DNA of 64,000 nt from Rhizobium sp. Root708 (GTDB taxonomy: Bacteria; Pseudomonadota; Alphaproteobacteria; Rhizobiales; Rhizobiaceae), in contig NZ_LMHV01000044.1 of NCBI RefSeq assembly GCF_001429725.1, positions 124,001 through 188,000 of the forward strand, given 5' to 3'. Positions 1-64,000 of the stretch are shown in pieces; position 1 is the first letter of the stretch, and each line of letters begins with the position of its first letter. The notes beneath the pieces were generated by a model. That model saw only the letters and a program-made list of their open reading frames with translations, made no database searches and was not told where the DNA came from. Made by a program: the position numbers and the translations under genes.

Positions 1-221
1 CTGTATGGTTTTGATGTTTGAACTAGAAATGATTGACCGCGATGTCCCATCCCAGCAGGATGAACAACGCCGTCTCGAAAAGTTCGTGTCGCAGGTTATC
101 CACAACAGGCAACCATGGCAGTCTGGATCGGGCGCTTTGCAAGCTTTGGTCTTCGTTACCCAACGTCGATCACTTGAAATCAAGCGCAGCGCTGTGTCGC
201 CGGCTTCGACAGACCTCAGAG

Positions 222-1556
222 CTATTCTTCCGACAACGGCTCATTCAGTGAATAAACCGTGACCGGTCTATCACGGTTGCGCACGACCAACTCGCCAAGG
301 CAACGCAAACCGACAACCCGGCCAGCCAGACCCTCGAAGGTTTTGCCAGAGATCAAACAGCTTGTGCCATGTTCTTTGTTGAGTGCCTCCAGACGTTGTG
401 AGAGGTTTACCGTGTCGCCATACAAGGTAAAGGACAATCGGTCATCGCTTCCCACTGTACCGGCCGCTACCAGACCTGATGCAATTCCGATTCTTAGCTT
501 AATTCGATGTCCATCGAACTTTCTCTCGGCAAGCATCTGCAGGATCTCTCTTGCGGCGGTAACGGCATGCAGTTCGTGGTTTCCGCAAGCCAAGGGCAGA
601 TTGAAGGCAGCGATGATTGCGTCCCCGAAATAATTAACGACCAATCCACCCTGACTGCCCACGACCGCAGCTACGGACGAAAACAAGCCGTTCAACAAAC
701 TGATCACCTCAGCAGGTGTGAGACTTTCGGATATTCCCGTAAAACCTTCCACATCTGCAAACAGCAGTGATGCATTCCGCATTTGCGGCGCAAGCTGGCC
801 GTCGCTTGCAAGCTCTGTGATCACTGAGGTTGGAACATACTTGCCGAACAAACGCTGAATTTGACGCCGCCTCTCCTCCTCGTCGAGCTTGGCTCTGGCG
901 ACCGAGCGTGCCCGATGAACTGAAACAGCGGCAATTCCCGTGAAAGCAACCATGATCAAGGTTTCTTCGACCCGTGATGCGATTCCAATGAAGTTCGGAT
1001 TGAGAACTACATCATAGAAAACCTGCCGCGAGGGCGCGGGCGGGAGATCCGAGAAGGTCAGCACATTGGGCATGCCACGCACGATCCATGCAGTGGATAC
1101 GCCAAGGCCAATAGCACACCAACTGCCAGTCCAGATTACCAGCCAAGGTGATAAGGTCAGGATCGACGCCGCGATGACGACGTAGAAATATTGCATGCGG
1201 CTCGTAAGGAACACAAGATTTTGCGGGATTGCATCTCCACTGCTGAGGGGTGCAAAGGTCAAGATGACCGAGACCAACGCTGCATCGATCGTAAAAAATG
1301 CATAGCGCGCATAGATTTCAAACCGGCTTTTCGCCGGCAACAACGCCGCGAGCCCGAGAAGGGCCAGCAACAGTGTCGACGTAAAAATTACCAAGTTGAC
1401 CGGATAATGATAGCCCCATAGGAACGCTAAGGCGAGCAAGGTTACCGCGACGGTGCGGCCGAGTACCGCCAATATAAAACCAGTGCGCTGGGCGATTTCC
1501 AATGTTTGACTGCCGGAAAGAAAGCTTAGCGAAGTCAGCCGTTTCCTGAAAGACAT
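222..1556 (-). CDS. membrane-anchored class III adenylate/guanylate cyclase
   Basis: Predicted to make a cyclic nucleotide (most likely cAMP) at the inner membrane. The first half of the 444-residue protein is hydrophobic, with about six membrane segments, followed by a charged linker and a C-terminal class III cyclase domain. The first metal-binding Asp is in FADVEGFT, the second in YFGDAIIAAF, and the transition-state Asn/Arg are in YGDTVNLSQRLE. The purine-recognition Lys that usually precedes the second Asp motif (as in DKYIGD) appears as Asn here, so substrate choice is uncertain. I chose the ATG at 1556 (MSFRKRL) because an AGGA/GGAG stretch lies just upstream; an in-frame ATG at 1634 would add 26 residues of poor hydrophobic character. 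It stands alone downstream of the pao operon. The family is clear; the ligand or signal sensed is unknown. Confidence 0.9.
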   Translation of the reverse strand: MSFRKRLTSLSFLSGSQTLEIAQRTGFILAVLGRTVAVTLLALAFLWGYHYPVNLVIFTSTLLLALLGLAALLPAKSRFEIYARYAFFTIDAALVSVILTFAPLSSGDAIPQNLVFLTSRMQYFYVVIAASILTLSPWLVIWTGSWCAIGLGVSTAWIVRGMPNVLTFSDLPPAPSRQVFYDVVLNPNFIGIASRVEETLIMVAFTGIAAVSVHRARSVARAKLDEEERRRQIQRLFGKYVPTSVITELASDGQLAPQMRNASLLFADVEGFTGISESLTPAEVISLLNGLFSSVAAVVGSQGGLVVNYFGDAIIAAFNLPLACGNHELHAVTAAREILQMLAERKFDGHRIKLRIGIASGLVAAGTVGSDDRLSFTLYGDTVNLSQRLEALNKEHGTSCLISGKTFEGLAGRVVGLRCLGELVVRNRDRPVTVYSLNEPLSEE

Positions 1557-1790
1557 AGCTCCGTTCCTAACAATGGTTTCAGGCTTGGGGGCGCGGCCTC
1601 CGATTGGTGAATGGGTCTCACAATTACTCGCCACCGGCGGACGACTGGCGCGCCCTGAAATTCGGCAAGGAGCTCTTGGACGCCGCTCGTGCCTATCCGG
1701 CTTGATCGCCCGGCCGCGAACAGGACGACGGCGACGGAAATCAGTTGATCTCGTCGTCGCGGCATTTTGCGTCGCTGCTCGTACCGGGAT

Positions 1791-2723
1791 TCATCCATAA
1801 GTTGCCAACCGGCAGGCAGCGACATCGGCCAGGATCGACAGCGCAAGCGACGTCGAATCCCGTGTCGGTCCAAACATCCCGATCGGCGCCTTAATGCGAT
1901 CGAGATCCTCATTGCGGTATCCGAGCGCTGTCAGACGTTCGACGCGCCTTCGATGCGTTCGCGTGCTCCCGAGGGCTCCTACATAGAATGCCGGCGAGCC
2001 GAGAGCCGCTTCAAGGGCCGGCACCTCCCGATCGAGATCGTGATGTAGGAAGAGGATTGCGGTATAGGCATCGATCTCCCGGATGATGGTTCGCCCGGCC
2101 TCGCCCGCCTCGCAAACGAGAACCTCGAATTCCGAAGCCGCGCCTAGGCGAACGACCGCGCTTGCCTCAAGGGGTTGTCCGGAGATGACGACGCGGGTGC
2201 GCGGGCGGTAGATCGTCAGAAAATCCTCGGCCTGCCAATAAGCGCGCTCCGGCGGCTCGGCGGGCTGAAGCGATTGTTGCTTTGGGCAATAGCGAAGTCC
2301 CGCCGGCTGGCGTCTTTCAAGGCGATCGAGAACCTGTTCGATCGCGCCGGCTTCCCGCAGCAAATGAAGAATGATGCTAATACCTCCGCCGCAAGGCAGG
2401 ACAATATCGAAGAACGGAGAGCCGTCACCGAACATCACCGTCCTGTCACGGCCCTCCGACAGGGCAAGAAGTGCTTCCGAGGCGACCGCCGCCTCGACGC
2501 AGCCACCGGAGACATATCCACAGTAACGACCGTCTGCCGCCACCGCCATATGCGATCCCAGCGCGCGTGCTGCCCCTCCTCGGATCTCGACCAGAGTAGC
2601 AAGTGCGACGTCACTGCCCTCTTTCAGACTGCTCAGGGCAAAGCCTAGGATCTCGGCGGGATCGTCGGTAGACAGTGCCTTGACGGGCGCCGGCCCGGAA
2701 ATCCGTTCTGAAATGTCGATCAT
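1791..2723 (-). CDS. paoD: XdhC/CoxI-family molybdenum cofactor insertion factor (PaoD-like)
   Basis: XdhC-family proteins bind molybdenum cofactor, protect it while it is modified, and insert it into xanthine-oxidase-type enzymes in the cytoplasm before export. The 310-residue product has the N-terminal XdhC/CoxI domain (SLKEGSDVALATLVEIRG, then YVSGGCVEAAV) and the C-terminal Rossmann-like XdhC_C domain (VGALGSTRTHRRRVERL). It is the last gene of a four-gene run in the same direction and begins about 55 bp after paoC stops. That matches the E. coli order paoA-paoB-paoC-paoD, so it is probably the dedicated chaperone of this aldehyde oxidoreductase. The symbol rests on gene order plus family. 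Confidence 0.85.
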   Translation of the reverse strand: MIDISERISGPAPVKALSTDDPAEILGFALSSLKEGSDVALATLVEIRGGAARALGSHMAVAADGRYCGYVSGGCVEAAVASEALLALSEGRDRTVMFGDGSPFFDIVLPCGGGISIILHLLREAGAIEQVLDRLERRQPAGLRYCPKQQSLQPAEPPERAYWQAEDFLTIYRPRTRVVISGQPLEASAVVRLGAASEFEVLVCEAGEAGRTIIREIDAYTAILFLHHDLDREVPALEAALGSPAFYVGALGSTRTHRRRVERLTALGYRNEDLDRIKAPIGMFGPTRDSTSLALSILADVAACRLATYG

Positions 2724-2777
2724 CGATTCCCCTCATCGCCGCCCGCAGGTCGACGGTCGAGGCCACCTACCGAAGCG

Positions 2778-4976
2778 CTATGCCACATCAGGCAGACCAC
2801 CGATCAGCTTGTCGAGCGTGATCGGGTAGTGCCGCACTCTGATCCCAGTCGCGTTATAAATCGCGTTGGCAACAGCAGCAGCCACGCCACATAGACCAAG
2901 TTCTCCAACGCCCTTCGCTTTCATGGGCGATGAGAACGGGTCGGTCTCGTCGATAAAAACGACCTCTTGATGCGGAATATCAGCATGCACCGGCACCTCG
3001 TACCCCGCCAGATCATGGTTGACGAAGAAGCCACGGCGCGTGTCGACAGCAAGCTCCTCCGAAAGTGCGCCTCCTACCCCCATAGTCATGGCGCCGATAA
3101 CCTGACTACGCGCAGTAATCGGATTAAGAATGCGGCCAGCGGCGCAGACCGCAAGCATTCTGCGTATCCGGCTCTCGCCGGTTGCGACATCTACAGCAAC
3201 CTCAACAAAATGCGCGCCGAAGGTTGATTGTTGATGAGTACTGCCAAGGTTGCCCCATTCGATCGTATCCTCTCCGGACAGGCCACTGGCGTCTGCCGCT
3301 TCGGCGAGCGGTACCGAACGGTTGCCAGAGCGAACCGTGCCGTTCTCGAATACGACGTCGGCAGAATTGAAACCAAGTTTCAGAATCACGGCTTCTCGCA
3401 ACTTGACGCAGGCAGCATAGACGCCAGCCGTTGAGCAGTTTGCACCAAACTGACCACCCGATCCAGATGAAACGGGAAAGCGCGAGTCGCCGAGGTGAAC
3501 GGCGACCTTGTCGATTCCAACACCCATCATCTCAGCAGCTGTCTGTGCAATGATGGTATAGCTGCCGGTACCGATATCCGTCATGTCCGTCTCGACTGTC
3601 ACTACACCATCGCCGCCGAGACGTACTCGCGCTGCGGAAGGAAGAAGGAGGTTGTTGCGGAACGCGGCAGCGACACCCATGCCGATGAGCCAATTGCCCT
3701 CGCGCCGCGAACTGGGTTTACCTCGTTTGTTCCAACCGAACCGCTCTGCGCCTGTTTGCAAACAACCGACGAGATCGCGGTGGGAAAACGGGCGCTGCGG
3801 GTTCTCGGGGTCGACCTGCGTATCGTTGGTGATGCGGAATTGGACTGGGTCGATTTGCAATTTCTCGGCCATCTCATCCATAGCGATTTCCAAGGCCATT
3901 AGCCCAGGCGCTTCGCCGGGTGCGCGCATCGCGTTGCCCTCTGGCAGATCTAGCGTCGCGAGGCGCATGGCGGTCATGCGATTTGCGCCAGCGTATAGGA
4001 GGCGGGTTTGGTTGACGGCTGTCTCAAGCCCACCACCGGGCAGATCTCCCGACCAGCTCTCATGAGCGATGGCGGTGATCTTGCCATCGTGTGTGGCTCC
4101 AATGCGGATCCTCTGGATGGTTGCCGGGCGATGAGTAGTGTTGTTCATCAAGAACGGCCGAGGCAGAGCGACCTTGACGGGACGCTTGGCAGCTTTCGCG
4201 GCGAAAGCTGCAAGCACAGCGTCGGCCCTCAGGAAGAGCTTGCTACCGAAGCCTCCGCCAATGAAGGGTGACATAAGATGAACTTTTTCCTTGTCAATAT
4301 CGAGCGTGATCGCCAAATTGGTGCGCCACCAGTCGATCATCTGGCTCGAAGTCCATACGGTCAGTTCATCTCCATTCCACGCTGCTATCGATGCGTGGGG
4401 CTCCATCATAGCATGCGACTGGTCCGGCGTGGTGTAATGTTCGTCCAGGGTGACCGCCGCCTCTTTGAAGGCTCCTTCGAAATCGCCAGCGGCAGAGTCC
4501 GGTTGCTGCGATTCGTCAGGCTTGACCGCGGTCTTCATTGCTTCCTTGAGGTCGAAGGCGCCATCCTCGACAGCGTAGTCCACCCTGACCAACATGGCGG
4601 CAGTCCGCGCCTGTTCAAACGTTTCGGCTACGACAACAGCCACAGCCTGGTGATAATGCTGGACCTTGTCGCCGCCAAACAGGCCCGCCGTGTTGTAAGG
4701 CCCGCGCTTTCGCTCACCGACTTCTGGTGCGGTTACGACCGCCAACACGCCCGGCGCTTTCCTTGCGATGGACGTATCGATTGACTTGATTCGTCCTTTG
4801 GCGATGGCGGAGCCCACAGGATAGCCGTACGCATAGGACACGTTTGGATCGTGCCATTCGTAGGCGTACATCGCCTTACCGGTTGTCTTAAGTTGGCCGT
4901 CAATCCGGGGGATCGGTTTACCAACAACTTTCAGTTGATCAATGGGATTTTCGGTGGCTGGGTTATCGAACTTCAT
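2778..4976 (-). CDS. paoC: aldehyde oxidoreductase molybdenum-binding subunit
   Basis: Large catalytic subunit (732 residues) of a periplasmic xanthine-oxidase-family enzyme that oxidises aldehydes to acids. The N-terminal a/b hammerhead domain (GKAMYAYEWHD) is followed by the Mo-pterin-binding domain with SPFIGGGFGSKLF and the glycine-rich SSGSGGQFGANC. Near the C-terminus, KGVGELGLCG holds the catalytic Glu expected in this family. Length matches E. coli PaoC. Six bases separate its start from the end of the FAD subunit gene, so the subunits are co-transcribed. It has no signal peptide and would be exported by hitch-hiking on the Tat signal of PaoA. The exact aldehyde substrates cannot be read from sequence. 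Confidence 0.92.
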   Translation of the reverse strand: MKFDNPATENPIDQLKVVGKPIPRIDGQLKTTGKAMYAYEWHDPNVSYAYGYPVGSAIAKGRIKSIDTSIARKAPGVLAVVTAPEVGERKRGPYNTAGLFGGDKVQHYHQAVAVVVAETFEQARTAAMLVRVDYAVEDGAFDLKEAMKTAVKPDESQQPDSAAGDFEGAFKEAAVTLDEHYTTPDQSHAMMEPHASIAAWNGDELTVWTSSQMIDWWRTNLAITLDIDKEKVHLMSPFIGGGFGSKLFLRADAVLAAFAAKAAKRPVKVALPRPFLMNNTTHRPATIQRIRIGATHDGKITAIAHESWSGDLPGGGLETAVNQTRLLYAGANRMTAMRLATLDLPEGNAMRAPGEAPGLMALEIAMDEMAEKLQIDPVQFRITNDTQVDPENPQRPFSHRDLVGCLQTGAERFGWNKRGKPSSRREGNWLIGMGVAAAFRNNLLLPSAARVRLGGDGVVTVETDMTDIGTGSYTIIAQTAAEMMGVGIDKVAVHLGDSRFPVSSGSGGQFGANCSTAGVYAACVKLREAVILKLGFNSADVVFENGTVRSGNRSVPLAEAADASGLSGEDTIEWGNLGSTHQQSTFGAHFVEVAVDVATGESRIRRMLAVCAAGRILNPITARSQVIGAMTMGVGGALSEELAVDTRRGFFVNHDLAGYEVPVHADIPHQEVVFIDETDPFSSPMKAKGVGELGLCGVAAAVANAIYNATGIRVRHYPITLDKLIGGLPDVA

Positions 4977-4982
4977 GACATC

Positions 4983-5933
4983 TCACCCCTTGGCTTCAGC
5001 GATCACCGCGCCGAGCGTGCGCGCGACGAGGTCAACCTTGAATTTGTTCTGCTCTGTCGGTTGGGCCTGTGCGAGAAGCGCCATGCTTGCTGTGCGTGCA
5101 CCATTTGGAAGCTGTTCATCTGCAGCTTTCAGACGCCACGGCTTGTGGGCGATCCCGCCGACGGCAAAACGCCCCGTTCCGTCGGGCCGGACAACGGCAG
5201 CGACAGACACGAGTGCAAACGCGTAAGAGGCACGATCGCGAACCTTGCGGTAGATATGCTTGCCGCCAATTGGTGGCGGTAACACAACCGCCGTGATGAA
5301 TTCGCCGCGTTCAAGAATCGTTTCAATATGTGGCGTTTCCTTGGGTAGTTGATGGAAGTCCGCAATCGGGATCGACCGGCTGTTTCCATCGGCTTTCACC
5401 GTTTCCACCTCAGCGTCGAGAGCCCGCATTGCAATGGCCATGTCGCTCGGATGGGTGGCAATGCAAGCATCGCTCATTCCGATAATGGCGTGCTGCCGAC
5501 TAAAGCCGCCAATTGCAGAGCAACCGCTGCCCGGCTGCCGCTTGTTGCACGGCTGGTGGGTGTCGTAAAAGTACGGGCAGCGTGTTCGCTGCAAGAGATT
5601 GCCAGCTGTCGTAGCTTTGTTGCGCAACTGGCCAGACGCGCCCGCCACCAGTGCTCGCGACAGAAGCCCATAATCTTTTCGCACCGTTTCGTTTGCAGCA
5701 AGGTCCGTGTTGCGGACGAGTGCCCCGACCCGCAATCCGCCTTCCGGTGTTACTTCGATTTTGTCGAGACCGAGGCCGTTAACATCGATCAGATGGGTGG
5801 GTGTTTCAATCTCCAGCTTCATGAGATCAAGAAGATTGGTGCCGCCGGCAATGAATTTTGCGTCAGCATTGTCGGCAGCCGCCTCGACAGCGGCCTTGAT
5901 CGACGATGCCCGTTCGTAGGTGAAGGCTTTCAT
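4983..5933 (-). CDS. paoB: aldehyde oxidoreductase FAD-binding subunit with [4Fe-4S] insert
   Basis: FAD-binding medium subunit (316 residues) that carries electrons from the iron-sulphur clusters to the final acceptor. The FAD_binding_5 domain has the flavin loop [14 protein letters not shown] near residues 26-39, and the CO_deh_flav_C domain follows. The middle contains [19 protein letters not shown] and nearby residues. This is the cysteine-rich insertion that in E. coli PaoB holds an unusual [4Fe-4S] cluster and sets PaoABC apart from ordinary xanthine dehydrogenases. Its start codon overlaps the stop of paoA by four bases (5930-5933), which indicates translational coupling. Confidence 0.92.
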
Positions 5934-6562
5934 ACTCTTGTCCCCGCGACTTCGGTGATGGCGTCAAGAATGTTGGAATAAGCGCCACACCGACAGATGT
6001 TGCCGCTCATCCGCTCGCGGATTTCGGCGGGCGTGGCCTGTATTGTGTCCGTAAGATCAGACGTGGCATGGCTTGGAATATTCGCCTTGATTTCTTCAAG
6101 CACAGTGACCCCCGAACAGATTTGTCCCGGGGTACAGTAGCCACACTGGAAACCGTCATGTTTGACGAAGGCTGCCTGCATCGGATGGAGGTTGCCCGGT
6201 TGACCCAGCCCTTCGATGGTCGTCACCTTATCGCCGTCGTGCATGAGGGCCAGCGTCAGGCAGGAATTGATCCTCCGACCCTCGACAATGACCGTGCAGG
6301 CGCCGCACTGGCCGTGGTCGCATCCTTTCTTCGTCCCAGTCAGGTGAAGATGCTCCCGCAAGGCATCGAGCAGCGTGGTACGATTGTCGAGTTCAATATC
6401 GTGGCTTTTGCCGTTGACGTTGAACGACAGCTTCGAGGTGAGAGACATTTCGTTCCCACCGGGTTGAGCTGCCGCAGTGGTTGCGGCTCCGGCGACCGCA
6501 ATCGCCGCAGCTGAGGAAACAAGTAAGTCTCGACGGGAGATTTCGAATTGATCGCTATGCAT
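5930..6562 (-). CDS. paoA: aldehyde oxidoreductase [2Fe-2S] subunit with Tat signal
   Basis: Small iron-sulphur subunit (210 residues) and first gene of paoABC-paoD. The N-terminus has a twin-arginine motif (ISRRDLLVS) followed by an Ala-rich hydrophobic stretch, so the assembled trimer should go to the periplasm by the Tat system. The mature part has a plant-type [2Fe-2S] site (CDHGQCGAC with a later Cys in INSCL) and a second [2Fe-2S] four-helix domain (CGYCTPGQ and CRCGAY). An AT-rich stretch near 6620-6640 lies in the right place for a promoter but I could not assign clear boxes. E. coli PaoABC detoxifies aromatic aldehydes; the same role here is an inference from subunit architecture. 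Confidence 0.92.
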
Positions 6563-6826
6563 CTCAGTTCCACTTCGCCTTGAGAAGCGCCCTTTCCAGG
6601 CGCGTGTGCAGACCCATGCTTATTCTATAATATAGGTCAGCCTAGGAAAGATTAGGTGAGGATTGTTGCATAAGGTTATCGAAACAGCTCATTAATTAGA
6701 AACGCCACATGAACTGTAACGGAGACGGTCTTAACTCTTGTAGCGGCGTCGCGACTGCCGCGATTGCTGCCAGGCCCAATTCCTGTGCCGACCAGCGAAG
6801 ATGCGAGTGTCAACGCCGGAGTAAAA

Positions 6827-7069
6827 TCAGGCCAGGCGGCGGCCGTGGTCCAGATAGTACTCAACAGCAGTCCTCTTTTGCTCATCCGAATACCGATGTT
6901 TGGTGCGCACGTAGCCTGCCGACAAGTCGTTGCCACGTGCGAGTTCGCGATGCCAATGCTTCAGAGCATTCTTCGTCGGATAACCCAACTGACGGATGGC
7001 GGCATTCGCCCGTTTGCCGAGCTTGATATAGAGCTGCACAGCCCTCATGCGGTCTTCGTACGAATACAT
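6827..7069 (-). pseudogene. IS3-family transposase OrfA fragment
   Basis: An 80-codon reading frame beginning MYSYEDRMRAVQLYIKLG contains two copies of the HTH-type repeat usual in IS3-group OrfA proteins (RQLGYPTKNALKHWHRE, then SDEQKRTAVEYYLDHGR). It stops abruptly at HGRRLA, where a full OrfA would continue through a third helix-turn-helix and a leucine zipper. No OrfB follows. I read it as a truncated insertion-sequence relic. It lies next to an IS66 relic, so the pao operon's upstream border has been a repeated insertion target. Confidence 0.75.
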
Positions 7070-7140
7070 GAACTATCTCCTGTTAGTCCAAGTTTTCGTC
7101 CGCACCTCCCTTCGGGGGAAATTTCACCCGGCATTGACAC

Positions 7141-7810
7141 ATGGAAATCGGCTCGGAAAACCGCCCAGATTATGCTGCTGCGCTTGAGGCAGAGTTGGTC
7201 GTTGCGCGTGCGGAGCGAGCCGTTGCCTTAGCCGAGCTTGCCGTTGCCAAAGCCAAGGAAGCGGACGATCGGGCCGTCATTCTTGGCAAGAAGGTCCATA
7301 TCGAAAAGCTCGAAAGGCAGTTGCGTGGTCAGAAGTCGTAACGGGACTGCCCGACTGATCGCTCAAATGGAGTTGATGCTTGAGGATGCCGAGGCGGCAG
7401 CCACCGAGGATGAACTTGCCGCCGAAATGCCCGTTGCTGCGGCCGCCTCTGTGACCGTCGCCGGCTTTGTACGAAAGCGGCCGGTCAAAAGGCCCTTCCC
7501 CGATCACCTGCCGCGCGAGCGTGTCGTTGTGCCTGGTGCGATTGCCTGTACCTGCTGCGGCAGTGACCGGCTGCGCAAACTGGGCGAAGACATCACCGAG
7601 ACGATGGAGAGCATCCCGCGCTCCTGGAAAGTCATTCAGACGGTGCGCGAAAAGTTCAGCTGCCGCGACTGTGAGAAGATCAGCCAGGCGCCGGCACCTT
7701 TCCATGTCATCCCCAGGGGCTGGGAAGGTCCGAGCCTTCTGGCGGTGATCCTGTGCGACAAGTTCGGCCAACACATCCCGCTGAACCGGCGGGTGGGGCT
7801 AGAGCAACAA
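7141..7810 (+). pseudogene. IS66-family TnpC transposase remnant, frameshifted and truncated
   Basis: The first 66 codons (MEIGSENRPDYAAALEAELV to KLERQLRGQK) are the coiled-coil N-terminus of an IS66 TnpC. A frameshift near 7335 moves the reading frame; after it the sequence continues as IAQMELMLEDAEA, then the zinc-finger-like part (CTCCGSDRLRKLG and SCRDCEKISQAPAP) and DKFGQHIPLNRR. After about 7800 the similarity ends and the frame runs into unrelated sequence to 7930. The DDE catalytic domain is missing, as are tnpA and tnpB. The element is dead and serves only as a marker of past transposition. Confidence 0.8.
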
Positions 7811-7936
7811 CTCCGGGCCGATAATCAACCATGCGCCGGCAACCGACCGACCTCCTTGAGGGAACAGTTGGGCGTGCTCAGCGACCAGGTAGAAGACTTA
7901 CAATTCGGGGCGGACGAACAGAGAATCTAACAATAG

Positions 7937-9295
7937 CTACTTTGATAGGGGCTCAGGTTTGTCTAGGCTCTGAGCCACCGTCAGATAATAATTTCGGGCG
8001 GTGGCGTTCATCTGACGTTCACCTAATCCCCGGAGTGCGTGGATCTTGACGGTTCTTGCCTCGCGGTTCTGTGGTTCAAGAGCAAGAACGTAGTCGGCCT
8101 GTTCAGCAGCCCACTGGAATTCCCCGGCCGAAAGCGATGCCTCGGCACTCCCCAGCATCTTCGCCGTGCCTCCGATCATTGCGACAAGCTTCGCTGCCCG
8201 CTCTTTTTCAGTCAGCGGGAAGATATGCGTAGGGTTGCCATCAAACCAGCCTGCATTCTGCTGGTAGATTCCACGCACCGCCCACGCAACAGTGCCGTAA
8301 TATTCCTGCAGGTATGGATGGCGCGCCAGTTCTGCGGGCAGCTTTATCTCCTGAACCAACTCGTCGGGAGTTTTGCCCCTGGCGACCCCTTCCATGGTCT
8401 TTTCGTAGACGAACTTAATTCCGTCCCGGTAGGCAGTAAGGGCGTCTTTCCCTTCGGATGCGCCAGTAATCGTGCCCATATGGCCAGGAATGACAAACCT
8501 TGCATTGAGAGCAATCAGTTTGTCCAGACTTGCAATCCATTCCTCCACCGGACGCGTCGGAAGACCTCTTAGCGGCGCTATATTGGGGAAGGTCTTGAGG
8601 AGGACGTCGCCGGCGATCAACACATTGCGGTCCGGAAGCCAGACCGAGATGTTCTCATCGGCTTCACCAGGAGTGTGGATCAGTTTGATCTGCACGCCAG
8701 CGATCGCCAAGCTGTCTTCTTCTCCGTCGAAAGTTTGCGTGGGCGGCAAGAATCCCTCACGGGTATGCGGCGTGACCCTGCCATATTCCAACTGGGTTCC
8801 GGCGTTGATGAATTGATCGTCGGACAAAGCGGTTCCGAACGCATCTCCATCGTCACGTCGTCCACGACCTGTGACCGGCTTGATCCTGACCAAAAGGTCA
8901 TGGCTGTAGATTTCCGGCTTGTCATCGCCTGCGAATACCGTTGCACCGCCGGTGTGATCGGGGTGGTTGTGAGTGTAGATGATTGCACGAACAGGGTGGA
9001 TCATCAGATCGCCGAAGGCTCCCATGATCGCCATGGCATCGACCGGGTTGGCCGAGGTGTCGACAATAATCGAGCCGCCCTGGGCCTGAATCAAGGTGAC
9101 GTTGCTGGCGGAATACCCGACCGCAGTATAGACGCCATCGGTTATTTTTTCGACACGTTTGCGGAACTCCACAGAGTGCGCCTTCAGCTTGTCTCGCCCC
9201 GAAAAATCGTTGGCAGGGGAAGCCGGATCCGTCATGCCGAGAGTTGATGCGATAGCCACGACGACTCCTGCCCTGCGTTTCAATGACATTGCCAT
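7937..9295 (-). CDS. alkylsulfatase-like metallo-beta-lactamase-fold hydrolase, exported
   Basis: Resembles the SdsA/BDS1 class of alkyl sulfatases, which hydrolyse alkyl sulfate esters using a binuclear zinc site. The zinc motif THNHPDHTGG lies near residue 110 of the 452-residue protein. Further metal-binding His/Asp positions are in HTPGEADENI and IPGHMGTITG. The C-terminal third (RHPYLQEYYGTVAWAVRGIYQQNAGWF and the helical repeat after it) fits the alkyl sulfatase dimerisation domain. I took the start at 9295 (MAMSLKRRAGVVVAIAST) because it begins a signal peptide and has GGAT upstream; an ATG at 9364 adds a non-hydrophobic leader. It is a single gene bounded by IS relics, which suggests it arrived by transfer. 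Substrate is inferred from the family only. Confidence 0.82.
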   Translation of the reverse strand: MAMSLKRRAGVVVAIASTLGMTDPASPANDFSGRDKLKAHSVEFRKRVEKITDGVYTAVGYSASNVTLIQAQGGSIIVDTSANPVDAMAIMGAFGDLMIHPVRAIIYTHNHPDHTGGATVFAGDDKPEIYSHDLLVRIKPVTGRGRRDDGDAFGTALSDDQFINAGTQLEYGRVTPHTREGFLPPTQTFDGEEDSLAIAGVQIKLIHTPGEADENISVWLPDRNVLIAGDVLLKTFPNIAPLRGLPTRPVEEWIASLDKLIALNARFVIPGHMGTITGASEGKDALTAYRDGIKFVYEKTMEGVARGKTPDELVQEIKLPAELARHPYLQEYYGTVAWAVRGIYQQNAGWFDGNPTHIFPLTEKERAAKLVAMIGGTAKMLGSAEASLSAGEFQWAAEQADYVLALEPQNREARTVKIHALRGLGERQMNATARNYYLTVAQSLDKPEPLSK

Positions 9296-9844
9296 TTTAT
9301 ATCCAAATTTGAGCAGCCGCGAACATCCTGGCTCTACCTGACCAGAAGTATGGCTCTCATCCACAGAAGACTAGCTAATGATTTGATGATCTGCCTCTTA
9401 TCAGCGACACGCATCCGTTGGCTTGGGATCCTGTCAGTGTGTCTATTGCGGTCGCCCGGACGGGTAGTTTTTCTACTGCGACGGGAATGGGCCGAAGTCG
9501 TCGATAGAGTTTAGCGGGTGCGAAAGGCACTAGCCTTTGTTCGAGTACGCACGCGCCGAACTCTCCAATCATTTGCCATTTTCGGACCAGCATCGATCGT
9601 GCAAAATGCATGTGGTTTCGACGGCAGAGCCTGTATCTCTGTAACATCGTATCAAACCTGGAAGCCGAAGGTATTTCGAAACCGAAACCTCTTCAGCCTC
9701 CAACTCCTTGCGGCGAGCGTGCTTGCTCGATCTAATAAGGAACCCCCCGCCGCTGGAACTCAGCTCAACGACAAACTTTCTTACAAAAGCGCGCAGGGTG
9801 ATATTTTGTCCCCTACCGGACCATGCTTCCACAGGAGCTCCCAG
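9296..9844. other. intergenic region without a convincing gene
   Basis: No open frame here has the composition of a gene. On the minus strand around 9570-9740 the pieces KHARRKELEAEEV and ETTCILHD / SENGK loosely recall a PilZ domain broken by frameshifts, but the match is too weak to call. Confidence 0.3.
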
Positions 9845-10300
9845 CTATTTGCCCTGATAGGCTCTGATGCTGCTAACCTGCCATTGCCGCACCTTTGCAG
9901 TTAGCACACCATTCTCCACCCCTGGATCGTGACTGACCCATTGTTCAGCCGCTTCGATATTCTCAGCCTCGAACACCACCATACCGAGCACGTTGTCGTC
10001 GGTAAGCGTGCCGAGCAGTCCGCCAGCCAGGAATTTATCTTTGATAGTCTGGCCATAGGCTATGTGATCCTCGATGGATACCTGCTCTGTAATGTCTTTA
10101 CTGTCGTCATAGGCAGGGCCGCGCTCGTAGATCACGGCGAAAACGCCACGCATCGGGTCAGCCGTTTCCTGCGCAGCCGCGCTCGGCGCGAGCTTGGCAA
10201 CAGCGCCTAAAACAGCGACCGCAGCTGTAGCCAGAGTTAGAATTGAGCGCTCACTGTTTATGTTGCGTGCGGTGGGGTGATTGGCGAATCGGAGGATCAT
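9845..10300 (-). CDS. exported YciI-like small protein
   Basis: The 151-residue product begins with a basic N-terminus and a hydrophobic, Ala-rich stretch ending PSAAAQE, so it is probably exported. The rest (FAVIYERGPAYDDSKDITEQ, then HIAYGQTIKDKFLAGGLLG, then GMVVFEAENIEAAEQWVSHD) follows the YciI fold pattern: a short beta strand with a statement-like His, a helix, and the closing strand FEAENIEAAEQW. YciI-type domains are dimeric alpha-beta barrels with few assigned reactions. The start at 10300 is chosen because GGAGATAGG lies directly before the ATG. Upstream ATGs up to 10354 lack such a site. No partner gene is evident. Confidence 0.65.
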   Translation of the reverse strand: MILRFANHPTARNINSERSILTLATAAVAVLGAVAKLAPSAAAQETADPMRGVFAVIYERGPAYDDSKDITEQVSIEDHIAYGQTIKDKFLAGGLLGTLTDDNVLGMVVFEAENIEAAEQWVSHDPGVENGVLTAKVRQWQVSSIRAYQGK

Positions 10301-10389
10301 ACCTATCTCCATCAAAGCTGGGGTATAACGGACCATACAAGAGAAATTATTCATTGATTAGCGGTGGAAAATCTCTAAGGGCTATGATT

Positions 10390-11208
10390 TCAGCTCACAA
10401 ATTTGCGTCGACTGACTACGCTGCGGGGCCTGGCGCGTCCGCCGGCGATATGGCGCTGGCCGCGCTGATTACCGCTGTCGTGATCGAAAGGTGCAAGGCC
10501 GATGAGGGCGGCGGCTTGTTCGCGCGACACATGGCCCAGTTCCGGCATGTCGATGACCATCGACACCGCAGTGGGCTTGCCGATGCCGGGAACGGAGTTT
10601 GCCAGATCGAGGCGTCGAGCGAGAAAGGGATGGACACGGACTTCTTTTTCGAGCTGGCGGCGCTCGCTGGCGATCCGTCTGTTCAAGGCAGCGATGTCGT
10701 CTTTGATTTCCGTAATCAGGCGCGGATCGCGGCGATGCTCGAGGCGCGTCTTCAGGCGGGCGACGTCTTCGACCATGTCGTCGATGTGGACGAGATGGTC
10801 GTGCAAGGCCTGCAGGACGGCGTCTTGCGTGACGTCGGCGATCTTGGGCCGCGGCTCGGTGATCGCCGTGAAGGCAGCGATGATCGAGGCATCGAGCCGG
10901 TCGTTCTTGGCCCGGCGCAGCTTCAGGCGCGCGTATAGGCGCACCTGAAGCGGTTGATGCACGAGAACTTGCAACCCGGCCCGGCCCAATGCCGCGACCG
11001 CCTCGCGCTCGTAGCCACCCGTCGCCTCGATGCCGACCCGTTCGACACCCGCCGTCGAAAGCCGCTCGACGACCTCGGTGAAGCCGGCCGCCGTATTGAG
11101 CGCCCGGAAGGACGCCTGTTCCATCCCTGTCGCCGCGTCGAGGATCGCCACGTCGAGAAATGCCTTGCCGGTATCGATCCCGGCAACTGTCGTGATAAGC
11201 TGCTTCAT
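10390..11208 (-). pseudogene. IS110-family transposase, 3' truncated
   Basis: The 272-codon frame starts MKQLITTVAGIDTGKAFLDV, with the first acidic residue of the DEDD catalytic set (GIDTGK), then GIEATGGYE and the KNDRLDA motif. The C-terminal Transposase_20 domain is present as far as NSVPGIGKPTAVSM and LIGLAPFDHDSGN. It then breaks off at RARPRSVVSRRKFVS, whereas complete IS110 proteins run on with a conserved Ser-containing segment. The element therefore lacks its C-terminal domain and is probably inactive. It lies directly upstream of the YciI-like gene. Confidence 0.85.
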
Positions 11209-11348
11209 CTTCGTCGACCCATCCTTGCTATGCGAACCCATGGTTCCTACAACCATCCGGGCCCGATGAAGAAACGGAGACGATCTTGCTCATGGACAGC
11301 CAAAGGCTTCGCCAAGGCTAAGGGCTGAACGATCCATCCCCGTCGCCT

Positions 11349-11372
11349 GGATCTGGACCGTCATCCAGATCC
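11349..11372. repeat. inverted repeat, 9-bp arms
   Basis: Arms GGATCTGGA (11349-11357) and TCCAGATCC (11364-11372) are perfect complements around a 6-base loop. No T-run follows. It lies about 140 bp outside the IS110 start and could be IS-associated; function unknown. Confidence 0.5.
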
Positions 11373-11401
11373 CGGCATTCCTAAGGATGCACCACTAAAA
11401 C

Positions 11402-11439
11402 ACAGATGCCTATTACAAGGACAGATGCCTATTACAAGG
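11402..11439. repeat. perfect 19-bp tandem duplication
   Basis: The unit ACAGATGCCTATTACAAGG occurs twice head to tail (11402-11420 and 11421-11439) with no mismatch. It lies in the non-coding gap between the IS110 relic and the SDR relic, which suggests a recent slippage or repair event. Confidence 0.85.
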
Positions 11440-11556
11440 GTTGCTTGGATAGGACTGCGAAGGCGGTCTGCGCAGTCCTGTCCTTCCTAATAGACAGGTC
11501 ACGTGGCACTTTGCTGGTCAGACGGCATCGCTACTTGACCAATGCTAGGCCCATGG

Positions 11557-11900
11557 TTACCAAGGCAGGAACTTCCCATCCTGATAGAAGCCGCTCGTGC
11601 CGCCGCTGGCGGGCAGATCGACGACGTAGCGGATGCTTGCTGCACCCTCAGCTACGGGCCTGTCCGCCTTCACCGCCGAGATCGGTCGCGGTCCATCCTG
11701 GACAGGCGGAGTGGACGGTGATGCCTTCTTCGGCCAGTTCTGCGGCAAGGTTGCGGCTCAGGGCGTTCAAGGAGGCCTTCTACGTGCTGTAAGCGGATAC
11801 TCCGGCGGCTATCTTTGCCCTCGAACCTTCTCGCTGGATACGTTAACGATGCGGCCGTCTTGAGTTTCACGCAGCCGCTCCAACCATAGCCGGATGAGCG
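11557..11900 (-). pseudogene. short-chain dehydrogenase C-terminal remnant
   Basis: Reading on the minus strand, the last 45 codons (ISAVKADRPVAEGAASIRYV, then GTSGFYQDGKFLPW) match the C-terminal pattern of SDR proteins with a G-x-x-G-x-F-x-x-D-x-x-x-x-W ending. Upstream, the frame is broken: pieces resembling LQHVEGLLER and TILT-like SDR core appear in other frames between about 11670 and 11900. No Rossmann glycine motif or YxxxK site is left in a usable frame. It is a decayed gene fragment between IS relics. Confidence 0.6.
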
Positions 11901-11949
11901 CAACCCAACTAACTCGATACGGACACGGAGCGCGCCTGCAGCCAAGAGC

Positions 11950-12200
11950 TGCGCACCGCTGTCTCGGCGCATGCCGCCAATTCTTCCGCTGGTGCTACGA
12001 CACGGAATTTATCGCCAAGGCGTTAAGGGAATGGATTGCCATGTTCGGCGCCAAGGCAGGCCGGGAGAACTGTTACCGCAAAAGCTCTAACTCCAGGCTC
12101 ATGGATGACCTTCTCAACGGAGAAATCTTCTATACGCTCAAGGAAGCGTAGATCGTCATCGACGGTTGGCGGTGCCGCTACAACAAAGCAACAGACATGA
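11950..12200 (+). pseudogene. IS3-family OrfB (DDE transposase) C-terminal remnant
   Basis: The plus-strand frame reads YDTEFIAKALREWIAMFGAK, then ENCYRKSSNSRLMDDLLNGE and IFYTLKEA. This is the C-terminal part of an IS3-group integrase core (normally followed by a WR-x-x-YN-x-x-RPH motif). There is a stop after LKEA, and the continuation IVIDGWRCRYNKA is readable just past it. A short internal deletion removed the segment between AK and EN. It is a dead fragment. Confidence 0.7.
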
Positions 12201-12860
12201 TCGATCGTGCCCAGTCGGGCGGGCTTTATGGCGTGCGACCGCTATGGTGAGACGCTTTCGACGGCATGGCACTTGGTGGCGGTGGCCCCGGGGAGACGAG
12301 CTGATGCTGTTTCGCTGGCGGTAACATGTCATGACGCCGGAGTGTTCTGCGGCCGCCGAAGAATTCGCCGAACTTTGCAGGAGTCCGGTAGACATCGTGG
12401 TTGCCTCGATTGTGATCATTTCTGCAACAGCGTTATAGGGTGGCGAAAAAATCTTGTGCCGGAATGGCATGCGTCCATTTGCTCGAAGAAACAAAGCCAT
12501 CAACCCAAGCTTCTTCGGTCGCGATGATTTCCTTCATCTGCTTGTTGCTAGGAGGATCGCTCATGGATTGAGGTCAATCAGTTGGCACCCTAACCTACCC
12601 GGGATCAGTTGGACGTCATTGATGAGGCTCGCTCATAACCGCATGCGTTTCTATGCGGGTTGTCGCAAGCCGTCGCCGCTACTACGTTTTCGCCAAAGGA
12701 TCACAATCCAACATTCCTTCACAGACAGTGCCCAGGCAAAGCTGCTGCGTCTTCGATTGCGAGCTGGAGCCATCCTCAACAATCCAATTGGACCGTCAGC
12801 GACAGGTCGTTGGGCGCAGCATTCGTTTGACCGGCAAAGAACAGATCGAGGTAATTCACA
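12201..12860. other. intergenic region without a recognisable gene
   Basis: About 660 bp between the IS3 relic and the MFS gene. Several short frames exist on both strands but none shows a domain, a ribosome site with a sensible start, or coding-like composition. The last 100 bp presumably carry the promoter of the MFS gene. Confidence 0.5.
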
Positions 12861-14057
12861 ATGGCGATGCAAGCCTCTACAATCAGGCCCGATATCGAGG
12901 TCGGAGAAGCAAACTGGGGCGCCGTCCTTGCCCTGTCATTGGGCGCGTTCGCGCTAGTATCGTCCGAGTTCATGCCCGTCAGCCTGCTGACGCCGATCGC
13001 GTTGGATCTGCAGATCACCGAGGGCCAGGCCGGCCAGGCGATTTCCGTCTCGGGCGCATTCGCGGTCGTCACCAGCCTTTGCATTGCTTCCATAGTGGGG
13101 CGGCTCGACCGCAAGGTCTTACTGCTCGCCCTGACGGGTCTGCTGATCGTCTCCGGCACAGTGGTCGCCATCGCGCCGAACTACGAGATTTTCATGGTCG
13201 GACGCGCCGTCATCGGTGTTGTGATCGGAGGCTTCTGGTCGATGTCAGTGGCCACCGCGATGCGGCTCGTACCGCAAGACAAGGTTCCACGCGCACTGGC
13301 AATCTTCAATGGCGGCAATGCGCTCGCGACGGTCATTGCTGCGCCGATGGGCAGCTTCCTTGGCGGTCTCATCGGTTGGCGCGGAGCGTTCTTCGGCGTG
13401 GTGCCGGTCGCCCTAATCGTTTTCGTCTGGCAGTGGCTCAGCCTTCCGTCCATGAATATCAAAGGGCAGAAGGCATCGGGCAATGTCTTCACATTGCTGA
13501 AGCGACCTGTTGTTGCTCTCGGCATGGCGGGCGTTGGTCTGTTCTTCATGGGACAGTTCACCTTGTTCACTTATCTGCGTCCATTCCTGGAAACGGTGGC
13601 GCATGTCGAGGTATCAACCCTGTCGCTGCTTCTTCTGCTGATGGGTGTATCGGGCTTCGTAGGCACGTTGCTGATCGGCTCTTTCCTCAAGGACGACAGC
13701 ATCTACCGAACGCTCATCGTCATTCCGGTGTTGATGGCGGCTATCGCTGTTGTGCTGTTGATCTTTGGTGGCTGGGGTGCCGCGGCGGCTCTGCTGTTGG
13801 CGCTGTGGGGTCTATTCGCCACATCGGCGCCGGTGGGCTGGTGGACATGGCTGTCGCGAACGCTCCCAAACAACGCCGAGGCCGGCGGCGGCCTCATGGT
13901 TGCAGTCGTTCAACTGGCGATCACGCTCGGCGCGGTCGTTGGCGGCATCCTATTCGACGCGAGCGGCTATCAGCTGACCTTCTCAGTAGCTGCCATTCTG
14001 CTCGTCGGTGCCGCCATCCTGGCCTTCCTGACGTCTTGGAAAGCCCGCCAGCCATGA
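12861..14057 (+). CDS. MFS exporter, NepI-like (DHA1 family)
   Basis: A 398-residue inner-membrane proton-coupled exporter with about twelve transmembrane segments. It closely follows the pattern of E. coli NepI (purine ribonucleoside efflux): an N-terminal NWGAVLALSLGAF, then SSEFMPVSLLTPIALDL, the loop 2-3 region GRLDRK, motif GGFWSMSVATAMRLVP, and PVGWWTWLSRTLPN in the second half. The start at 12861 has GAGGT about 9 bases upstream. A longer overlapping frame on the same strand is a shadow. It stands alone, so the export substrate (ribonucleosides or a drug) can only be guessed from NepI. Confidence 0.88.
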   Translation: MAMQASTIRPDIEVGEANWGAVLALSLGAFALVSSEFMPVSLLTPIALDLQITEGQAGQAISVSGAFAVVTSLCIASIVGRLDRKVLLLALTGLLIVSGTVVAIAPNYEIFMVGRAVIGVVIGGFWSMSVATAMRLVPQDKVPRALAIFNGGNALATVIAAPMGSFLGGLIGWRGAFFGVVPVALIVFVWQWLSLPSMNIKGQKASGNVFTLLKRPVVALGMAGVGLFFMGQFTLFTYLRPFLETVAHVEVSTLSLLLLLMGVSGFVGTLLIGSFLKDDSIYRTLIVIPVLMAAIAVVLLIFGGWGAAAALLLALWGLFATSAPVGWWTWLSRTLPNNAEAGGGLMVAVVQLAITLGAVVGGILFDASGYQLTFSVAAILLVGAAILAFLTSWKARQP

Positions 14058-14076
14058 TGAATGCGGGCCGATAGTG

Positions 14077-14187
14077 TCACGGGCCGGCCACGAGAATGAC
14101 GCTACCCTTGTCGCAGCCCCAGTAGCGCGGAGCGGTCCATGCATTCAAGCCCTCCGCACCAAAGTCGCCCTCCCAAATCTTGTTCTC
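14077..14187 (-). pseudogene. 36-codon gene-end fragment, family not recognised
   Basis: After an in-frame stop, the minus strand reads ENKIWEGDFGAEGLNAWT, then APRYWGCDKGSVILVAGP and a stop. The composition (Trp, Gly, Tyr, hydrophobic end) is protein-like, but there is no start codon. I read it as the C-terminus of a lost gene; I cannot name it. Confidence 0.35.
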
Positions 14188-14579
14188 TCAGCTGTTGCCG
14201 ATCCGTGACCATCACCTTTCACACTTTGATGGCTTGACAGGTGAATGCGGAGGGATTCGAGAGACGTGGAGAACGGCGCGCCCGACCGGCGGCTATGATT
14301 AAGCTGCTGCGCAGTGCAGGCGCGGTCCGCACGACAAGTTAAAAATTCTGCATCAAACGTAAAGAGATTTCACGACGTCTATCCCTTGGAAGTGGCAGAG
14401 CCTGACGCCATAGCGCAGCGCAGCCAAGCAATACCCTCAAGGAGAATTGGATTAATGAATAGCAGCTACAGCTGGTTTGGGAAATTCGAACAGCCAGAAT
14501 AAGTGGGGTTTCTGCCTGACTTCGGCTTAAATGCCAGGATCAGGAGGTGGCATGACTGTCCGGCTAACACCTACACATT
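14188..14579. other. intergenic region, nothing recognised
   Basis: About 390 bp between the fragment above and the AraC gene end. A 62-codon frame at 14314-14502 shows no domain or ribosome site. I see no clear terminator. Confidence 0.4.
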
Positions 14580-15614
14580 TCAGTGCACCAAATGCCCGTG
14601 CGGAGTTTCGCGGCCATTCAGTTCGCGCCACTGCGACGGCGTCAAACCTTCCCGGTCCCTGAAAGCGCGATAGAACGAACTTCTGTCCTGATAGCCTAGA
14701 AGAAAGGCAACCTCGTCAATGTCAGTTGACGGATTCGACAGGAGCTGTCGCCCGCGTTCCTGACGCGCTTCAGCCAGAAGCTCGCGGAATGTCTTGCCTT
14801 CCTCCGTGATGCGGCGCTGTAGCGTGCGCTCGCTCATACCAAGATCCTGGGCCACCTGCGACAATTCCGGCCTGCCGCTCGCTAGGCCTCTCTTCAGGAA
14901 AATTTTCACCTGGTCGCCGATCGAGCTCCGTGCCTGCAGCTCTTCAAGCGCGGATGAAAGTGCGGGCGTAAGGATTTCCAGGAGCTCGGGATTATGGCCA
15001 GGAAAGGGACGTCCGAGATCGGAAGATTTCAGGATGAGAACGTTGCGCGACGCCCCGTAACGGATCGGACAACCGAAAAAGGATCGATAGGTATCGCATC
15101 TGGGGCCGGAACGCATCAACTCGACGCGGTGCGGCGTCAAATGCTGACCTGTGGCCCTTCGGCCGAGCTCGACGAGGAAGGCAAAAGTAAGGTCGGTCGC
15201 GATTGCGGGCTCTGGCTCCGTCGCATGAAGCCATTCGCTCGTGATAAAAAACTCGCCCTTGTCTTCGCTAAAGTTCAACTGTTCCGGGGTGCAGAGACGC
15301 TTGAAGCGCGCAACGCGGGATAAAGCGTCGCGATAGTCTCTCGCAAGAAACGCGACCAGGATCGAGGGTGGATGAGCCGTGGTATCGGCCTCCTGCACGA
15401 GCCTGATGCCAAGAGCCGGCTCCGGCATCAGTTCTTCAAGCGCCTTGAAGATCGCGAAATACTGTGCTGTCGTCACCAGTCCCTGCTCGCCGAGATGAAG
15501 CGTTCCCGGCAGACGCGCCTGGCGCAACACCGCAGCCGGTGGCAGACCAATCCGCTCGATCAAGCGCCAAAAAGCCTGCGGAATCTTACATCTGTCTGCG
15601 GGCGCTGCACTCAT
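14580..15614 (-). CDS. AraC-family transcriptional regulator (Arabinose_bd / OruR-like type)
   Basis: A 344-residue DNA-binding regulator. Residues about 20-210 form the ligand domain of the OruR/ArgR-like AraC group (LGEQGLVTTAQYFAIFKALE at the start of it). The C-terminal 100 residues carry two helix-turn-helix motifs: LSQVAQDLGMSERTLQRRI and IDEVAFLLGYQDRSSFYRAF, ending in the family pattern TPSQWREL. It lies downstream of an SDR gene on the same strand with about 70 bp between. Regulators of this class often control a neighbouring catabolic gene, so the SDR is a likely target. The ligand is unknown. Confidence 0.88.
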   Translation of the reverse strand: MSAAPADRCKIPQAFWRLIERIGLPPAAVLRQARLPGTLHLGEQGLVTTAQYFAIFKALEELMPEPALGIRLVQEADTTAHPPSILVAFLARDYRDALSRVARFKRLCTPEQLNFSEDKGEFFITSEWLHATEPEPAIATDLTFAFLVELGRRATGQHLTPHRVELMRSGPRCDTYRSFFGCPIRYGASRNVLILKSSDLGRPFPGHNPELLEILTPALSSALEELQARSSIGDQVKIFLKRGLASGRPELSQVAQDLGMSERTLQRRITEEGKTFRELLAEARQERGRQLLSNPSTDIDEVAFLLGYQDRSSFYRAFRDREGLTPSQWRELNGRETPHGHLVH

Positions 15615-15682
15615 CGCTGACGGTCTCCAAAGGCTGCGAGCTCAACCGATATAACTGGCTGAATAGAATTGCCACCATCATA

Positions 15683-16513
15683 TTATTTCATCTGGCTCAC
15701 GATGATACGATCGAACATCCGGTCGCCAAACCATTTTCGGATCGCGATCATCGGCTTGGCGTATTTGCCAACGGCATAGCGCGTGCGCGGCCTTTTTGCG
15801 TTCACAGCCATCGACACGACATCGGCGATCACCTTCGGATCGGAGCCACGTCCATGACCATAGGCAGCTCTCGTGGCCTTGGCGACCATTTGTGTTACCT
15901 TTGCGTAGGCGCCCGCTCCAGATCGCTTGATGAGGCCATCGGCGACGACATCCCCGAAACCAGTCTCGATCAGGCCCGGCTCAACAATCACGACCTTGAT
16001 GCCGAAGGGTGCGAGTTCCAATCGCAGGCTGTCGGACCATCCTTCGAGCGCATGCTTGGTGGCGTGGTACCAAGCCCCCAGCAGCGTATATATCTTGCCG
16101 CCCATCGAGGTGATATTGACAATGGTGCCTGAGCCCTTCTGGCGCATCGCAGGCAGCAGAAGCTGTGTCAGGCGAGCGGGGCCGAATACGTTGACTTCGA
16201 ACTGATATCTGGCCTCGTCGGTAGAGATTTCCTCGACCGGTCCATAAAGGCCAAAACCGGCATTGTTCACTAGGACATCGACACCGCCGCTCTCAGCGAG
16301 AATTGTCTCGACAGCCGCCTTGATGGCTTCGTCATCGGAAAGATCCATATGCAAGGCCCTCGCGCCAAGTTTCTCCAGATCCCGCATCTTGTCGACGCTG
16401 CGGGCGGCCACGTAGACCTTGAATCCGTCGCTGATGAGACGCTTTGCTATTTCCTTGCCCATGCCGGACGATGCGCCGGTGACGAGTGCTGTTTTCTTGC
16501 GATTGTCGATCAT
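15683..16513 (-). CDS. short-chain dehydrogenase/reductase
   Basis: An NAD(P)-dependent oxidoreductase of the classical SDR family, 276 residues. The N-terminal cofactor motif TGASSGMGKEIA is near residue 11, NNAGFGLYG is the structural NNAG motif, and ITSMGG with YHATKHALEG supplies the catalytic Ser and Tyr-x-x-x-Lys. ATG at 16513 (MIDNRKKTALVTG) puts the glycine motif at the usual distance from the N-terminus; the longer frame to 16567 does not. It is followed on the same strand by the AraC regulator. Substrate cannot be inferred. Confidence 0.88.
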   Translation of the reverse strand: MIDNRKKTALVTGASSGMGKEIAKRLISDGFKVYVAARSVDKMRDLEKLGARALHMDLSDDEAIKAAVETILAESGGVDVLVNNAGFGLYGPVEEISTDEARYQFEVNVFGPARLTQLLLPAMRQKGSGTIVNITSMGGKIYTLLGAWYHATKHALEGWSDSLRLELAPFGIKVVIVEPGLIETGFGDVVADGLIKRSGAGAYAKVTQMVAKATRAAYGHGRGSDPKVIADVVSMAVNAKRPRTRYAVGKYAKPMIAIRKWFGDRMFDRIIVSQMK

Positions 16514-16630
16514 TTTAGCCTCTTTGTTTGCGGGTCTACAAATAGAGCCTCTCGATCTCCGGCGCATCGACGGAAGGCGCCAGCACTATTGCACTTTGCG
16601 CCAAACGTTCGAATCGTCACTTTCTTGGCG

Positions 16631-17245
16631 CTAAAAGACCTGCTGTCGCAGGTGGCGTCGGCGTGCATGAGAGACGATAAAGATCACCAGGACCTCTAGG
16701 CCTATCAAGGACAGTCCAATCGTCATGCCGGCGGAGGCCGGGTCCCAACCGGTGCCGCGCAGCAAATAACCAATCGCAATGAGTGGTGTATTCCATGCTA
16801 GTGTTCCGATCATTGTAGCCGCCAGGAATGGCCCAAGCGGTACTCCCAGAATGCCCGCTGGCAAGGCAAGGTATATTCGCGCGGTCGGAATGGTCTGGCC
16901 AACGACTGTCACCAGAAAGTGGTTCCGCCCGTAAGCAGCGGCCAGCCGCCGATAAAGTTCCGGCTTTAGAAAGACAAACTTGCCGTAACGTTCGACAATC
17001 CGTTCACAGCGTGAGGCCCCAAGCGCATGGCCGATGGAATACCAAGCGAGCGCACCCAAGACAGAGCCTAAGCTCGCCGTGAGCACGGTTTGAATCAGAT
17101 CCAGCGTGTCCTCGACCGTCGCCAGGCCGATGAACACAAACAATACGTAGGAAGGCAAGATCGGTAGAAATTTCTCAAGTAGGCCGACTACCGCGATGCC
17201 GATCAAACCGAGTTCGAGCAACCAGTTCAAGGGTAGGCTGTTCAT
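16631..17245 (-). CDS. DedA-family (VTT/SNARE-associated) membrane protein
   Basis: A 204-residue inner-membrane protein with about five hydrophobic segments. It contains the DedA signature region: FLPILPSYVLFVFIGLA near the N-terminus, GSVLGALAWYSIGHALG, and the conserved RFxP-like segment GQTIPTARIYLALPAGI. DedA proteins act in membrane homeostasis and lipid carrier flipping and are linked to resistance to cationic peptides. The ATG at 17245 (MNSLPLNWLLELG) directly begins a membrane segment, so it is preferred over 17272. No operon partner is apparent; an SDR lies 118 bp downstream. Confidence 0.85.
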   Translation of the reverse strand: MNSLPLNWLLELGLIGIAVVGLLEKFLPILPSYVLFVFIGLATVEDTLDLIQTVLTASLGSVLGALAWYSIGHALGASRCERIVERYGKFVFLKPELYRRLAAAYGRNHFLVTVVGQTIPTARIYLALPAGILGVPLGPFLAATMIGTLAWNTPLIAIGYLLRGTGWDPASAGMTIGLSLIGLEVLVIFIVSHARRRHLRQQVF

Positions 17246-17272
17246 GGCTGGCGGTCTCCGTGGTCGCTGCAA

Positions 17273-17719
17273 AGGGAAAATCGGGCGAGTACGGCCTCAT
17301 ACCGGACCCGCCCGACGCCAAACCACCGGGCCGCGACCGACTTGGGGCGTCTCGGTTGGCGAAAACGGTGGTTTGTGCATGTAATCGACGATTGCGGACC
17401 CAGGCAGCGACCCGATGAACCGTCCTTATGTGGGCGAATGCCAAGGCCCGCTCAATCTAGTCGCTCGCAGTCGGTCGGGCAGTGGCGGAAAGCGTCAATG
17501 GAGTGGCGCAATCCGTCAAACCGTCTTCGCAATCGTGGAGCCACGAGAATTCGAGCCAATGGCGGCGACAGGCTTTTAACTACTCGCGAGAGACGTAATA
17601 TTTTGGCAAAACGCTGCGTTGAGCGGGTTTTGACTTTCGACGCCATCGATTCATTGAATGCTCTGGCCTTTTCGGGCAACGTCTCGAGCTGGTTACTCTT
17701 GAGACCGCCCGCGGTCGCG
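17273..17719. other. intergenic region, nothing recognised
   Basis: About 450 bp upstream of the DedA gene. Long frames cross it on both strands but show no domain. Its left part should hold the DedA promoter. Confidence 0.4.
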
Positions 17720-18400
17720 ACTTCATCGGTGTTAAGTTGCCGAATGGTCGGCATCGAGCATCTCGTCGGTCGTCCTCCGCCGGCGTGCAGGCCAATTGCG
17801 CCGGCTGTGCGACCTCGCCGATTCAACCGAGACACCGATGATCATTCTATCAGCACTGGCATGGAGTTCCGTCTGCGCCAATTGCTGCTGGCTCGTCTCA
17901 AGCGCCGTCAGGGCACGTTCGAGCCCGCTCTGCGCCATGCGAAACCCGTTTTGGCCTGGTCAAGGACACTACGAGGCGTATTTTTTGAGCAAAAGCACCT
18001 TTTCAGGTTTGAGCGTCGATGCCGCCTGCCGCAGATGGCTTTCGGCAGAAACGACGCCAGCTTCGGCGGATGTCACGGCAGCGTGCAACTCACCGGGCTC
18101 GAGCCCCGCGATCAGCTCCCCTTTGACCACATGGCTGCCAACATCGATGAACCGCTCGCTCAAGCGGCCGCGCAGCCTGAAGGAAAGGTCGCTTTGTGTG
18201 CGAGCCGCTATGTCGCCCGCCGCCGTGAGTTCCCGTATGGCAGCTGGCTTGTGCACTTCCATGACTGAAACCGCGATGGCTCGTCTGGTTGTGGGTCTCG
18301 TTTCTGACAGGCTGCCAACAGTGCGACGCCCAGGAGGAACGGCGGAAGAACAGGAATTATGATGATTTCACAGGTTTTCGGGGGCTTTGACGCAGAGACT
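17720..18400 (-). pseudogene. RND efflux periplasmic adaptor (HlyD/AcrA type), frameshifted
   Basis: Three minus-strand pieces in different frames line up as one adaptor gene. A lipoprotein signal (PPFLLGVALLAACQKRDPQP) starts near 18348. A frameshift near 18265 leads to the lipoyl-type half motif (AAGDIAARTQSDLSFRLRGR, then DVGSHVVKGELIAGLEPGEL). Another near 17970 leads to the hairpin end and second lipoyl half (LERALTALETSQQQLAQTEL, then HASADRMIIGVSVE). At least two frameshifts break it, the beta-barrel and membrane-proximal parts are missing, and no RND pump gene follows. It is a relic of a lost efflux operon. Confidence 0.7.
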
Positions 18401-18404
18401 TCGA

Positions 18405-19064
18405 TCAAAGACCTTCGTCATTGTCGGGGTTCCCATGTGCGGTTGTCAGGCAGATCTCAGGCTTGGGTACCGGCTTCCCGAGGCGGGAAATCCGATAGAC
18501 TCTGGCGGGGGGGATGTTCAGCAGCGTCTTTCCGGTCATCGTTGCACGCAAACCGAGCTGATCGAGGATTGGGCGAGGAACCGGACAACGCCATGAGTAA
18601 GTGAACGTATAGAAGGCTCCTCCCAGCCGCAGATGGGCAAAGGCACCGTTCAGGATCGACATGACCTTGTCTCGCGGCATGCTGAGAAGCGGCAAGCCGC
18701 TAATGACCGCACCGGCCGGCCCATCCGCACGCGGCAACTGCCCGAGGTCGGCGGCATCCATGTTGATGATGCGGATATCGGGGAAGCGTTTCTGCAGGCG
18801 CTCGACGAATTCGGGGCCGTACTCAATCAGCGTCAATCGCTCTGCCGGCACACCGCGATCAAGGAGCTTGGCTGTAAAGACCCCAGTTCCCGGACCGAGT
18901 TCGATCACGGGCCCGGTCCAGGGCGAGACATCTCGCGTGATGATTGCTGCGAGCGCCGCGCCTGATGGGGCAATCGCACCCACCCTCAGTGGTTCGCTTA
19001 GCCATGAGCGAAGAAACATTATTAAATCGCGTGGCTCGTTCTTCACGATAATTCGCTCCGCCAT
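18405..19064 (-). CDS. SAM-dependent phospholipid N-methyltransferase, PmtA-like
   Basis: A 219-residue class I methyltransferase resembling rhizobial PmtA, which methylates phosphatidylethanolamine on the way to phosphatidylcholine. The N-terminal part (DLIMFLRSWLSEPLRVGAIA) matches the membrane-binding helix region of PmtA-type enzymes. The SAM motif I is VIELGPGTGVFTAKLL near residue 52, and the acidic motif II is LTLIEYGPEFVERLQ. AVISGLPLLSMP is the motif IV region. Product location is the cytoplasmic face of the inner membrane. It lies just upstream of the RND relic on the same strand. A second plasmid copy would be in addition to any chromosomal pmtA. Confidence 0.82.
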   Translation of the reverse strand: MAERIIVKNEPRDLIMFLRSWLSEPLRVGAIAPSGAALAAIITRDVSPWTGPVIELGPGTGVFTAKLLDRGVPAERLTLIEYGPEFVERLQKRFPDIRIINMDAADLGQLPRADGPAGAVISGLPLLSMPRDKVMSILNGAFAHLRLGGAFYTFTYSWRCPVPRPILDQLGLRATMTGKTLLNIPPARVYRISRLGKPVPKPEICLTTAHGNPDNDEGL

Positions 19065-19575
19065 TTCTTGTTCCTTGAGTTCGGTAGCGACGACTAAAGG
19101 GAATCCGCTTGAATGGATTGCGGCCTGCCAATCCTCTAAGCGTTGAGGTGGCTAATCGGCAGGCCGCCGAACCCAAGGATCAGCGGAACGTCCAAACACG
19201 GGTATTGGATTAAGTCGCATCCTTCGCCGGGTCACTTTCGGAACGCGACAGAGGTCTCGCATATCGCGCCAAACTGCGCGGGCTCCGATGTCGCGGCAGT
19301 AAAGTGGCCGCGAACTAGGCCTGGCGGGATTGAAAGTCTCTTGCTTAGTACGAAGTGGCAGCCGGTGTCGTAGACATCGATAACCTCGACTGCGAGCATG
19401 TCGTCATTGGACAAATTCCTGAGCGCTCTGCCTGAATTCTAAATCTCATCCGTAATGAGGATGGTTGGTTGGAGCACGCGTATCCCCTTTAGTTCGTTTC
19501 ATTGATTCGGGGACAATGGTTCTGCAACCTCTTGTGCAAGTTTAGCCGAAAGCGCCCTGACAGTTCGTCGTCATG
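19065..19575. other. intergenic region with one doubtful small frame
   Basis: About 510 bp. On the minus strand, 19232-19414 could encode 60 residues (MSNDDMLAVEVIDVYDTGCH, later LSIPPGLVRGHFT). The composition is protein-like, but there is no recognised family, so I leave it uncalled. Nothing else is seen. Confidence 0.3.
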
Positions 19576-21003
19576 TCAGCAGACTTTCACAACATCAAGA
19601 TGCAGAAGCTTTCCAAGTTTTTCGATGCGCCCGGCAATATGTCCGACGCCAACGGCGCAGTGATGGGCCGGTCCTTGCGCATTCCATGCCTCAACGAACC
19701 GCCGGGCTCCAAGTGGGAATTTATAACGGCTGTTGGTGTTGCCGATTTCGAGGATCGGCCCTGCGACGGAGGCACCTTCGGCGCAGAGCAGCTTGATCTT
19801 GCCGGCGCTCTCGATGACCGAAAGCAGCGTCACCGGTCCGTGCCTGACCGACATCTCGACGCTGACGCCAGAACCGACCTTGCCGTGGAAAACCTGCAGT
19901 GGCCGGATCTTGATGCGCCCCTCGGCAATTCCGGTATGCCCCGGCCCATCATGGCCCATCAGCACCACGTCGGCCGCAAAATCCATGGCATAATACTCGG
20001 TGAATGAGCCGCCGACACCGAAGCTGTCCATGATCTTCATCGCCTGGGCGTTCTTGATTTCATATTCGCCGGCAACCGGCACCCCGTCGGCCGTCAGCAT
20101 GGAGCAGCCTACGATGACCGAGGTGATAATGTCCTCATAGTCGTGCCCGGGCTGGGATTCGTAATAATAAGCGAGGGACCCGAGCGATTTGTTGGTGACC
20201 AACCTGTGCAGCGCCACGGCGGTTTTTGCCGCACGCGCCAGTTCGTTCGGGTCGCAGTCGGGCTGGACATCGAATTCGGTCTCGATCGTCGCCAGACAGG
20301 CGGAGACATCCGCCTCGCTCACGTCATTGCGGAGCCGCGCCAGTTCGTCGATCTCCAGCACCTCGATATGGGTGCCGAAGGCTGCGGCCTGGGCGGTCAG
20401 ATCCGAATAGATATCGAGCATGCCATTGTAATAGCGGCCCATGACACCGAGCCGGTTATGCGCCATGACATGCGCGACGCGCGCGGCCTCCATCCAGTCG
20501 TTGATCTCCTCATCGACGATGGGATCGCCGGTAAGAATGCCGGTCACCTGATGGAAGCTGATGCCTGCCCGATGGAAGACATTGGCGATTTCAGGGACGG
20601 GGCAGGCAGAGCAATGCGCCAGCCAGTCGCCGGTCATCGCGGTGAGATCGCCAAGCGCGTTGAAGGTGGCATAGTCGATGGCTGCGGCCGGCTGCAGATT
20701 GAGAATGATCACCGGAACCTTGGCACGACGAACCACCGGCAGAACGGTCGACGACAGGGCATAGGTGGTGATGTAGAGAAAGATGATATCAACATCGGCC
20801 TGACGGAACTGATGGCCGGCCTCGAGCGCCTTTTCGGGTGTATCGATCAGCCCGAGGTTGACCACTTCGACGCCGGGACGCGCAAGCTTTGCCTCGACGG
20901 AATCGACATAGCCGCGCAACCTTGTTTCCAGACCTTTGAATTGCGGCCAATAGGCCTCCAGACCGATGCCGAAAAGGCCGGCCTTCAAGGGGCGTTCAGA
21001 CAT
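19576..21003 (-). CDS. L-fucose/L-arabinose isomerase-family protein
   Basis: A 475-residue cytoplasmic sugar isomerase-like enzyme (COG2407 type) expected to interconvert an aldose and a ketose with a divalent metal. The N-terminal Rossmann-like part (LKAGLFGIGLEAYWPQFKGL) and the central part (GSLAYYYESQPGHDYEDII) fit the arabinose/fucose isomerase fold. Metal-ligand candidates are the Glu in the VAGEYEIKNA region and the His in MGHDGPGHTGIAEG. It is the last gene of a four-gene operon after the substrate-binding, ATPase and permease genes, separated from the permease by about 30 bp. Import and isomerisation of one sugar is the simplest reading; which sugar is unknown. Confidence 0.82.
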   Translation of the reverse strand: MSERPLKAGLFGIGLEAYWPQFKGLETRLRGYVDSVEAKLARPGVEVVNLGLIDTPEKALEAGHQFRQADVDIIFLYITTYALSSTVLPVVRRAKVPVIILNLQPAAAIDYATFNALGDLTAMTGDWLAHCSACPVPEIANVFHRAGISFHQVTGILTGDPIVDEEINDWMEAARVAHVMAHNRLGVMGRYYNGMLDIYSDLTAQAAAFGTHIEVLEIDELARLRNDVSEADVSACLATIETEFDVQPDCDPNELARAAKTAVALHRLVTNKSLGSLAYYYESQPGHDYEDIITSVIVGCSMLTADGVPVAGEYEIKNAQAMKIMDSFGVGGSFTEYYAMDFAADVVLMGHDGPGHTGIAEGRIKIRPLQVFHGKVGSGVSVEMSVRHGPVTLLSVIESAGKIKLLCAEGASVAGPILEIGNTNSRYKFPLGARRFVEAWNAQGPAHHCAVGVGHIAGRIEKLGKLLHLDVVKVC

Positions 21004-21034
21004 ATCTGTTTCTCCGATGCAATATTGAAAAGCG

Positions 21035-22039
21035 TCAGCTCTGAAGGCGCACGCGTAGCTGATCGAGGCCGACGGCCATCAGAAGGACGACGCCGCGCGT
21101 CACATCCTGCCAGAAGGAGGAGACGTTCATCAGCGTCAGTCCGTTGTTGAGCGTACCGAGGATCAGAACGGCGATCAGCGTGCCCCAGACGCTGCCGCGC
21201 CCACCGAACAGGCTGGTGCCCCCGAGGATGATGGCCGCAATGATGGTCAGCAGATGCTGTCCGGCGGCGTTCGGCGCCGCCGCACCAAGCATCGCCGCAA
21301 GGATGATGCCGGCCGCAGCCCCCGAAAGTCCGGAGACGATGTAGAGCACCATCTGGGTCCGCTCGACGGGCACACCGAGCAGGCTGCTGGCCTCCGGATT
21401 GCCGCCGGTCGCATAAACGAAGCGTCCGAATGGTGTTTTCGACAGGATCAGCCACAGAACGACGAACACCAGCAGCATGAGGACGATCGGAAACGGGATA
21501 CCGAAGAGGCGGCCGGATCCGAGCCAGTTGAAGGCCGGAATGAAAAGCGGCTTCGACAGGCCGCCGGTCATGACCATGGAAAGACCGGAAAAGATGCTCA
21601 TCGTCCCGAGCGTGGCGATGAGCGGATTGAGCTTCAGCCTGGTGACGATGAACCCATTGAGCACACCGACCGCGCAGCCGATGACAAGCGCCGTGAAGCA
21701 GCCCGCCCATATATTGATGCCGTTGGCATGCATCAGCGCCACGATGACACCGGCAAGACCGGCAACGGCGGCCACCGACAGATCGAGGCCGCCGCCGATG
21801 ATTAGCGGCGTACCGGCCGCGGCCATCAGGCCGATGAAGGCCATGTTGGTGCCGATGTTGGACAGGTTGCTCAGCGTCAGGAAATAAGGAGAGAGAAGCG
21901 AGAACGCGGCCAGAAGCAGGATGTAGAAGACCAGAAGGAGCACAATGCCGGCGGCAGGACGACCGAGAAGGTCGGTCAGCGAACTTGCCTGCTTCTTCGA
22001 AACACCCGACGCTGCGGGAATGGAGGACGACTTGCTCAT
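21035..22039 (-). CDS. sugar ABC transporter permease, RbsC-like
   Basis: A 334-residue inner-membrane permease of the BPD_transp_2 (RbsC/AraH) type, with eight to ten hydrophobic segments. Family landmarks include LSNIGTNMAFIGLMAAAGTP, GGLDLSVAAVAGL (near residue 85) and GTSLFGGRGSVWGTLIAVL near the C-terminus. Its ATG overlaps the stop of the ATPase gene by four bases (22036-22039), so the two are translationally coupled. Confidence 0.93.
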   Translation of the reverse strand: MSKSSSIPAASGVSKKQASSLTDLLGRPAAGIVLLLVFYILLLAAFSLLSPYFLTLSNLSNIGTNMAFIGLMAAAGTPLIIGGGLDLSVAAVAGLAGVIVALMHANGINIWAGCFTALVIGCAVGVLNGFIVTRLKLNPLIATLGTMSIFSGLSMVMTGGLSKPLFIPAFNWLGSGRLFGIPFPIVLMLLVFVVLWLILSKTPFGRFVYATGGNPEASSLLGVPVERTQMVLYIVSGLSGAAAGIILAAMLGAAAPNAAGQHLLTIIAAIILGGTSLFGGRGSVWGTLIAVLILGTLNNGLTLMNVSSFWQDVTRGVVLLMAVGLDQLRVRLQS

Positions 22040-23601
22040 GCTTTCTCCAGTTCATTCGTATCGCGGTTGGCAGACGGGGGTTCCGCCGCCCGCATCAGGT
22101 CCGTCGCGGTCGCATCCTGCCCAAGCTCGGCCACGACCTTTCCATCCTCCAGAACGAGGCTACGATCGGCGAGTCCAGCCACCTCTTCCGCGTCCGAGGA
22201 GACGATCAGGATCGCCAGTCCAGCCTCCGCCAGACGGCGGATTTCCGCGTAGATTTCGCGCCGGGCGCCAAGATCGACGCCACGTGTCGGCTCTTCGAGG
22301 ATCAGGAAATTCGGGCTTCCGAGCAGCCAGCGGGCCAGGCAGATTTTCTGCTGGTTGCCGCCGGATAAAAGGCGAATCTCCTGATCCGGCCCCGAGGTCT
22401 TGACCCTCAGGGTTTTGATCCAGTCTCTGGTACTTAAGTGTTCGCGCTTCTGATCAACGATGCCGGATTGCGTGAACAGGCTGAGATAAGGCAGCGTGGT
22501 GTTCGTGCGCACCGACAGATTGCCGATCAACCCCTGACGCTTGCGCTCGGCGGCAACAAAGCCGATGCCGTTGCGCACGCTCTTTCGCGGTCCCGACAGG
22601 CCGATATCGATATCGCTCAGCCGGACGGCTGTGGCGCGGGCAGCAGGTTCGGCACCGTAGATGGCCCGACCGATCTTTTCGGCGCCCGAACCGATCAGTC
22701 CGAAAACGCCGAACACCTCACCGCGCCGCACAGAAAGCGAGACGCCGTCGAGCCATCCGGGAAGAGACAAGCCTTCCACGGACAGGACGGTCCTTGCATC
22801 CGGAACCACCGTCGATTTGGCCGGATAGAGGTCACCGAGCTCGCTGCCGAGCATGGCCGTCAGCACCTCGTCGCGACTGGTCTCCCCCGTCTTGAACTGG
22901 CCGCGAACCTCGCCGTCGCGTAACACGACGATCCGGTCGCTGAGCCGGAAGACCTCGTCCAGATAATGCGAGATATAGATGATGGTGACGCCCTGGGCTC
23001 TCAGAGCCTCGATCACCTCGAACAGATTGTCGGCGTCCGCCTCGCCCAGCGATGCCGTCGGCTCGTCCATGATCAGGATCCGTGCCTTGCCGGAGAGCGC
23101 CCGGGCGATTTCGACGATGCGCTGCTCGGACAAAGGCAGCGAGCCCATGCGCCGACCGGGCGCGACATGCTCGAGCCGCAATCGCTTGAGCAGCGCTTCC
23201 GCCTGTCCGTCCATTGCCGGCCGGTCGATCATGGGAATGCCCGCAAACCGCCGCTTGGGCATGGAACCGAGCGCGATGTTTTCGGCAACAGAGAGATCCG
23301 GATGCACCGAAAGCTCCTGCGGCATCAGCCGGATGCCGGCCGCAATCGCATCCTGCGGGGTGGCGACCGTCGTGAGCGTGTCGTCGATCCGGATCTGTCC
23401 GCTGTCCAGCGTGTAGACGCCGGACAGGATTTTCATGAGTGTCGACTTGCCGGCACCGTTTGCACCGAGAAGCGCGACGATCTCTCCTTCATGGGCCGAA
23501 AGCGATACGTTCTTCAAAACTGTCACGCCGGTGAAGGCTTTGCTGACATTGGCGATCTGGAGCCGCGGATTGCGGCTCCCTTCGGTTCTCTGGTCGGTCA
23601 T
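22036..23601 (-). CDS. sugar ABC transporter ATP-binding protein, RbsA/MglA-like
   Basis: A 521-residue protein with two fused nucleotide-binding domains. The first has an intact Walker A (LLGANGAGKSTLMK, near residue 42), signature LPLSEQRIVEIARAL and Walker B ILIMDEPTAS. The second has a degenerate Walker A (FGLIGSGAEKIGRAI) but a good signature (LLSGGNQQKICLARWL) and Walker B (FLILEEPTRG). That asymmetry is normal for RbsA/MglA-type ATPases. It is the second gene of the operon, 25 bp after the binding protein gene. Confidence 0.94.
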   Translation of the reverse strand: MTDQRTEGSRNPRLQIANVSKAFTGVTVLKNVSLSAHEGEIVALLGANGAGKSTLMKILSGVYTLDSGQIRIDDTLTTVATPQDAIAAGIRLMPQELSVHPDLSVAENIALGSMPKRRFAGIPMIDRPAMDGQAEALLKRLRLEHVAPGRRMGSLPLSEQRIVEIARALSGKARILIMDEPTASLGEADADNLFEVIEALRAQGVTIIYISHYLDEVFRLSDRIVVLRDGEVRGQFKTGETSRDEVLTAMLGSELGDLYPAKSTVVPDARTVLSVEGLSLPGWLDGVSLSVRRGEVFGVFGLIGSGAEKIGRAIYGAEPAARATAVRLSDIDIGLSGPRKSVRNGIGFVAAERKRQGLIGNLSVRTNTTLPYLSLFTQSGIVDQKREHLSTRDWIKTLRVKTSGPDQEIRLLSGGNQQKICLARWLLGSPNFLILEEPTRGVDLGARREIYAEIRRLAEAGLAILIVSSDAEEVAGLADRSLVLEDGKVVAELGQDATATDLMRAAEPPSANRDTNELEKA

Positions 23602-23626
23602 GTGACGCTCCCTTGACGGTCTCCGC

Positions 23627-24796
23627 TCACTGCTGAGGGAGAATGGCCTCGTAGCCCTTCAGCCAGTCCTGCTTCTTCAGGTCTGCGAGATAGGTTGCGA
23701 ATTCCGTTTCCGGGAATACGTAGCCATCCGCCTCGCCGACGCAGGGAAACTCCTTGTAGAACTGGCAGATATTGGCCTTGGTGACCATCTGGTGGGTGAC
23801 GAACGTCGCCTCCGGGACGGGCTTTCCAGCAAGGGAGGAGAGCGCGATCGGGATCAGATAGTTGCCGTAGCTGCCGGGGAATGAACCGGTAGCGGCAACC
23901 AGGTTCGGATCGGTGGCGAGCGCCTCTGCCTCATCTGCCCCGTTACCGACCGCGATTGCCTGATCGATACGACCCGCACCCCGCACGGCCTGCAGCATAC
24001 CCATCGTCGCCTGATCGTTGATCGCGATGATGAGGATCGGCGCGCCGGGCGGAATGCGGCCGATGACGTTGTTCATCTGCGCAAAGGATTCCTGCAGCGT
24101 GTTCTTGGTATCGATCTCGATGATATGATCTGCCGGGAAGTCCTTGGTCAGCGCCATGAAGCCGGCCCGCTGGCCCTCCGTACGCATGCGCGGAATGACG
24201 CCCGATTGCGGCAGGGCGCCGATGACCAGATAGCCGGTATTGACGACATCGGCGCCGAATTTCTTCTGCGCCGCCGTTGCCAGATAGGACCCGCCCATAA
24301 ACCCTGACTTCGGATTGTTGACCCCGAAGAAGCTTGCGCCTGGCATAGGAATGTCGATCGCAGTGACTTTCGTGCCATCCGCTTTGAAAACGTCCATCAC
24401 GGTCTGGCCAAAATTGGCATCCGTCTGGAATTCGATGACGTAATCGACCTTGCGCTCCGCAAAGGATTTGGCGTTGGCGAGCGCCGTCGGTCCGTCAAGG
24501 CGATTATCTGCAATCACAAGTTCGATGCCGGCGGCGTCCGCATTCTGCTGGATGCCTTTTTCGACGAGCACGCCGAAGGAAATGTCGCGCTGCAGATTGG
24601 CGAAGCCGATGCTATAGCCCTTGCCGTTCTTCGGCGGTGTTACCTTGGCGGCATCCGCCGCCATCGCCTTCAGATTGTCGGCCGATAGCATCTTGCCATC
24701 GAATTTCTGCGGATCGAATCCGTGGAAATCCTCGGCATAGGCAGCAGACGCGACAAGGCACGCGCCAACTGCCAGCAATCTGGCTTGATGTTTCAT
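23627..24796 (-). CDS. periplasmic sugar-binding protein of ABC transporter
   Basis: First gene of the sugar operon; 389 residues. It has a clean signal peptide (MKHQARLLAVGACLVASAAYAE) and a Peripla_BP_4-type fold: KGYSIGFANLQRDISFGVLV at the first strand, ELVIADNRLDGPTALANA, and GAPILIIAINDQATMGMLQA. The ATG at 24796 begins the signal peptide and follows GGAGAGAG; the frame open to 24856 is only a leader. It captures the sugar in the periplasm for the permease pair downstream. Confidence 0.92.
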   Translation of the reverse strand: MKHQARLLAVGACLVASAAYAEDFHGFDPQKFDGKMLSADNLKAMAADAAKVTPPKNGKGYSIGFANLQRDISFGVLVEKGIQQNADAAGIELVIADNRLDGPTALANAKSFAERKVDYVIEFQTDANFGQTVMDVFKADGTKVTAIDIPMPGASFFGVNNPKSGFMGGSYLATAAQKKFGADVVNTGYLVIGALPQSGVIPRMRTEGQRAGFMALTKDFPADHIIEIDTKNTLQESFAQMNNVIGRIPPGAPILIIAINDQATMGMLQAVRGAGRIDQAIAVGNGADEAEALATDPNLVAATGSFPGSYGNYLIPIALSSLAGKPVPEATFVTHQMVTKANICQFYKEFPCVGEADGYVFPETEFATYLADLKKQDWLKGYEAILPQQ

Positions 24797-24984
24797 GTCT
24801 CTCTCCTCCCAGCCGCTGCCCTCCCTGGCAGCAGCAACCGCTGATGATCTCAGCAAGATGTGCAGGTCATTCGAAAAATGACCTTACCATCTGACGTTAA
24901 CACCAAGCATTTTCATTGACACGCCGGCATATTCCGCAAAAATGATCTTTTGCATACAAAATATGATCCAAAAGTTGAGCTGGT
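24797..24984. promoter_or_regulatory. divergent regulatory region of the sugar operon and its AraC regulator
   Basis: 188 bp between the divergent binding-protein gene and the AraC gene. It is more AT-rich than its surroundings and contains ATGATC twice (within 24940-24970) around an imperfect AAAATGATCTTTT symmetry. This is where an AraC-type regulator would bind. The operator assignment is an inference. Confidence 0.45.
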
Positions 24985-25854
24985 ATGATGCAGAGTTACT
25001 TCGTCTACATGCCGGACAACCGCCTCTGCGCCGCCTGGGGCTGCACGGCTGTTTCCAGCGGCTATACGGAGATCGTACCGAATTCCGATTATCCACCGAG
25101 CCGCCATCCGGACGATCACCACTTCAGCTGGGCGCGCGGTCGTATCTTGAACGCCTATCAGGTTGTGCAGATCAGCGCTGGCAGCGGGCGGCTGGAATTC
25201 GGGCCTGAACGTCGACAGGTCGCAATCGTCGAAGGCTCGATTTTCCTGCTCTTTCCTGGGGTCTGGCACCGGTTCGCTCCGGATCGACGCACCGGATGGG
25301 TCGAACACTGGATCGAATGCCGGGGGAGCGCTTTCGACTTTGCCTGCGATGCGGGTCTGCTGCAACCGGAGCGGCCGGTGCATGCCAGCAGCCCTGAGAT
25401 TGCAGGTGTGTTCGCATCGATCCACGCGCTGGCGCAGGACGATTCCTTGCGCAATCAGCCGCTTATTTCGACCCTCGGCCTTCAGTTGCTGGCGCTTCTA
25501 TGCCGTCCCACCGATATTAACAGCAACGCGTCCGGCAGGCTCGTCGATCGTGCGCGGATGATTTTGATGGAACGATGCGGCCAGCCTCTGTCAGTCGAGC
25601 GGCTCGCCGAGGAACTCGGCGTCAGCTATCCCTATTTCCGGCGTCTATTTCGCGAGCAGACAGGCATGTCGGCCAAACAATATCAGATGACCGTCCGCAT
25701 TCAGCGCGCCGGCGACTTTCTGGTGAATACCGACAAGTCGATCAAGGAGATCGCCGGGCTCCTGGGTTTTCACTCGGCGTTCCACTTTTCGACGCAGTTT
25801 CGGCAGATGATCGGCTCGAGCCCGACGGATTTCAGGACCGTTCGGCACCAGTAA
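24985..25854 (+). CDS. AraC-family regulator of the adjacent sugar operon
   Basis: A 289-residue regulator. The N-terminal half is a cupin-like AraC_binding domain (VVQISAGSGRLEFGPERRQV, IFLLFPGVWHRFAPD). The C-terminal half has the two HTH motifs: LSVERLAEELGVSYPYFRRL and IKEIAGLLGFHSAFHFSTQF, ending GSSPTDFRTV. It is divergent from the sugar ABC operon with a shared 188-bp promoter region, so it most likely senses the transported sugar and activates that operon. Confidence 0.9.
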   Translation: MMQSYFVYMPDNRLCAAWGCTAVSSGYTEIVPNSDYPPSRHPDDHHFSWARGRILNAYQVVQISAGSGRLEFGPERRQVAIVEGSIFLLFPGVWHRFAPDRRTGWVEHWIECRGSAFDFACDAGLLQPERPVHASSPEIAGVFASIHALAQDDSLRNQPLISTLGLQLLALLCRPTDINSNASGRLVDRARMILMERCGQPLSVERLAEELGVSYPYFRRLFREQTGMSAKQYQMTVRIQRAGDFLVNTDKSIKEIAGLLGFHSAFHFSTQFRQMIGSSPTDFRTVRHQ

Positions 25855-26317
25855 CGCTTCGCGACGGAGCGCAAAGACCTATCAATGTCTCGCCTTGAAA
25901 GGACTCGAACCGGCGTCCGGTCTACTCTTCTGGCTAACTCGTTGATTTAGAGGCTAGATGCGTCGCTTTCCCACTTTCAGGTGTTCTTCTTCCTCGTTTA
26001 ATCAGAACCGATCAGCCGGCGCGGCGCGCTGGCCGGGGAAAGTTGAAGAGTATCGGAGCTTTCAGCATAGCGCCGGACGTGTCCGGGAAAGCGGGAATTC
26101 TCGACACGGTTCAGCCGGAAAATGCGCAGCCGCAGGAGCCTTAGCATAGCGCCGCGACAGCAGGAAGGCGGGATCGACTGCGCCCGGTGGAACCGTTCCG
26201 CCTACAACTTCGGAGATTATCAGCGCTCGGACAACTGGAATCCATCACGCAACCAGCTGCTTCCATCGTCCAGCGCCCTCGCTGCACTCCACGAAAGAGC
26301 GTACTTCTATGGACCCG
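25855..26317. other. intergenic region with a short direct repeat
   Basis: About 460 bp at the edge of the defence island. AGCATAGCGCCG occurs twice (26064-26075 and 26143-26154), each after a GGAGC. At 25901 there is GGACTCGAACC, which resembles the complement of a tRNA T-arm, but no tRNA folds around it. No gene is recognised. Confidence 0.4.
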
Positions 26318-26824
26318 TCAGACCCGGGGCATGATTTGCGTTGCGCGGGCAAGCGTTTTTGCCGCAAGGCCGACATACCATGCGTTCATGCGCCTGTCCC
26401 AGCTACGGACTTCACAGAACGTCTTCCAGTCGAACTCGTAAAGCGCAACCAACTGCCAGTCGGCGTCGATGCGGACGACGATCAGGTACTCAAACAGCTG
26501 TTTGTCCGGATCCTCCCGGTCGGGATAAACGGTCCCGGTCTTACGGGCATCAAGCACGCCTTTGATCGAATAGCGATCGCCGCGTCTGGAGAGCGCATCA
26601 ACGTTCTGTGTGCCTGTAGGAGCAGGCTGCAGGTTGGCACGACCCGGTGTAGCGTTATACGTTGCAATCGCAAGGCTTTCCGCTACCTGACCGACATTTA
26701 AGGCCAGACCTCGTTTCTTTAGCTCGGCCGCGACACGGGCGCGCAAACGAAGCAAGTCGAGATCACTGAGGCCGACCAGCTCATCAGAAGGCTCCCCAGG
26801 TTGAACCAGCATGGTTTCGTTCAT
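26318..26824 (-). CDS. uncharacterised protein, possible restriction-endonuclease-like fold (DUF6998-like)
   Basis: A 168-residue soluble protein. The N-terminal 45 residues are a helical region (GLSDLDLLRLRARVAAELKK). The middle has NVDALSRRGDRYSIKGV, an Asp followed by a strand ending in I-K, which is the arrangement of the D...(E/I)xK core in PD-(D/E)XK-like folds and in DUF6998-type proteins. The C-terminal part (VVRIDADWQLVALYEFDWKT) is beta-rich. It is divergent from the RHH-Dcm operon, with a 246-bp shared upstream region. A nuclease or modified-nuclease role in the restriction system is an inference; catalytic residues are not complete enough to assert activity. Confidence 0.6.
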   Translation of the reverse strand: MNETMLVQPGEPSDELVGLSDLDLLRLRARVAAELKKRGLALNVGQVAESLAIATYNATPGRANLQPAPTGTQNVDALSRRGDRYSIKGVLDARKTGTVYPDREDPDKQLFEYLIVVRIDADWQLVALYEFDWKTFCEVRSWDRRMNAWYVGLAAKTLARATQIMPRV

Positions 26825-27070
26825 GTACCCTTCCTCTACTTCACTTCAGTCTGGTCAAAGGCGACCGCATTTTTCAAGATGCGAAACTCCAGTTTCTCCC
26901 AATCTTACAAAGACATATTGAGGGCCGCTCCAGGATCGGCATTGCGAACGCGATAGATGTTCGCTATATGTTCCAATTCAAAACCGCAGTCCACAGGATT
27001 TGAGAGACGTCATGATGCAATATGCACCACTTTGGCATAGGTTCGGCGATATCTGCACCCGGTATGATTC

Positions 27071-27277
27071 ATGCAAGCTCCAGCTCATAAGAAAACCGTC
27101 AGAACGTCCGTAATGCTTCCGGAAGCGGTTCATAACCGCATCCAGTTGCTTGCGGATGCCAGTGATGTTTCCGCCGCGTGGGTTATCCGTGCGGCTGTCA
27201 TGCAGTTTCTTGCGGAGCACGGTGAAGAGACAAATCTCCCGCTGCGTCTTCCGAGATCGAAAGAGGATGTGAGATGA
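27071..27277 (+). CDS. ribbon-helix-helix (CopG-like) regulator of the R-M operon
   Basis: A 68-residue protein with an RHH pattern: a basic N-terminus, strand VRTSVMLPEAV, helix VHNRIQLLADASDVSAAWVI, and a second helix RAAVMQFLAEHG. Such proteins dimerise and bind operator DNA. Its stop overlaps the ATG of the methyltransferase by four bases (27274-27277), so it is the first gene of the operon and probably autoregulates it, as control proteins do in restriction-modification systems to delay endonuclease expression. The family call is firm; the target is inferred. Confidence 0.8.
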   Translation: MQAPAHKKTVRTSVMLPEAVHNRIQLLADASDVSAAWVIRAAVMQFLAEHGEETNLPLRLPRSKEDVR

Positions 27278-28773
27278 GCGCGGAAACGATTCGTCAGAAA
27301 ATCGCCCGACTACAGGCCGGTGGCAAACCGCGACTTCTGGACCTGTTTTCGGGATGCGGCGGCCTTTCACTCGGATTTCACTCAATCGGCTTTTCCGTGC
27401 GTGCTGCCGTTGAGTTCGACCCGGACGCAGCGCGTTCCCATGGTCTGAACTTCCACGGGGGTGACGCCCGTCACAGCAAAGCGCGCGACATCATCAATAC
27501 ACACCCTGAAGATCTCGTTGCAGAGCTCGGTCTGGGACCGGTCCAGGATGCGTTCGACATTCTCGTTGGCGGCCCGCCATGTCAGGCCTTCGCACGTGTC
27601 GGCCGCCCAAAGCTTCGTGAGGTCGATGCCCACCCGCAGGCTTTTCGCCACGACCCGCGCGCGCGTCTGTATCAGGAATATCTGCGCTACGTCGATGCAT
27701 TCAAACCGCTGGTAGTCGTGGTGGAAAACGTTCCGGACGTACTGAACCATGGGGGCCAGAACATCGCCGAGGAGATCTGCGAGGTTCTCGAGGATAAAGG
27801 ATACGTCTGCGCCTATACGCTGCTGAACGCGGCGTTCTATGGCGTGCCGCAAATGCGCGAACGTATGTTCCTGATCGCCTATCGTCGCGAAGTCTCCGAG
27901 AAGATATCATTTCCTGACCCAACAAACTGGCTGGTGCTTCCTCCGGGCTACGAAGGATCTCGGGCAGTTGCGCTCAAAGTTCTCAACGGCCACCTTTCGT
28001 CAGCGCATGACTATCTCGAACCTCCCTCTGCAGTCCCCTCGCTGCCCGCGGCAGTCACCGTCGAACAAGCGATCGGAGATCTTCCGCGCATCGATGCCCG
28101 CAGCAAACTCGCCTCAGGAGAACTGCGACGTGGTGCACGCCGCATGGATGAGACAATCCCTTACGACCGGCGTCAGAAGATATCGGCATACGCGAAGCTG
28201 ATGAGGTCCTGGCCGGGCTTCGAAGCGCCGCAAGACGGGCTGCGCGACCACGTCATCCGCTACCTGCCCAGAGACTACCCTTTGTTTGCTCGTCTCAACC
28301 CTGGCGACCAATATCCGCAGGCATGGCAGCATGCGACGAACATGTTCAACGAAAAACTTGCTGATCTCAAAAAGGCCGGGAAACAAATCGCCGAGGGATC
28401 TCCCGAATATGAGAGCCTGAGGGTCGCGATCGTCCCACCCTATGACGCGTCGAAGTTTCCGAACAAGTGGCGCAAGATGTGGAGTGATCAGCCGGCCAGA
28501 ACCCTGATGGCTCATCTGGGCAAGGACAGTTACAGCCATATTCACTATGACAGCGAGCAGGCACGTACGATCTCGGTCCGTGAAGCCGCTAGATTGCAGT
28601 CGTTCCCGGACGGATTTGTCTTCAGCGGTACTATGAACCCGAGCTTCAAGCAAATTGGAAATGCCGTACCTCCCCTGATGGCAAGAGCACTTGCTGCCCG
28701 GATCATGGAGACCTTGTGTCCGAGTCAGAAAGAAAGTCTTGATGGATATCCGAGAGCGGCAGCAGCAGTATAA
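27274..28773 (+). CDS. DNA (cytosine-5) methyltransferase
   Basis: A 499-residue m5C methyltransferase that protects host DNA. Motif I is LLDLFSGCGGLSLGF (near residue 28), motif IV with the catalytic Cys is GGPPCQAFARVGR (near residue 100), motif VI is VVENVPDVL, motif VIII is QMRERMFLIAYRR, and motif X is FKQIGNAVPPLMARAL. The target-recognition region between VIII and IX is long (about 200 residues). The McrB-like gene starts 32 bp before its stop in another frame. Recognition sequence unknown. Confidence 0.95.
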   Translation: MSAETIRQKIARLQAGGKPRLLDLFSGCGGLSLGFHSIGFSVRAAVEFDPDAARSHGLNFHGGDARHSKARDIINTHPEDLVAELGLGPVQDAFDILVGGPPCQAFARVGRPKLREVDAHPQAFRHDPRARLYQEYLRYVDAFKPLVVVVENVPDVLNHGGQNIAEEICEVLEDKGYVCAYTLLNAAFYGVPQMRERMFLIAYRREVSEKISFPDPTNWLVLPPGYEGSRAVALKVLNGHLSSAHDYLEPPSAVPSLPAAVTVEQAIGDLPRIDARSKLASGELRRGARRMDETIPYDRRQKISAYAKLMRSWPGFEAPQDGLRDHVIRYLPRDYPLFARLNPGDQYPQAWQHATNMFNEKLADLKKAGKQIAEGSPEYESLRVAIVPPYDASKFPNKWRKMWSDQPARTLMAHLGKDSYSHIHYDSEQARTISVREAARLQSFPDGFVFSGTMNPSFKQIGNAVPPLMARALAARIMETLCPSQKESLDGYPRAAAAV

Positions 28774-30439
28774 GGACGCAGTTCAGGCCTTTCCGGGCAT
28801 GACGAAGGGCACACGCGTAGCCGACGCATTTGGTGTTTCGAACAGCGCCAAGATTGTGGGCGGGGCACTATTTGCCTTTAACATCAATCTCGCATCCTAT
28901 AGCGCGGCATATGACCAGATAGCGGTCCATTGCCTGCTTCGCTTCCCGCCGGAGGACGAGATCTATTTCACGATCTTCGTGAAGAATGATCTTCCAGTCC
29001 TCGAAGCCCGGCTAGAAGAGATGCGTGCGTCAGGCAGCTCGAAGCCCAGGAACTCCGGGCAGAAAAGCGTTGCCGATGAGGACGAGCCTGTCGAGGAGAG
29101 CATCGCAAACGAAGAGCCGATCGCTAGCGCGGCCCCTGACACTCTGGATTACACTGATAACAACAAGAATGTGAAAGGCTACATTGCCAGCGACGGGCGT
29201 CTTTATCTGCGCAATAAAGGGTATTGGGATACGATGCCAGCTGATCTCTCAACGATCAGCAAGCCTGTCGCAATTGATCGGATCGTCTTTGCCATATGGC
29301 CGCCAGCAGCATCTGCCAGTAGGGGCCTGATGGCTCGCGAACTGATCGGGTATCTGGGCAACCTGATCGGACGCGAGAAAATCCACGAGTTACGCGTGTG
29401 GGCTGACATGGACGCCGTCAGCGCCGACATGCAACGCATGCCGGCAAGTCTGTCTCTCAAGGAGATCGAAGACGCAGTCGCCGCAGCGGGTGGCCACTAT
29501 CCCGATGGAGAAATCTCGCGCTTCCACGGCGCCATGAATTTCCTCCCCTCCAAGCATTTTGTCATCCTGTCCGGGTTGTCGGGCACAGGGAAAACCCGCC
29601 TGGCGATCCAATATGCCCATGCCGTCCACGGACTATCCGGCAAGGAGAGCCGCGATCCCTTCCTGTTCATTTGCCCGGTCAGGCCGGAGTGGACGGATCC
29701 GACGGGGCTGACCGGCTATTACGATGTGCTATCGAACCGATACATGATCCCCCCGTTCCTTGAGGCAGTCCTGCTGGCGACTGCGCATCGGGATTCACCG
29801 GTATTCGTCGTCCTTGACGAAATGAATCTGGCCCGAGTCGAATACTATCTTTCTGACGTCCTCTCTGCGATGGAAAGTGGCGAAAAAATACGCCTTCATT
29901 CCAGCGGCGTGCCGCTGGAAGGCTCAAATGGCACGCCGGTTCCTGCGGCGCTCGAGCTCCCGTCGAACCTCTACATCGCCGGCACGATCAACGTCGATGA
30001 AACAACCAATCCTGTCAGCGACAAAGTACTGGACCGGGCAATCGTGATCGACATGTCCAGCGTTGATCTCCCGGGCTTTTTTGACGCCCTTGTGAAACGC
30101 GAACCCTCTCTGACCGACGCGCGAGCGGCCTGCGAGGAGGTGCTTAGTCAGGCGCGGACAATCCTTGCCGCGCACGGATTGGGCTTCGGCTATCGCGTTG
30201 CTGAAGAAGTCGTGCGCTACCATACCTTCGCAGAAAAGCACCTGAACCCGGCTCCGAACTCGGTTATCGACGATCTGATGGTTCAGAAAATTCTGGTCAA
30301 ACTGCGTGGCGGTGAGCGTCAGCGCCCGATGCTGGCGGGACTGACAAAAGCTCTTGCAGGACTTCCGCGCTCTCAGAACTTCCTGACGAAGCTTCTTTCA
30401 GATCTGGACGAGTACGGGGCCTTCCAGGCGAACAGGTAG
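28742..30439 (+). CDS. McrB-like AAA+ NTPase subunit of restriction complex
   Basis: A 565-residue protein. The N-terminal 200 residues are a unique domain without a clear family, probably for DNA binding, including a charged linker (DEDEPVEESIANEEP). The second half is the McrB-type AAA+ domain: Walker A GLSGTGKT at residues 278-285, Walker B VFVVLDEMNLARVEYYL near 360, and the GTINVDETT stretch in the place of the McrB NxxD GTP-recognition motif. McrB-type motors form hexamers and pump DNA to a McrC-type nuclease. I chose the start at 28742 (MDIRERQQQY), which overlaps the methyltransferase end by 32 bp; an ATG-like start at 28691 lies deeper inside it. Position between m5C methyltransferase and DUF2357 nuclease matches LlaJI R1. 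Confidence 0.85.
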   Translation: MDIRERQQQYKDAVQAFPGMTKGTRVADAFGVSNSAKIVGGALFAFNINLASYSAAYDQIAVHCLLRFPPEDEIYFTIFVKNDLPVLEARLEEMRASGSSKPRNSGQKSVADEDEPVEESIANEEPIASAAPDTLDYTDNNKNVKGYIASDGRLYLRNKGYWDTMPADLSTISKPVAIDRIVFAIWPPAASASRGLMARELIGYLGNLIGREKIHELRVWADMDAVSADMQRMPASLSLKEIEDAVAAAGGHYPDGEISRFHGAMNFLPSKHFVILSGLSGTGKTRLAIQYAHAVHGLSGKESRDPFLFICPVRPEWTDPTGLTGYYDVLSNRYMIPPFLEAVLLATAHRDSPVFVVLDEMNLARVEYYLSDVLSAMESGEKIRLHSSGVPLEGSNGTPVPAALELPSNLYIAGTINVDETTNPVSDKVLDRAIVIDMSSVDLPGFFDALVKREPSLTDARAACEEVLSQARTILAAHGLGFGYRVAEEVVRYHTFAEKHLNPAPNSVIDDLMVQKILVKLRGGERQRPMLAGLTKALAGLPRSQNFLTKLLSDLDEYGAFQANR

Positions 30440-30443
30440 CCAG

Positions 30444-32111
30444 ATGGAAGCCCTGCTCATAAGAGACGAGAAAACCGGCGCTGAATGGCGCGTCTGGCCC
30501 GATCCAGACGTCATACCGGCGGGATCGATCCACGAAACCGGCTCCTACCTCTTCGAACTCACCGGAGCCGAGCACGCGGACACGGCAGATCTCCTGATTG
30601 ACGATGTCAGGCTGGAGGCTTTACGCGCTCCGGCACCCGACGCCGCGCGCTGGCGATGGCCGCCGGGTTTCCAGGCCGGACTGGTGGAAGCCGAGCTTCG
30701 TCTTTCAGGCCGCTCGCCTCGCCGCTTCGAAATCACCACCGATCCTGATCTGCGCAAGCTGACGCGAGACGACTTCGATGCGATGGTTCGCGAAATCCTC
30801 GACGATACGTTTGCCCTTTTTTCATTGAGCAGCTTCAGGAAGGGGATCGCAAGGGGGAACGGCGCCCGCCCACCGGCAATAGCAAGGCTTGAATTCCTTC
30901 GGTCGCGAATCGAGGAACTGGAGACCATCGTCGCTGCGATAGCACGCAGTCCGAGGCGGATCCTGAAGGCCCAGGATCGGAATGTCGCGCACTATCAGGC
31001 CACGCGGGCAACCGGCCCCGAAATCCTGCGATCCTTCCAATCCGGACCGGTTCTGAGAGAGACGACGAATACGACGCGGCTACCGGCCGCGCTGAATGGT
31101 TTTCTTCCAGCTCAGATTCGTATCCGCCAGCGCCAGAGTTCTCTTGATCTTCCGGAACATCGACAGATGGCCGCCTGTCTTCGCGCCTGGACGGCATGGC
31201 TAACGGTAGCCGCCGAGCAACTGGACAAAGGTGGCCGCGAGCGCGGCACCGAGGTCGGCAGGGAAGCGAGCGGCTGGGCGAGGCGCTGCAGACGTCTTGC
31301 AAGACGACTTAGCCAGCTCGGAACGTCTGCACCGTTCGTTGACGCTGGAGACGCTCCTCCGCGTCTGACGCTTTCGGCTCTGTTTCGGAACGACCCGTCC
31401 TATCGCCGCTTTTATCGGCTCTGGCAGGACATGAATCTCGGCATCGCTGCAATCTTCGGTGACTTCCTGAACCTGCCGCTAGCGCGAACCTTCGAGCTGT
31501 ACGAACTCTGGTGTTTCCTGCGGCTCGTGCGCGCCGCGACGCTGGAATTTGGAGACGAGAGTTTTGCAGTTCAGGATCTCTTTATCAGCGATGCTTCGGG
31601 AGGTCTCACGCTTGCAGCCGGCGCTGTTACTGTCTCCGTTGGCGATAGCTGGCAGCTCTGTTTCCAGAAACAATATCGCGAATTCTGGCTTGAGCCGGAT
31701 CGGCGCGGATCTTACAGCCGGACGATGACGCCGGACATCGTTGCCGCTCGAAACGCGGCGGCTGAAGGCGACCGGGGCAGGATGATCGTTCTCGATGCTA
31801 AATACAGGGTCGCTGACGGGCTGAACGATGCTTTGACCTCGATCCACACCTATCGTGACGCGTTGGTTCAGGAGGCTGAAGCAGGAGACGTCAAAGGAAT
31901 TGTAAGCGCTGCCTATCTGCTGACGCCTGACATGCCGGCTGTCGGAAGCACCTACCGCTCCACAGCTATGCCCGGCCGGCTGTTTCATCCGCAATATCGA
32001 GCCGGTTTCCGCTTCGGAGCAATGACTTTGAAGCCGGGCATGGCTACGTCAGATCTGGCCTCAGCCCTCCGACTGATCATCGCCGATGCCACGTCAGAGG
32101 AGCCTGAATAA
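30444..32111 (+). CDS. McrC-like DUF2357 nuclease subunit of restriction complex
   Basis: A 555-residue partner of the McrB-like motor. The N-terminal half is a DUF2357 domain (for example FEITTDPDLRKLTRDDFDAM). The C-terminal part has the PD-(D/E)XK core: MTPDIVAARNAAA supplies the upstream Asp, and MIVLDAKYRVADG (near residue 450) is the D-x-K strand. It begins 4 bp after the McrB-like gene and its stop overlaps the vsr start by one base. By analogy with McrC and LlaJI R2 it should cut foreign DNA when activated by the motor. Confidence 0.85.
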   Translation: MEALLIRDEKTGAEWRVWPDPDVIPAGSIHETGSYLFELTGAEHADTADLLIDDVRLEALRAPAPDAARWRWPPGFQAGLVEAELRLSGRSPRRFEITTDPDLRKLTRDDFDAMVREILDDTFALFSLSSFRKGIARGNGARPPAIARLEFLRSRIEELETIVAAIARSPRRILKAQDRNVAHYQATRATGPEILRSFQSGPVLRETTNTTRLPAALNGFLPAQIRIRQRQSSLDLPEHRQMAACLRAWTAWLTVAAEQLDKGGRERGTEVGREASGWARRCRRLARRLSQLGTSAPFVDAGDAPPRLTLSALFRNDPSYRRFYRLWQDMNLGIAAIFGDFLNLPLARTFELYELWCFLRLVRAATLEFGDESFAVQDLFISDASGGLTLAAGAVTVSVGDSWQLCFQKQYREFWLEPDRRGSYSRTMTPDIVAARNAAAEGDRGRMIVLDAKYRVADGLNDALTSIHTYRDALVQEAEAGDVKGIVSAAYLLTPDMPAVGSTYRSTAMPGRLFHPQYRAGFRFGAMTLKPGMATSDLASALRLIIADATSEEPE

Positions 32112-32563
32112 TGGATGTTCTGACGCAGGAACAACGCCGTCTTAACATGAGCCGCATCCGCGGTCGGGACACAAAACCTGAATTGCTGCTGCGCAAAGGG
32201 CTGCACGCGCGGGGCTACCGCTTCAGGGTGAACGTGCGTGATCTCCCCGGCCGCCCGGATATTGTTTTTCCAAAGTACAGAGCAGTCATTCAAGTTAACG
32301 GATGCTTCTGGCACGGCCACGACTGTCATCTCTTCAAGATGCCAAATTCGCGTCAGGAATTCTGGGCGGAGAAAATTGCCGCAAACCGTCTACGCGACAG
32401 GCGGACGGATCTGGCGCTGTCCGAGGCGGGATGGAGGGTTCTCACTGTTTGGGAATGTTCGCTTAAGGGCTTGAAGCGAAGGCCAATGGACGACGTTCTC
32501 ACCTGCTGCGAGTCGTTTCTTCAAGACGGCTCGAGGAAGGTGGCATACGTCGGGTCAACCTAG
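32111..32563 (+). CDS. vsr: very short patch repair endonuclease
   Basis: A 150-residue Vsr endonuclease that nicks 5' of a T:G mismatch formed when 5-methylcytosine deaminates, so it protects m5C target sites from mutation. Landmarks: MSRIRGRDTKPELLLRKGLH at the N-terminus, PGRPDIVFPKYRAVIQVNG with the active-site Asp, and CFWHGHDCH with catalytic and zinc-binding residues. It is the last gene of the operon, overlapping the nuclease stop. Its presence confirms that the linked methyltransferase makes 5-methylcytosine. Confidence 0.95.
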   Translation: MDVLTQEQRRLNMSRIRGRDTKPELLLRKGLHARGYRFRVNVRDLPGRPDIVFPKYRAVIQVNGCFWHGHDCHLFKMPNSRQEFWAEKIAANRLRDRRTDLALSEAGWRVLTVWECSLKGLKRRPMDDVLTCCESFLQDGSRKVAYVGST

Positions 32564-32574
32564 AACATGTCGAC

Positions 32575-32800
32575 TTGCTCTTGAACATGGGGTAATCGCG
32601 GACGCCTCCCCCAACGACATTGCCTTAGCAATACGGGATCGCCACCAAGCATTCGCCCGTGACATCGTCGACCACATTGGAGATGCGGAAGCGCCCGCCG
32701 CAGGCGAATTGATCGTGGACGAAATCCAGAGACCTGGGGGCATGCGCCTTTGCCTCGACGAGGATCGTGTGCCACGCCGCATGGCTCGTCTTGTACTCAG
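32575..32800 (-). pseudogene. IS3-family OrfB remnant
   Basis: The minus strand reads KTSHAAWHTILVEAKAHAPR, then SLDFVHDQFACGGRFRISNV and VDDVTGECLVAIPYC before a stop. This is the start of an IS3-group rve catalytic core, containing the first catalytic Asp (SLDFV). No other domain is left. It separates the restriction operon from the kinase operon, so these two modules may have been joined by transposition. Confidence 0.75.
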
Positions 32801-32853
32801 GCCAGCTCAGTCATTTCAATCCTCTTACTTTGATCTAACTTGGTTCGACATCC

Positions 32854-34221
32854 TCAGTAATAAGGCTTGCGGTTTCGCCTTGGCTTAGAAGTTTTTTCTA
32901 GATTTGGTTTCGACTTAAGGCTGGCCATCGTCTCATTGACGATCGAGGAAATCAGCTGCAGATTCGAGATCACTTCTTCCGGTACCGGGTTATCGAATAT
33001 CTCGCTCGACGATGCTGGCTTTGCAGATTGCGTGCGACCAAATCGAAATGCTGCCGTGACCAACGGTAACAACTCGACCTCGATCTGGTTAGAGTGACCA
33101 ATCTTGCGGCCAAGGTCGTCCATTCCAAATCGGGAAAGAACCTTAAACTCTTCAAACCCGATATCTGCCTTGGGGGGCATGTCAAAGCTTTCGACATCGT
33201 ATATGTCGCGGCTAAGTCGACGCCCGATTCCGCTAAACGCACTCAGCAATGCGAGAGGGCTTTGCAAAGTCGCGAAAAATACGTACCAGAAAGCGGCTCC
33301 GGGACCGCTTCTTGTCAGGAGGATGTCGATGTGATCAAGGGAGTTCGGTGCCACTTGAGTTGCTAGAAAACCCCGCGCTGCGTCGCGGTCTTCTGTGCTC
33401 GCACTTAAATCCTGATCCTGCAAAGACTTCTGCAGCAAGGAGCCTCGCTCCTCCCGTGGAGCTTTTGAAATTCCTTCCAACGAAACATCAATGCCGACCT
33501 TCGCGGAAATGTCTCTCCAGGCTCGATCGAGTCCGACACCATCCGAACGGACAAGAGCCTCGGTGAGCTTCTGCACCACCGAAGTCGATTGCTTTTCGTG
33601 AAAGACGCTTGCCGCTACCCGAAGTACTGCGAGTGCTTGCTTCGATACGGACGGCACCAAATCACCCAGGACGCCACCGTTCAAAATTTCATATATATCG
33701 AGCCATTTGTCTGGAAGCGAAGGCAACTGGCTTTCCGGGGTTCCCGCTGCCAGCGCCCGCGCCCAAACATAGCTGAGCGTGCGACGGCAGGCGGCGGGGC
33801 TTGCCTGTCGCAATTTCATTATTCCATCTGAGTGGAGTTGGACTTCGACGAGTGACAGCATAGCCACCGCGTCGATGACGATGGAAGTAACTAAATGAGA
33901 ATCGCCGCGTGGTGCTTCAAGAAATGCTCTTGCGGCCTCGAATGGGACAAGCCGACAAAAAGCGGAGAAAGGGGAAACGGCGTTTGGATTGGCGTTAAGA
34001 GCAGCCAGCAAGTCGCTAATCTCGCCTTCGCGTGCAATGGCCAGATTTGGAAACGACATCTGATTCACGGGCTGTTGCCCCCAGACGACCGTCACACCGC
34101 CGGTTTCCTCTTTCAAAACCGCTTTCAAGTCTAAGCGTCTCGATCTCTCAATTACAGCGTCGGAGGTTCCTGAGGAAAAAACCTCCAGAAGCTCTCGTCT
34201 AGATAAGGACGCTGTCCACAT
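32854..34221 (-). CDS. uncharacterised third component of kinase-helicase operon
   Basis: A 455-residue soluble, mostly helical protein that I do not recognise. No signal peptide or membrane segments. The N-terminus (SRRELLEVFSSGTSDAVIER) looks like a short DNA- or partner-binding helix set. The middle is helical (SPAACRRTLSYVWARALAAG, SKQALAVLRVAASVFHEKQS). The C-terminal tail is basic (KPNLEKTSKPRRNRKPYY), suggesting nucleic-acid contact. It starts 4 bp after the helicase stop (ATG at 34221) and is the last gene in kinase-helicase-unknown, so it probably acts with them, perhaps as kinase substrate or as effector. The frame is also open to an ATG at 34260 overlapping the helicase. No catalytic motif was found. 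Confidence 0.8.
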   Translation of the reverse strand: MWTASLSRRELLEVFSSGTSDAVIERSRRLDLKAVLKEETGGVTVVWGQQPVNQMSFPNLAIAREGEISDLLAALNANPNAVSPFSAFCRLVPFEAARAFLEAPRGDSHLVTSIVIDAVAMLSLVEVQLHSDGIMKLRQASPAACRRTLSYVWARALAAGTPESQLPSLPDKWLDIYEILNGGVLGDLVPSVSKQALAVLRVAASVFHEKQSTSVVQKLTEALVRSDGVGLDRAWRDISAKVGIDVSLEGISKAPREERGSLLQKSLQDQDLSASTEDRDAARGFLATQVAPNSLDHIDILLTRSGPGAAFWYVFFATLQSPLALLSAFSGIGRRLSRDIYDVESFDMPPKADIGFEEFKVLSRFGMDDLGRKIGHSNQIEVELLPLVTAAFRFGRTQSAKPASSSEIFDNPVPEEVISNLQLISSIVNETMASLKSKPNLEKTSKPRRNRKPYY

Positions 34222-34225
34222 TGTC

Positions 34226-35374
34226 TCATTCCTTGCCAAAAATACGCGCCTTTGTAACAATCTTACTACGAGGAATTACAACACTGATAGCACCGTCGAG
34301 ATAAGCTGGTATTTTTTTATCGTAGTAAAAGCTCAGCGCGGTTTTGGCACGCGTCACGGCTGTATAAGCAAGTCTCTTCTGAACCCCGCCCATACGTGAG
34401 AGGTTATCGAGCCCGGCAATGTGCACGCATCGAAACTCGAGACCTTTTGCCGCCGACATTGAAGACAGCCAGATCGGAGCTTGCGGATCAAACTCATCAC
34501 TTTTGCAGATAGTCAGTTGGGACGCATAACCCAGGCCTGCGAGATGATCCGCGATGAGCAGAACGTCTTCATTCTTAGGGCAAAGAACACCGATCTTCTC
34601 CCCCGGATAAGCCACTAGCTGATCGGCGATCTGGTCTGCGATGGCTTGTGCCTGTTCCGCAATCGAAAGATCTGACTTGGAGGTGACCTTCACAGGATAT
34701 GCCAGTTCATCGTACTGCGCATTGGGCCTCAACGGAACGTGTGACGGATAGCCTGCGAGTATGGCGTCTGCGATACTGCAGATATCGCGACCGTTTCGAA
34801 AATGATAGTTAAGACCATGCTTTATGGTGGTTGCTGCCTCAAGCTCAGCAAAGCAGCTGTCAACCTCGAACACCTGTTGATGCTCATCAGCCGCCGCAAC
34901 CAGGACTTTTGTCAGCGCAGCGAATATCTTGATCTCTTGAGGCGTATAGTCCTGTGCCTCGTCCAGCAAAAGCGCATCAAATAGCTTCGCCACCTTACCG
35001 CTGTTGATCAATGCCTGAACGCCATCAGCTCTCAGCTGACGTGCTTGCTCCAAGTCCATGCCATTTGCATCGAAACCCTTACCGTTCTCACGCAGGATAT
35101 CGTTGAACAGCCTCGCATGAGTGGTGATCCTTTCGACAGGAAATTTATATTGTGCGCCGCCGATTTGAATGAAGCTTTTCAATAACGAACCGAAGACAAC
35201 GACTTGCAAATTCGGGGATGCACCTAACGCCAGATAATTCGCGCGGAGCAGCAGGAGATTGGTTTTGCCGCTACCTGGTGGGCCTTGAATCAAAATGCTT
35301 TCATCGGCGGCGATGTCGAGAATTGCCATTTGCTCGTCGATAAGATCAGTGTCGTCTTTCCACCAAGTGCTCAT
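34226..35374 (-). CDS. minimal superfamily 1 (UvrD/Rep-like) helicase
   Basis: A 382-residue SF1 helicase, far shorter than UvrD (about 720), which suggests that accessory 1B/2B domains are missing. Motif I GPPGSGKT is at residues 31-38, motif II LLLDEAQD around 136-142, motif III AAADEHQQVF, motif V SSMSAAKGLEFRCVHI, and motif VI AYTAVTRAK near 340. All ATPase motifs are intact. The ATG overlaps the kinase stop by four bases (35371-35374), and the next gene begins 4 bp after its stop, so the three are translated as a unit. Role: ATP-driven movement on nucleic acid or sensing of DNA ends; linked to a kinase this is unusual. Confidence 0.88.
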   Translation of the reverse strand: MSTWWKDDTDLIDEQMAILDIAADESILIQGPPGSGKTNLLLLRANYLALGASPNLQVVVFGSLLKSFIQIGGAQYKFPVERITTHARLFNDILRENGKGFDANGMDLEQARQLRADGVQALINSGKVAKLFDALLLDEAQDYTPQEIKIFAALTKVLVAAADEHQQVFEVDSCFAELEAATTIKHGLNYHFRNGRDICSIADAILAGYPSHVPLRPNAQYDELAYPVKVTSKSDLSIAEQAQAIADQIADQLVAYPGEKIGVLCPKNEDVLLIADHLAGLGYASQLTICKSDEFDPQAPIWLSSMSAAKGLEFRCVHIAGLDNLSRMGGVQKRLAYTAVTRAKTALSFYYDKKIPAYLDGAISVVIPRSKIVTKARIFGKE

Positions 35375-36786
35375 ATGCCGTTCTCTTTCGCTGATAGAAA
35401 GTGGATCGCATCGCCAGCAATCGACCCTTTCTCAATTTTGGTGTAATAGCTTTCTAATGTCTCAAGAAGCACAGCCTGAAGCAGTGAGCTGCTGTACAAA
35501 TCCTCTTCGGAACCTTTAAAAATCGTGCGCTGGTGGTTCAATTCGGAGGCTTCGATGGCCCTAGAAGAAAGCGCGTCGCTGTAACGGATAACGTACTGCG
35601 GAGCGCCTTCATTATCGTCCAGGTTCGAGATCACAAATTTTAGGGCGAGCGGAAACTCCATACCCTTAGCTTCATCCGCACTGAACGAAAGCATAATTTC
35701 ACGACTGTCGTTCTCAGCCTCAAAGATATCGGATCTCCGAAGAGGGAAATATGCAGCTTCCGCAAGGATAGAAGCCAAGCGTGTGTCGAGCTGCTGAGCG
35801 AACTGGTCCATCCTCTGCAAGAACAAGCGTCGTCTCTCCGCGTCTGCCAAGCTGGCCGTCGACATGTTGGCCCTTGCGAGCTTCTGCCGTTCCAGAATAG
35901 ACAGTTTGCGTGCGTCGGCGTCGACATTCTCCGGCTTGGCGGCGTCCTCGAAGTCACTCCAACTTAGCATTTCCAGACGAACTTCGGGGTTCTTGACTAA
36001 GGCACGGCGAGCTAAGAACATTAGGCGGGGCTCGCCGCCACTAATGTTAGGCGTCGTTCCTCGTACCGCATCAACCAGCATGGTAAAGGGTTCGCTCACG
36101 TCCGCGAAAATTGGCTTCTTCATCAGCAGATCGTGCAGCACCGCGCCCATCTGATAAAAGGTCACGGCCCGCCAACCCTCTATCGTATCTTTCTCCTTGC
36201 GATCCAAGAATTCCGGGGAGCTGTAGCGCAGGGTACCAATGAATGGCCGTTGATCTGCATCAGTCAGGTTGGAGACCCCTATAGGAAGTAGTACACCTAG
36301 ATCGAGGAGAATGGCGCGACTGAAGTCATCACTGATCGCGATGTTCTCTGGTTTGATATCCCGGTGAGCCATACCAAGGTCTTCGAGAAACCGAGCTGCG
36401 GAAGCTATCTGTGAGACAAGGGTTCCGTAATTCTCAGGCGGAATTGATGACCCAACCTGATGAAAGTTTTTGAAAGGCAGGCGTTCCATAACGACGAATA
36501 GGTGGCCGGTGGCAGTGCACTCTCCACCTTCCAATATCCTGACCAGATGAGGATGCCTTTTGCCAATTAGCTGTCGTTCGCGGTTGATACGCTCCAATTG
36601 AACAGCCCTCCCGTAGCGTTCGATTAGCTCGGGATGAAATATTTTTACGGCGCCTTCGACACCACCTCTAATACCTGAAAGGACAACGGCAGACTTGCCG
36701 TTTCCGAGAATGCCATCGATAGCCCAACCGCCAACGCTGTTCCCAATAAATCCTTCGGCGAAAATTTTCGCCTGTGCATTGTCCAT
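35371..36786 (-). CDS. Hanks-type serine/threonine protein kinase
   Basis: A 471-residue cytoplasmic kinase and first gene of a three-gene operon. The N-terminal 280 residues are a full kinase domain: glycine loop GILGNGKSAVV (25-35), ATP Lys in GAVKIF (Lys48), catalytic loop HRDIKPEN (141-148), DLG (162-164) in place of DFG, and SSPEF (189-193) in place of APE. No transmembrane segment or PASTA repeats follow, unlike typical PknB. The C-terminal 190 residues start with a helical/coiled part (ADARKLSILERQKLARANMS) and end in a domain of unknown type. Chain-start at 36786 has GGAAGTAATTCG upstream. Kinase-linked defence genes are known (for example Stk2), but this pairing is not one I recognise. 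Confidence 0.9.
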   Translation of the reverse strand: MDNAQAKIFAEGFIGNSVGGWAIDGILGNGKSAVVLSGIRGGVEGAVKIFHPELIERYGRAVQLERINRERQLIGKRHPHLVRILEGGECTATGHLFVVMERLPFKNFHQVGSSIPPENYGTLVSQIASAARFLEDLGMAHRDIKPENIAISDDFSRAILLDLGVLLPIGVSNLTDADQRPFIGTLRYSSPEFLDRKEKDTIEGWRAVTFYQMGAVLHDLLMKKPIFADVSEPFTMLVDAVRGTTPNISGGEPRLMFLARRALVKNPEVRLEMLSWSDFEDAAKPENVDADARKLSILERQKLARANMSTASLADAERRRLFLQRMDQFAQQLDTRLASILAEAAYFPLRRSDIFEAENDSREIMLSFSADEAKGMEFPLALKFVISNLDDNEGAPQYVIRYSDALSSRAIEASELNHQRTIFKGSEEDLYSSSLLQAVLLETLESYYTKIEKGSIAGDAIHFLSAKENGI

Positions 36787-37169
36787 CGAATTACTTCCCT
36801 ACCCACTGACGCACTAATCAGTACCTCACGATCTCAATTTGGCACTGTGCTTGTATCGAACAAATACAGGGTATCCGCAAGATTATCGCACGCCGCTTTA
36901 GTAAACTTAGTATCCGTTGCTAAATCCTCCTGGACGATCGTTGCCATGAAGAAGAATTATACCGGCTGTCTCCTGCAGCTGACGAAATCACTCAGATTGA
37001 ACGATGTGGACGAACTTAATGTTTGATACCGATCGGCGCCGAATATTGCTTTGTATTAGGAGAACGCTTAGCGACTTAACCGGCACCGCTTATCCAAGCA
37101 CGACTGGCAGCGAAGTGGGCTCGGAAACTTCTGTTTTACGTCCTCTCTTAAGCAATGGATAGCTTCGAG
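36787..37169. other. intergenic region, nothing recognised
   Basis: About 380 bp between the dGTPase-like gene end and the kinase start (both minus strand). It should contain the promoter of the kinase operon. No gene, repeat or clear operator was seen. Confidence 0.4.
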
Positions 37170-37197
37170 GCGAACGCGGCGGGGACGCCGCGTTCGC
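37170..37197 (-). terminator. strong hairpin after the dGTPase-like gene
   Basis: A perfect 12-bp stem (GCGAACGCGGCG at 37170-37181 pairing with CGCCGCGTTCGC at 37186-37197) with a GGGA loop lies 11 bp after the stop of the dGTPase-like gene. There is no T-run, so it may be a terminator of non-classical type or an mRNA 3'-end stabiliser. Confidence 0.55.
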
Positions 37198-37208
37198 AAG
37201 ATTTCGGA

Positions 37209-38567
37209 TTATAGTTTATCGAAGACGGACCCCATACGTGGGCTGAATAGGCGGTCGTAGGTCTTTAGTAGGAAGCTGTCAGTCATACCCGCAACATGAT
37301 CGCAAATTACCCGGGCACCGTCTTCTGCCCCAACAAAATCGCTATAAGCATCAACTGGCAAAAAAGCCCTTGGGTCAGATGCGAACGCTTCGAAGACAGA
37401 TACGACCATTTTCTGCCCCTTGAACTCTAGATGTTGAACCTCGGCACTCCTGATCACTTTGGTAACGATAAGCGCCTGGAGCGCATCCAGGAAAATGCGT
37501 TGCGGAGCGTGCAGTTTTGCGCGGTACCTGATCAGCGGCTCTTCGAAATCTTCAAGCTCAGTCATTTCGACATGCGTGACGAAATGATGAACGAGCCGGC
37601 CGATGCAGTGCTTCCGCTCTTTCCCGAGACCGAACAGAGCTCTCACGACAGACTCGTAGACGTCATTCGAGTTGGCGAGCGAGTACTTCTCATTCAACGA
37701 GTTCAAGAAAGGCGCGCACGCGCTTTCGTTAATAGCTTCCCGAAAATCGCGTTCAGACACCAAACCCATTGCTATCGCGTCTTCCAGATCGTGCACGCCA
37801 TAGGCAATGTCGTCGGCCACATCCATAATGCTGCAATCCAACGACTTATGAAGTGGTTTCCGATGCTTCGCCTTTCCTTTTGCATCAACAAGCTCGGGAT
37901 CAACACTAATGAATAGATCCCGGTCGTCGTCGCTAAGCGGTTCTAGGATCCAATCCACCACCTCGCGCTCGCTATCAAGATAACATTTCGGTGGTTTCGA
38001 GCTCTCTCGGTTGATTACCCTGATCGACTGGGGCGTAGCGTCAATTTTAGGCTTAATTTCTGGATTTGCAGCCTCTTTGAAGCTGACTGGATATTTCAGA
38101 ATCCCCAGAAGGGCCCGCCTCGTCAGATCCGCGCCATGCTTTTCCGAAAAATTCTCCAGTCTCGAGAGTATGCGTAGCGTATGGCCGTTGCCTTCGAAGC
38201 CACCGTTGTTACGCATGCAAAAATTTAGCGAGACCTCACCCCCGTGACCGAATGGTGGATGACCTAAGTCGTGAGCGAAACCGATAGCTTGGATTAGACT
38301 TGCAGGTGGCAGGAAGTCGTGCGCGTTGTGCGTCTTCGCCGCCGCCAATTGCCGCACGATGCTGGCGCCGATCTGAGCTACTTCCAAGGAGTGCGTCAGG
38401 CGCGTGCGATAAAAATCACTATCGCCGAGATTTAGTGTCTGGGTCTTCCCTTGAAGCCTTCGAAACGAGCCTGAATGCACAATCCTCGCGTAGTCGACAT
38501 CGAACGGTCCGCGTGCGTCTTCTGGCTGCGGTGTCCATTCGCTCTCTCTGAGCTGCCAATGATCCAT
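37209..38567 (-). CDS. dGTP triphosphohydrolase-like HD-domain protein
   Basis: Predicted to hydrolyse dGTP (or other dNTPs) to nucleoside and triphosphate. The 452-residue protein has the dGTPase N-terminus (RIVHSGSFRRLQGKTQT), HSLEVAQIG with metal His59, FAHDLGHPPFGHGGE with HD at 99-100, and DVADDIAYGVHDLEDA for the distal metal Asp. The length fits the Dgt family. The start at 38567 (MDHWQLRESEW) is chosen by family N-terminus. A plasmid copy beside restriction and kinase-helicase genes fits the known antiphage role of dGTPases, which starve phage of nucleotides. It sits about 420 bp upstream of the kinase operon on the same strand. Confidence 0.9.
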   Translation of the reverse strand: MDHWQLRESEWTPQPEDARGPFDVDYARIVHSGSFRRLQGKTQTLNLGDSDFYRTRLTHSLEVAQIGASIVRQLAAAKTHNAHDFLPPASLIQAIGFAHDLGHPPFGHGGEVSLNFCMRNNGGFEGNGHTLRILSRLENFSEKHGADLTRRALLGILKYPVSFKEAANPEIKPKIDATPQSIRVINRESSKPPKCYLDSEREVVDWILEPLSDDDRDLFISVDPELVDAKGKAKHRKPLHKSLDCSIMDVADDIAYGVHDLEDAIAMGLVSERDFREAINESACAPFLNSLNEKYSLANSNDVYESVVRALFGLGKERKHCIGRLVHHFVTHVEMTELEDFEEPLIRYRAKLHAPQRIFLDALQALIVTKVIRSAEVQHLEFKGQKMVVSVFEAFASDPRAFLPVDAYSDFVGAEDGARVICDHVAGMTDSFLLKTYDRLFSPRMGSVFDKL

Positions 38568-38794
38568 GTTCTCCCACCCGCCCCCAGCCTTTGATACAGC
38601 GACCACAATCCTAAGCATATACTTTCAACGACAGCTCGCTCAGCCAGAGACTGCGCTTTTCCAATTGCGTCAAGCCCAACAAGCTTAAAACGCTGTAGCT
38701 AGGGGAGAAAATATGTTCCGGTTTACAAATCCAAGGCTAGTTGACAGAATCACGGAAATGCCCATTATAGGGAAGCTAGAGATAGGAGACGGCT

Positions 38795-39403
38795 TTGACG
38801 GAACTCACCCCTTGGGACTATCATCCAGATCTCACTGAGGAGAGGCTCTGCGCCGTCGCTTCCATGATTGTTGATGGGCGACATTCGGCGCTGGAGCGTT
38901 ATGACGAAGCTGCGGGTGATAATAGCTGGACCCACGGCTGCCGCGCGTTCCAATTTGGCCGTTTCCGCATTCTCAATGCTGCAGATAGCGGAAGTTATCC
39001 TTGGCTGTCCGTAATTGACCGAACTCTTCAGTTGGTTTTCAAAATTGGGGAAGTCCCAGTCCGGATTTATAAAGGGATGCCGGATGAACCGACATCTCGG
39101 ACACTTCGACAGAGTTTTGGCGAACTCAATCAGTTGGGCCTTCTGTTGCTTCGGGACGAAAAAGCACAGGATTTGGCCTATCGGTTCGCAGTCGAAACGG
39201 ACGTTGACGGCGCGGTTCTTGCTGTCAGCTTTGTCGGGTTCCACGGAGATACTGCCATACTGAATTGGAATGTCCCGTTCGATAGCACCCTTGGCTTTAC
39301 AGGCACAGTGGGTAGAGAAGCCTCGGAAATCGTCAAACTGGATCCGCCGTCCGTTGGCGTCCGTTCTGACCGTAAGCGCGATGACGGCGCCACCGGCTCG
39401 TGA
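38795..39403 (+). CDS. uncharacterised protein paired with XRE-ImmA gene
   Basis: A 202-residue soluble protein with no recognised family. It begins with TTG at 38795, preceded by GGAGA at 38785-38789. The central part alternates short strands and helices (WLSVIDRTLQLVFKIGEVPV, then RTLRQSFGELNQLGLLLLRD, then AYRFAVETDVDGAVLAVSFV). The tail is basic and disordered. Only 27 bp separate its stop from the next gene, the XRE-ImmA protein, so they form a two-gene operon. That linkage suggests an effector whose activity or level is controlled by the peptidase partner; this is an inference. Confidence 0.75.
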   Translation: MTELTPWDYHPDLTEERLCAVASMIVDGRHSALERYDEAAGDNSWTHGCRAFQFGRFRILNAADSGSYPWLSVIDRTLQLVFKIGEVPVRIYKGMPDEPTSRTLRQSFGELNQLGLLLLRDEKAQDLAYRFAVETDVDGAVLAVSFVGFHGDTAILNWNVPFDSTLGFTGTVGREASEIVKLDPPSVGVRSDRKRDDGATGS

Positions 39404-39430
39404 GCCTAGTAGTCTGACGGAAGACCAAAA

Positions 39431-40534
39431 ATGCCCGACCACCTGACTTTCGAAGGGGAGCGCTTGCGCCTAGCACGCGTTGCCCAAGGTTTAACGCTTG
39501 ATGATCTGGGCGCGCGAGTTGGTGCGACACGTCAGTATTTGAACCAGTTAGAGCAAGGCACAAAACTGCCTACTGGACAGATGACTGACGCGCTGGCCGC
39601 TGCGATCGGCGTAACCACGCAGTTTTTTTACATGGCGTTGAAGGGGAGCGTGCGTCCAGAGCAGTGTCATTTCCGCAAACAGCGCACCACGCCAATGTCC
39701 GTTGTCAGCCAAGTCATAGCGCGTGGCACCTTGCTCGACAATTTTGTAGCCTCGTTGGATCGGGAACTTGACCTGCCGCAAGTTTCCTTTCCTGACGTCC
39801 AAGCCCATACTGCTTCTGAGATAGAGGAAGCAGCAGACGCTGCTAGAAGCGTATGGAAACTTGGTTCAGGTCCGATCTCAAGCATGATGCGCGTTGTGGA
39901 GAACGCCGGGGCCGTGGTCAGCTTCTTCAACGGCGTTTCGGAGAGGGTTGATGCACTTTCAATAGATCGTCCTCGCCCCCTTATCATACGAAGTGAGGCT
40001 AAACCCGCCGCTGTTAGACTACGTTTTGACTTAGCACATGAGTGCGGACATTTGGTCATGCACCGGGGCATCGAAACGGGCGACAAGGTAACTGAAGGGC
40101 AAGCTAATCGCTTCGCGAGTGCTTTCCTGCTGCCTCGGTCATCGTTTATCCATGAGTTCAGTAGAGCGCGAAATCTAAACTGGCAGGCAATATATGATAT
40201 GAAGTTGCGGTGGAAAGTGTCTGCCGCTGCGATCATACGTCGAGCGTATGATCTCAATATTATTTCTGCCGACCAGTATCGCACGGGCTATATCCACCTC
40301 AGTAAAACGGGCCAGAAAAGGTCTGAGCGCTACGACGATAAAATTCCTGCCGAAGAACCCGAATTGCTCCAAACCGCCATGATGGAACTTGAGAAAGCTT
40401 TCCCAGGTGCGGTGAGGCGGCTGGCTTACGAGGCGGGTTTAAATGATATGATGTTTGCCAGTGTATCGGGACTCCAGTTACCGCTGGTCGCGCATGACGA
40501 AAGTGACAACGTGATCCCCTTTGCCATGAGGTAG
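39431..40534 (+). CDS. XRE-type regulator fused to ImmA/IrrE metallopeptidase
   Basis: A 367-residue fusion. Residues 8-65 are an XRE helix-turn-helix (LRLARVAQGLTLDDLGARV, GATRQYLNQLEQGTKLP). A linker follows, and the ImmA/IrrE peptidase domain has the zinc motif HECGH at 203-207 with a downstream Glu (EGQANRFASAFLLP). Proteins of this kind cleave or sense repressors and control mobile elements, stress genes or toxin systems. It is co-transcribed with the 202-residue unknown protein and is convergent with the DUF1612 gene. Confidence 0.9.
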   Translation: MPDHLTFEGERLRLARVAQGLTLDDLGARVGATRQYLNQLEQGTKLPTGQMTDALAAAIGVTTQFFYMALKGSVRPEQCHFRKQRTTPMSVVSQVIARGTLLDNFVASLDRELDLPQVSFPDVQAHTASEIEEAADAARSVWKLGSGPISSMMRVVENAGAVVSFFNGVSERVDALSIDRPRPLIIRSEAKPAAVRLRFDLAHECGHLVMHRGIETGDKVTEGQANRFASAFLLPRSSFIHEFSRARNLNWQAIYDMKLRWKVSAAAIIRRAYDLNIISADQYRTGYIHLSKTGQKRSERYDDKIPAEEPELLQTAMMELEKAFPGAVRRLAYEAGLNDMMFASVSGLQLPLVAHDESDNVIPFAMR

Positions 40535-40577
40535 CTTGGGTCTCATCAAAGACGACAACCAGCAGACAAAAGTCTCG

Positions 40578-41711
40578 TCAGAGAATCCCCCACGCCCGAA
40601 ACCTCCCCCTCCCGGTCATCTCCCTCAACCCCAGCTCCAAAACAATCCGCCGCGCCGCCTGCGGCGTCACCTCGAGCGTCTTCGCCACCATTTTCGCCGA
40701 CACCAGCGGTTTCGCCATCACCAGCTCGACCAGTTCCGGCAGTTTTGACGACGTCCGCCGTCCTTCAAGTTTTCGGTCCATCATCGTCTTCGCCAGAGTC
40801 AGCCGGTCATGCTCTTTCATTCCGATCTCGGCGGCCGCCAAAAATCCGTGGGCGATGGCCAGCAGCCGGGTCTCCCGATCGCGATGCCGGCGCCGATCGA
40901 CCGGAATGGTTTTGAGGCCGAGGTTGATGGCGACAAGATGGGCGCCGGTGGTGACGCCGGCCTGGCGCAGGATGGAGGCGGCCAACAGTCGGCCGAGCCA
41001 CGGCGCGTGCTGCAGCACCAAAAGCTCGTTCCAGGCATCGAGGGCGACGATCGCCTGCAGCACGGCCGGCAGGTCTTCGGCCTGCCGCACCACGCCGCGC
41101 CATTCGTCGAGCCTAGAATCCTCGTCCCAGTCGAGATCATAGATCATCGGATTTTGTTCGGCAGCCCGGCCGGGCTTCCTGGCCTGCGCGATGGCGGCGT
41201 CCGAGCGGGCGAGCACTGCGTCGATGGCGGCATAGTCGATATCGGGAAACGTTTCGCCGCCGTCGGTATCATCATCCCCCTGCCCCTCCGGCTGGATCGC
41301 AATCGCGCGCTTGGCGGGCACGCTCTCCGCCTCGTCGCCATCGGCCGACATAATCTCAGATGTCTGCCGGAGCGTACGAACGCCGTCGGCCGACAACGCC
41401 CAGCCGGGCAGCTGCCCCGCAATTCGTCGGCGGGTCCGCAGCACGTCGCGGGCGATTGTCAATTCGTGGGTTGGCGTGCGAATATCGCGTGTTGCGTCAT
41501 GAAGGACCAAGTCCTCCAGATGGACGAGTTCGCCGTCGATCCACAGCGAGGCGCAGGCATCGGTGAAGTGCACGCGTTCGAGGAAGCCTTGGCCGACCGG
41601 CGAGCGGGCAAGGCGTTCATCGAGACGCGCCAGTTCGATACCCGCCCGAAAAGCCGGCTCCAAAAGCGCTGTCATGCTGATTTTCGCGAAATCGTAAGCC
41701 ATTGAAATCAT
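40578..41711 (-). CDS. RHE_PE00001-family (DUF1612 + HTH) plasmid protein
   Basis: A 377-residue protein of a family common on rhizobial plasmids. The N-terminus [18 protein letters not shown], the [16 protein letters not shown] segment, and [20 protein letters not shown] are typical of it. The DUF1612 part has [19 protein letters not shown], and the C-terminal 60 residues form a helix-turn-helix ([20 protein letters not shown]) that ends FRAWGIL. Function is not established; the HTH suggests DNA binding, and the position beside the centromere-like region suggests a link to plasmid maintenance. It may start at MAYDF, 9 bases inside. Confidence 0.82.
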
Positions 41712-42295
41712 GGTAAATGAATTCCTATAGGAACTCTATCTGAATATTCTGGTTCCTCACATGGTATGATTGTAGGTTGATGGGCTAACCATCGATAAGT
41801 ATCCCTTATCGATGGAAGTTGATCTGGAGTCGCAAATCAGCAATGTCGGTCGCCTTGGATAACCGGAAACGCCTGGTTTTCCGGCCTTTCGAGCAGATTT
41901 GGGCCAGGTTCGGCGGGACGGTCTCTGCTCTGAAGGCCACTTGCAGCAGCCGTCTCGTGCCGATGAGCTCAGAATTCCCCATGGTCTTTACGCATGAACC
42001 GGCTTTGATGGCCCTCCCCTCCTCCGATCTCCTTATTTTCAGGCATCTCCGCCGCAGATGGCCGCCAGAGCGCGCTGGACGCTGGTCACGAACCGATGCC
42101 CGTTCGACGTCGCTCTTTGAGTCTGGTGGGGCTGCATTTGCCCCTTAAAACGCGCTTCCAACTGTTCCTTTTTTAATACCTTTACATTCTGAACACACAG
42201 GCTTCCTTAAAGTCCACTCAAGCCATTCAGGCGCGCGGCGAGCTTGGCACATCGTATACGTAAACAGGGCAACCGGGCTCCAGTATTCCGACCGC

Positions 42296-42311
42296 CCTGT
42301 CAGCTGACGGA
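42296..42311. repeat. degenerate palindrome copy
   Basis: CCTGTCAGCTGACGGA matches the consensus at 12 of 16 positions; the core CAGCTG is intact. The outermost and weakest member. Confidence 0.3.
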
Positions 42312-43110
42312 ACTGCGAGCGACCGACCTGCCAGCACCGTGCTCACATGCGCCTTAACGGTCTCCACAATCGCACGTCCTGTCCAACCTTAGGCGATGTT
42401 AGTTTGCCGATCGTCGCGACCAACCTCGGCGCGCCTCCATGGGTAGCCTTCTTTCAAACCGCACTTACTTACGGATTGATCGAGGCGGTACCTCCTAGCA
42501 ATGGGGCCCACTTGGTCGCTTGCGTTTGTCAGAAATTCCTCACCCCGATGCTCTCCGGGGCCGTTGACTGGGAGACCTCACAAGCTGGCAATGGCGGTCA
42601 TTCGATTGGAATGTATGACAACATCCGCGCCTTCATTTTGGAAGGCGGAATCAAGCTCCGTCGGTTCAGCCAACATGCACCCCGTGTTCTAACCCCAATT
42701 GCACGGCTTACTCGATTGAGCGTCGCCGTTTGCGCAATCAAACCACCTTGGTGAACCATCCGATTCCTCTTCATGTTCAACGAACCAGCCTGTCCCGAGC
42801 GCTGACAAAGGTCGCCGCGAGCTCGCCTCGCCGCCTGCCCCTTGTTTCCCATTATCGGCTCACCGGTCCGCACCGACCCTGGGGTTATCAACCAAGCGCA
42901 GAGTTGTGGACTGGCCTCCCCCTCGCTTCCGCGCAAAGTCCCCAAGCGGGCGCCCCTGGAGACCCTCGCAGCTGACATCGCCTCCTTGCAGTACGCTCAG
43001 ACGTTGGCAGGCACAAGCTGCAGCTCGAGCATCGCGCTGATAAAGCCGGTCCTGTTATCTTCTTCGCGCACCCGTCGTCCGGCACTCTCGTGCGTCCTAG
43101 CCCGTCTGGC

Positions 43111-43126
43111 CTTGTCAGCTGACAAG
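43111..43126. repeat. centromere-like palindrome, perfect copy
   Basis: CTTGTCAGCTGACAAG, exact consensus; symmetry extends to 18 bp (43110-43127). Like the repABC parS pattern GTTN4GCN4AAC it keeps TT, central GC and AA, but the outer G/C pair is swapped. Confidence 0.75.
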
Positions 43127-43267
43127 GTTTAGCGTTGGTGCAACTTAGAAGGCAAAGAGACATCCATCAGTTCTGGCGGGGTCAGTGTTCCCAATGACGA
43201 GCAGTCGCGATCAGCGTACTCCAGCAGTCACAAAGCAAATGTCGCGCAGCTCCGGCGTGATAGAAAC

Positions 43268-43283
43268 CTTGTCAGCTGACAGG
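43268..43283. repeat. centromere-like palindrome
   Basis: CTTGTCAGCTGACAGG, 15 of 16. With flanks, 43265-43288 is a 24-bp palindrome with one mismatch pair. Confidence 0.7.
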
Positions 43284-43491
43284 GTTTCCATCACCGATCA
43301 GCTCCTAGTGAGCCACGCAGATTAGAACCCAACCCGACGCCATCGACGGCAACGCTCGGCGCTGTCCGTCGCGTCCGAAAACATGGCAGCTTACAAGCAT
43401 TAACGAAGAGCCCGATCAATTCACCCCTGTCGGACTCCCGAAGCACAAAATTGGTTTCGTTCGCCGTTTACGTCCACACCGCGACCTTCGA

Positions 43492-43507
43492 CTTGACAGC
43501 TGCCAAG
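43492..43507. repeat. centromere-like palindrome, variant
   Basis: CTTGACAGCTGCCAAG, 14 of 16. Core AGCT and both ends are kept. Confidence 0.6.
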
Positions 43508-43795
43508 GCTTGCCAAACATCGAGCCATCTAACTTCTGAATCCTTGGTCGCATCCCCGAAGACCGTCTTCAGGCGGACGAACCACTACAAACAAGAGCCG
43601 CCGGGCTCGCTCCCGCTCTAGTATTGCCTCTTCACGAACAAAAACAATCCGACGCCCGCGTAGCACGACAATCGCTTCTTTCGTCACCGGGCTAACAATC
43701 ATCGGAACAGACAGGAATGGGACACCGCCTCGTCCAGCTGAACCCTGCGCGCTGCTACTCACTCGCTGGCAGAAGCATCGTCGACCAGCCGAAAC

Positions 43796-43811
43796 CTTGG
43801 CAGCTGACAGG
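43796..43811. repeat. centromere-like palindrome, variant
   Basis: CTTGGCAGCTGACAGG, 14 of 16, flanked by AAAC upstream and GGTT downstream as in other copies. Confidence 0.6.
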
Positions 43812-44005
43812 GGTTGAAGTATCAAGCCAGGGTAATGGCAATGCAGATGCGCAAGGGCATAGTGCAATGCTAGTCCCTAACCCGAACGCACCGGTCGCCG
43901 CTGAGCGCGGACGAGATGCAAATTACATCCCGCAATTCGGTATTTCACTCACCGTCTGGCGCACTGGCTTCATGCTAGACCCCTTCTAGTGGAAGCTGTC
44001 TAAAC

Positions 44006-44021
44006 CTTGTCAACTGACAAG
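44006..44021. repeat. centromere-like palindrome
   Basis: CTTGTCAACTGACAAG, 15 of 16; the only change is in the central base pair. Preceded by AAAC. Confidence 0.7.
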
Positions 44022-44229
44022 GTCTTCACCCAAGACTTGGCGGGACGACAATTTAAACTGACTGAAGCACGCCTCATCTAGGGCCCGACTGCCGTGAAAA
44101 GCCTGCTGCACTTTATTTCGCAAAGGGCATACCATCATACTCGTTCCCCACGGTTCCCGGCGTCGGTTGGCTCCTTCTACTCCACCGCCGGAGCGGAACC
44201 CACAAGAATAACCTGGCGACTGGCGGCGA

Positions 44230-44245
44230 CCTATCAGCTGACAAA
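44230..44245. repeat. centromere-like palindrome, degenerate
   Basis: CCTATCAGCTGACAAA, 13 of 16; the core TCAGCTGACAA is intact. Confidence 0.5.
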
Positions 44246-44389
44246 TTTTCCTACGTTGGAGAGAAATGTCGACCTCGCCCGCCGCGGATCGCACCGCATT
44301 AACTGGGGTTCGTCACTCGGCAGAGTACATCCTGTCGGAATGAACCGGATCGAAGTCGCGGTCTGTTCGCTCAGAACACAGTCCGACAA

Positions 44390-44405
44390 CTTGTCAGATG
44401 ACAAC
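44390..44405. repeat. centromere-like palindrome, variant
   Basis: CTTGTCAGATGACAAC, 14 of 16. Confidence 0.6.
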
Positions 44406-44710
44406 GAACCTCTTGGGCGCCGCAGAACGGGCAAGGACCAAGAATGCGAGCATGCGAACGTTGCGCGTAGATATCACTGTCCGTCTAAGCAGGACCGAGC
44501 CGGCTCGGGCGGGGCAATGCTCCCGGGCGTCCTAGAATGGACGGGCGCCATAACGCTAACAATTGGCATACCTTGTTCCCTTGGACACATAGGCCGCAGG
44601 CGCCTTTGAATAGCCGTTCGCACTGCTTGCGACCAGTTCGTTGTTTACCTGCGCTGGCGACTTGAGCCCCGACTCTGTGCCTAAGCCGAAGCCAATCCCG
44701 GCTCGGGGCA

Positions 44711-44748
44711 AGGCAAGAAACCTTGTCAATTGACAAGGTTTCTTGCCT
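44711..44748. repeat. 38-bp perfect palindrome containing the motif
   Basis: The 16-mer CTTGTCAATTGACAAG at 44722-44737 has its centre changed from GC to AT. Symmetry continues without error to 44711 and 44748 (arm AGGCAAGAAACCTTGTCAA). It is the longest perfect inverted repeat found in the window. Confidence 0.85.
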
Positions 44749-45098
44749 ACAACACCGCGGTCCTCATGGCCATAAACGACTCAAATGGCCCCGACATCAC
44801 CCACAGTTATGGCAGCGAATTGCGCCAATGCGATCCGATCGACATATGCACCATCAAACGCCGGCGCCCGAAGCACCGCATCCTCAAGGCCGCGATTTCG
44901 AACGATTCAATGGATCGCCGCGAGATAGCTCTCCCTGGCACTGTTAAATAGCCTTCTACTCGGACCGCGTTTCTGCCAGCAGGGCGCGGTGCTCCTTCTA
45001 TCCATCCGATGGACGATCTCCGATACTGAGGGCTAACGCGCCACCGCGGACCGTGGGTTCACTCCCGCGCCCTCGGACGAGACGCCGAGCGAACGCCT

Positions 45099-45122
45099 GA
45101 TCCTTGTCAGCTGACAAGGATC
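45099..45122. repeat. centromere-like palindrome, perfect 24 bp
   Basis: The exact 16-bp consensus at 45103-45118, extended by GATC/GATC flanks to a 24-bp perfect palindrome. Confidence 0.75.
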
Positions 45123-45552
45123 TCAAATCAGGTCGATGGACGCTGATATCCTCCTGCTGCGAAACCGCTGTTGAAGAAAAACCAAAACGCCGCGCACGCC
45201 AGCTGCCCCGTATACTAACAGGACCGACGTCGAAGCGTGAGCAACAGCGCTGAGCGGGGCGAGGGGATCTCATCGCTTCGACAGCTATCACTGACGCAAT
45301 TTCGCAGCCATGCCTCCAGCCGAACCAGGATCATTCCCCTCGTAACTCACGAGCAGATAAACAAGGTTTGGCCCTCCGGCGCCGACGAACCGCGTGGGAC
45401 CCTGAGACCTGACAACGTTCGGCCGAGCAAAAGCACCTCGCGCGCTCGACGCAACGACGTCCACCGCAACTCTATTCCAACCGTGGAGCCGCCAAACGTC
45501 CTGTTACCTAAATCCTAGAGCAGGATCACTTAAATGGTAAGACGACTGAAAG

Positions 45553-45568
45553 CTTGTCAGCTGACAAG
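45553..45568. repeat. centromere-like palindrome, perfect copy
   Basis: CTTGTCAGCTGACAAG, exact consensus; the copy nearest to repC among the clear ones. Confidence 0.75.
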
Positions 45569-45919
45569 GTCAGGACGATCACTACGTCACAAGCACTTGC
45601 CGGTGACCCAACGCAACGATTGCTGTGCCCGGGTAGCATTTCTGCGCAATCGGCGTGCGTAGCTACCGACGCGCTGAACGCCCGCAAACTCGCGACGTCC
45701 TGAAACTGATCAGACTGCTGATACCCAACATGCGGTTCCAGCGTACACGGCCCCCGAATTATCGCGCATCGCAAAACTCAACGCGGAGAACGAACGCAAA
45801 CCGAGACCATTCATTCCTTAACAAGTCCTTAAGATCGACTCGCCTGGCGAAGACACATCAGAACACGCGCCCCGCTGCAATAAACCGTCCGTCTTCCCGG
45901 TTTCGGATAAGAGAGGAGA

Positions 45920-45941
45920 GGGGAGGGGAGGGGAGGGGAGG
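45920..45941 (+). repeat. GGGGA tandem repeat, G-quadruplex candidate
   Basis: Four runs of GGGG (45920-45923, 45925-45928, 45930-45933, 45935-45938) with single-A spacers, then GG. Such one-base loops favour a stable parallel G-quadruplex. It lies about 350 bp past the last clear palindrome, within non-coding DNA. Confidence 0.7.
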
Positions 45942-46864
45942 CGGTAACGCAAAACACGCGACTGCACGACAGTACCACTCCTTATTCGCTCCACGCTGAA
46001 CCGTGGTTAACCACCCGATGGACGAACGCAACCCATACGTTGCCATCGCCTGAGAATCCATGCTGATGTCAGTGAAGGCGCGAGGCGCAGCAACCGCCTC
46101 GCAGCACTGTTCGTATGTCCTCGGCCACACGCAACGCAATCGGGCGCGCTCGTCTCCAGCCCTGTTGAGAGTTCTTCGAAAACGTTCAGCCTAGCCCCGT
46201 TCATTTTCTCCGAATGGTAGCTGCAGAAGTCCTTGCTTGATGCCGGGACCGAGTCTCCGGGACGGACAACAGAATGCTCAACGTACGAACGTTCCAGAAG
46301 TTTGAACGGGAAATCACCACCGACCCTGAACTCCTCACGAGGATCTTCTCGTTTTACCCAAATGCAGCACCAAGCGGAGAGAATTCCCGCCTTCCTGAGG
46401 CTTCCGCGGCGCCGGCCGACAAAGCCCTCGCGCGTCGGCTTGACGAAAACGGCGATCCGGTCAGAAGCCTATGGATCCTGACCCCTCGAGGGACTTGTAG
46501 CCACGCGCAGAGAATCGGGCACATACCTAATGTATTCCGATCTCGACAAATGGAGGGCAGGGGCCAGCGAACTGAAGAGCAGAGTATCCATTCCCGTTCC
46601 CGAACAATGTCGATTGCGGCGATCGAAACCTCACTCAGAGATCAAGCCTCGAGCAGTAAAAGCTCATGCCGCAGGTCACGGGCCGCATCGCCGCCGCCTC
46701 GCCACCTATGCATTCAATGGCTATGAGGCACAAAAAGGGACCCAGCGTTGCGCGCCGCCATCAGCCACCATGTTCTGTTTCGATGAACGTTGGATCCGCT
46801 TCCGGAAACCCAACAGGCGCTAGACTTTGCCTTTTGTTCAACGGAGTCCGCGGCGATTACAGCG

Positions 46865-46990
46865 TCAATGAGCTTCATCACAGTGCCCGTTGGTTTTTCC
46901 GGCCGTCGATCCGTCGACCCGGCGGTCTTCCCCGAGCGCTGATGCGAGAGCCTTCAACATCTCGAGCAGTTGGGCGCGGATCGCAGTCAT
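46865..46990 (-). pseudogene. truncated nucleotidyltransferase-like toxin start
   Basis: The ATG overlaps the stop of the upstream gene (ATGA at 46987-46990). It reads MTAIRAQLLEMLKALASALG, then EDRRVDGSTAGKTNGHCDEA, and stops after 41 codons. The beginning fits the N-terminus of AbiEii-like nucleotidyltransferase partners, in which a (V/F)-G-G-(S/C)-T motif follows the first helix; here GSTAG remains and the downstream catalytic part is lost. It is a decayed second gene of a two-gene module. Family assignment rests on arrangement and a short match. Confidence 0.45.
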
Positions 46991-47553
46991 TTGCTCAGGA
47001 TCCTTGACCGGAGTTGGTCGGCTGCGAGACTGGCTTCCCGCTGGTTTCCGAACCTAATCGCATCGACGAGAGCCAGATATTCATAGAGGTGCTCGTCTCT
47101 CATGGCAGCCAAAGGAACGTCTTTTGAAAAGACGACCGATTGGCCCATTTCCTTTCCCTCGGCGAAAGGCCAAACGTAGTTGTAGGTCCCGCCGCTGATC
47201 AGCAATCCTTCAAGCATTGGAGCTGTAAAAGCGGTTGGCACGCCTCGCTGCATTGAACCGACGTGCGCTGGCAACACGAATTTGAGACCGTTGGTGATGA
47301 AGCCGAACTGGTTTCTGCGATGTGGCCTGACCTCGTTCTTGCCGTTGTCCTTACGCGCAATGCTACAGGCGACACTTCGCTTGAGCGATTGGGCTATTTC
47401 CGTCTTGCTTTTACCAAGCAGTGCTTCGAGATTGCGCACAGAATACGGTTCTCCGCCCGGGGCGTCCGATCGGAGTTGATCCGGGCCTTTGGTAAGCCCC
47501 TGCTCTTGCAGGCTGAGCAGTTTCAGCAGAACGACAATATCTTGGCTCTTCAT
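46987..47553 (-). CDS. winged-helix antitoxin-like protein, orphan partner
   Basis: A 188-residue protein. The N-terminus (MKSQDIVVLLKLLSLQEQGL, then YSVRNLEALLGKSKTEIAQS) is a MarR-like helix-turn-helix. The rest (NQFGFITNGLKFVLPAHVGS, then VPTAFTAP, YVWPFAEGKEMGQSVVF, and EYLALVDAIRFGNQREAS) matches a family that is usually found just upstream of a nucleotidyltransferase-like toxin gene. Start at 47553: AGGAT lies about 6 bases upstream, and the frame open to 47565 adds only 4 residues. The downstream gene overlaps it by four bases but is broken after 41 codons, so this may be a solitary antitoxin or regulator retained after loss of its toxin. Confidence 0.7.
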   Translation of the reverse strand: MKSQDIVVLLKLLSLQEQGLTKGPDQLRSDAPGGEPYSVRNLEALLGKSKTEIAQSLKRSVACSIARKDNGKNEVRPHRRNQFGFITNGLKFVLPAHVGSMQRGVPTAFTAPMLEGLLISGGTYNYVWPFAEGKEMGQSVVFSKDVPLAAMRDEHLYEYLALVDAIRFGNQREASLAADQLRSRILSK

Positions 47554-48276
47554 AACATCCTGCACGATCGAACTGCTCCTGTTACCCGGGCGTGGCTGCG
47601 GACCAACGCGGTCCGCCCATTTTCCCTATCAGATTTCGAAGCGGTACGAGCCGCCCTGGCGCCTGGAAATCCCGAACACAGCTGACATCGGCCGAAACGA
47701 TATCGAATCCTCTGGCTTCCCGCCCGGGAGGTCGTGACCTATGTTCAGACACTCGTGCTAAAGGTCTCAGGGGCCGACTGTGTTCGGTTTTTCTAACCCC
47801 CGGTCGGGGATAAAAGACTAAGCTAGTTCTCCGAACGCTCATCGGGCTCTCGAGGGGCCTAACCCCTCAAGAATCGGACCCGTTCGTCGTTGAGGAAAAT
47901 CAAGAAGCAGCAAAACTTCTCGATGCGGCAGTCAAGCTCGAAATACAAATGGAAGCAGCCGGCGACGATGCACAACGCTTAAGTAGGCTTATATTTCTGC
48001 GATGATAGCCGTGCATGCGCAGCAAACGGTCATTTCACCCCTGCTCGACATCCTTGACTATTCGATACACGACTGCCTCCGACCACTGCGGCTTCCGCGT
48101 CGAAACCTTTAGTGCTGCAGGAGATGCACCAGATCCATGCAGCACTTCCAGTGCTGGGCGACACGTTTTGTCTTTGACCCATCGGCCGTTTTCGAGATCA
48201 GATGCAAGCGCCGCCAACCCTCCATTCGAGACACCGTCGGTCACCCGAACGTGCGGTTCTCTGGAGGGGAGGGCGC
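47554..48276. other. intergenic region downstream of repC with a protein-like fragment
   Basis: About 720 bp. On the plus strand, 47814-48005 has an open stretch without start codon that ends in DPFVVEENQEAAKLLDAAV and MEAAGDDAQRLSRLIFLR. Its charged helical character is gene-like, so it may be a remnant. An 81-codon minus frame at 48035-48280 shows no domain. Nothing else is recognised. Confidence 0.35.
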
Positions 48277-49491
48277 TCATCCGGCTCTTCGACCTTCGGC
48301 ACCATCTGCACGCAAGAGCGCCATCAACATCGGTCCGAGTGAGAACTCCCCTCTCCTTGCCCTTGCAGTCAGGTCGCGGAGATATCCGCCGGCCGAGTTG
48401 ATGTGTCCGCCACGCTCGAGAATGCAGCCAACAACGGCAGCCGCATTCTCCGGGCCCATCACGACGGAAGCTTCCTCGTAGGCCGACGGGCTGATCCCCA
48501 GCGTCGATTTCGCGACAATCGCCGCGGTCATCATTTCGCGCCAGTTCCCAATTACGCCAGCCGGACCGTAGGGGACAATCTCCGGGCAGGCACGCAGTAC
48601 CAACGAAAGCGGAAACGACTTTATCGGCTCGCTCTGCGGCTTCAGTTTCTGGCTCGACCTCGCCTCCTGCTCTTTTTCGGAGCTAGGTTCAAGTTCATTG
48701 CTGGATTCGGGATTTGAATTCTGTTTGTGCCGCTCAAAATGAGCAGCATTGGTGCTATTATTCTCGGAATCTTCCTGATTATCCAGCGCGTTGAGGATCT
48801 CATCCCTCAGCAAACCCATCTCATCGAGGATATCGGCAACCTGTGCCAACGATGGAGACTTCGGAATACGGCTCACGAGGTCAATGTAAACGTCTTCGAT
48901 CGCTTCCCAATTGCCTGCGGCGCCCTCCTCGATCGCGGCCGAAATGAGCTTGCGCACATCCCGCCGGCAGATCGTCAGGTCCTCCCTCGCTCGCCTTAGC
49001 GCAATCCGGTAGGCAACGACCTCCTGCGCCACGATCGCCAATTCCTCCGATCTCAACAACAGAGGAGAAAGATCGAAGCCGAAGGCACTTTCGATCGCGC
49101 CGGCCCTGTCTTTGCGGGCATAGCGCTTACCGTTAGCGCTGTCGCGCCTGACTATCAGGCCAGCATCGACAAGAAGTGCGATATGCCGGCGCAACGTCGC
49201 GCCCGCTATGCCGTGCGCACGAAGGCTCAGTTGTACGTTCGACGGAAAGACGACAAGTTCCTTGTCCTGTCGCAGCTCATTTTCGGGATGAAAACTCAAC
49301 AACGCATCCAGCACCGCCAGGCTACGGTCGAGCAGACCGAGCCGTTCGCGTGCTTCGGAAGCGTCCCGAAATACCTTCCACTTGTCGACGGTCTTGCCTT
49401 GCTTGATCTCGGCGGTCGCAACCTGCCGCTTTACCAAGGCAAGCTTCACCGGCCGCCGCCCAAAGGGCGTCGTCACATGTCCACCTTGCAT
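48277..49491 (-). CDS. repC: replication initiator RepC
   Basis: RepC initiates replication of repABC plasmids; the origin lies inside its own gene. The 404-residue product has the RepC N-terminal winged-helix domain (FRDASEARERLGLLDRSLAV, FHPENELRQDKELVVFPSN, GIAGATLRRHIALLVDAGLI). An acidic, low-complexity linker (residues about 235-275) follows, and then the C-terminal domain (SLVLRACPEIVPYGPAG). It is the third gene of the operon, separated from repB by 182 bp that contain the antisense RNA gene. The AT-rich stretch in the linker region (around 48.72-48.79 kb) could be the origin unwinding area. Confidence 0.95.
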   Translation of the reverse strand: MQGGHVTTPFGRRPVKLALVKRQVATAEIKQGKTVDKWKVFRDASEARERLGLLDRSLAVLDALLSFHPENELRQDKELVVFPSNVQLSLRAHGIAGATLRRHIALLVDAGLIVRRDSANGKRYARKDRAGAIESAFGFDLSPLLLRSEELAIVAQEVVAYRIALRRAREDLTICRRDVRKLISAAIEEGAAGNWEAIEDVYIDLVSRIPKSPSLAQVADILDEMGLLRDEILNALDNQEDSENNSTNAAHFERHKQNSNPESSNELEPSSEKEQEARSSQKLKPQSEPIKSFPLSLVLRACPEIVPYGPAGVIGNWREMMTAAIVAKSTLGISPSAYEEASVVMGPENAAAVVGCILERGGHINSAGGYLRDLTARARRGEFSLGPMLMALLRADGAEGRRAG

Positions 49492-49550
49492 CTTCTTCCA
49501 CCCTCAAAAGGCAAAAGAAATCCGCTCACCAAAAACGGTGCCAAAGACTC

Positions 49551-49579
49551 TTGACTGGGATTCGGGGAAATGCGATTCT
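49551..49579 (+). promoter_or_regulatory. promoter of the antisense RNA
   Basis: TTGACT (49551-49556) and GATTCT (49574-49579) are 17 bp apart, on the strand opposite to repABC, in the repB-repC gap. This is the position and strand of the ctRNA promoter in other repABC plasmids. Confidence 0.6.
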
Positions 49580-49585
49580 CTAGTT

Positions 49586-49640
49586 GTCACACATTGAGAG
49601 AGGCTTCCACGACGGCAACGTTTGGGGGCCTTTTTCTTTT
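49586..49640 (+). ncRNA. incompatibility antisense RNA (ctRNA, incA type)
   Basis: repABC plasmids make a roughly 55-nt RNA complementary to the repB-repC leader. It represses repC and determines incompatibility. Here, downstream of the promoter at 49551-49579, the plus strand has a stem AGGCTTCC (49601-49608) that pairs with GGGGGCCT (49624-49631) using two G-U pairs, followed by TTTTTCTTTT. That is the stem-loop plus intrinsic terminator expected of ctRNA. Transcription start near 49586 is estimated from promoter spacing, so the 5' end is approximate. Confidence 0.7.
49601..49640 (+). terminator. intrinsic terminator of the ctRNA
   Basis: An 8-bp stem with two G-U pairs (49601-49608 with 49624-49631), then a 10-base T-rich run ending at 49640. 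It also forms the single main hairpin of the RNA. Confidence 0.7.
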
Positions 49641-49673
49641 GCTGCTATTCCTTTCCGCGAAATCGGACGGCTA

Positions 49674-50717
49674 TCAGGCGCCGCTAGACCTATTATGGAC
49701 GAAGCGCTCAGCCAGTGCCGGCAGCTCCGCTTCGACGAATTTCAAAAACTCCGTTCCAAGAGCGCCACTCGCCTTGATCCGCACTTCCTTGGCCGAGGCA
49801 AGATATTCGCCGAGCGCCTGTCCGCTTCCAGTGGCAATCGGAGCCGGTTCAGGCTTGGGAGCCGACGACTTGATGGCCTGCAAGGCCACAAGGAAGCGCT
49901 GGTCCGACCCGCCTATGCCCTCAGTACTTGCAAGCGCCGCCCTCAGAGACGCAAGACGTTCGGCGTTGTCGGAAATCGCCTTTGCGAGATCGCCCCACCG
50001 AGGCCGACCGACCTTGGGCGCTCTTCCGATCGCTTCGATCACGTCACGCGGAATGGCGCGGTACACACCGCGCATCCGTGCAAGCTCCGCATCGTCGATC
50101 GAAAGGGCTGCCTTAATGGCATGTGTCTTGATCGACGCCTCGTCCAGACGGGATGCAAACAATGCGCGCTCGATCCATGTCAGATCCTGACGACTTGCGT
50201 TTTCAATGCCCTGAGCCAGGATGAGGTCGGCGTCCGATATCTCGATCTCGATGGCAAGCACCGCTCGACCGATCGCTGAAAGCGCTCGCCAGCGTCGGTG
50301 ACCGTAGACAATCTGGTAACGGTCCGGAGATGCTGGGTGCTTGCGAACCTGGACCGGGACCTTCTGGCCTTCCGCCTCGATCGAACGTTTGAACTGCGCA
50401 AATGCGGCGGCATCATCGTCGGGAAGTCGGTCAGGATAAGGAGACGGATCCATCAGGGATGGATCGATCTCGCGAACGGATAGTGTGCCGGCCTCCACCA
50501 TGGCCTTCAACCGATCGCGCTCCGTGCGGATATCGTCGATGGCGCGATGCGCAGCACCGATGACACCAGCGCCTACCCGTTTTACCGATGGAGGCGCAGG
50601 CGCTGCGACCGGCTGTTGCTCCTGCTCCTGCTCGTGCTCCGGCGCCTGACCACTCTCGAGTGACGCCGACAACAGTCCAAAGCTTGCAACGATAGACTTG
50701 CGGTTCGATTTGTTCAT
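49674..50717 (-). CDS. repB: partition protein RepB (ParB family)
   Basis: RepB binds the plasmid centromere (parS) and works with RepA to segregate copies; with RepA it also represses the operon. The 347-residue product has a ParB/Srx-type N-terminal domain (DRYQIVYGHRRWRALSAIGR, a form of the GERRxRA motif), a central HTH, and a C-terminal part. Its ATG overlaps the repA stop (ATGA, 50714-50717). The start MNKSNRKSIVASFG is preferred to the longer frame from 50729. Its likely target sites are the palindromes at 43-45.6 kb. Confidence 0.95.
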   Translation of the reverse strand: MNKSNRKSIVASFGLLSASLESGQAPEHEQEQEQQPVAAPAPPSVKRVGAGVIGAAHRAIDDIRTERDRLKAMVEAGTLSVREIDPSLMDPSPYPDRLPDDDAAAFAQFKRSIEAEGQKVPVQVRKHPASPDRYQIVYGHRRWRALSAIGRAVLAIEIEISDADLILAQGIENASRQDLTWIERALFASRLDEASIKTHAIKAALSIDDAELARMRGVYRAIPRDVIEAIGRAPKVGRPRWGDLAKAISDNAERLASLRAALASTEGIGGSDQRFLVALQAIKSSAPKPEPAPIATGSGQALGEYLASAKEVRIKASGALGTEFLKFVEAELPALAERFVHNRSSGA

Positions 50718-51937
50718 GCACGCCCCCAACTGTCGCTGAGCAATCGGATGATTGCCTCGTTGACGGCTTCAACCGCCTCGCGCGCGCGCTTGTGCGTATC
50801 GCGACCAATCTGGCCCATCTCAAGCTCATAGACCGAACGCTTGGCGAGCCCGGCCGCCTCCACGGCGGTGCTTTCGATCGCCGTCGGCAGGAGAACGTCA
50901 GAGCCGAAGAGATGCCGCAACATCGCAACGATCTGCGACTGCGGCGCGTCGTTCGGATCATGGCGGGTCACCAGATAGCGGATGAAGTCCTGGTCGAGCT
51001 GAGCGCCGTTTTCGTTAAGAACGCTGATTAGGTCACCCATCATCAGCAGAAACTGGCTCATCGACGCGACGTCCAGCATTGCTGGGTGGACGGTGATGAT
51101 CATGCTCGTCGCGGCGTAGATCGCGCTCAGAGTCAGGAACCCGAGCGATGGTGGCGTATCGAGAATGACGACGTCATAATCGTCTTCGACTTCCGCCAGA
51201 ACAAGCTTCAGGCGCTCGAAGAATATCGCTCCAGCCGTCGACTTCTGCGCAAGAACACGCGGCGTCTCATGTTCATATTCCATCACTTCGAGATTGCCGG
51301 GAATAAGGTCGATACCGTCGAAATAGGTTTTGCGGATAATGTCACGGATGGGGCGCCTCTCGTTATCGTCGTAACGCAAGGCTGCGTAGATCGTTTCGTT
51401 GGCGCCGATGTCGATTTCCGGCTGCGCGCCAAACATCGCCGAAAGTGAAGCCTGCGGATCGAGATCGAGCGCCAGCACGCGATAACCATGAAGCGCCAGA
51501 TGATGGGCAAGATGGACGCACGTCGTCGTCTTCGCGCTGCCGCCCTTGAAGTTGGCGATAGCAAGCACCTGAAGGTGTTCGCCCTCACGCCGGCGCGGCA
51601 GAAAGCGAAGAGCCTCTGCCGGCTTCTGCTTGGCGAAGAGCTCCCGCAGTTCGTTGATCTGCTCCAGAGTGTAGACGCGGTGATTGTTCTCAAGCCTGCT
51701 TGGGACCGGGCCCCTGCCTTCCGACGACATCAGCTTCAGCGTCGAGTCGGGAATCGAGGTCAGCTTGGACACTTCGTTGGTGAGAAACTGCCGCAGCGTC
51801 TTTTCGGACTTCGGCGGGTACATCCGCGTCCTGAGCTGCTGAAGTTGCCCGGAAAGAATTGTTGCATGGCGCAGGATCTTGCTGCCTGCATCCTCTTTCG
51901 TGGTAACGACTGTCTCTACTCGATTTGCTATCGCCAT
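50714..51937 (-). CDS. repA: partition ATPase RepA (ParA family)
   Basis: First gene of repABC. A 407-residue Walker-type ATPase that moves plasmid copies apart and acts with RepB as autorepressor. It has an N-terminal HTH part (LTSIPDSTLKLMSSEGRGPV), the deviant Walker A (NFKGGSAKTTTCVHLAHHLA near residue 130), LDLDPQASLSAMFG and VVILDTPPSLGFLTL. Length and motif order fit RepA of rhizobial plasmids. It overlaps repB by four bases. Its promoter should lie between 51938 and 52436. Confidence 0.95.
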   Translation of the reverse strand: MAIANRVETVVTTKEDAGSKILRHATILSGQLQQLRTRMYPPKSEKTLRQFLTNEVSKLTSIPDSTLKLMSSEGRGPVPSRLENNHRVYTLEQINELRELFAKQKPAEALRFLPRRREGEHLQVLAIANFKGGSAKTTTCVHLAHHLALHGYRVLALDLDPQASLSAMFGAQPEIDIGANETIYAALRYDDNERRPIRDIIRKTYFDGIDLIPGNLEVMEYEHETPRVLAQKSTAGAIFFERLKLVLAEVEDDYDVVILDTPPSLGFLTLSAIYAATSMIITVHPAMLDVASMSQFLLMMGDLISVLNENGAQLDQDFIRYLVTRHDPNDAPQSQIVAMLRHLFGSDVLLPTAIESTAVEAAGLAKRSVYELEMGQIGRDTHKRAREAVEAVNEAIIRLLSDSWGRA

Positions 51938-52436
51938 CTATCCCTCTTGGCGGCTCACCACCGGTTTGCCGGTCCCTGCCCGCCAAAGATAGAACACGAT
52001 TCTCCCCAACCGTCCAGAAGATTAGCCTTAACAAACAGTTAACACCCAGAAACCTGAAACATCGGAAACCGAGACACAGGAGTCGTTTCCTCGCGCTATA
52101 TCAATATGTTAGGTCTACCGAAGATCAAACCGGGTGCCAGAACGTTCCCCTGTTAATCCTACAAGGCACCCAAAGGCGCTAACGCCCTCTGCTTCAACGC
52201 GCACAGACAAATAACCCCGGTATCGGCATGCAATCACCTGCATCGATTCGCGGGTCAGCCCGATCATTGCTTCTTTAATCGGCGAGGTGACCCCGCAATT
52301 TGCCCCGAGCGAGACGCTGGACACTGTGGCAGGAAACATCCCGTTCAGTCCTGCAAAAAAGATACCTTGGAACAAGGACACGACCCCACCGTTTGAAATC
52401 TAGTTGCACTCAGGCAACGTGAGACGGAGTTAGATC
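51938..52436. other. intergenic region upstream of repA
   Basis: About 500 bp between divergent genes. It must carry the repABC promoter and the promoter of the small exported protein, but I could not assign boxes with confidence. I saw no copy of the 16-bp palindrome here. An 88-codon frame on the minus strand (52115-52381) has no recognisable domain. Confidence 0.4.
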
Positions 52437-52733
52437 ATGTCTATGAAAATCCTTGCCACGTCACTTCTAGCGCTCGCGCTCGCCGGCCCGGCGTTTGCTC
52501 AATCGAACCCGGCTCCCGCTGGCGCCACGATGGACAAGAATCATGGGGACACCATGGGTAGCACGAACAGCATGAAAATGAAGAAGCTCGACAAGAACAC
52601 GACTGGCAGCACAACGCACAACTTCAACAAGGAGAACTGCAAGTTGCTGAAGGGCAAGGGTTCGCTGCAGACCCAGGGCGGAAACAGCAACACAGAGAAC
52701 GCCGAGAACACGTGCGCTGACAACAATAACTGA
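52437..52733 (+). CDS. small exported Asn/Lys-rich protein
   Basis: A 98-residue product. The first 21 residues (MSMKILATSLLALALAGPAF, then AQS) form a clear signal peptide. The mature part is hydrophilic and rich in Asn, Thr, Lys and Met (MGSTNSMKMKKLDKNTTGST) with two Cys (ENCKLLKGKG and ENTCADNN), which could form a disulphide. No family is recognised. It is followed by a good terminator, so it is a single-gene transcript. Periplasmic or secreted location is inferred. Confidence 0.75.
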   Translation: MSMKILATSLLALALAGPAFAQSNPAPAGATMDKNHGDTMGSTNSMKMKKLDKNTTGSTTHNFNKENCKLLKGKGSLQTQGGNSNTENAENTCADNNN

Positions 52734-52745
52734 TTTTTTCCATTA

Positions 52746-52780
52746 GGGAGGCAGATGTCGCAGCATCGCCTCCCTTTGTT
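52746..52780 (+). terminator. intrinsic terminator after the small exported protein gene
   Basis: GGGAGGC (52746-52752) pairs with GCCTCCC (52768-52774); an inner GATG/CATC pairing extends the stem past one bulged A. TTTGTT follows. Confidence 0.8.
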
Positions 52781-53049
52781 CATCCCTGATGGGCATTCGC
52801 AACAGATTGCCCGAAGCAGTGGATCGAAGCGCATTCAGTGCCCGCAACCTCGAATGAAACCTCGATCGAGGAATGCGTGGCTGAACTGAGCCAAAGGACA
52901 GTCAAGCAATCGCCGAAACACCACGAGTTGATATCGACCGATACTAGAGAACCTACGCGATGTTACGCTACCCGCGCGTCGGATAGTGTTACCTTTGTCG
53001 AGATTGAGAACAGGGTCCGTTAGAGGCCTCTTCGTCTCTTCAGGAGCGC

Positions 53050-53247
53050 GTGGGAATGGCGGACCTTCGCAACTTAGAAAAAGATGACAAGAAGCTTTCC
53101 CGATACGGAGAGTTGCTTGCGTTCGCCGTCCTGGCGTTTGGCGTCTGGCCGATCTTGGCGGTCGGGACGGTGGCGAGCTACGGATTTATTGTTTGGTTCT
53201 ATCAGATTGTCTTCGGTCCCCCGGGACCACCGCCGACCATTCATTGA
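53050..53247 (+). CDS. napE: periplasmic nitrate reductase component NapE
   Basis: A 65-residue inner-membrane protein with one long hydrophobic segment (LLAFAVLAFGVWPILAVGTV, then YGFIVWFYQIVFGPPGPP). That segment and the GPPGPP end are typical of NapE. It starts with GTG at 53050 (GGAGCG upstream); an internal ATG lies two codons later. It is the first gene of napEFDABC. NapE function is not firmly known; it is thought to help the membrane arm of the system. Confidence 0.88.
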   Translation: MGMADLRNLEKDDKKLSRYGELLAFAVLAFGVWPILAVGTVASYGFIVWFYQIVFGPPGPPPTIH

Positions 53248-53257
53248 GGCGGCTCTC

Positions 53258-53755
53258 ATGAACACCGGCTCCATCTCCCGCAGATCGCTTTTTAAAGGTG
53301 AACTCGCCCGTACGCCGGCGATCCTCCCCCCAGGTGTGTCCCGATCTTCCCTCACCCGATGCACCGGTTGCAATCAATGCGTCGAGCGATGTCCCTCCTC
53401 GATAATCCAGCTGACCGGCGGATTACCCGAAATAAATCTTTCAGGAGAGGGGGGCGAATGCACGTTCTGTCGCGCCTGCCTGGACGCCTGCACGCAGGCG
53501 GTTTTCGATGGCTCGCGGTTTCACTTCAATCACGTTGCCACAGTTTCCGATCAGTGCCTGGCACGCAAAGGCGTGGCCTGCCAATCTTGCGGCGAATCCT
53601 GTCCGGAACAAGCCATTGGCTTTGAAGCACGAATTGGCGGACCGTTTGTGCCCGCCGTCGATAGCGCGCGTTGCACCGGGTGCGCTGCATGCATGCAGGT
53701 CTGTCCGATGGACGCCATCGTGATGCAGCCACTGAAGGAGTTCGCCGATGGCTGA
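53258..53755 (+). CDS. napF: ferredoxin-type protein NapF
   Basis: A 165-residue cytoplasmic iron-sulphur protein with cysteine clusters for [4Fe-4S] centres: CTGCNQCVERCP, CTFCRACLDAC, CQSCGESCPEQA and CTGCAACMQVCP. In other species NapF helps mature the NapA iron-sulphur centre. ATG at 53258, with GAGGCGGC upstream, follows napE by 10 bp. The frame is also open further back, but that part overlaps napE. It overlaps napD by 8 bp. Confidence 0.93.
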   Translation: MNTGSISRRSLFKGELARTPAILPPGVSRSSLTRCTGCNQCVERCPSSIIQLTGGLPEINLSGEGGECTFCRACLDACTQAVFDGSRFHFNHVATVSDQCLARKGVACQSCGESCPEQAIGFEARIGGPFVPAVDSARCTGCAACMQVCPMDAIVMQPLKEFADG

Positions 53756-54029
53756 GAACGCACTCTGGCATGTCTCCAGCGCTGTTATAGTCACGAGGCC
53801 GGAGCACACACAAGCGATCGTTCCCCGCATCGAGGACATCGAGGGCGTTGAAATCCACGGTCACGATCACGGCAAGATCGTCGTTGTGATCGAAGGTCCA
53901 ACCACAGGCGCACTGGGGAGCGCGCTGACCAGCATCTCGCTCCTCGACGGCGTGTTGGCGGCCAACATGGTGTTTGAGCAGGTTACGGAGGAAAAGCATG
54001 CCGAAGAACCAATCCCTGACACGGCGTGA
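53748..54029 (+). CDS. napD: NapA maturation chaperone NapD
   Basis: A 93-residue cytoplasmic chaperone that binds the Tat signal peptide of NapA and holds back export until cofactors are in place. The NapD pattern is clear: [20 protein letters not shown], then [20 protein letters not shown]. It overlaps napF (8 bp) and napA (32 bp), so the three are translated together. Confidence 0.93.
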
Positions 54030-56508
54030 CGTGTTGAAAGCTCAGGCGGCTGCAATCGCTGCGACAGCGGCGGGGATCGCACTTCCTGCTTCTGCGCAAC
54101 CGGTTCCAGGCGGTGTCGAAGCCTTGCAGATAAAATGGTCCAAGGCGCCCTGCCGTTTCTGCGGCACAGGCTGCGGCGTTATGGTCGGCGTCAAGGCGGG
54201 GCAGGTGGTTGCCACACACGGCGACATGCAGGCCGAGGTCAACAGAGGCCTCAACTGCATAAAAGGCTACTTCCTTTCGAAGATCATGTACGGCGAGGAC
54301 CGGCTGACGACGCCGCTGCTGCGCAAGCGGGACGGCGTCTACGCCAAGGATGGCGAGTTCACGCCCATAAGCTGGGACGAAGCCTTCGACGTCATGGCGC
54401 AGCAATGCAAAAAAGTCCTAAAGGAAAAGGGACCGACAGCGATCGGCATGTTCGGCTCAGGACAATGGACGATATTCGAAGGCTACGCGGCAACCAAGCT
54501 GATGCGAGCCGGCCTGCGGTCGAACAATCTGGATCCCAACGCCCGCCATTGCATGGCATCGGCCGCCTATGCCTTCATGCGCACCTTCGGCATGGACGAG
54601 CCGATGGGCTGCTACGACGACTTCGAGAATGCAGATGCCTTTGTGCTGTGGGGCTCCAACATGGCGGAAATGCATCCAATCCTATGGACGCGGGTAGCAG
54701 ACCGCCGGCTCGGACATCCTCACGTGCGCGTCGCGGTCCTGTCTACGTTTACACACCGAAGCATGGACCTTGCCGATGTGCCGATCGTTTTCAAACCGGG
54801 CACGGATCTGGCAATCCTCAACTACATTGCAAATCACATTATCCAGACCGGTCGTGTAAACCAGGACTTCGTCGACAAGCATACGAAGTTTGCCCGCGGC
54901 GTGACGGACATAGGCTACGGGTTACGCCCCGACGATCCGATTGAGGCAAAGGCCGCCAATTCGGCCGACCCTGGCAAGACGGAGCCGATCGATTTCGAAG
55001 CATTCAAGGCATTCGTGGCCGACTACACGCTCGAAAAGGCATCCGAGCTTTCCGGTGTCGACGCGGAATTTCTGGAAGAGCTGGCGGAGCTTTACGCGGA
55101 TCCGGCACGCAAGGTAATGTCCCTCTGGACTATGGGTTTCAACCAGCATGTCCGCGGTGTCTGGGCCAATCAGATGGTCTACAACATCCACCTTCTGACC
55201 GGTAAGATCTCGGAGCCCGGTAACAGTCCGTTTTCGCTGACGGGCCAGCCGTCGGCCTGTGGCACCGCGCGTGAAGTTGGCACCTTTGCCCATCGTCTGC
55301 CTGCCGACATGACGGTAACGAACCCGGAGCACCGCAAGCACGCCGAGGAGATCTGGAAGATACCGGAAGGGATCATTCCGGAAAAACCCGGCTATCACGC
55401 AGTCCAGCAGGACCGCATGCTAAAGGATGGCAAGCTGAATTTTTACTGGGTGCAGGTCAACAACAACGTCCAGGCCGGCCCCAACACGAGCAATGAAACC
55501 TGGCAGGGCTACCGCAATCCCGAAAACTTCATCGTCGTGAGCGACGCCTATCCGACAATAACGGCAGTGAGCGCCGATCTGATCCTGCCTGCAGCAATGT
55601 GGGTGGAGAAGGAGGGAGCCTATGGCAACGCAGAACGTCGCACACATGTCTGGCACCAGCTCGTCCAGTCCAAAGGCGACGCACGCTCGGATCTTTGGCA
55701 GATCGCAGAGTTCTCAAAGCGCTTCACGACCGACGAGGTCTGGCCTGAGGAAATCCTCGACGCCAACGCGCAATACCGCGGAAAGACATTGTTCGACGTG
55801 CTGTTTCGTAACGGTCAAGTCGACAAGTTTCCGCTGGCCGACATCAACGTCGATTACGACAACAACGAAGCCAACGCCTTCGGTTTTTATATCCAGAAGG
55901 GGCTGTTCGAGGAATATGCGACGTTTGGCAGAGGCCATGGCCATGACCTTGCGCCATACGACATGTATCACGAGGTAAGAGGGCTGCGCTGGCCGGTCGT
56001 AAATGGCCAGGAAACGCGCTGGCGCTTCCGCGAAGGCTACGACCCATACGTCAAACCGGGCGAAGGGGTGAAATTCTACGGTCAAAAAGACGGAAGGGCG
56101 GTCATTCTGGCGGTCCCATACGAACCGCCCGCCGAGTCGCCGGACGACGAGTATGATTTCTGGTTGGTGACCGGTCGCGTCCTTGAGCATTGGCATTCCG
56201 GTTCGATGACGATGCGCGTCCCGGAGCTCTACAAGGCGTTCCCCGGCGCGCGATGTTTCATGAATGCCGAGGACGCCCGAAAGCGTGGCATTAACCAGGG
56301 AGCGGAAGTCCGCATTGTCTCACGGCGCGGAGAGATCCGCACGCGGATCGATATTCGCGGGCGAAACCGGATGCCGCCCGGGGTCATCTTCGTTCCCTGG
56401 TTCGATGCCAGCCAGTTGATCAACAAGGTCACACTGGACGCCACCGATCCCATCTCCAAACAGACGGATTTCAAGAAATGCGCGGTCAAGATCATTTCCG
56501 CCATTTGA
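53998..56508 (+). CDS. napA: periplasmic nitrate reductase catalytic subunit NapA
   Basis: The 836-residue molybdo-bis-MGD enzyme that reduces nitrate to nitrite in the periplasm. A Tat signal ([20 protein letters not shown]) leads. The [4Fe-4S] site is [13 protein letters not shown] with a later Cys in GLNCIKGYF. The Mo-ligand Cys is in [14 protein letters not shown]. The C-terminal domain has [23 protein letters not shown] at 53998 follows GGAGG, whereas the 53974 start does not. It lies inside the nap operon and receives electrons from NapB. Confidence 0.97.
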
Positions 56509-56522
56509 GGCGGTCTCATTGG

Positions 56523-56978
56523 ATGACAGTCGCGGCTGGTCTCCTCGTCTTCATAGCGACCGCCGCCATTGGTCAGGTGGTCCAGCAACATGTACCGCAA
56601 CTTGAAGGGCCACCGCAATCGATGGCAACCGGCGAGGCGAAACCCATGCCAAAATGGGTGACGGATGACCAGCGCCGGATGCGGGCCTATCCTGACCAGC
56701 CGCCAATCATTCCCCACTCGATCGAAGGATATGAATTGTCGGTCAACGCCAACCGCTGTCTTTCCTGTCACAAGCGGGAATTCACGCAGGATTCCGGCGC
56801 GCCGATGATCAGCGTGACTCACTACATGACACGCGACGGTCAGATGCTGGCCGATGTTTCGCCGCGCCGATATTTCTGCACCGCATGCCACGTCCCTCAG
56901 GCGGATACCCGCAATCTTGTCGTCAATCAGTTCAAGGACATGAGTGAGCTCGGCTTCAAACCGGCGGGAAGCGAGTAG
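56523..56978 (+). CDS. napB: dihaem cytochrome c NapB
   Basis: A 151-residue small subunit that donates electrons to NapA. An N-terminal signal-anchor (TVAAGLLVFIATAAIGQVVQ) is followed by two haem motifs, CLSCH and CTACH, with suitable distal His residues. ATG at 56523 gives a normal signal peptide; a 56478 start would overlap napA. It ends 3 bp before napC. Confidence 0.93.
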   Translation: MTVAAGLLVFIATAAIGQVVQQHVPQLEGPPQSMATGEAKPMPKWVTDDQRRMRAYPDQPPIIPHSIEGYELSVNANRCLSCHKREFTQDSGAPMISVTHYMTRDGQMLADVSPRRYFCTACHVPQADTRNLVVNQFKDMSELGFKPAGSE

Positions 56979-56981
56979 GCA

Positions 56982-57692
56982 ATGATACCCTGGCTCAAGA
57001 AGGCAATCCTTTGGGCATGGTCAATCCTGACTACCCCAGCAGCAACGATTGGCCTCGGCGTCCTGACGCTTGGAGGATTTGTTGGTGGCGTCATGTTTTG
57101 GGGTGCATTCAACACTGCCCTCGAACTGACGAATACGGAAAATTTCTGCACCTCTTGTCACGAGATGCACGACAACGTTTACCAGGAGCTCAGCCACACG
57201 ATCCATTTCTCCAATCGATCCGGTGTGCGGGCAACTTGTCCCGATTGCCATGTCCCGCACCAGTGGACGGACAAGATCGCCCGCAAGATGCAGGCTTCCA
57301 AGGAAGTGTGGGGCAAGATTTTTGGCACGATTAATACGCGACCGAAATTTCTCGAAAAGCGATTGGAACTTGCACAACACGAGTGGGCTCGCATGAAAGC
57401 GAATGACAGCCTGGAGTGCCGAAACTGCCATTCGGCAGCAGCCATGGACTTCCAGAAACAGACACAGCGCGCCGCTGACATTCACTCCAAGTATTTGCTA
57501 TCCGGCAAGGCCACATGCATCGATTGCCATAAGGGAATTGCGCACCAATTGCCAAACATGGAGGGTGTCGACCCTGGTTGGAAAATGCCAAAGGACCTGC
57601 AGGGCAGTCGCGCAGAAAATGCAACGCCGATCGACGATCTTCGACAGGCGATTGCCGAGGCGCATCAAGAAGCCTTTGCGGTGCAACCGTGA
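56982..57692 (+). CDS. napC: tetrahaem quinol dehydrogenase NapC
   Basis: A 236-residue NapC/NirT cytochrome that oxidises quinol and passes electrons to NapAB. One N-terminal membrane anchor ([20 protein letters not shown]) precedes four haem motifs: CTSCH, CPDCH, CRNCH and CIDCH. It is the last gene of the operon. Since napG and napH are absent, NapC is the only electron input, as in other alphaproteobacterial nap clusters. Confidence 0.95.
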
Positions 57693-57964
57693 AAATCAAG
57701 ATCAAATCTTTAGAGAGCGACCAGCCTTTAGGCTGCTTGCCTAGCTGAAGAACAGAACGCGGGCTTAAAAGCGAAACGTCATGCAACGCGCAAAACTGGT
57801 CCGTCAAACTTCGCCGCTGCGGTAAGGAACGGCAGATTTGTATCCTTTCATTGAGAAATATTGGCTCGGCCACTCGACGGACGAGGCTAACGGCTATATT
57901 TGCCGGGCAACCCCGACCTGCATGAGCTCCAGCTCCATCCGTTTCAGAAAGCTCCAATTTAAAC

Positions 57965-58642
57965 ATGCGAAAGTCACAGGGCACCTTTGTCGTTGAAGTC
58001 AAATCCGGGCGTCGGCGGCAAACCTCCAAGCCAACATCGATCTGGGGCAACCTCGATCTGAAGGCTCTCTCCGATGACGTGTCGGAAAACCTGCCGCCAC
58101 CGAGCGGCGCAGATACCGCTCCGCAGCCGGTTTCCGCGACAAAATCCAACGCCTCGGCGAGGCTGTCCTTGACACTGCGGCCTACGCAACAAACAACTAC
58201 ATCAGTCGCACAGGAGAGACATATGGCCGACGAAACCAATATTGAAAATCCGACTTCAGCAAGCGCAGATTTGACGTCGGCGGCACCAGAGCCGAAGAAG
58301 AATCGCGGCGGACGCCCGAAAAAGATCGTCGCCGAAGCAGCGAGGTCGGACGCGAAGATTGAACCATCGGCGCCGGCCGCCGCAGTCGCTGCAACCGGCA
58401 AGCGCAAGGGCCGTGCGGCGGCAAAGGCGAGCGCGCCGGAAGCAACCGACGTCGCGAAAAAGACCCGCGGTCCACGCGTAGCAAAACCTGCCCAGGCAGC
58501 CAACGCTGTTTCGCCTGCTGCTCTCGACGACCTCGCGGATCTTCTTACGCTCGAGGAAGAAAACCAGAAGCTCCGCAAGCAGCTCGCAGAAAAGCTGCGC
58601 AGCGAAAATGCAGATCTGAAAAAGCGTCTCGGTATCGCCTGA
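57965..58642 (+). CDS. SyrB-like regulator with N-terminal extension
   Basis: A 225-residue protein. The second half (from ADETNIENPTSASADLTSAA) resembles S. meliloti SyrB: a long Ala/Lys/Pro-rich linker with AT-hook-like basic patches (KKNRGGRPKKIV, GKRKGRAAAK, KTRGPRVAK) and a C-terminal coiled coil (DLADLLTLEEENQKLRKQLA, then EKLRSENADLKKRLGIA). The first 85 residues include GTFVVEVKSGRRRQTSKPTS and IWGNLDLKAL, which are unlike SyrB and may be a separate functional tail. An internal ATG at 58223 (MADETN) follows GGAGAGACAT, so a short SyrB-like form could be made too. SyrB represses syrM in S. meliloti; the target here is unknown. Confidence 0.7.
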   Translation: MRKSQGTFVVEVKSGRRRQTSKPTSIWGNLDLKALSDDVSENLPPPSGADTAPQPVSATKSNASARLSLTLRPTQQTTTSVAQERHMADETNIENPTSASADLTSAAPEPKKNRGGRPKKIVAEAARSDAKIEPSAPAAAVAATGKRKGRAAAKASAPEATDVAKKTRGPRVAKPAQAANAVSPAALDDLADLLTLEEENQKLRKQLAEKLRSENADLKKRLGIA

Positions 58643-58702
58643 TTGGCGGTCCGAGCTGCCAGGCTTCAACGAACATCGGCCTGACTTTCCGGGACGAGAA
58701 CT

Positions 58703-58729
58703 CTCGGCGGCAATTCGGTTACCGCCGAG
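58703..58729. repeat. hairpin between the two SyrB-like genes
   Basis: CTCGGCGG (58703-58710) and CCGCCGAG (58722-58729) form a perfect 8-bp stem over an 11-base loop. No T-run follows. It may lower read-through or stabilise the upstream transcript. Confidence 0.5.
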
Positions 58730-58759
58730 GTCGAGAAACGCTTACGAGGTCTGAAAGCG

Positions 58760-59296
58760 ATGGCATCGTCACCGTGGAAATTTCTCTTTGGGCTGGGCCG
58801 ACGACGCGACAAGGATGATCCGGGTGCGGCACGGAGTGAACCCGAGATAATTCAACCGTCCGACGCGGAAAAGCCGGCCGTCCCCGATGCTCCGCCCAAC
58901 ATCGACGAGCACTCAGCCAACGATCCGGCCGAGCCCGTTGCGGGCCGCTTCACCGAGCCGTCAGACGTCCCGGGTGATGTAACGCCAACGGCGGAGCAGC
59001 CCGAAAACGGGGAATCGGCTCCTTCCGCAGGCACTCCTCTACGAAACGAACTTGACCACACACCTGCGCAGAAGCACCAGAGCAAAACGCGAGCGTCGAA
59101 GAGTGTTTCGAAGACTGCAACACTGGACGCGGCGCCAACCGTACGCGAACCTTTGCAGGTTGGCATGACTTCGGCCGCTCGAGGCATTCTGGAATTGGAC
59201 GATGACATTCGGGAGTTGCGTCGCCAACTGGCGGAGCGCCTCCGTTCACAGAATGCGCAGTTGAAGACGATGCTCGAAAGGTTCGAGCGCGACTGA
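58760..59296 (+). CDS. second SyrB-like coiled-coil protein
   Basis: A 178-residue protein that shares with the previous gene a disordered acidic/Pro-rich middle and a C-terminal coiled coil (LELDDDIRELRRQLAERLRS, then QNAQLKTMLERFERD). The N-terminus differs (MASSPWKFLFGLGRRRDKDD). It lies 117 bp after its paralogue on the same strand. The common C-terminal block (L-R-x-Q-L-A-E-x-L-R-S-x-N-A-x-L-K) suggests the two form homo- or heterodimers. No DNA-binding domain is evident, so a modulator role is possible. Confidence 0.65.
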   Translation: MASSPWKFLFGLGRRRDKDDPGAARSEPEIIQPSDAEKPAVPDAPPNIDEHSANDPAEPVAGRFTEPSDVPGDVTPTAEQPENGESAPSAGTPLRNELDHTPAQKHQSKTRASKSVSKTATLDAAPTVREPLQVGMTSAARGILELDDDIRELRRQLAERLRSQNAQLKTMLERFERD

Positions 59297-59308
59297 TCAC
59301 TCTCCGGG

Positions 59309-59515
59309 CTAGCTAGCCAAACCGCTCTGATGTTCTCGCTTTCGATGCGGCTGCGCAGTTCCATCCTTTTTCCATTCCGACATGGCCAGATCATGGTGGC
59401 GGATTGTTGCCCAGCCGTGTTTATGGGTGGCCGATAAGCTCCTCGTGCGCGCCGCAGGCGTGATGAAAACCATGTAGAATCCTGCAACTACCGCGAATGC
59501 GCGATTCATGATCAT
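59309..59515 (-). CDS. doubtful small frame upstream of traI
   Basis: 68 codons with a possible signal-like start (MNRAFAVVAGFYMVFITPAA), divergent from traI, with GGAGATGATC upstream of the second ATG. It occupies the promoter region of traI, has no recognised family, and may not be a gene. Listed only because of the hydrophobic N-terminus and Shine-Dalgarno match. Confidence 0.3.
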   Translation of the reverse strand: MIMNRAFAVVAGFYMVFITPAARTRSLSATHKHGWATIRHHDLAMSEWKKDGTAQPHRKREHQSGLAS

Positions 59516-59547
59516 CTCCCCACAGTAGTACTGATGGAGGATCGGAC

Positions 59548-60171
59548 GTGAGGGCAGTTGCAGTATCAGGAGCGGGAAATCGCCAACATAAGGGGCTCAT
59601 CGAGGCACAACATCGTTTGCGCGCCCAGGTCTTTTCCGATCGCCTTGGGTGGGATGTGAACGTACGGGATGGTGTCGAGATAGACGCATTCGACGCGCTT
59701 CACCCCACCTACATCATCACTGTCGCATCCAACGGGGAGGTGGTCGGCTGCGCACGGCTGTTGCCCGCGACCGGCCCGACCATGGCAGCAGACGTGTTTT
59801 CAGTCTTACTGCCAAAAGGAAAGCTTCCAGTCCATGCACGTATGATCGAGAGTTCTCGCTTCTGTGTGAACACCTCAGTTTCGGAAGGGCAGGAGAGGGG
59901 CACCCTTCACCAGGTCACGCTCACCATGTTCGCCGCCATCATCGAGTGGTGCCTCCTCAATGGCTACACCGAGATCGTTACGGTCACTGATCTTCGCTTC
60001 GAGCGCATTCTTTCCCGCGCCGGATGGCCACTCAGACGCCTTGGAGAGCCACATAAGATCGGCGCGACGATGGCATTGGCAGGCGCACTGCCCGTAAACC
60101 GCGCAGCGTTCGAGACGGTTCGCCCCGCCAACTACCATTCCGATGTCACGCCGCAACAACTCATCGCCTGA
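59548..60171 (+). CDS. traI: acyl-homoserine lactone synthase TraI (LuxI family)
   Basis: A 207-residue LuxI-type autoinducer synthase. Conserved residues: RLRAQVFSDRLGWDV (the R-x-x-F-x-x-x-LxW core near residue 24), FDALHPTYII with the Asp, VVGCARLLPATGP, and ESSRFCV. In Ti-type plasmids the signal activates TraR and turns on conjugation. GTG start at 59548 with GGAGG at 59536-59540. The first gene of traI-trb; traR itself is not in the window. The trbB start is 10 bp after its stop. Confidence 0.95.
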   Translation: MRAVAVSGAGNRQHKGLIEAQHRLRAQVFSDRLGWDVNVRDGVEIDAFDALHPTYIITVASNGEVVGCARLLPATGPTMAADVFSVLLPKGKLPVHARMIESSRFCVNTSVSEGQERGTLHQVTLTMFAAIIEWCLLNGYTEIVTVTDLRFERILSRAGWPLRRLGEPHKIGATMALAGALPVNRAAFETVRPANYHSDVTPQQLIA

Positions 60172-60181
60172 GGAGTACGAT

Positions 60182-61153
60182 ATGATGGAACCACGCTCGT
60201 TTCCTCGCCTGCTCCGCAAGCTCCAGGAGGCGTTGGGCGATCGGCTTTGTGCTGCACTTGACGACCCTGATGTCGTCGAAATCATGCTCAATCCCGATGG
60301 TCGGTTGTTCATCGAACGCGTCGGGCACGGGATCTCGGCGGAGGGCGAACTTTCATCGGCAGCAGCCGAGACGGTAATCGGAAGCGTGGCGCATGCGCTG
60401 CAGATTGACGTCGATGGTGGCCGGCCGATCGTCTCTGGCGAACTTCCAATCGGCGGGCACCGCTTCGAGGGGATCATGCCGCCCGTTGTTACCCGACCGT
60501 CCTTCACAATCCGGCGCCGGGCGTCTCGCCTCATCCCGCTTGATGACTACGTCATGTCGGGCGTGATGGCCAAATGGCAGGCCGAGGCGATCATCGATGC
60601 GGTTGCGGGCCGCCTCAACATCGTCATTTCCGGTGGCACAGGATCGGGCAAGACCACCCTCGCGAATGCCGTCGTGCATCAGATCACCATGCAGGCGCCC
60701 GCCGATCGCGTAGTCATCCTGGAGGATACGGCGGAGATCCGATGTGCAGCCGAGAATGCCGTTCTCCTGCATACGACGGACACCGTCGACATGGCCAAGC
60801 TCCTGAAAAGCACCATGCGCCTTCGTCCCGACAGGATCGTGGTCGGCGAGGTGCGTGATGGCGCGGCACTGACGCTTCTCAAGGCTTGGAACACCGGGCA
60901 TCCCGGCGGCGTCGCCACAATCCATGCAAACAGCGCGCGTTCGGCCCTTCGCCGTCTCGAGCAACTGACGGCAGAGGCAAGCCAACAGCCGATGCAGCAG
61001 GTGATCGGCGAGGCGGTTGATCTCGTCGTCTCGATCGAGCGCACGCCGCAAGGCAGGCGCGTGCGCGACATCGTTGCGGTCGAGCGCTTTTCCGGCAGCG
61101 ATTACCAGATTGAAGTCCGCCAGCCGATGGAGGGAGCACGCCATGCAGCCTAG
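60182..61153 (+). CDS. trbB: conjugal transfer ATPase TrbB (VirB11 family)
   Basis: A 323-residue hexameric ATPase that powers pilus assembly and DNA transfer at the inner face of the type IV secretion channel. Walker A is [18 protein letters not shown], near residue 157, the Asp box [10 protein letters not shown], Walker [17 protein letters not shown], and the His box [17 protein letters not shown] at 60182 has GAGGAG upstream. It overlaps trbC by 11 bp. Confidence 0.96.
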
Positions 61154-61523
61154 ACCAAACCGATCGTTACGCTCCCTGAGCGCTGCTGCCCTTTTCGTAT
61201 TCGCCACTCCGGCGTTGGCAGGCTCGGGCGGCAATCTTCCCTGGGAAGCTCCGCTGGAACAGATCCAGGCGTCGATCACCGGGCCTGTCGCTGGCTATAT
61301 CGCGCTGGCTGCGGTGGCCATTGCCGGCGGCATGTTAATCTTTGGCGGTGAACTCAATGACTTTGCGCGCCGCCTTATCTACGTCGTTCTCGTTGCCGGT
61401 GTCCTGCTTGGAGCCACGACAATCGTCGGTCTTTTCGGTGCAACCGGAGCCTCGATCGGATTGGCGGGCGACAGTGCCGCGCCAATGTTTCCGGTGCCAA
61501 CCGGGGAGGCTGGACATGTCTGA
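61143..61523 (+). CDS. trbC: conjugal transfer pilin TrbC (VirB2 family)
   Basis: A 126-residue pilin precursor. The signal peptide ([20 protein letters not shown]) is followed by a two-helix pilin core with hydrophobic segments ([20 protein letters not shown] and [20 protein letters not shown]). TrbC is cyclised in RP4-type systems. It overlaps trbB (11 bp) and trbD (8 bp). Confidence 0.93.
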
Positions 61524-61815
61524 TCATGTTTCAAGTCTTCATCGCAACCGAATACACCGCGCGCTGTCGCGTCCGAACCTCCTGCTTGGCGCTGATCGCG
61601 AATTGGTTCTCCTATCTGGCCTTGCCGCCACCATCCTGGTCTTCGTAGTCCTGACGCTCTATTCCGCCATCATCGGTGTTGCCTTCTGGATGTCGATCGT
61701 CGGACTTCTGAGGACGATGGCAAAATCCGATCCGCTCATGCGGAAGGTCTATATCAGGCACGTCGCCTACAGATCGCAATACAAGGCGACGACATCGCCT
61801 TGGCGCCGATTCTGA
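61516..61815 (+). CDS. trbD: conjugal transfer protein TrbD (VirB3 family)
   Basis: A 99-residue inner-membrane protein with one or two hydrophobic segments ([20 protein letters not shown], then [17 protein letters not shown]). The N-terminus [20 protein letters not shown] is the VirB3-type R-x-x-x-RP motif region. It lies between trbC and trbE, as in other trb operons. Confidence 0.93.
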
Positions 61816-61825
61816 GGCCACGGAG

Positions 61826-64000
61826 ATGACCCTCCTGAAACCCTTCCGATCAAGTGGTCCGTCATTCGCCGACCTCGTCCCCTACGCCGGCATGGTCGAA
61901 AATGGCATCCTTCTGCTGAAGGACGGCAGCCTGATGTCGGCCTGGTACTTCTCCGGTCCGGACTCCGAGAGCGCCACCGACGCAGAGCGCAACGAGCTGT
62001 CACGCCAGATCAACCGTATTCTCTCACGGCTGGGCAGTGGCTGGATGGTGCAGACCGAAGCCATCCGGATCCCAACGATAGACTATCCTTCCGACGAAAC
62101 CTGTCACTTTCCAGATCCCGTCACGCGCGCGATCGATGACGAACGTCGCAAGCATTTCAGACAGGACCAGGGACATTTCGAAAGCAAGCATGCACTCGTG
62201 CTTACCTATCGGCCAGCAGAAAAAAGGCGGTCGTCTCTGGTCAGGTACGTTTACGCAGATCCGGAAAGCCGCAAGACATCTTATGGCGACAGCGTTCTCT
62301 ATGCCTTCAAAACCGTGATCCGCGAGATCGAACAATATCTCGCCAACACGATCTCGATCCAGCGAATGGTCACCCGATCCGTTCGCGACGGCGGAGGCGA
62401 GACATCGACGCGCTACGACGAACTCCTGCAATTCGTCCGCTTCTGCGTCACCGGCGAAAGCCATCCGATCAAACTACCGGATATTCCATTCTACCTTGAC
62501 TGGATCGCCACGGCTCAACTGGAGCATGGGTTGGCACCCAAAGTCGAGAGCCGTTCGCTTGGCGTCATCGCAATCGACGGCCTGCCCGCAGAAAGCTGGC
62601 CGGGTATCCTGAACAGCCTCGACCAGATGCCGCTCAGCTACCGGTGGTCATCACGGTTCATCTTCCTCGATCCGGAGGATGCGCGACAAAGGCTTGAGCG
62701 AACCCGGAAGAAATGGCTGCAGAAAGTCAGGCCGTTCCTCGACCAGATGTTACAGACCCAAAGCCGGTCCGTCGACCGGGACGCCATGTCGATGGTAGCC
62801 GAGACGGAAGATGCGATAGCCGAGGCAGCATCGCAACTCGTGGCCTATGGATATTATACGCCCGTCATCGTCCTCTTTGACGACGATGCAACGGCACTGG
62901 AAGAAAATACCGAAATCGTCCGCCGGCTGGTGCAGGCAGAGGGGTTTGGTGCCAGGATAGAAACGTTGAATGCGACCGATGCTTTCCTTGGGAGCCTTCC
63001 CGGCAACTGGTACTGCAATGTCCGCGAGCCACTGATCAATACCGCCAATCTCGCCGACCTTCTTCCACTCAATTCCGTCTGGTCGGGAAGTTCATTCGCT
63101 CCGTGTCCATTCTATCCGCCGGCGTCACCGCCACTGATGCAGGTCGCAACCGGCTCGACGCCCTTCCGGCTCAACCTTCACTCCGACGATGTAGGTCATA
63201 GCCTGATCTTTGGACCGACCGGATCTGGAAAGTCGACGCTTCTTGCATTGATAGCTGCACAGTTTCGGCGCTATGGGCGAGCTCAAATTTTCGCCTTCGA
63301 CAAGGGTAAATCGCTATTGCCGCTGACACTTGCCGCTGGCGGAAATCACCATGAGATTGGAGGCGACGCGACCGGCGGACAACCGGGTTTCTGCCCACTT
63401 TCGAATCTCGATCACGAGGGCGATCGCGCCTGGGCGTCCGAGTGGATCGAAATGCTGGTTTCCCTGCAGGGCTTGACGATTACCCCGGATCATCGCAACG
63501 CGATTTCCCGCCAGATTTCGTTGATGGCGACTGCCTCGGGACGATCTTTGTCGGATTTCGTCAGTGGCGTGCAGATGCGCGATATAAGGGACGCTCTTCG
63601 TCCCTATACCATCGACGGTCCGATGGGATACCTGCTCGACGCGGAAGTTGACGGTTTGTCGCTCGGTGCGTTTCAAACGTTCGAAGTCGAGCAACTGATG
63701 AACATGGGCGAGCGGACGCTGGTTCCGGTGCTCGCGTATTTGTTCCGCCGTATCGAGAAACGGCTGGACGGCTCGCCAAGTCTTATCCTGCTCGACGAGG
63801 CCTGGCTGATGCTCGGCCATCCGGTCTTCCGCGAGAAGATCCGCGCGTGGTTGAAGACACTCAGGAAGGCCAATTGCGCGGTGGTGATGGCCACGCAATC
63901 GCTATCGGATGCCGAACGCTCAGGCATCATCGATGTCCTGAAGGAATCTTGCCCGACCAAGATCTGTCTCCCGAATGGGGCTGCGCGCGAACCCGGAACT
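61826..64000 (+). CDS. trbE: conjugal transfer ATPase TrbE (VirB4 family), cut by window end
   Basis: Open from ATG at 61826 to the end of the window (725 codons), with no stop. The start follows CACGGAG. The N-terminal CagE_TrbE_VirB domain (YAGMVENGILLLKDGSLMSA) is followed by Walker A FGPTGSGKSTLLALIAAQFR near residue 465. The Walker B strand LILLDEAWLMLGHPVFREKI and MATQSLSDAERSGI appear near 655-690. VirB4-type ATPases energise substrate transfer and pilus assembly. About 90 residues are expected beyond the edge. Genes trbJ onward should follow. Confidence 0.96.
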   Translation, partial: MTLLKPFRSSGPSFADLVPYAGMVENGILLLKDGSLMSAWYFSGPDSESATDAERNELSRQINRILSRLGSGWMVQTEAIRIPTIDYPSDETCHFPDPVTRAIDDERRKHFRQDQGHFESKHALVLTYRPAEKRRSSLVRYVYADPESRKTSYGDSVLYAFKTVIREIEQYLANTISIQRMVTRSVRDGGGETSTRYDELLQFVRFCVTGESHPIKLPDIPFYLDWIATAQLEHGLAPKVESRSLGVIAIDGLPAESWPGILNSLDQMPLSYRWSSRFIFLDPEDARQRLERTRKKWLQKVRPFLDQMLQTQSRSVDRDAMSMVAETEDAIAEAASQLVAYGYYTPVIVLFDDDATALEENTEIVRRLVQAEGFGARIETLNATDAFLGSLPGNWYCNVREPLINTANLADLLPLNSVWSGSSFAPCPFYPPASPPLMQVATGSTPFRLNLHSDDVGHSLIFGPTGSGKSTLLALIAAQFRRYGRAQIFAFDKGKSLLPLTLAAGGNHHEIGGDATGGQPGFCPLSNLDHEGDRAWASEWIEMLVSLQGLTITPDHRNAISRQISLMATASGRSLSDFVSGVQMRDIRDALRPYTIDGPMGYLLDAEVDGLSLGAFQTFEVEQLMNMGERTLVPVLAYLFRRIEKRLDGSPSLILLDEAWLMLGHPVFREKIRAWLKTLRKANCAVVMATQSLSDAERSGIIDVLKESCPTKICLPNGAAREPGT

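Follow-up and report, generated by a model that had tools for sequence, protein, structure and literature searches.

The repABC Operon and Its Downstream Region

The window (the whole 64-kb stretch of DNA analysed here) carries a repABC operon on the minus strand, and an Rfam search of it returned known repABC elements only (Table 1). RepB, which has Asp at residue 208 counting the Met, is the sole ParB_N protein found on the contig, C44 (E up to 0.001). An array of parS-like palindromes lies 2.7–6.0 kb downstream of repC within about 5 kb of DNA without recognisable genes. None of the eight open reading frames tested among those listed for 42.3–48.4 kb has a Pfam match (E up to 0.1), and the best-frame codon score of the gap is low (median −0.037), as compared with 0.210 for repABC and 0.11–0.13 for other gene stretches, which include training genes; non-training gene stretches score 0.086 (L141) and 0.113 (L142) versus −0.050 for the gap around a second array, described below. 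The array DNA had been taken to be without genes in the initial annotation, and these data agree. The longest stop-free run (175 codons) is inside the shuffled range; 31 of 49 gap windows nevertheless lie above the 95th percentile of the mononucleotide-shuffled codon score (shuffled median −0.131), so that old, decayed coding DNA may be present. GANTC is found 16 times in 41.7–48.3 kb, where about 10 are expected by length (102 in the window), which is read as no clear enrichment. Only the left-end stretch of 42000–46800 was matched by DNA similarity in PLSDB, among 30 of 51 matches listed.

Table 1. Features of the repABC locus and the downstream array (positions within the window)
Feature	Sequence	Position	Strand	Basis
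parS-like site 1, 4 mismatches, outermost, degenerate	CCTGTCAGCTGACGGA	42296..42311		motif scan
parS-like site 2, perfect	CTTGTCAGCTGACAAG	43111..43126		motif scan
parS-like site 3, 1 mismatch	CTTGTCAGCTGACAGG	43268..43283		motif scan
parS-like site 4, 3 mismatches, degenerate	CATGGCAGCTTACAAG	43382..43397		motif scan
parS-like site 5, 2 mismatches	CTTGACAGCTGCCAAG	43492..43507		motif scan
parS-like site 6, 2 mismatches	CTTGGCAGCTGACAGG	43796..43811		motif scan
parS-like site 7, 1 mismatch	CTTGTCAACTGACAAG	44006..44021		motif scan
parS-like site 8, 3 mismatches, degenerate	CCTATCAGCTGACAAA	44230..44245		motif scan
parS-like site 9, 2 mismatches	CTTGTCAGATGACAAC	44390..44405		motif scan
parS-like site 10, 2 mismatches, within perfect 38-bp palindrome 44711–44748	CTTGTCAATTGACAAG	44722..44737		motif scan
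parS-like site 11, perfect		45103..45118		motif scan
parS-like site 12, perfect, closest to repC (2.7 kb)		45553..45568		motif scan
CtrA-like box (TTAA-N7-TTAA), repC-side array edge	TTAACAAGTCCTTAA	45818..45832		letters
G-tract	GGGGAGGGGAGGGGAGGGGAGG	45920..45941	+	comparison with G508
repC, replication initiator, 88% identical to G508 RepC		48277..49491	-	homology
S-element (RF00490)		49489..49556	-	Rfam
ctRNA_p42d (RF00489), antisense RNA		49597..49642	+	Rfam
Probable decayed parS at repB stop codon, 12/16 letters of CCTGACAGCTGTCAGG	CCTGATAGCCGTCCGA	49663..49678	-	comparison
repB, ParB-type centromere-binding protein, ParB_N and RepB domains		49674..50717	-	Pfam
repA, ParA-type partition ATPase, 95% identical to G508 RepA		50714..51937	-	homology
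CtrA-like box, about 105 bp upstream of repA	TTAACAAACAGTTAA	52028..52042		letters

The Palindromes of the Array

A motif scan of the window found 11 16-mers with at most three mismatches to CTTGTCAGCTGACAAG, all between 43111 and 45568; three are perfect and two, four and two of them have one, two and three mismatches, respectively. With a twelfth, weaker site of four mismatches the array extends over about 3.3 kb (42296–45568), and the single further four-mismatch match in the window (29395) lies outside it. In the entire genome (6,292,121 bases) there are nine sites with up to two mismatches, every one within the array. The initial annotation had counted eight or more good copies and two weak ones; the many copies stand, the count was slightly low, since 11 sites reach 13 of 16 letters. 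That the array is an accident of chance or low complexity has a vanishingly small probability and is discarded, as 100 dinucleotide shuffles gave a mean of 0.16 such sites and a maximum of one, and none reached 11. Repeat families of more than three copies in the array are all centred on the palindrome, and the remaining direct repeats are 15–23 nt long in two to three copies; the copies do not belong to a longer duplicated segment, and an origin of the array by copying one is therefore rejected.

The 16-mer retains the core TT-N4-GC-N4-AA of repABC parS, but the array sites depart from the published consensus GTTNNCNGCNGNNAAC, which includes the outer G...C; the exchange of the outer G/C for C/G, as proposed earlier, is seen in the perfect copies and, for the first base, in 12 of 12 sites. 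The palindrome extends past 16 bp, the flanks tending to AAAC...GTTT. A palindromic GTTN4GCN4AAC is absent from the window, the sole match in letters (44738) pairing at only four of eight positions. Thus no canonical parS, the presence of which beside repABC, together with a dispensable array, had been named as evidence against an array centromere, remains there within the window. What is found at the repB stop codon is a sequence resembling the site present at this place in 32 of the 38 relatives for which enough sequence is available, and in the same register relative to the repB end as in four annotated relatives (L147–L150, start four bases before the last repB base). The control figure for this resemblance, 0.00135, used 16 offsets and the search covered 46, for which about 0.004 is a fair value. 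By this comparison the usual repB-stop site has probably decayed in the window plasmid.

Site Letters Follow a RepB Clade

An exact scan for the 16-mer in a collection of 84,980 species yielded 97 stretches, 31 of which contain a RepA, RepB or RepC homologue within the stored stretch (up to 8 kb); typically, one site overlaps the repB end and another lies in the repB–repC gap. Of the 97 stretches 16 are from Streptococcus, so that the letters by themselves are no proof of a parS. Within the clade of the window RepB (members examined are from Hyphomicrobiales and Rhodobacterales) 46 of 48 loci have, in the sequence available, a palindrome of the family xxTGnCAGCTGnCAxx or a near variant, located at the repB stop, beyond repC or at both places; the two others, G508 and G521, have their sites on contigs other than their repABC, and their labels were taken from there. 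Placed on the RepB tree, the site labels, which were set by hand and mix site letters with place, require nine changes, the minimum for 10 labels, versus 43.4 in shuffles. This tree was built without L159 (its protein is the same as that of the window), six distant RepB (L177, L178, L180, L183, L184, L186) and rows having inside stops, fewer than 280 aligned residues or identity to another row. On a second tree, additionally without the rows outside the clade (L164–L176), site position 5 (T or A) changes three times versus 29 times in shuffles; here L156, which has both forms, is labelled T, and in the A-labelled L218, L226, L228 and L230 the sites are mixed, one half-site having C.

Position 5 changes together with RepB residue 207 (P0001 numbering): all 38 T rows have D at this residue, whereas of the 50 A rows 49 have E and one has A; the residue of L107 was read as D separately from the scripted rows. 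For plasmid pDG3-1g of A. salinitolerans, with residue D and no site within 20 kb, the T form was predicted and then found, as a pair of sites 18.8 kb beyond repC. Three switches on the tree underlie the rule, which does not hold for all repABC plasmids: beyond the clade D is frequent irrespective of the site (pAMI4 RepB with GTTGAC, L181 with GTTTAC, L174 with GTTGGG), and N is found in L185 and L187, with TTTGTC. The site type is thus associated with its cognate RepB, and the array 16-mer is, judging from these comparisons, the parS type of a RepB clade. Since the same palindrome is found across the clade, its letters follow the tree and a sister form acts as parS (see below), the outer C/G is a widespread feature of the clade and not special to the window plasmid. 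The suggestion that the swap marks a different RepB specificity class holds insofar as it goes with a RepB clade apart from GTT...AAC, with the correction that the form is not confined to this plasmid. Because the site letters belong to the RepB clade, co-resident repABC plasmids with GTT...AAC sites should escape capture; on contig C6 of the same genome a second RepB homologue has GTTGACGGCAGTCAAC nearby. A literature search for CTTGTCAGCTGACAAG, CCTGACAGCTGTCAGG and their cores, covering few subscription papers, returned PMC10194956 as the only parS paper.

The association with RepB also bears on whether the palindromes could be operators of a regulator, for example, of the neighbouring RHE_PE00001-family protein (DUF1612 and HTH; 40578–41711). 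Its helix-turn-helix gene adjoins the array and has homologues in many of the fetched relatives, but 28 of the 31 rep-gene stretches with an exact site (up to 8 kb each) have no RHE_PE00001 homologue (E 1e-10), the site letters change along with RepB, and there are no recognisable genes between the sites; such a role is very unlikely, and transcriptional operators are rejected on the last ground.

Copy Number and a Second Array

The unusual part of the array is its copy number. All 38 relatives with at least 9 kb of sequence downstream of repC have one to three sites there, whereas the same count gives 10 for the window plasmid; that a many-copy array would be unusual is borne out. Its description as distant amounts to 2.7–6 kb, where many relatives have site pairs as well. 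RepA identity to that of the window is 89–95% in census relatives with 1 to 12 sites.

The array is not unique, as a second one is present in isolate AFS038290 (G508; contig C24, UBTY01000058.1), with eight sites of up to two mismatches; they span about 3 kb, the codon use of which is not gene-like. Both arrays have the same site type and, at the edge, a CtrA-like element and a G-tract; they differ in that the spacers match only at the palindromes and at a single element of the edge (no other hit better than E 0.6), and in that the G508 array is at a contig end with repABC on another contig, so that its linkage to repABC is only inferred. The two repABC operons are 84% identical over 3665 bp (RepB 82%, RepA 95%, RepC 88%).

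One to three palindromes might suffice as a centromere, the others being neutral or decaying copies from site turnover. The low site numbers of the relatives and the degenerate sites 1, 4 and 8 speak for such redundancy, and these three of the 12 sites (three to four mismatches) may indeed be dead. However, nine sites have stayed within two mismatches and G508 keeps eight although the spacers of the two arrays are unalignable, which points to selection for keeping many copies; also, the copies do not stem from a duplicated longer segment. Redundancy is thus given a minority chance, albeit one to be taken seriously.

A Candidate Extended Centromere

The reading preferred here, with a probability of roughly nine in ten, is that the array is the centromere (parS) of the window repABC plasmid. 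The extended plasmid centromere of the initial annotation thereby gains support from comparison, namely from the clade-wide repB-associated palindrome, the lack of a canonical parS by repABC and the single ParB_N protein. RepB dimers would bind the palindromes, the full form of which is about 24 bp long (AAACCTTGTCAGCTGACAAGGTTT), load from about a dozen entry points and spread over some 3 kb of gene-free DNA; RepA would then move the RepB–array complex such that each daughter cell receives one copy. Most relatives have a site at the repB stop codon and a further one or two beyond repC; in the lineage of the window the repB-end site would have decayed and the downstream sites become many and further from repC, in whichever order.

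Alternatively, the array might mainly serve replication or incompatibility, with RepB titration or plasmid pairing lowering the copy number or excluding relatives. That repC, the seat of oriV in this plasmid family (PMC9040568), is 2.7 kb away would fit, but the remote locus of pAMI4 is needed for RepB foci and stable inheritance according to the same source, and a mainly replicative function seems quite unlikely. Functions in segregation and in replication or incompatibility are not mutually exclusive.

The array edge offers a further, rather doubtful extension of the centromere reading. The full CtrA box of Caulobacter is TTAAN7TTAAC. In the 64 kb TTAA-N7-TTAA occurs only twice, at the repC-side array edge and before repA, and the full form at the latter place only. 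The edge box is part of a 25-nt stretch 96% identical to the array edge of G508, where a similar G-tract follows in the same order and then the contig ends; a CtrA-type site one letter off TTAAN7TTAAC is given in PMC9040568. As TTAAN7TTAA was not found downstream of repC in the other census loci, the link to CtrA is limited to the two arrays. If the edge box is a CtrA site, as we infer, then the one kept in both arrays, matched with that before repA, could belong to a regional centromere in which a dozen RepB entry sites form one large complex, with assembly or release timed by CtrA and the edge box and G-tract bounding or gating it. Such a centromere would carry its own cell-cycle switch, and the array would top a series of evolved site numbers (1, 2, 3, 8 or more, 12).

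Irrespective of timing, searching with the canonical consensus misses one class of repABC centromeres, namely the C...G form, which goes with its own RepB clade; in many of the plasmids examined there are sites kilobases downstream of repC. That a single RepB residue is linked to a single parS base, with three switches in the tree, offers a ready mutational test of how ParB-type specificity changes and how plasmids of one family coexist. Relatives similar in RepA whose sites number from 1 to 12 provide a natural experiment on the reason for many-site centromeres.

Comparison with Known Systems

Remote non-coding parS loci are already known. The closest in layout is 3parS of the Paracoccus aminophilus megaplasmid pAMI4, which is bound by RepB and required for RepB foci and stable inheritance, and which likewise places several parS beyond repC, off the operon and in an extended non-coding region (PMC9040568); the array has 12 sites in about 3.3 kb. 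As described in that source, the pAMI4 sites are three identical canonical ones (GTTGACAGCTGTCAAC) 11.5 kb off, whereas those of the window are 12 diverged C...G sites 2.7–6 kb off; the pAMI4 locus is AT-rich, while the GC content over 42–47 kb (0.565–0.583) falls inside the range seen elsewhere in the window; and pAMI4 keeps a further parS between repB and repC, in contrast to the decayed repB site. Chromosome 2 of A. vitis also has no parS in its repABC operon and multiple sites in a remote non-coding region, but there two sites are 30–90 kb off in AT-rich DNA, with one degenerate site 15–20 kb off. A high number of parS in a repABC replicon is shared by pSymA of Sinorhizobium meliloti 1021, where, however, there are six and they lie upstream of repA; a test plasmid gained stability from the first of them and lost stability when the other five were added. 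More parS lowered the stability of small test plasmids with both pAMI4 and pSymA sites (PMC9040568), so extra parS need not help. Finally, CCTGTCAGCTGACAGG of S. meliloti pSmeLPU88b, which works as parS by incompatibility, has the 12-bp core and the outer C...G in common with the array, yet stands alone, 93 bp downstream of repC (PMC10194956). As this working parS, too, is off the consensus in the account given there, the outer letter does not decide function, and the assignment of the array to parS rests on its other features.

Organization of the palindrome array

On sequence grounds, the most plausible role for the array is that of a partition centromere for its plasmid, putatively bound by RepB. 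Matches to CTTGTCAGCTGACAAG, the 16-mer of the perfect copies with outer C...G, number 11 with at most three mismatches, where 0.16 would be expected in the window, and one further site carries four; the several-copy array of a 16-bp palindrome noticed in the initial annotation is thus real, and a scan of the 6.29-Mb genome with two mismatches allowed returned nine sites, all of them confined to it. The window total is ten under the census rule described below and twelve under the looser rule of three to four mismatches. Conservation extends beyond the 16-mer: AAAC usually precedes it and GTTT usually follows it, both in 47 distinct exact sites of alphaproteobacterial loci other than this one and in 62 distinct CCTGACAGCTGTCAGG sites. 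The site is therefore a palindrome of about 24 bp. Site 10 lies within a perfect palindrome of 38 bp with two 19-nt arms, longer than the other sites. Growth of the array by duplication of a long segment is ruled out, since the repeat families of more than three copies centre on palindromes and the remaining direct repeats are short, with two or three copies.

Location of features (window positions, 124001-188000 of the 335,095-base contig C44, unless stated otherwise)
Feature	Location	Strand	Remark
Palindrome array	42296-45568		2.7 to 6.0 kb downstream of repC
Eleven sites, at most three mismatches	43111-45568		
Twelfth site, four mismatches	42296		
Palindrome around site 10	44711-44748		
repA, repB, repC	between 51937 and 48277	-	
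Antisense RNA and S-element	between repB and repC		
Gap holding the array	41.8-46.9 kb		
Plasmid-shared stretch	42000-42173		upstream of RHE_PE00001-family gene
Gene block	32854-38618	-	left of array
Array of isolate AFS038290 (G508)	its contig C24, 16018 to 19037		eight sites, 360 bp from contig end
L024	G367:C2:746255-746402		two perfect CTTGTCAGCTGACAAG sites
L156, S. meliloti ml59 pMl3	2325, 3810, 3999 of locus		CCTGACAGCTGTCAGG at repB stop, two CCTGTCAGCTGACAGG after repC
L241, Agrobacterium plasmid	15345-15654 of locus		parS group
L242, Agrobacterium plasmid	11940-12064 of locus		parS group
L255, Agrobacterium plasmid	4905-5036 of locus		parS group

The array had been described as lying in DNA without genes. 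In line with this, there are no Pfam matches among the ORFs tested in the gap, none of its 300-base windows reaches a codon score typical of genes, and its median score is -0.037 versus 0.210 for repABC, which belonged to the training set; on the other side, 31 of 49 gap windows score above the 95th percentile of shuffled sequence, so that remnants of old genes may be present. AT-richness of the gap was not found when composition was compared.

Upstream of the RHE_PE00001-family gene lies a stretch with matches in 51 plasmids of PLSDB, from Rhizobium, Agrobacterium and Neorhizobium (identity 71-96% among the 30 listed). Its counterpart in A. fabrum pAt2788b lies between a gene of this family and a recombinase gene, so the stretch may serve in recombination or regulation. 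By inspection of their translations, ORFs of the block to the left resemble a helicase, a protein kinase and a dGTPase-like HD protein; the block might be a defence island.

Rarity of the array among relatives

Among 148 genomes of the genus, 47 (including that of the window) encode a RepB of the clade at E 1e-110 or better; with Ensifer PDNC004 the census comprises 48 loci. It covers one genus plus selected plasmids, and for 39 of the loci, the window included, the available sequence runs 9 kb or more past repC. Of these 39, 15 have a single site downstream of repC with at most two mismatches to any of six clade site types, 20 have two and 3 have three, against ten in the window; all 38 relatives thus fall between one and three. 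In many relatives a site pair lies 1.6-7.6 kb downstream of repC, and among PLSDB relatives the distances of such pairs, or of a triple, are 2.4, 4.2, 8.2, 11.7 and 18.8 kb; remote sites are therefore common in the clade, and what is unusual in the supposedly distant, many-copy array is its copy number. The parS groups of three Agrobacterium plasmids (L241, L242, L255), 8-19 kb downstream of repC, lie in gaps without a listed gene and are of a letter type missed by the canonical consensus. The site at the repB stop, kept in 32 of 38 relatives, is absent in the window; its place reads CCTGATAGCCGTCCGA, which matches the usual site at 12 of 16 letters and lies in the same register to the repB end as in four annotated relatives.

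Arrays of at least eight sites were found only twice, in the window and in G508, which encodes the nearest RepB (82% identity; RepA 95%, RepC 88%). The RepB tree pairs these two with full support, and next to them stands G521, a genome with a site pair on a contig separate from its repABC; neither G508 nor G521 entered the census count, as their repABC contigs stop at too short a distance. No site occurs in the 19.9 kb examined of the G508 repABC contig; its array occupies a stretch of low codon score on another contig, and we infer that the two are linked. Sensitive comparison of the gaps in the window and G508 gave matches at the palindromes and, at the array edge, at 25 nt containing CTTAACAAGTCCTTAAG and at a G-tract, whose order agrees between the two as far as the G508 contig reaches. 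The remaining gap-to-gap matches had E 0.6 or worse; the repABC genes, by contrast, can be aligned at 84% identity over 3665 bp. Turnover has therefore affected the spacers but spared the sites, as predicted by selection on the sites. The outer C/G letters, initially proposed as a possible mark of a different RepB specificity class, are usual in the RepB clade of this plasmid, which stands out in how many sites it has and in the edge element common to the window and G508.

Distribution of the 16-mer

Exact CTTGTCAGCTGACAAG occurs in 97 stretches from a collection of 84,980 species, with about 60 expected by chance (257 billion bases divided by 4 to the 16th, even composition assumed). A RepA, RepB or RepC homologue lies within 31 of them, which mostly contain a pair of sites spaced by about 265-290 bp, the first in the repB end and the second in the repB-repC gap; eight more (Agrobacterium, Rhizobium and other Rhizobiales) have at least two sites and no rep genes in the stretch, and the rest are mostly single sites from many phyla. 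Streptococcus contributes 16 of the 97, above chance expectation, seven of them from S. suis (loci L042, L050, L053, L055, L072, L078 and L105 are examples from the genus); perhaps this reflects one conserved gene or an unrelated operator. The L024 pair, with AAC...GTTT flanks, is on a 2.17-Mb replicon, 345 kb from the repB of that replicon, whose product is only 31% identical and near which GTTAGCCGCGGCTAAC lies; the pair may stem from a plasmid that became fused to the replicon, or may represent a second partition system.

RepB residue 207 and site position 5

On a tree of 89 RepB proteins the site labels, which we set by combining letters with place, need 9 changes, the minimum for 10 labels (shuffled mean, 43.4). 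In the alignment, residue 207 (numbered as in P0001; 208 if the Met is counted) is D where site position 5 is T and E where it is A; by alignment with Noc it falls within the helix-turn-helix stretch, presumably at the start of the recognition helix. Nine plasmids fetched later had D with T in four, E with A in four and alanine with A in one, which brings the totals to D in 38 of 38 T rows and E in 49 of 50 A rows, with alanine in one. The T/A letters need three changes on the tree versus about 29 in shuffles, hence only three independent events, and residue 207 is a candidate specificity switch. The RepB of A. salinitolerans pDG3-1g has D and no site within 20 kb of its gene; the T-form pair predicted from this turned up 18.8 kb past repC, in a 0.8-kb gap without a listed gene. 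Twelve PLSDB RepB relatives (61.7-68.3% identity) had CCTGACAGCTGTCAGG in eight cases, CCTGTCAGCTGACAGG in one, both in one, a CTTGTCAGCTGACAAG pair in one and no site within 20 kb in one; the RepB of L156 is D-type. Outside the clade the rule fails, as the pAMI4 RepB has D with GTTGACAGCTGTCAAC. The genome of the window encodes a second RepB homologue on contig C6, with GTTGACGGCAGTCAAC, palindromic at 7 of 8 positions, nearby.

A CtrA-like box

TTAA-N7-TTAA is a form of the CtrA box. TTAACAAGTCCTTAA fits it and is thus a CtrA-like box, a putative CtrA site. The 64-kb window holds two copies of the motif, one at the edge of the array and the other about 105 bp ahead of repA. This second box is conserved exactly in 10 of the 18 census loci whose upstream sequence is long enough and, shorter stretches included, is found at -104 to -106 in 14 of 48. 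Among 642,908 bases from the repC-downstream regions of 45 loci, the motif appears a single time, in the window. According to PMC9040568, CTAAN7TTAAC, one letter off the Caulobacter consensus, precedes pAMI4 repABC.

Comparison with known repABC centromeres

No repABC array of comparable size was found in print by a literature search covering few subscription papers; further papers on repABC are PMC6090056, PMC13274422 and PMC4492784. PMC10194956 reports an experimental test of CCTGTCAGCTGACAGG, located 93 bp downstream of repC in pSmeLPU88b: the site expels the parental replicon and is therefore a working parS despite its departure from the consensus. PMC9040568 cites pSymA as a replicon whose six sites lie upstream of repA and states that extra sites can reduce the stability of small test plasmids; it also describes the 3parS locus of pAMI4, which binds RepB, is needed for stability and RepB foci, and offers a functional precedent for the array of the window.
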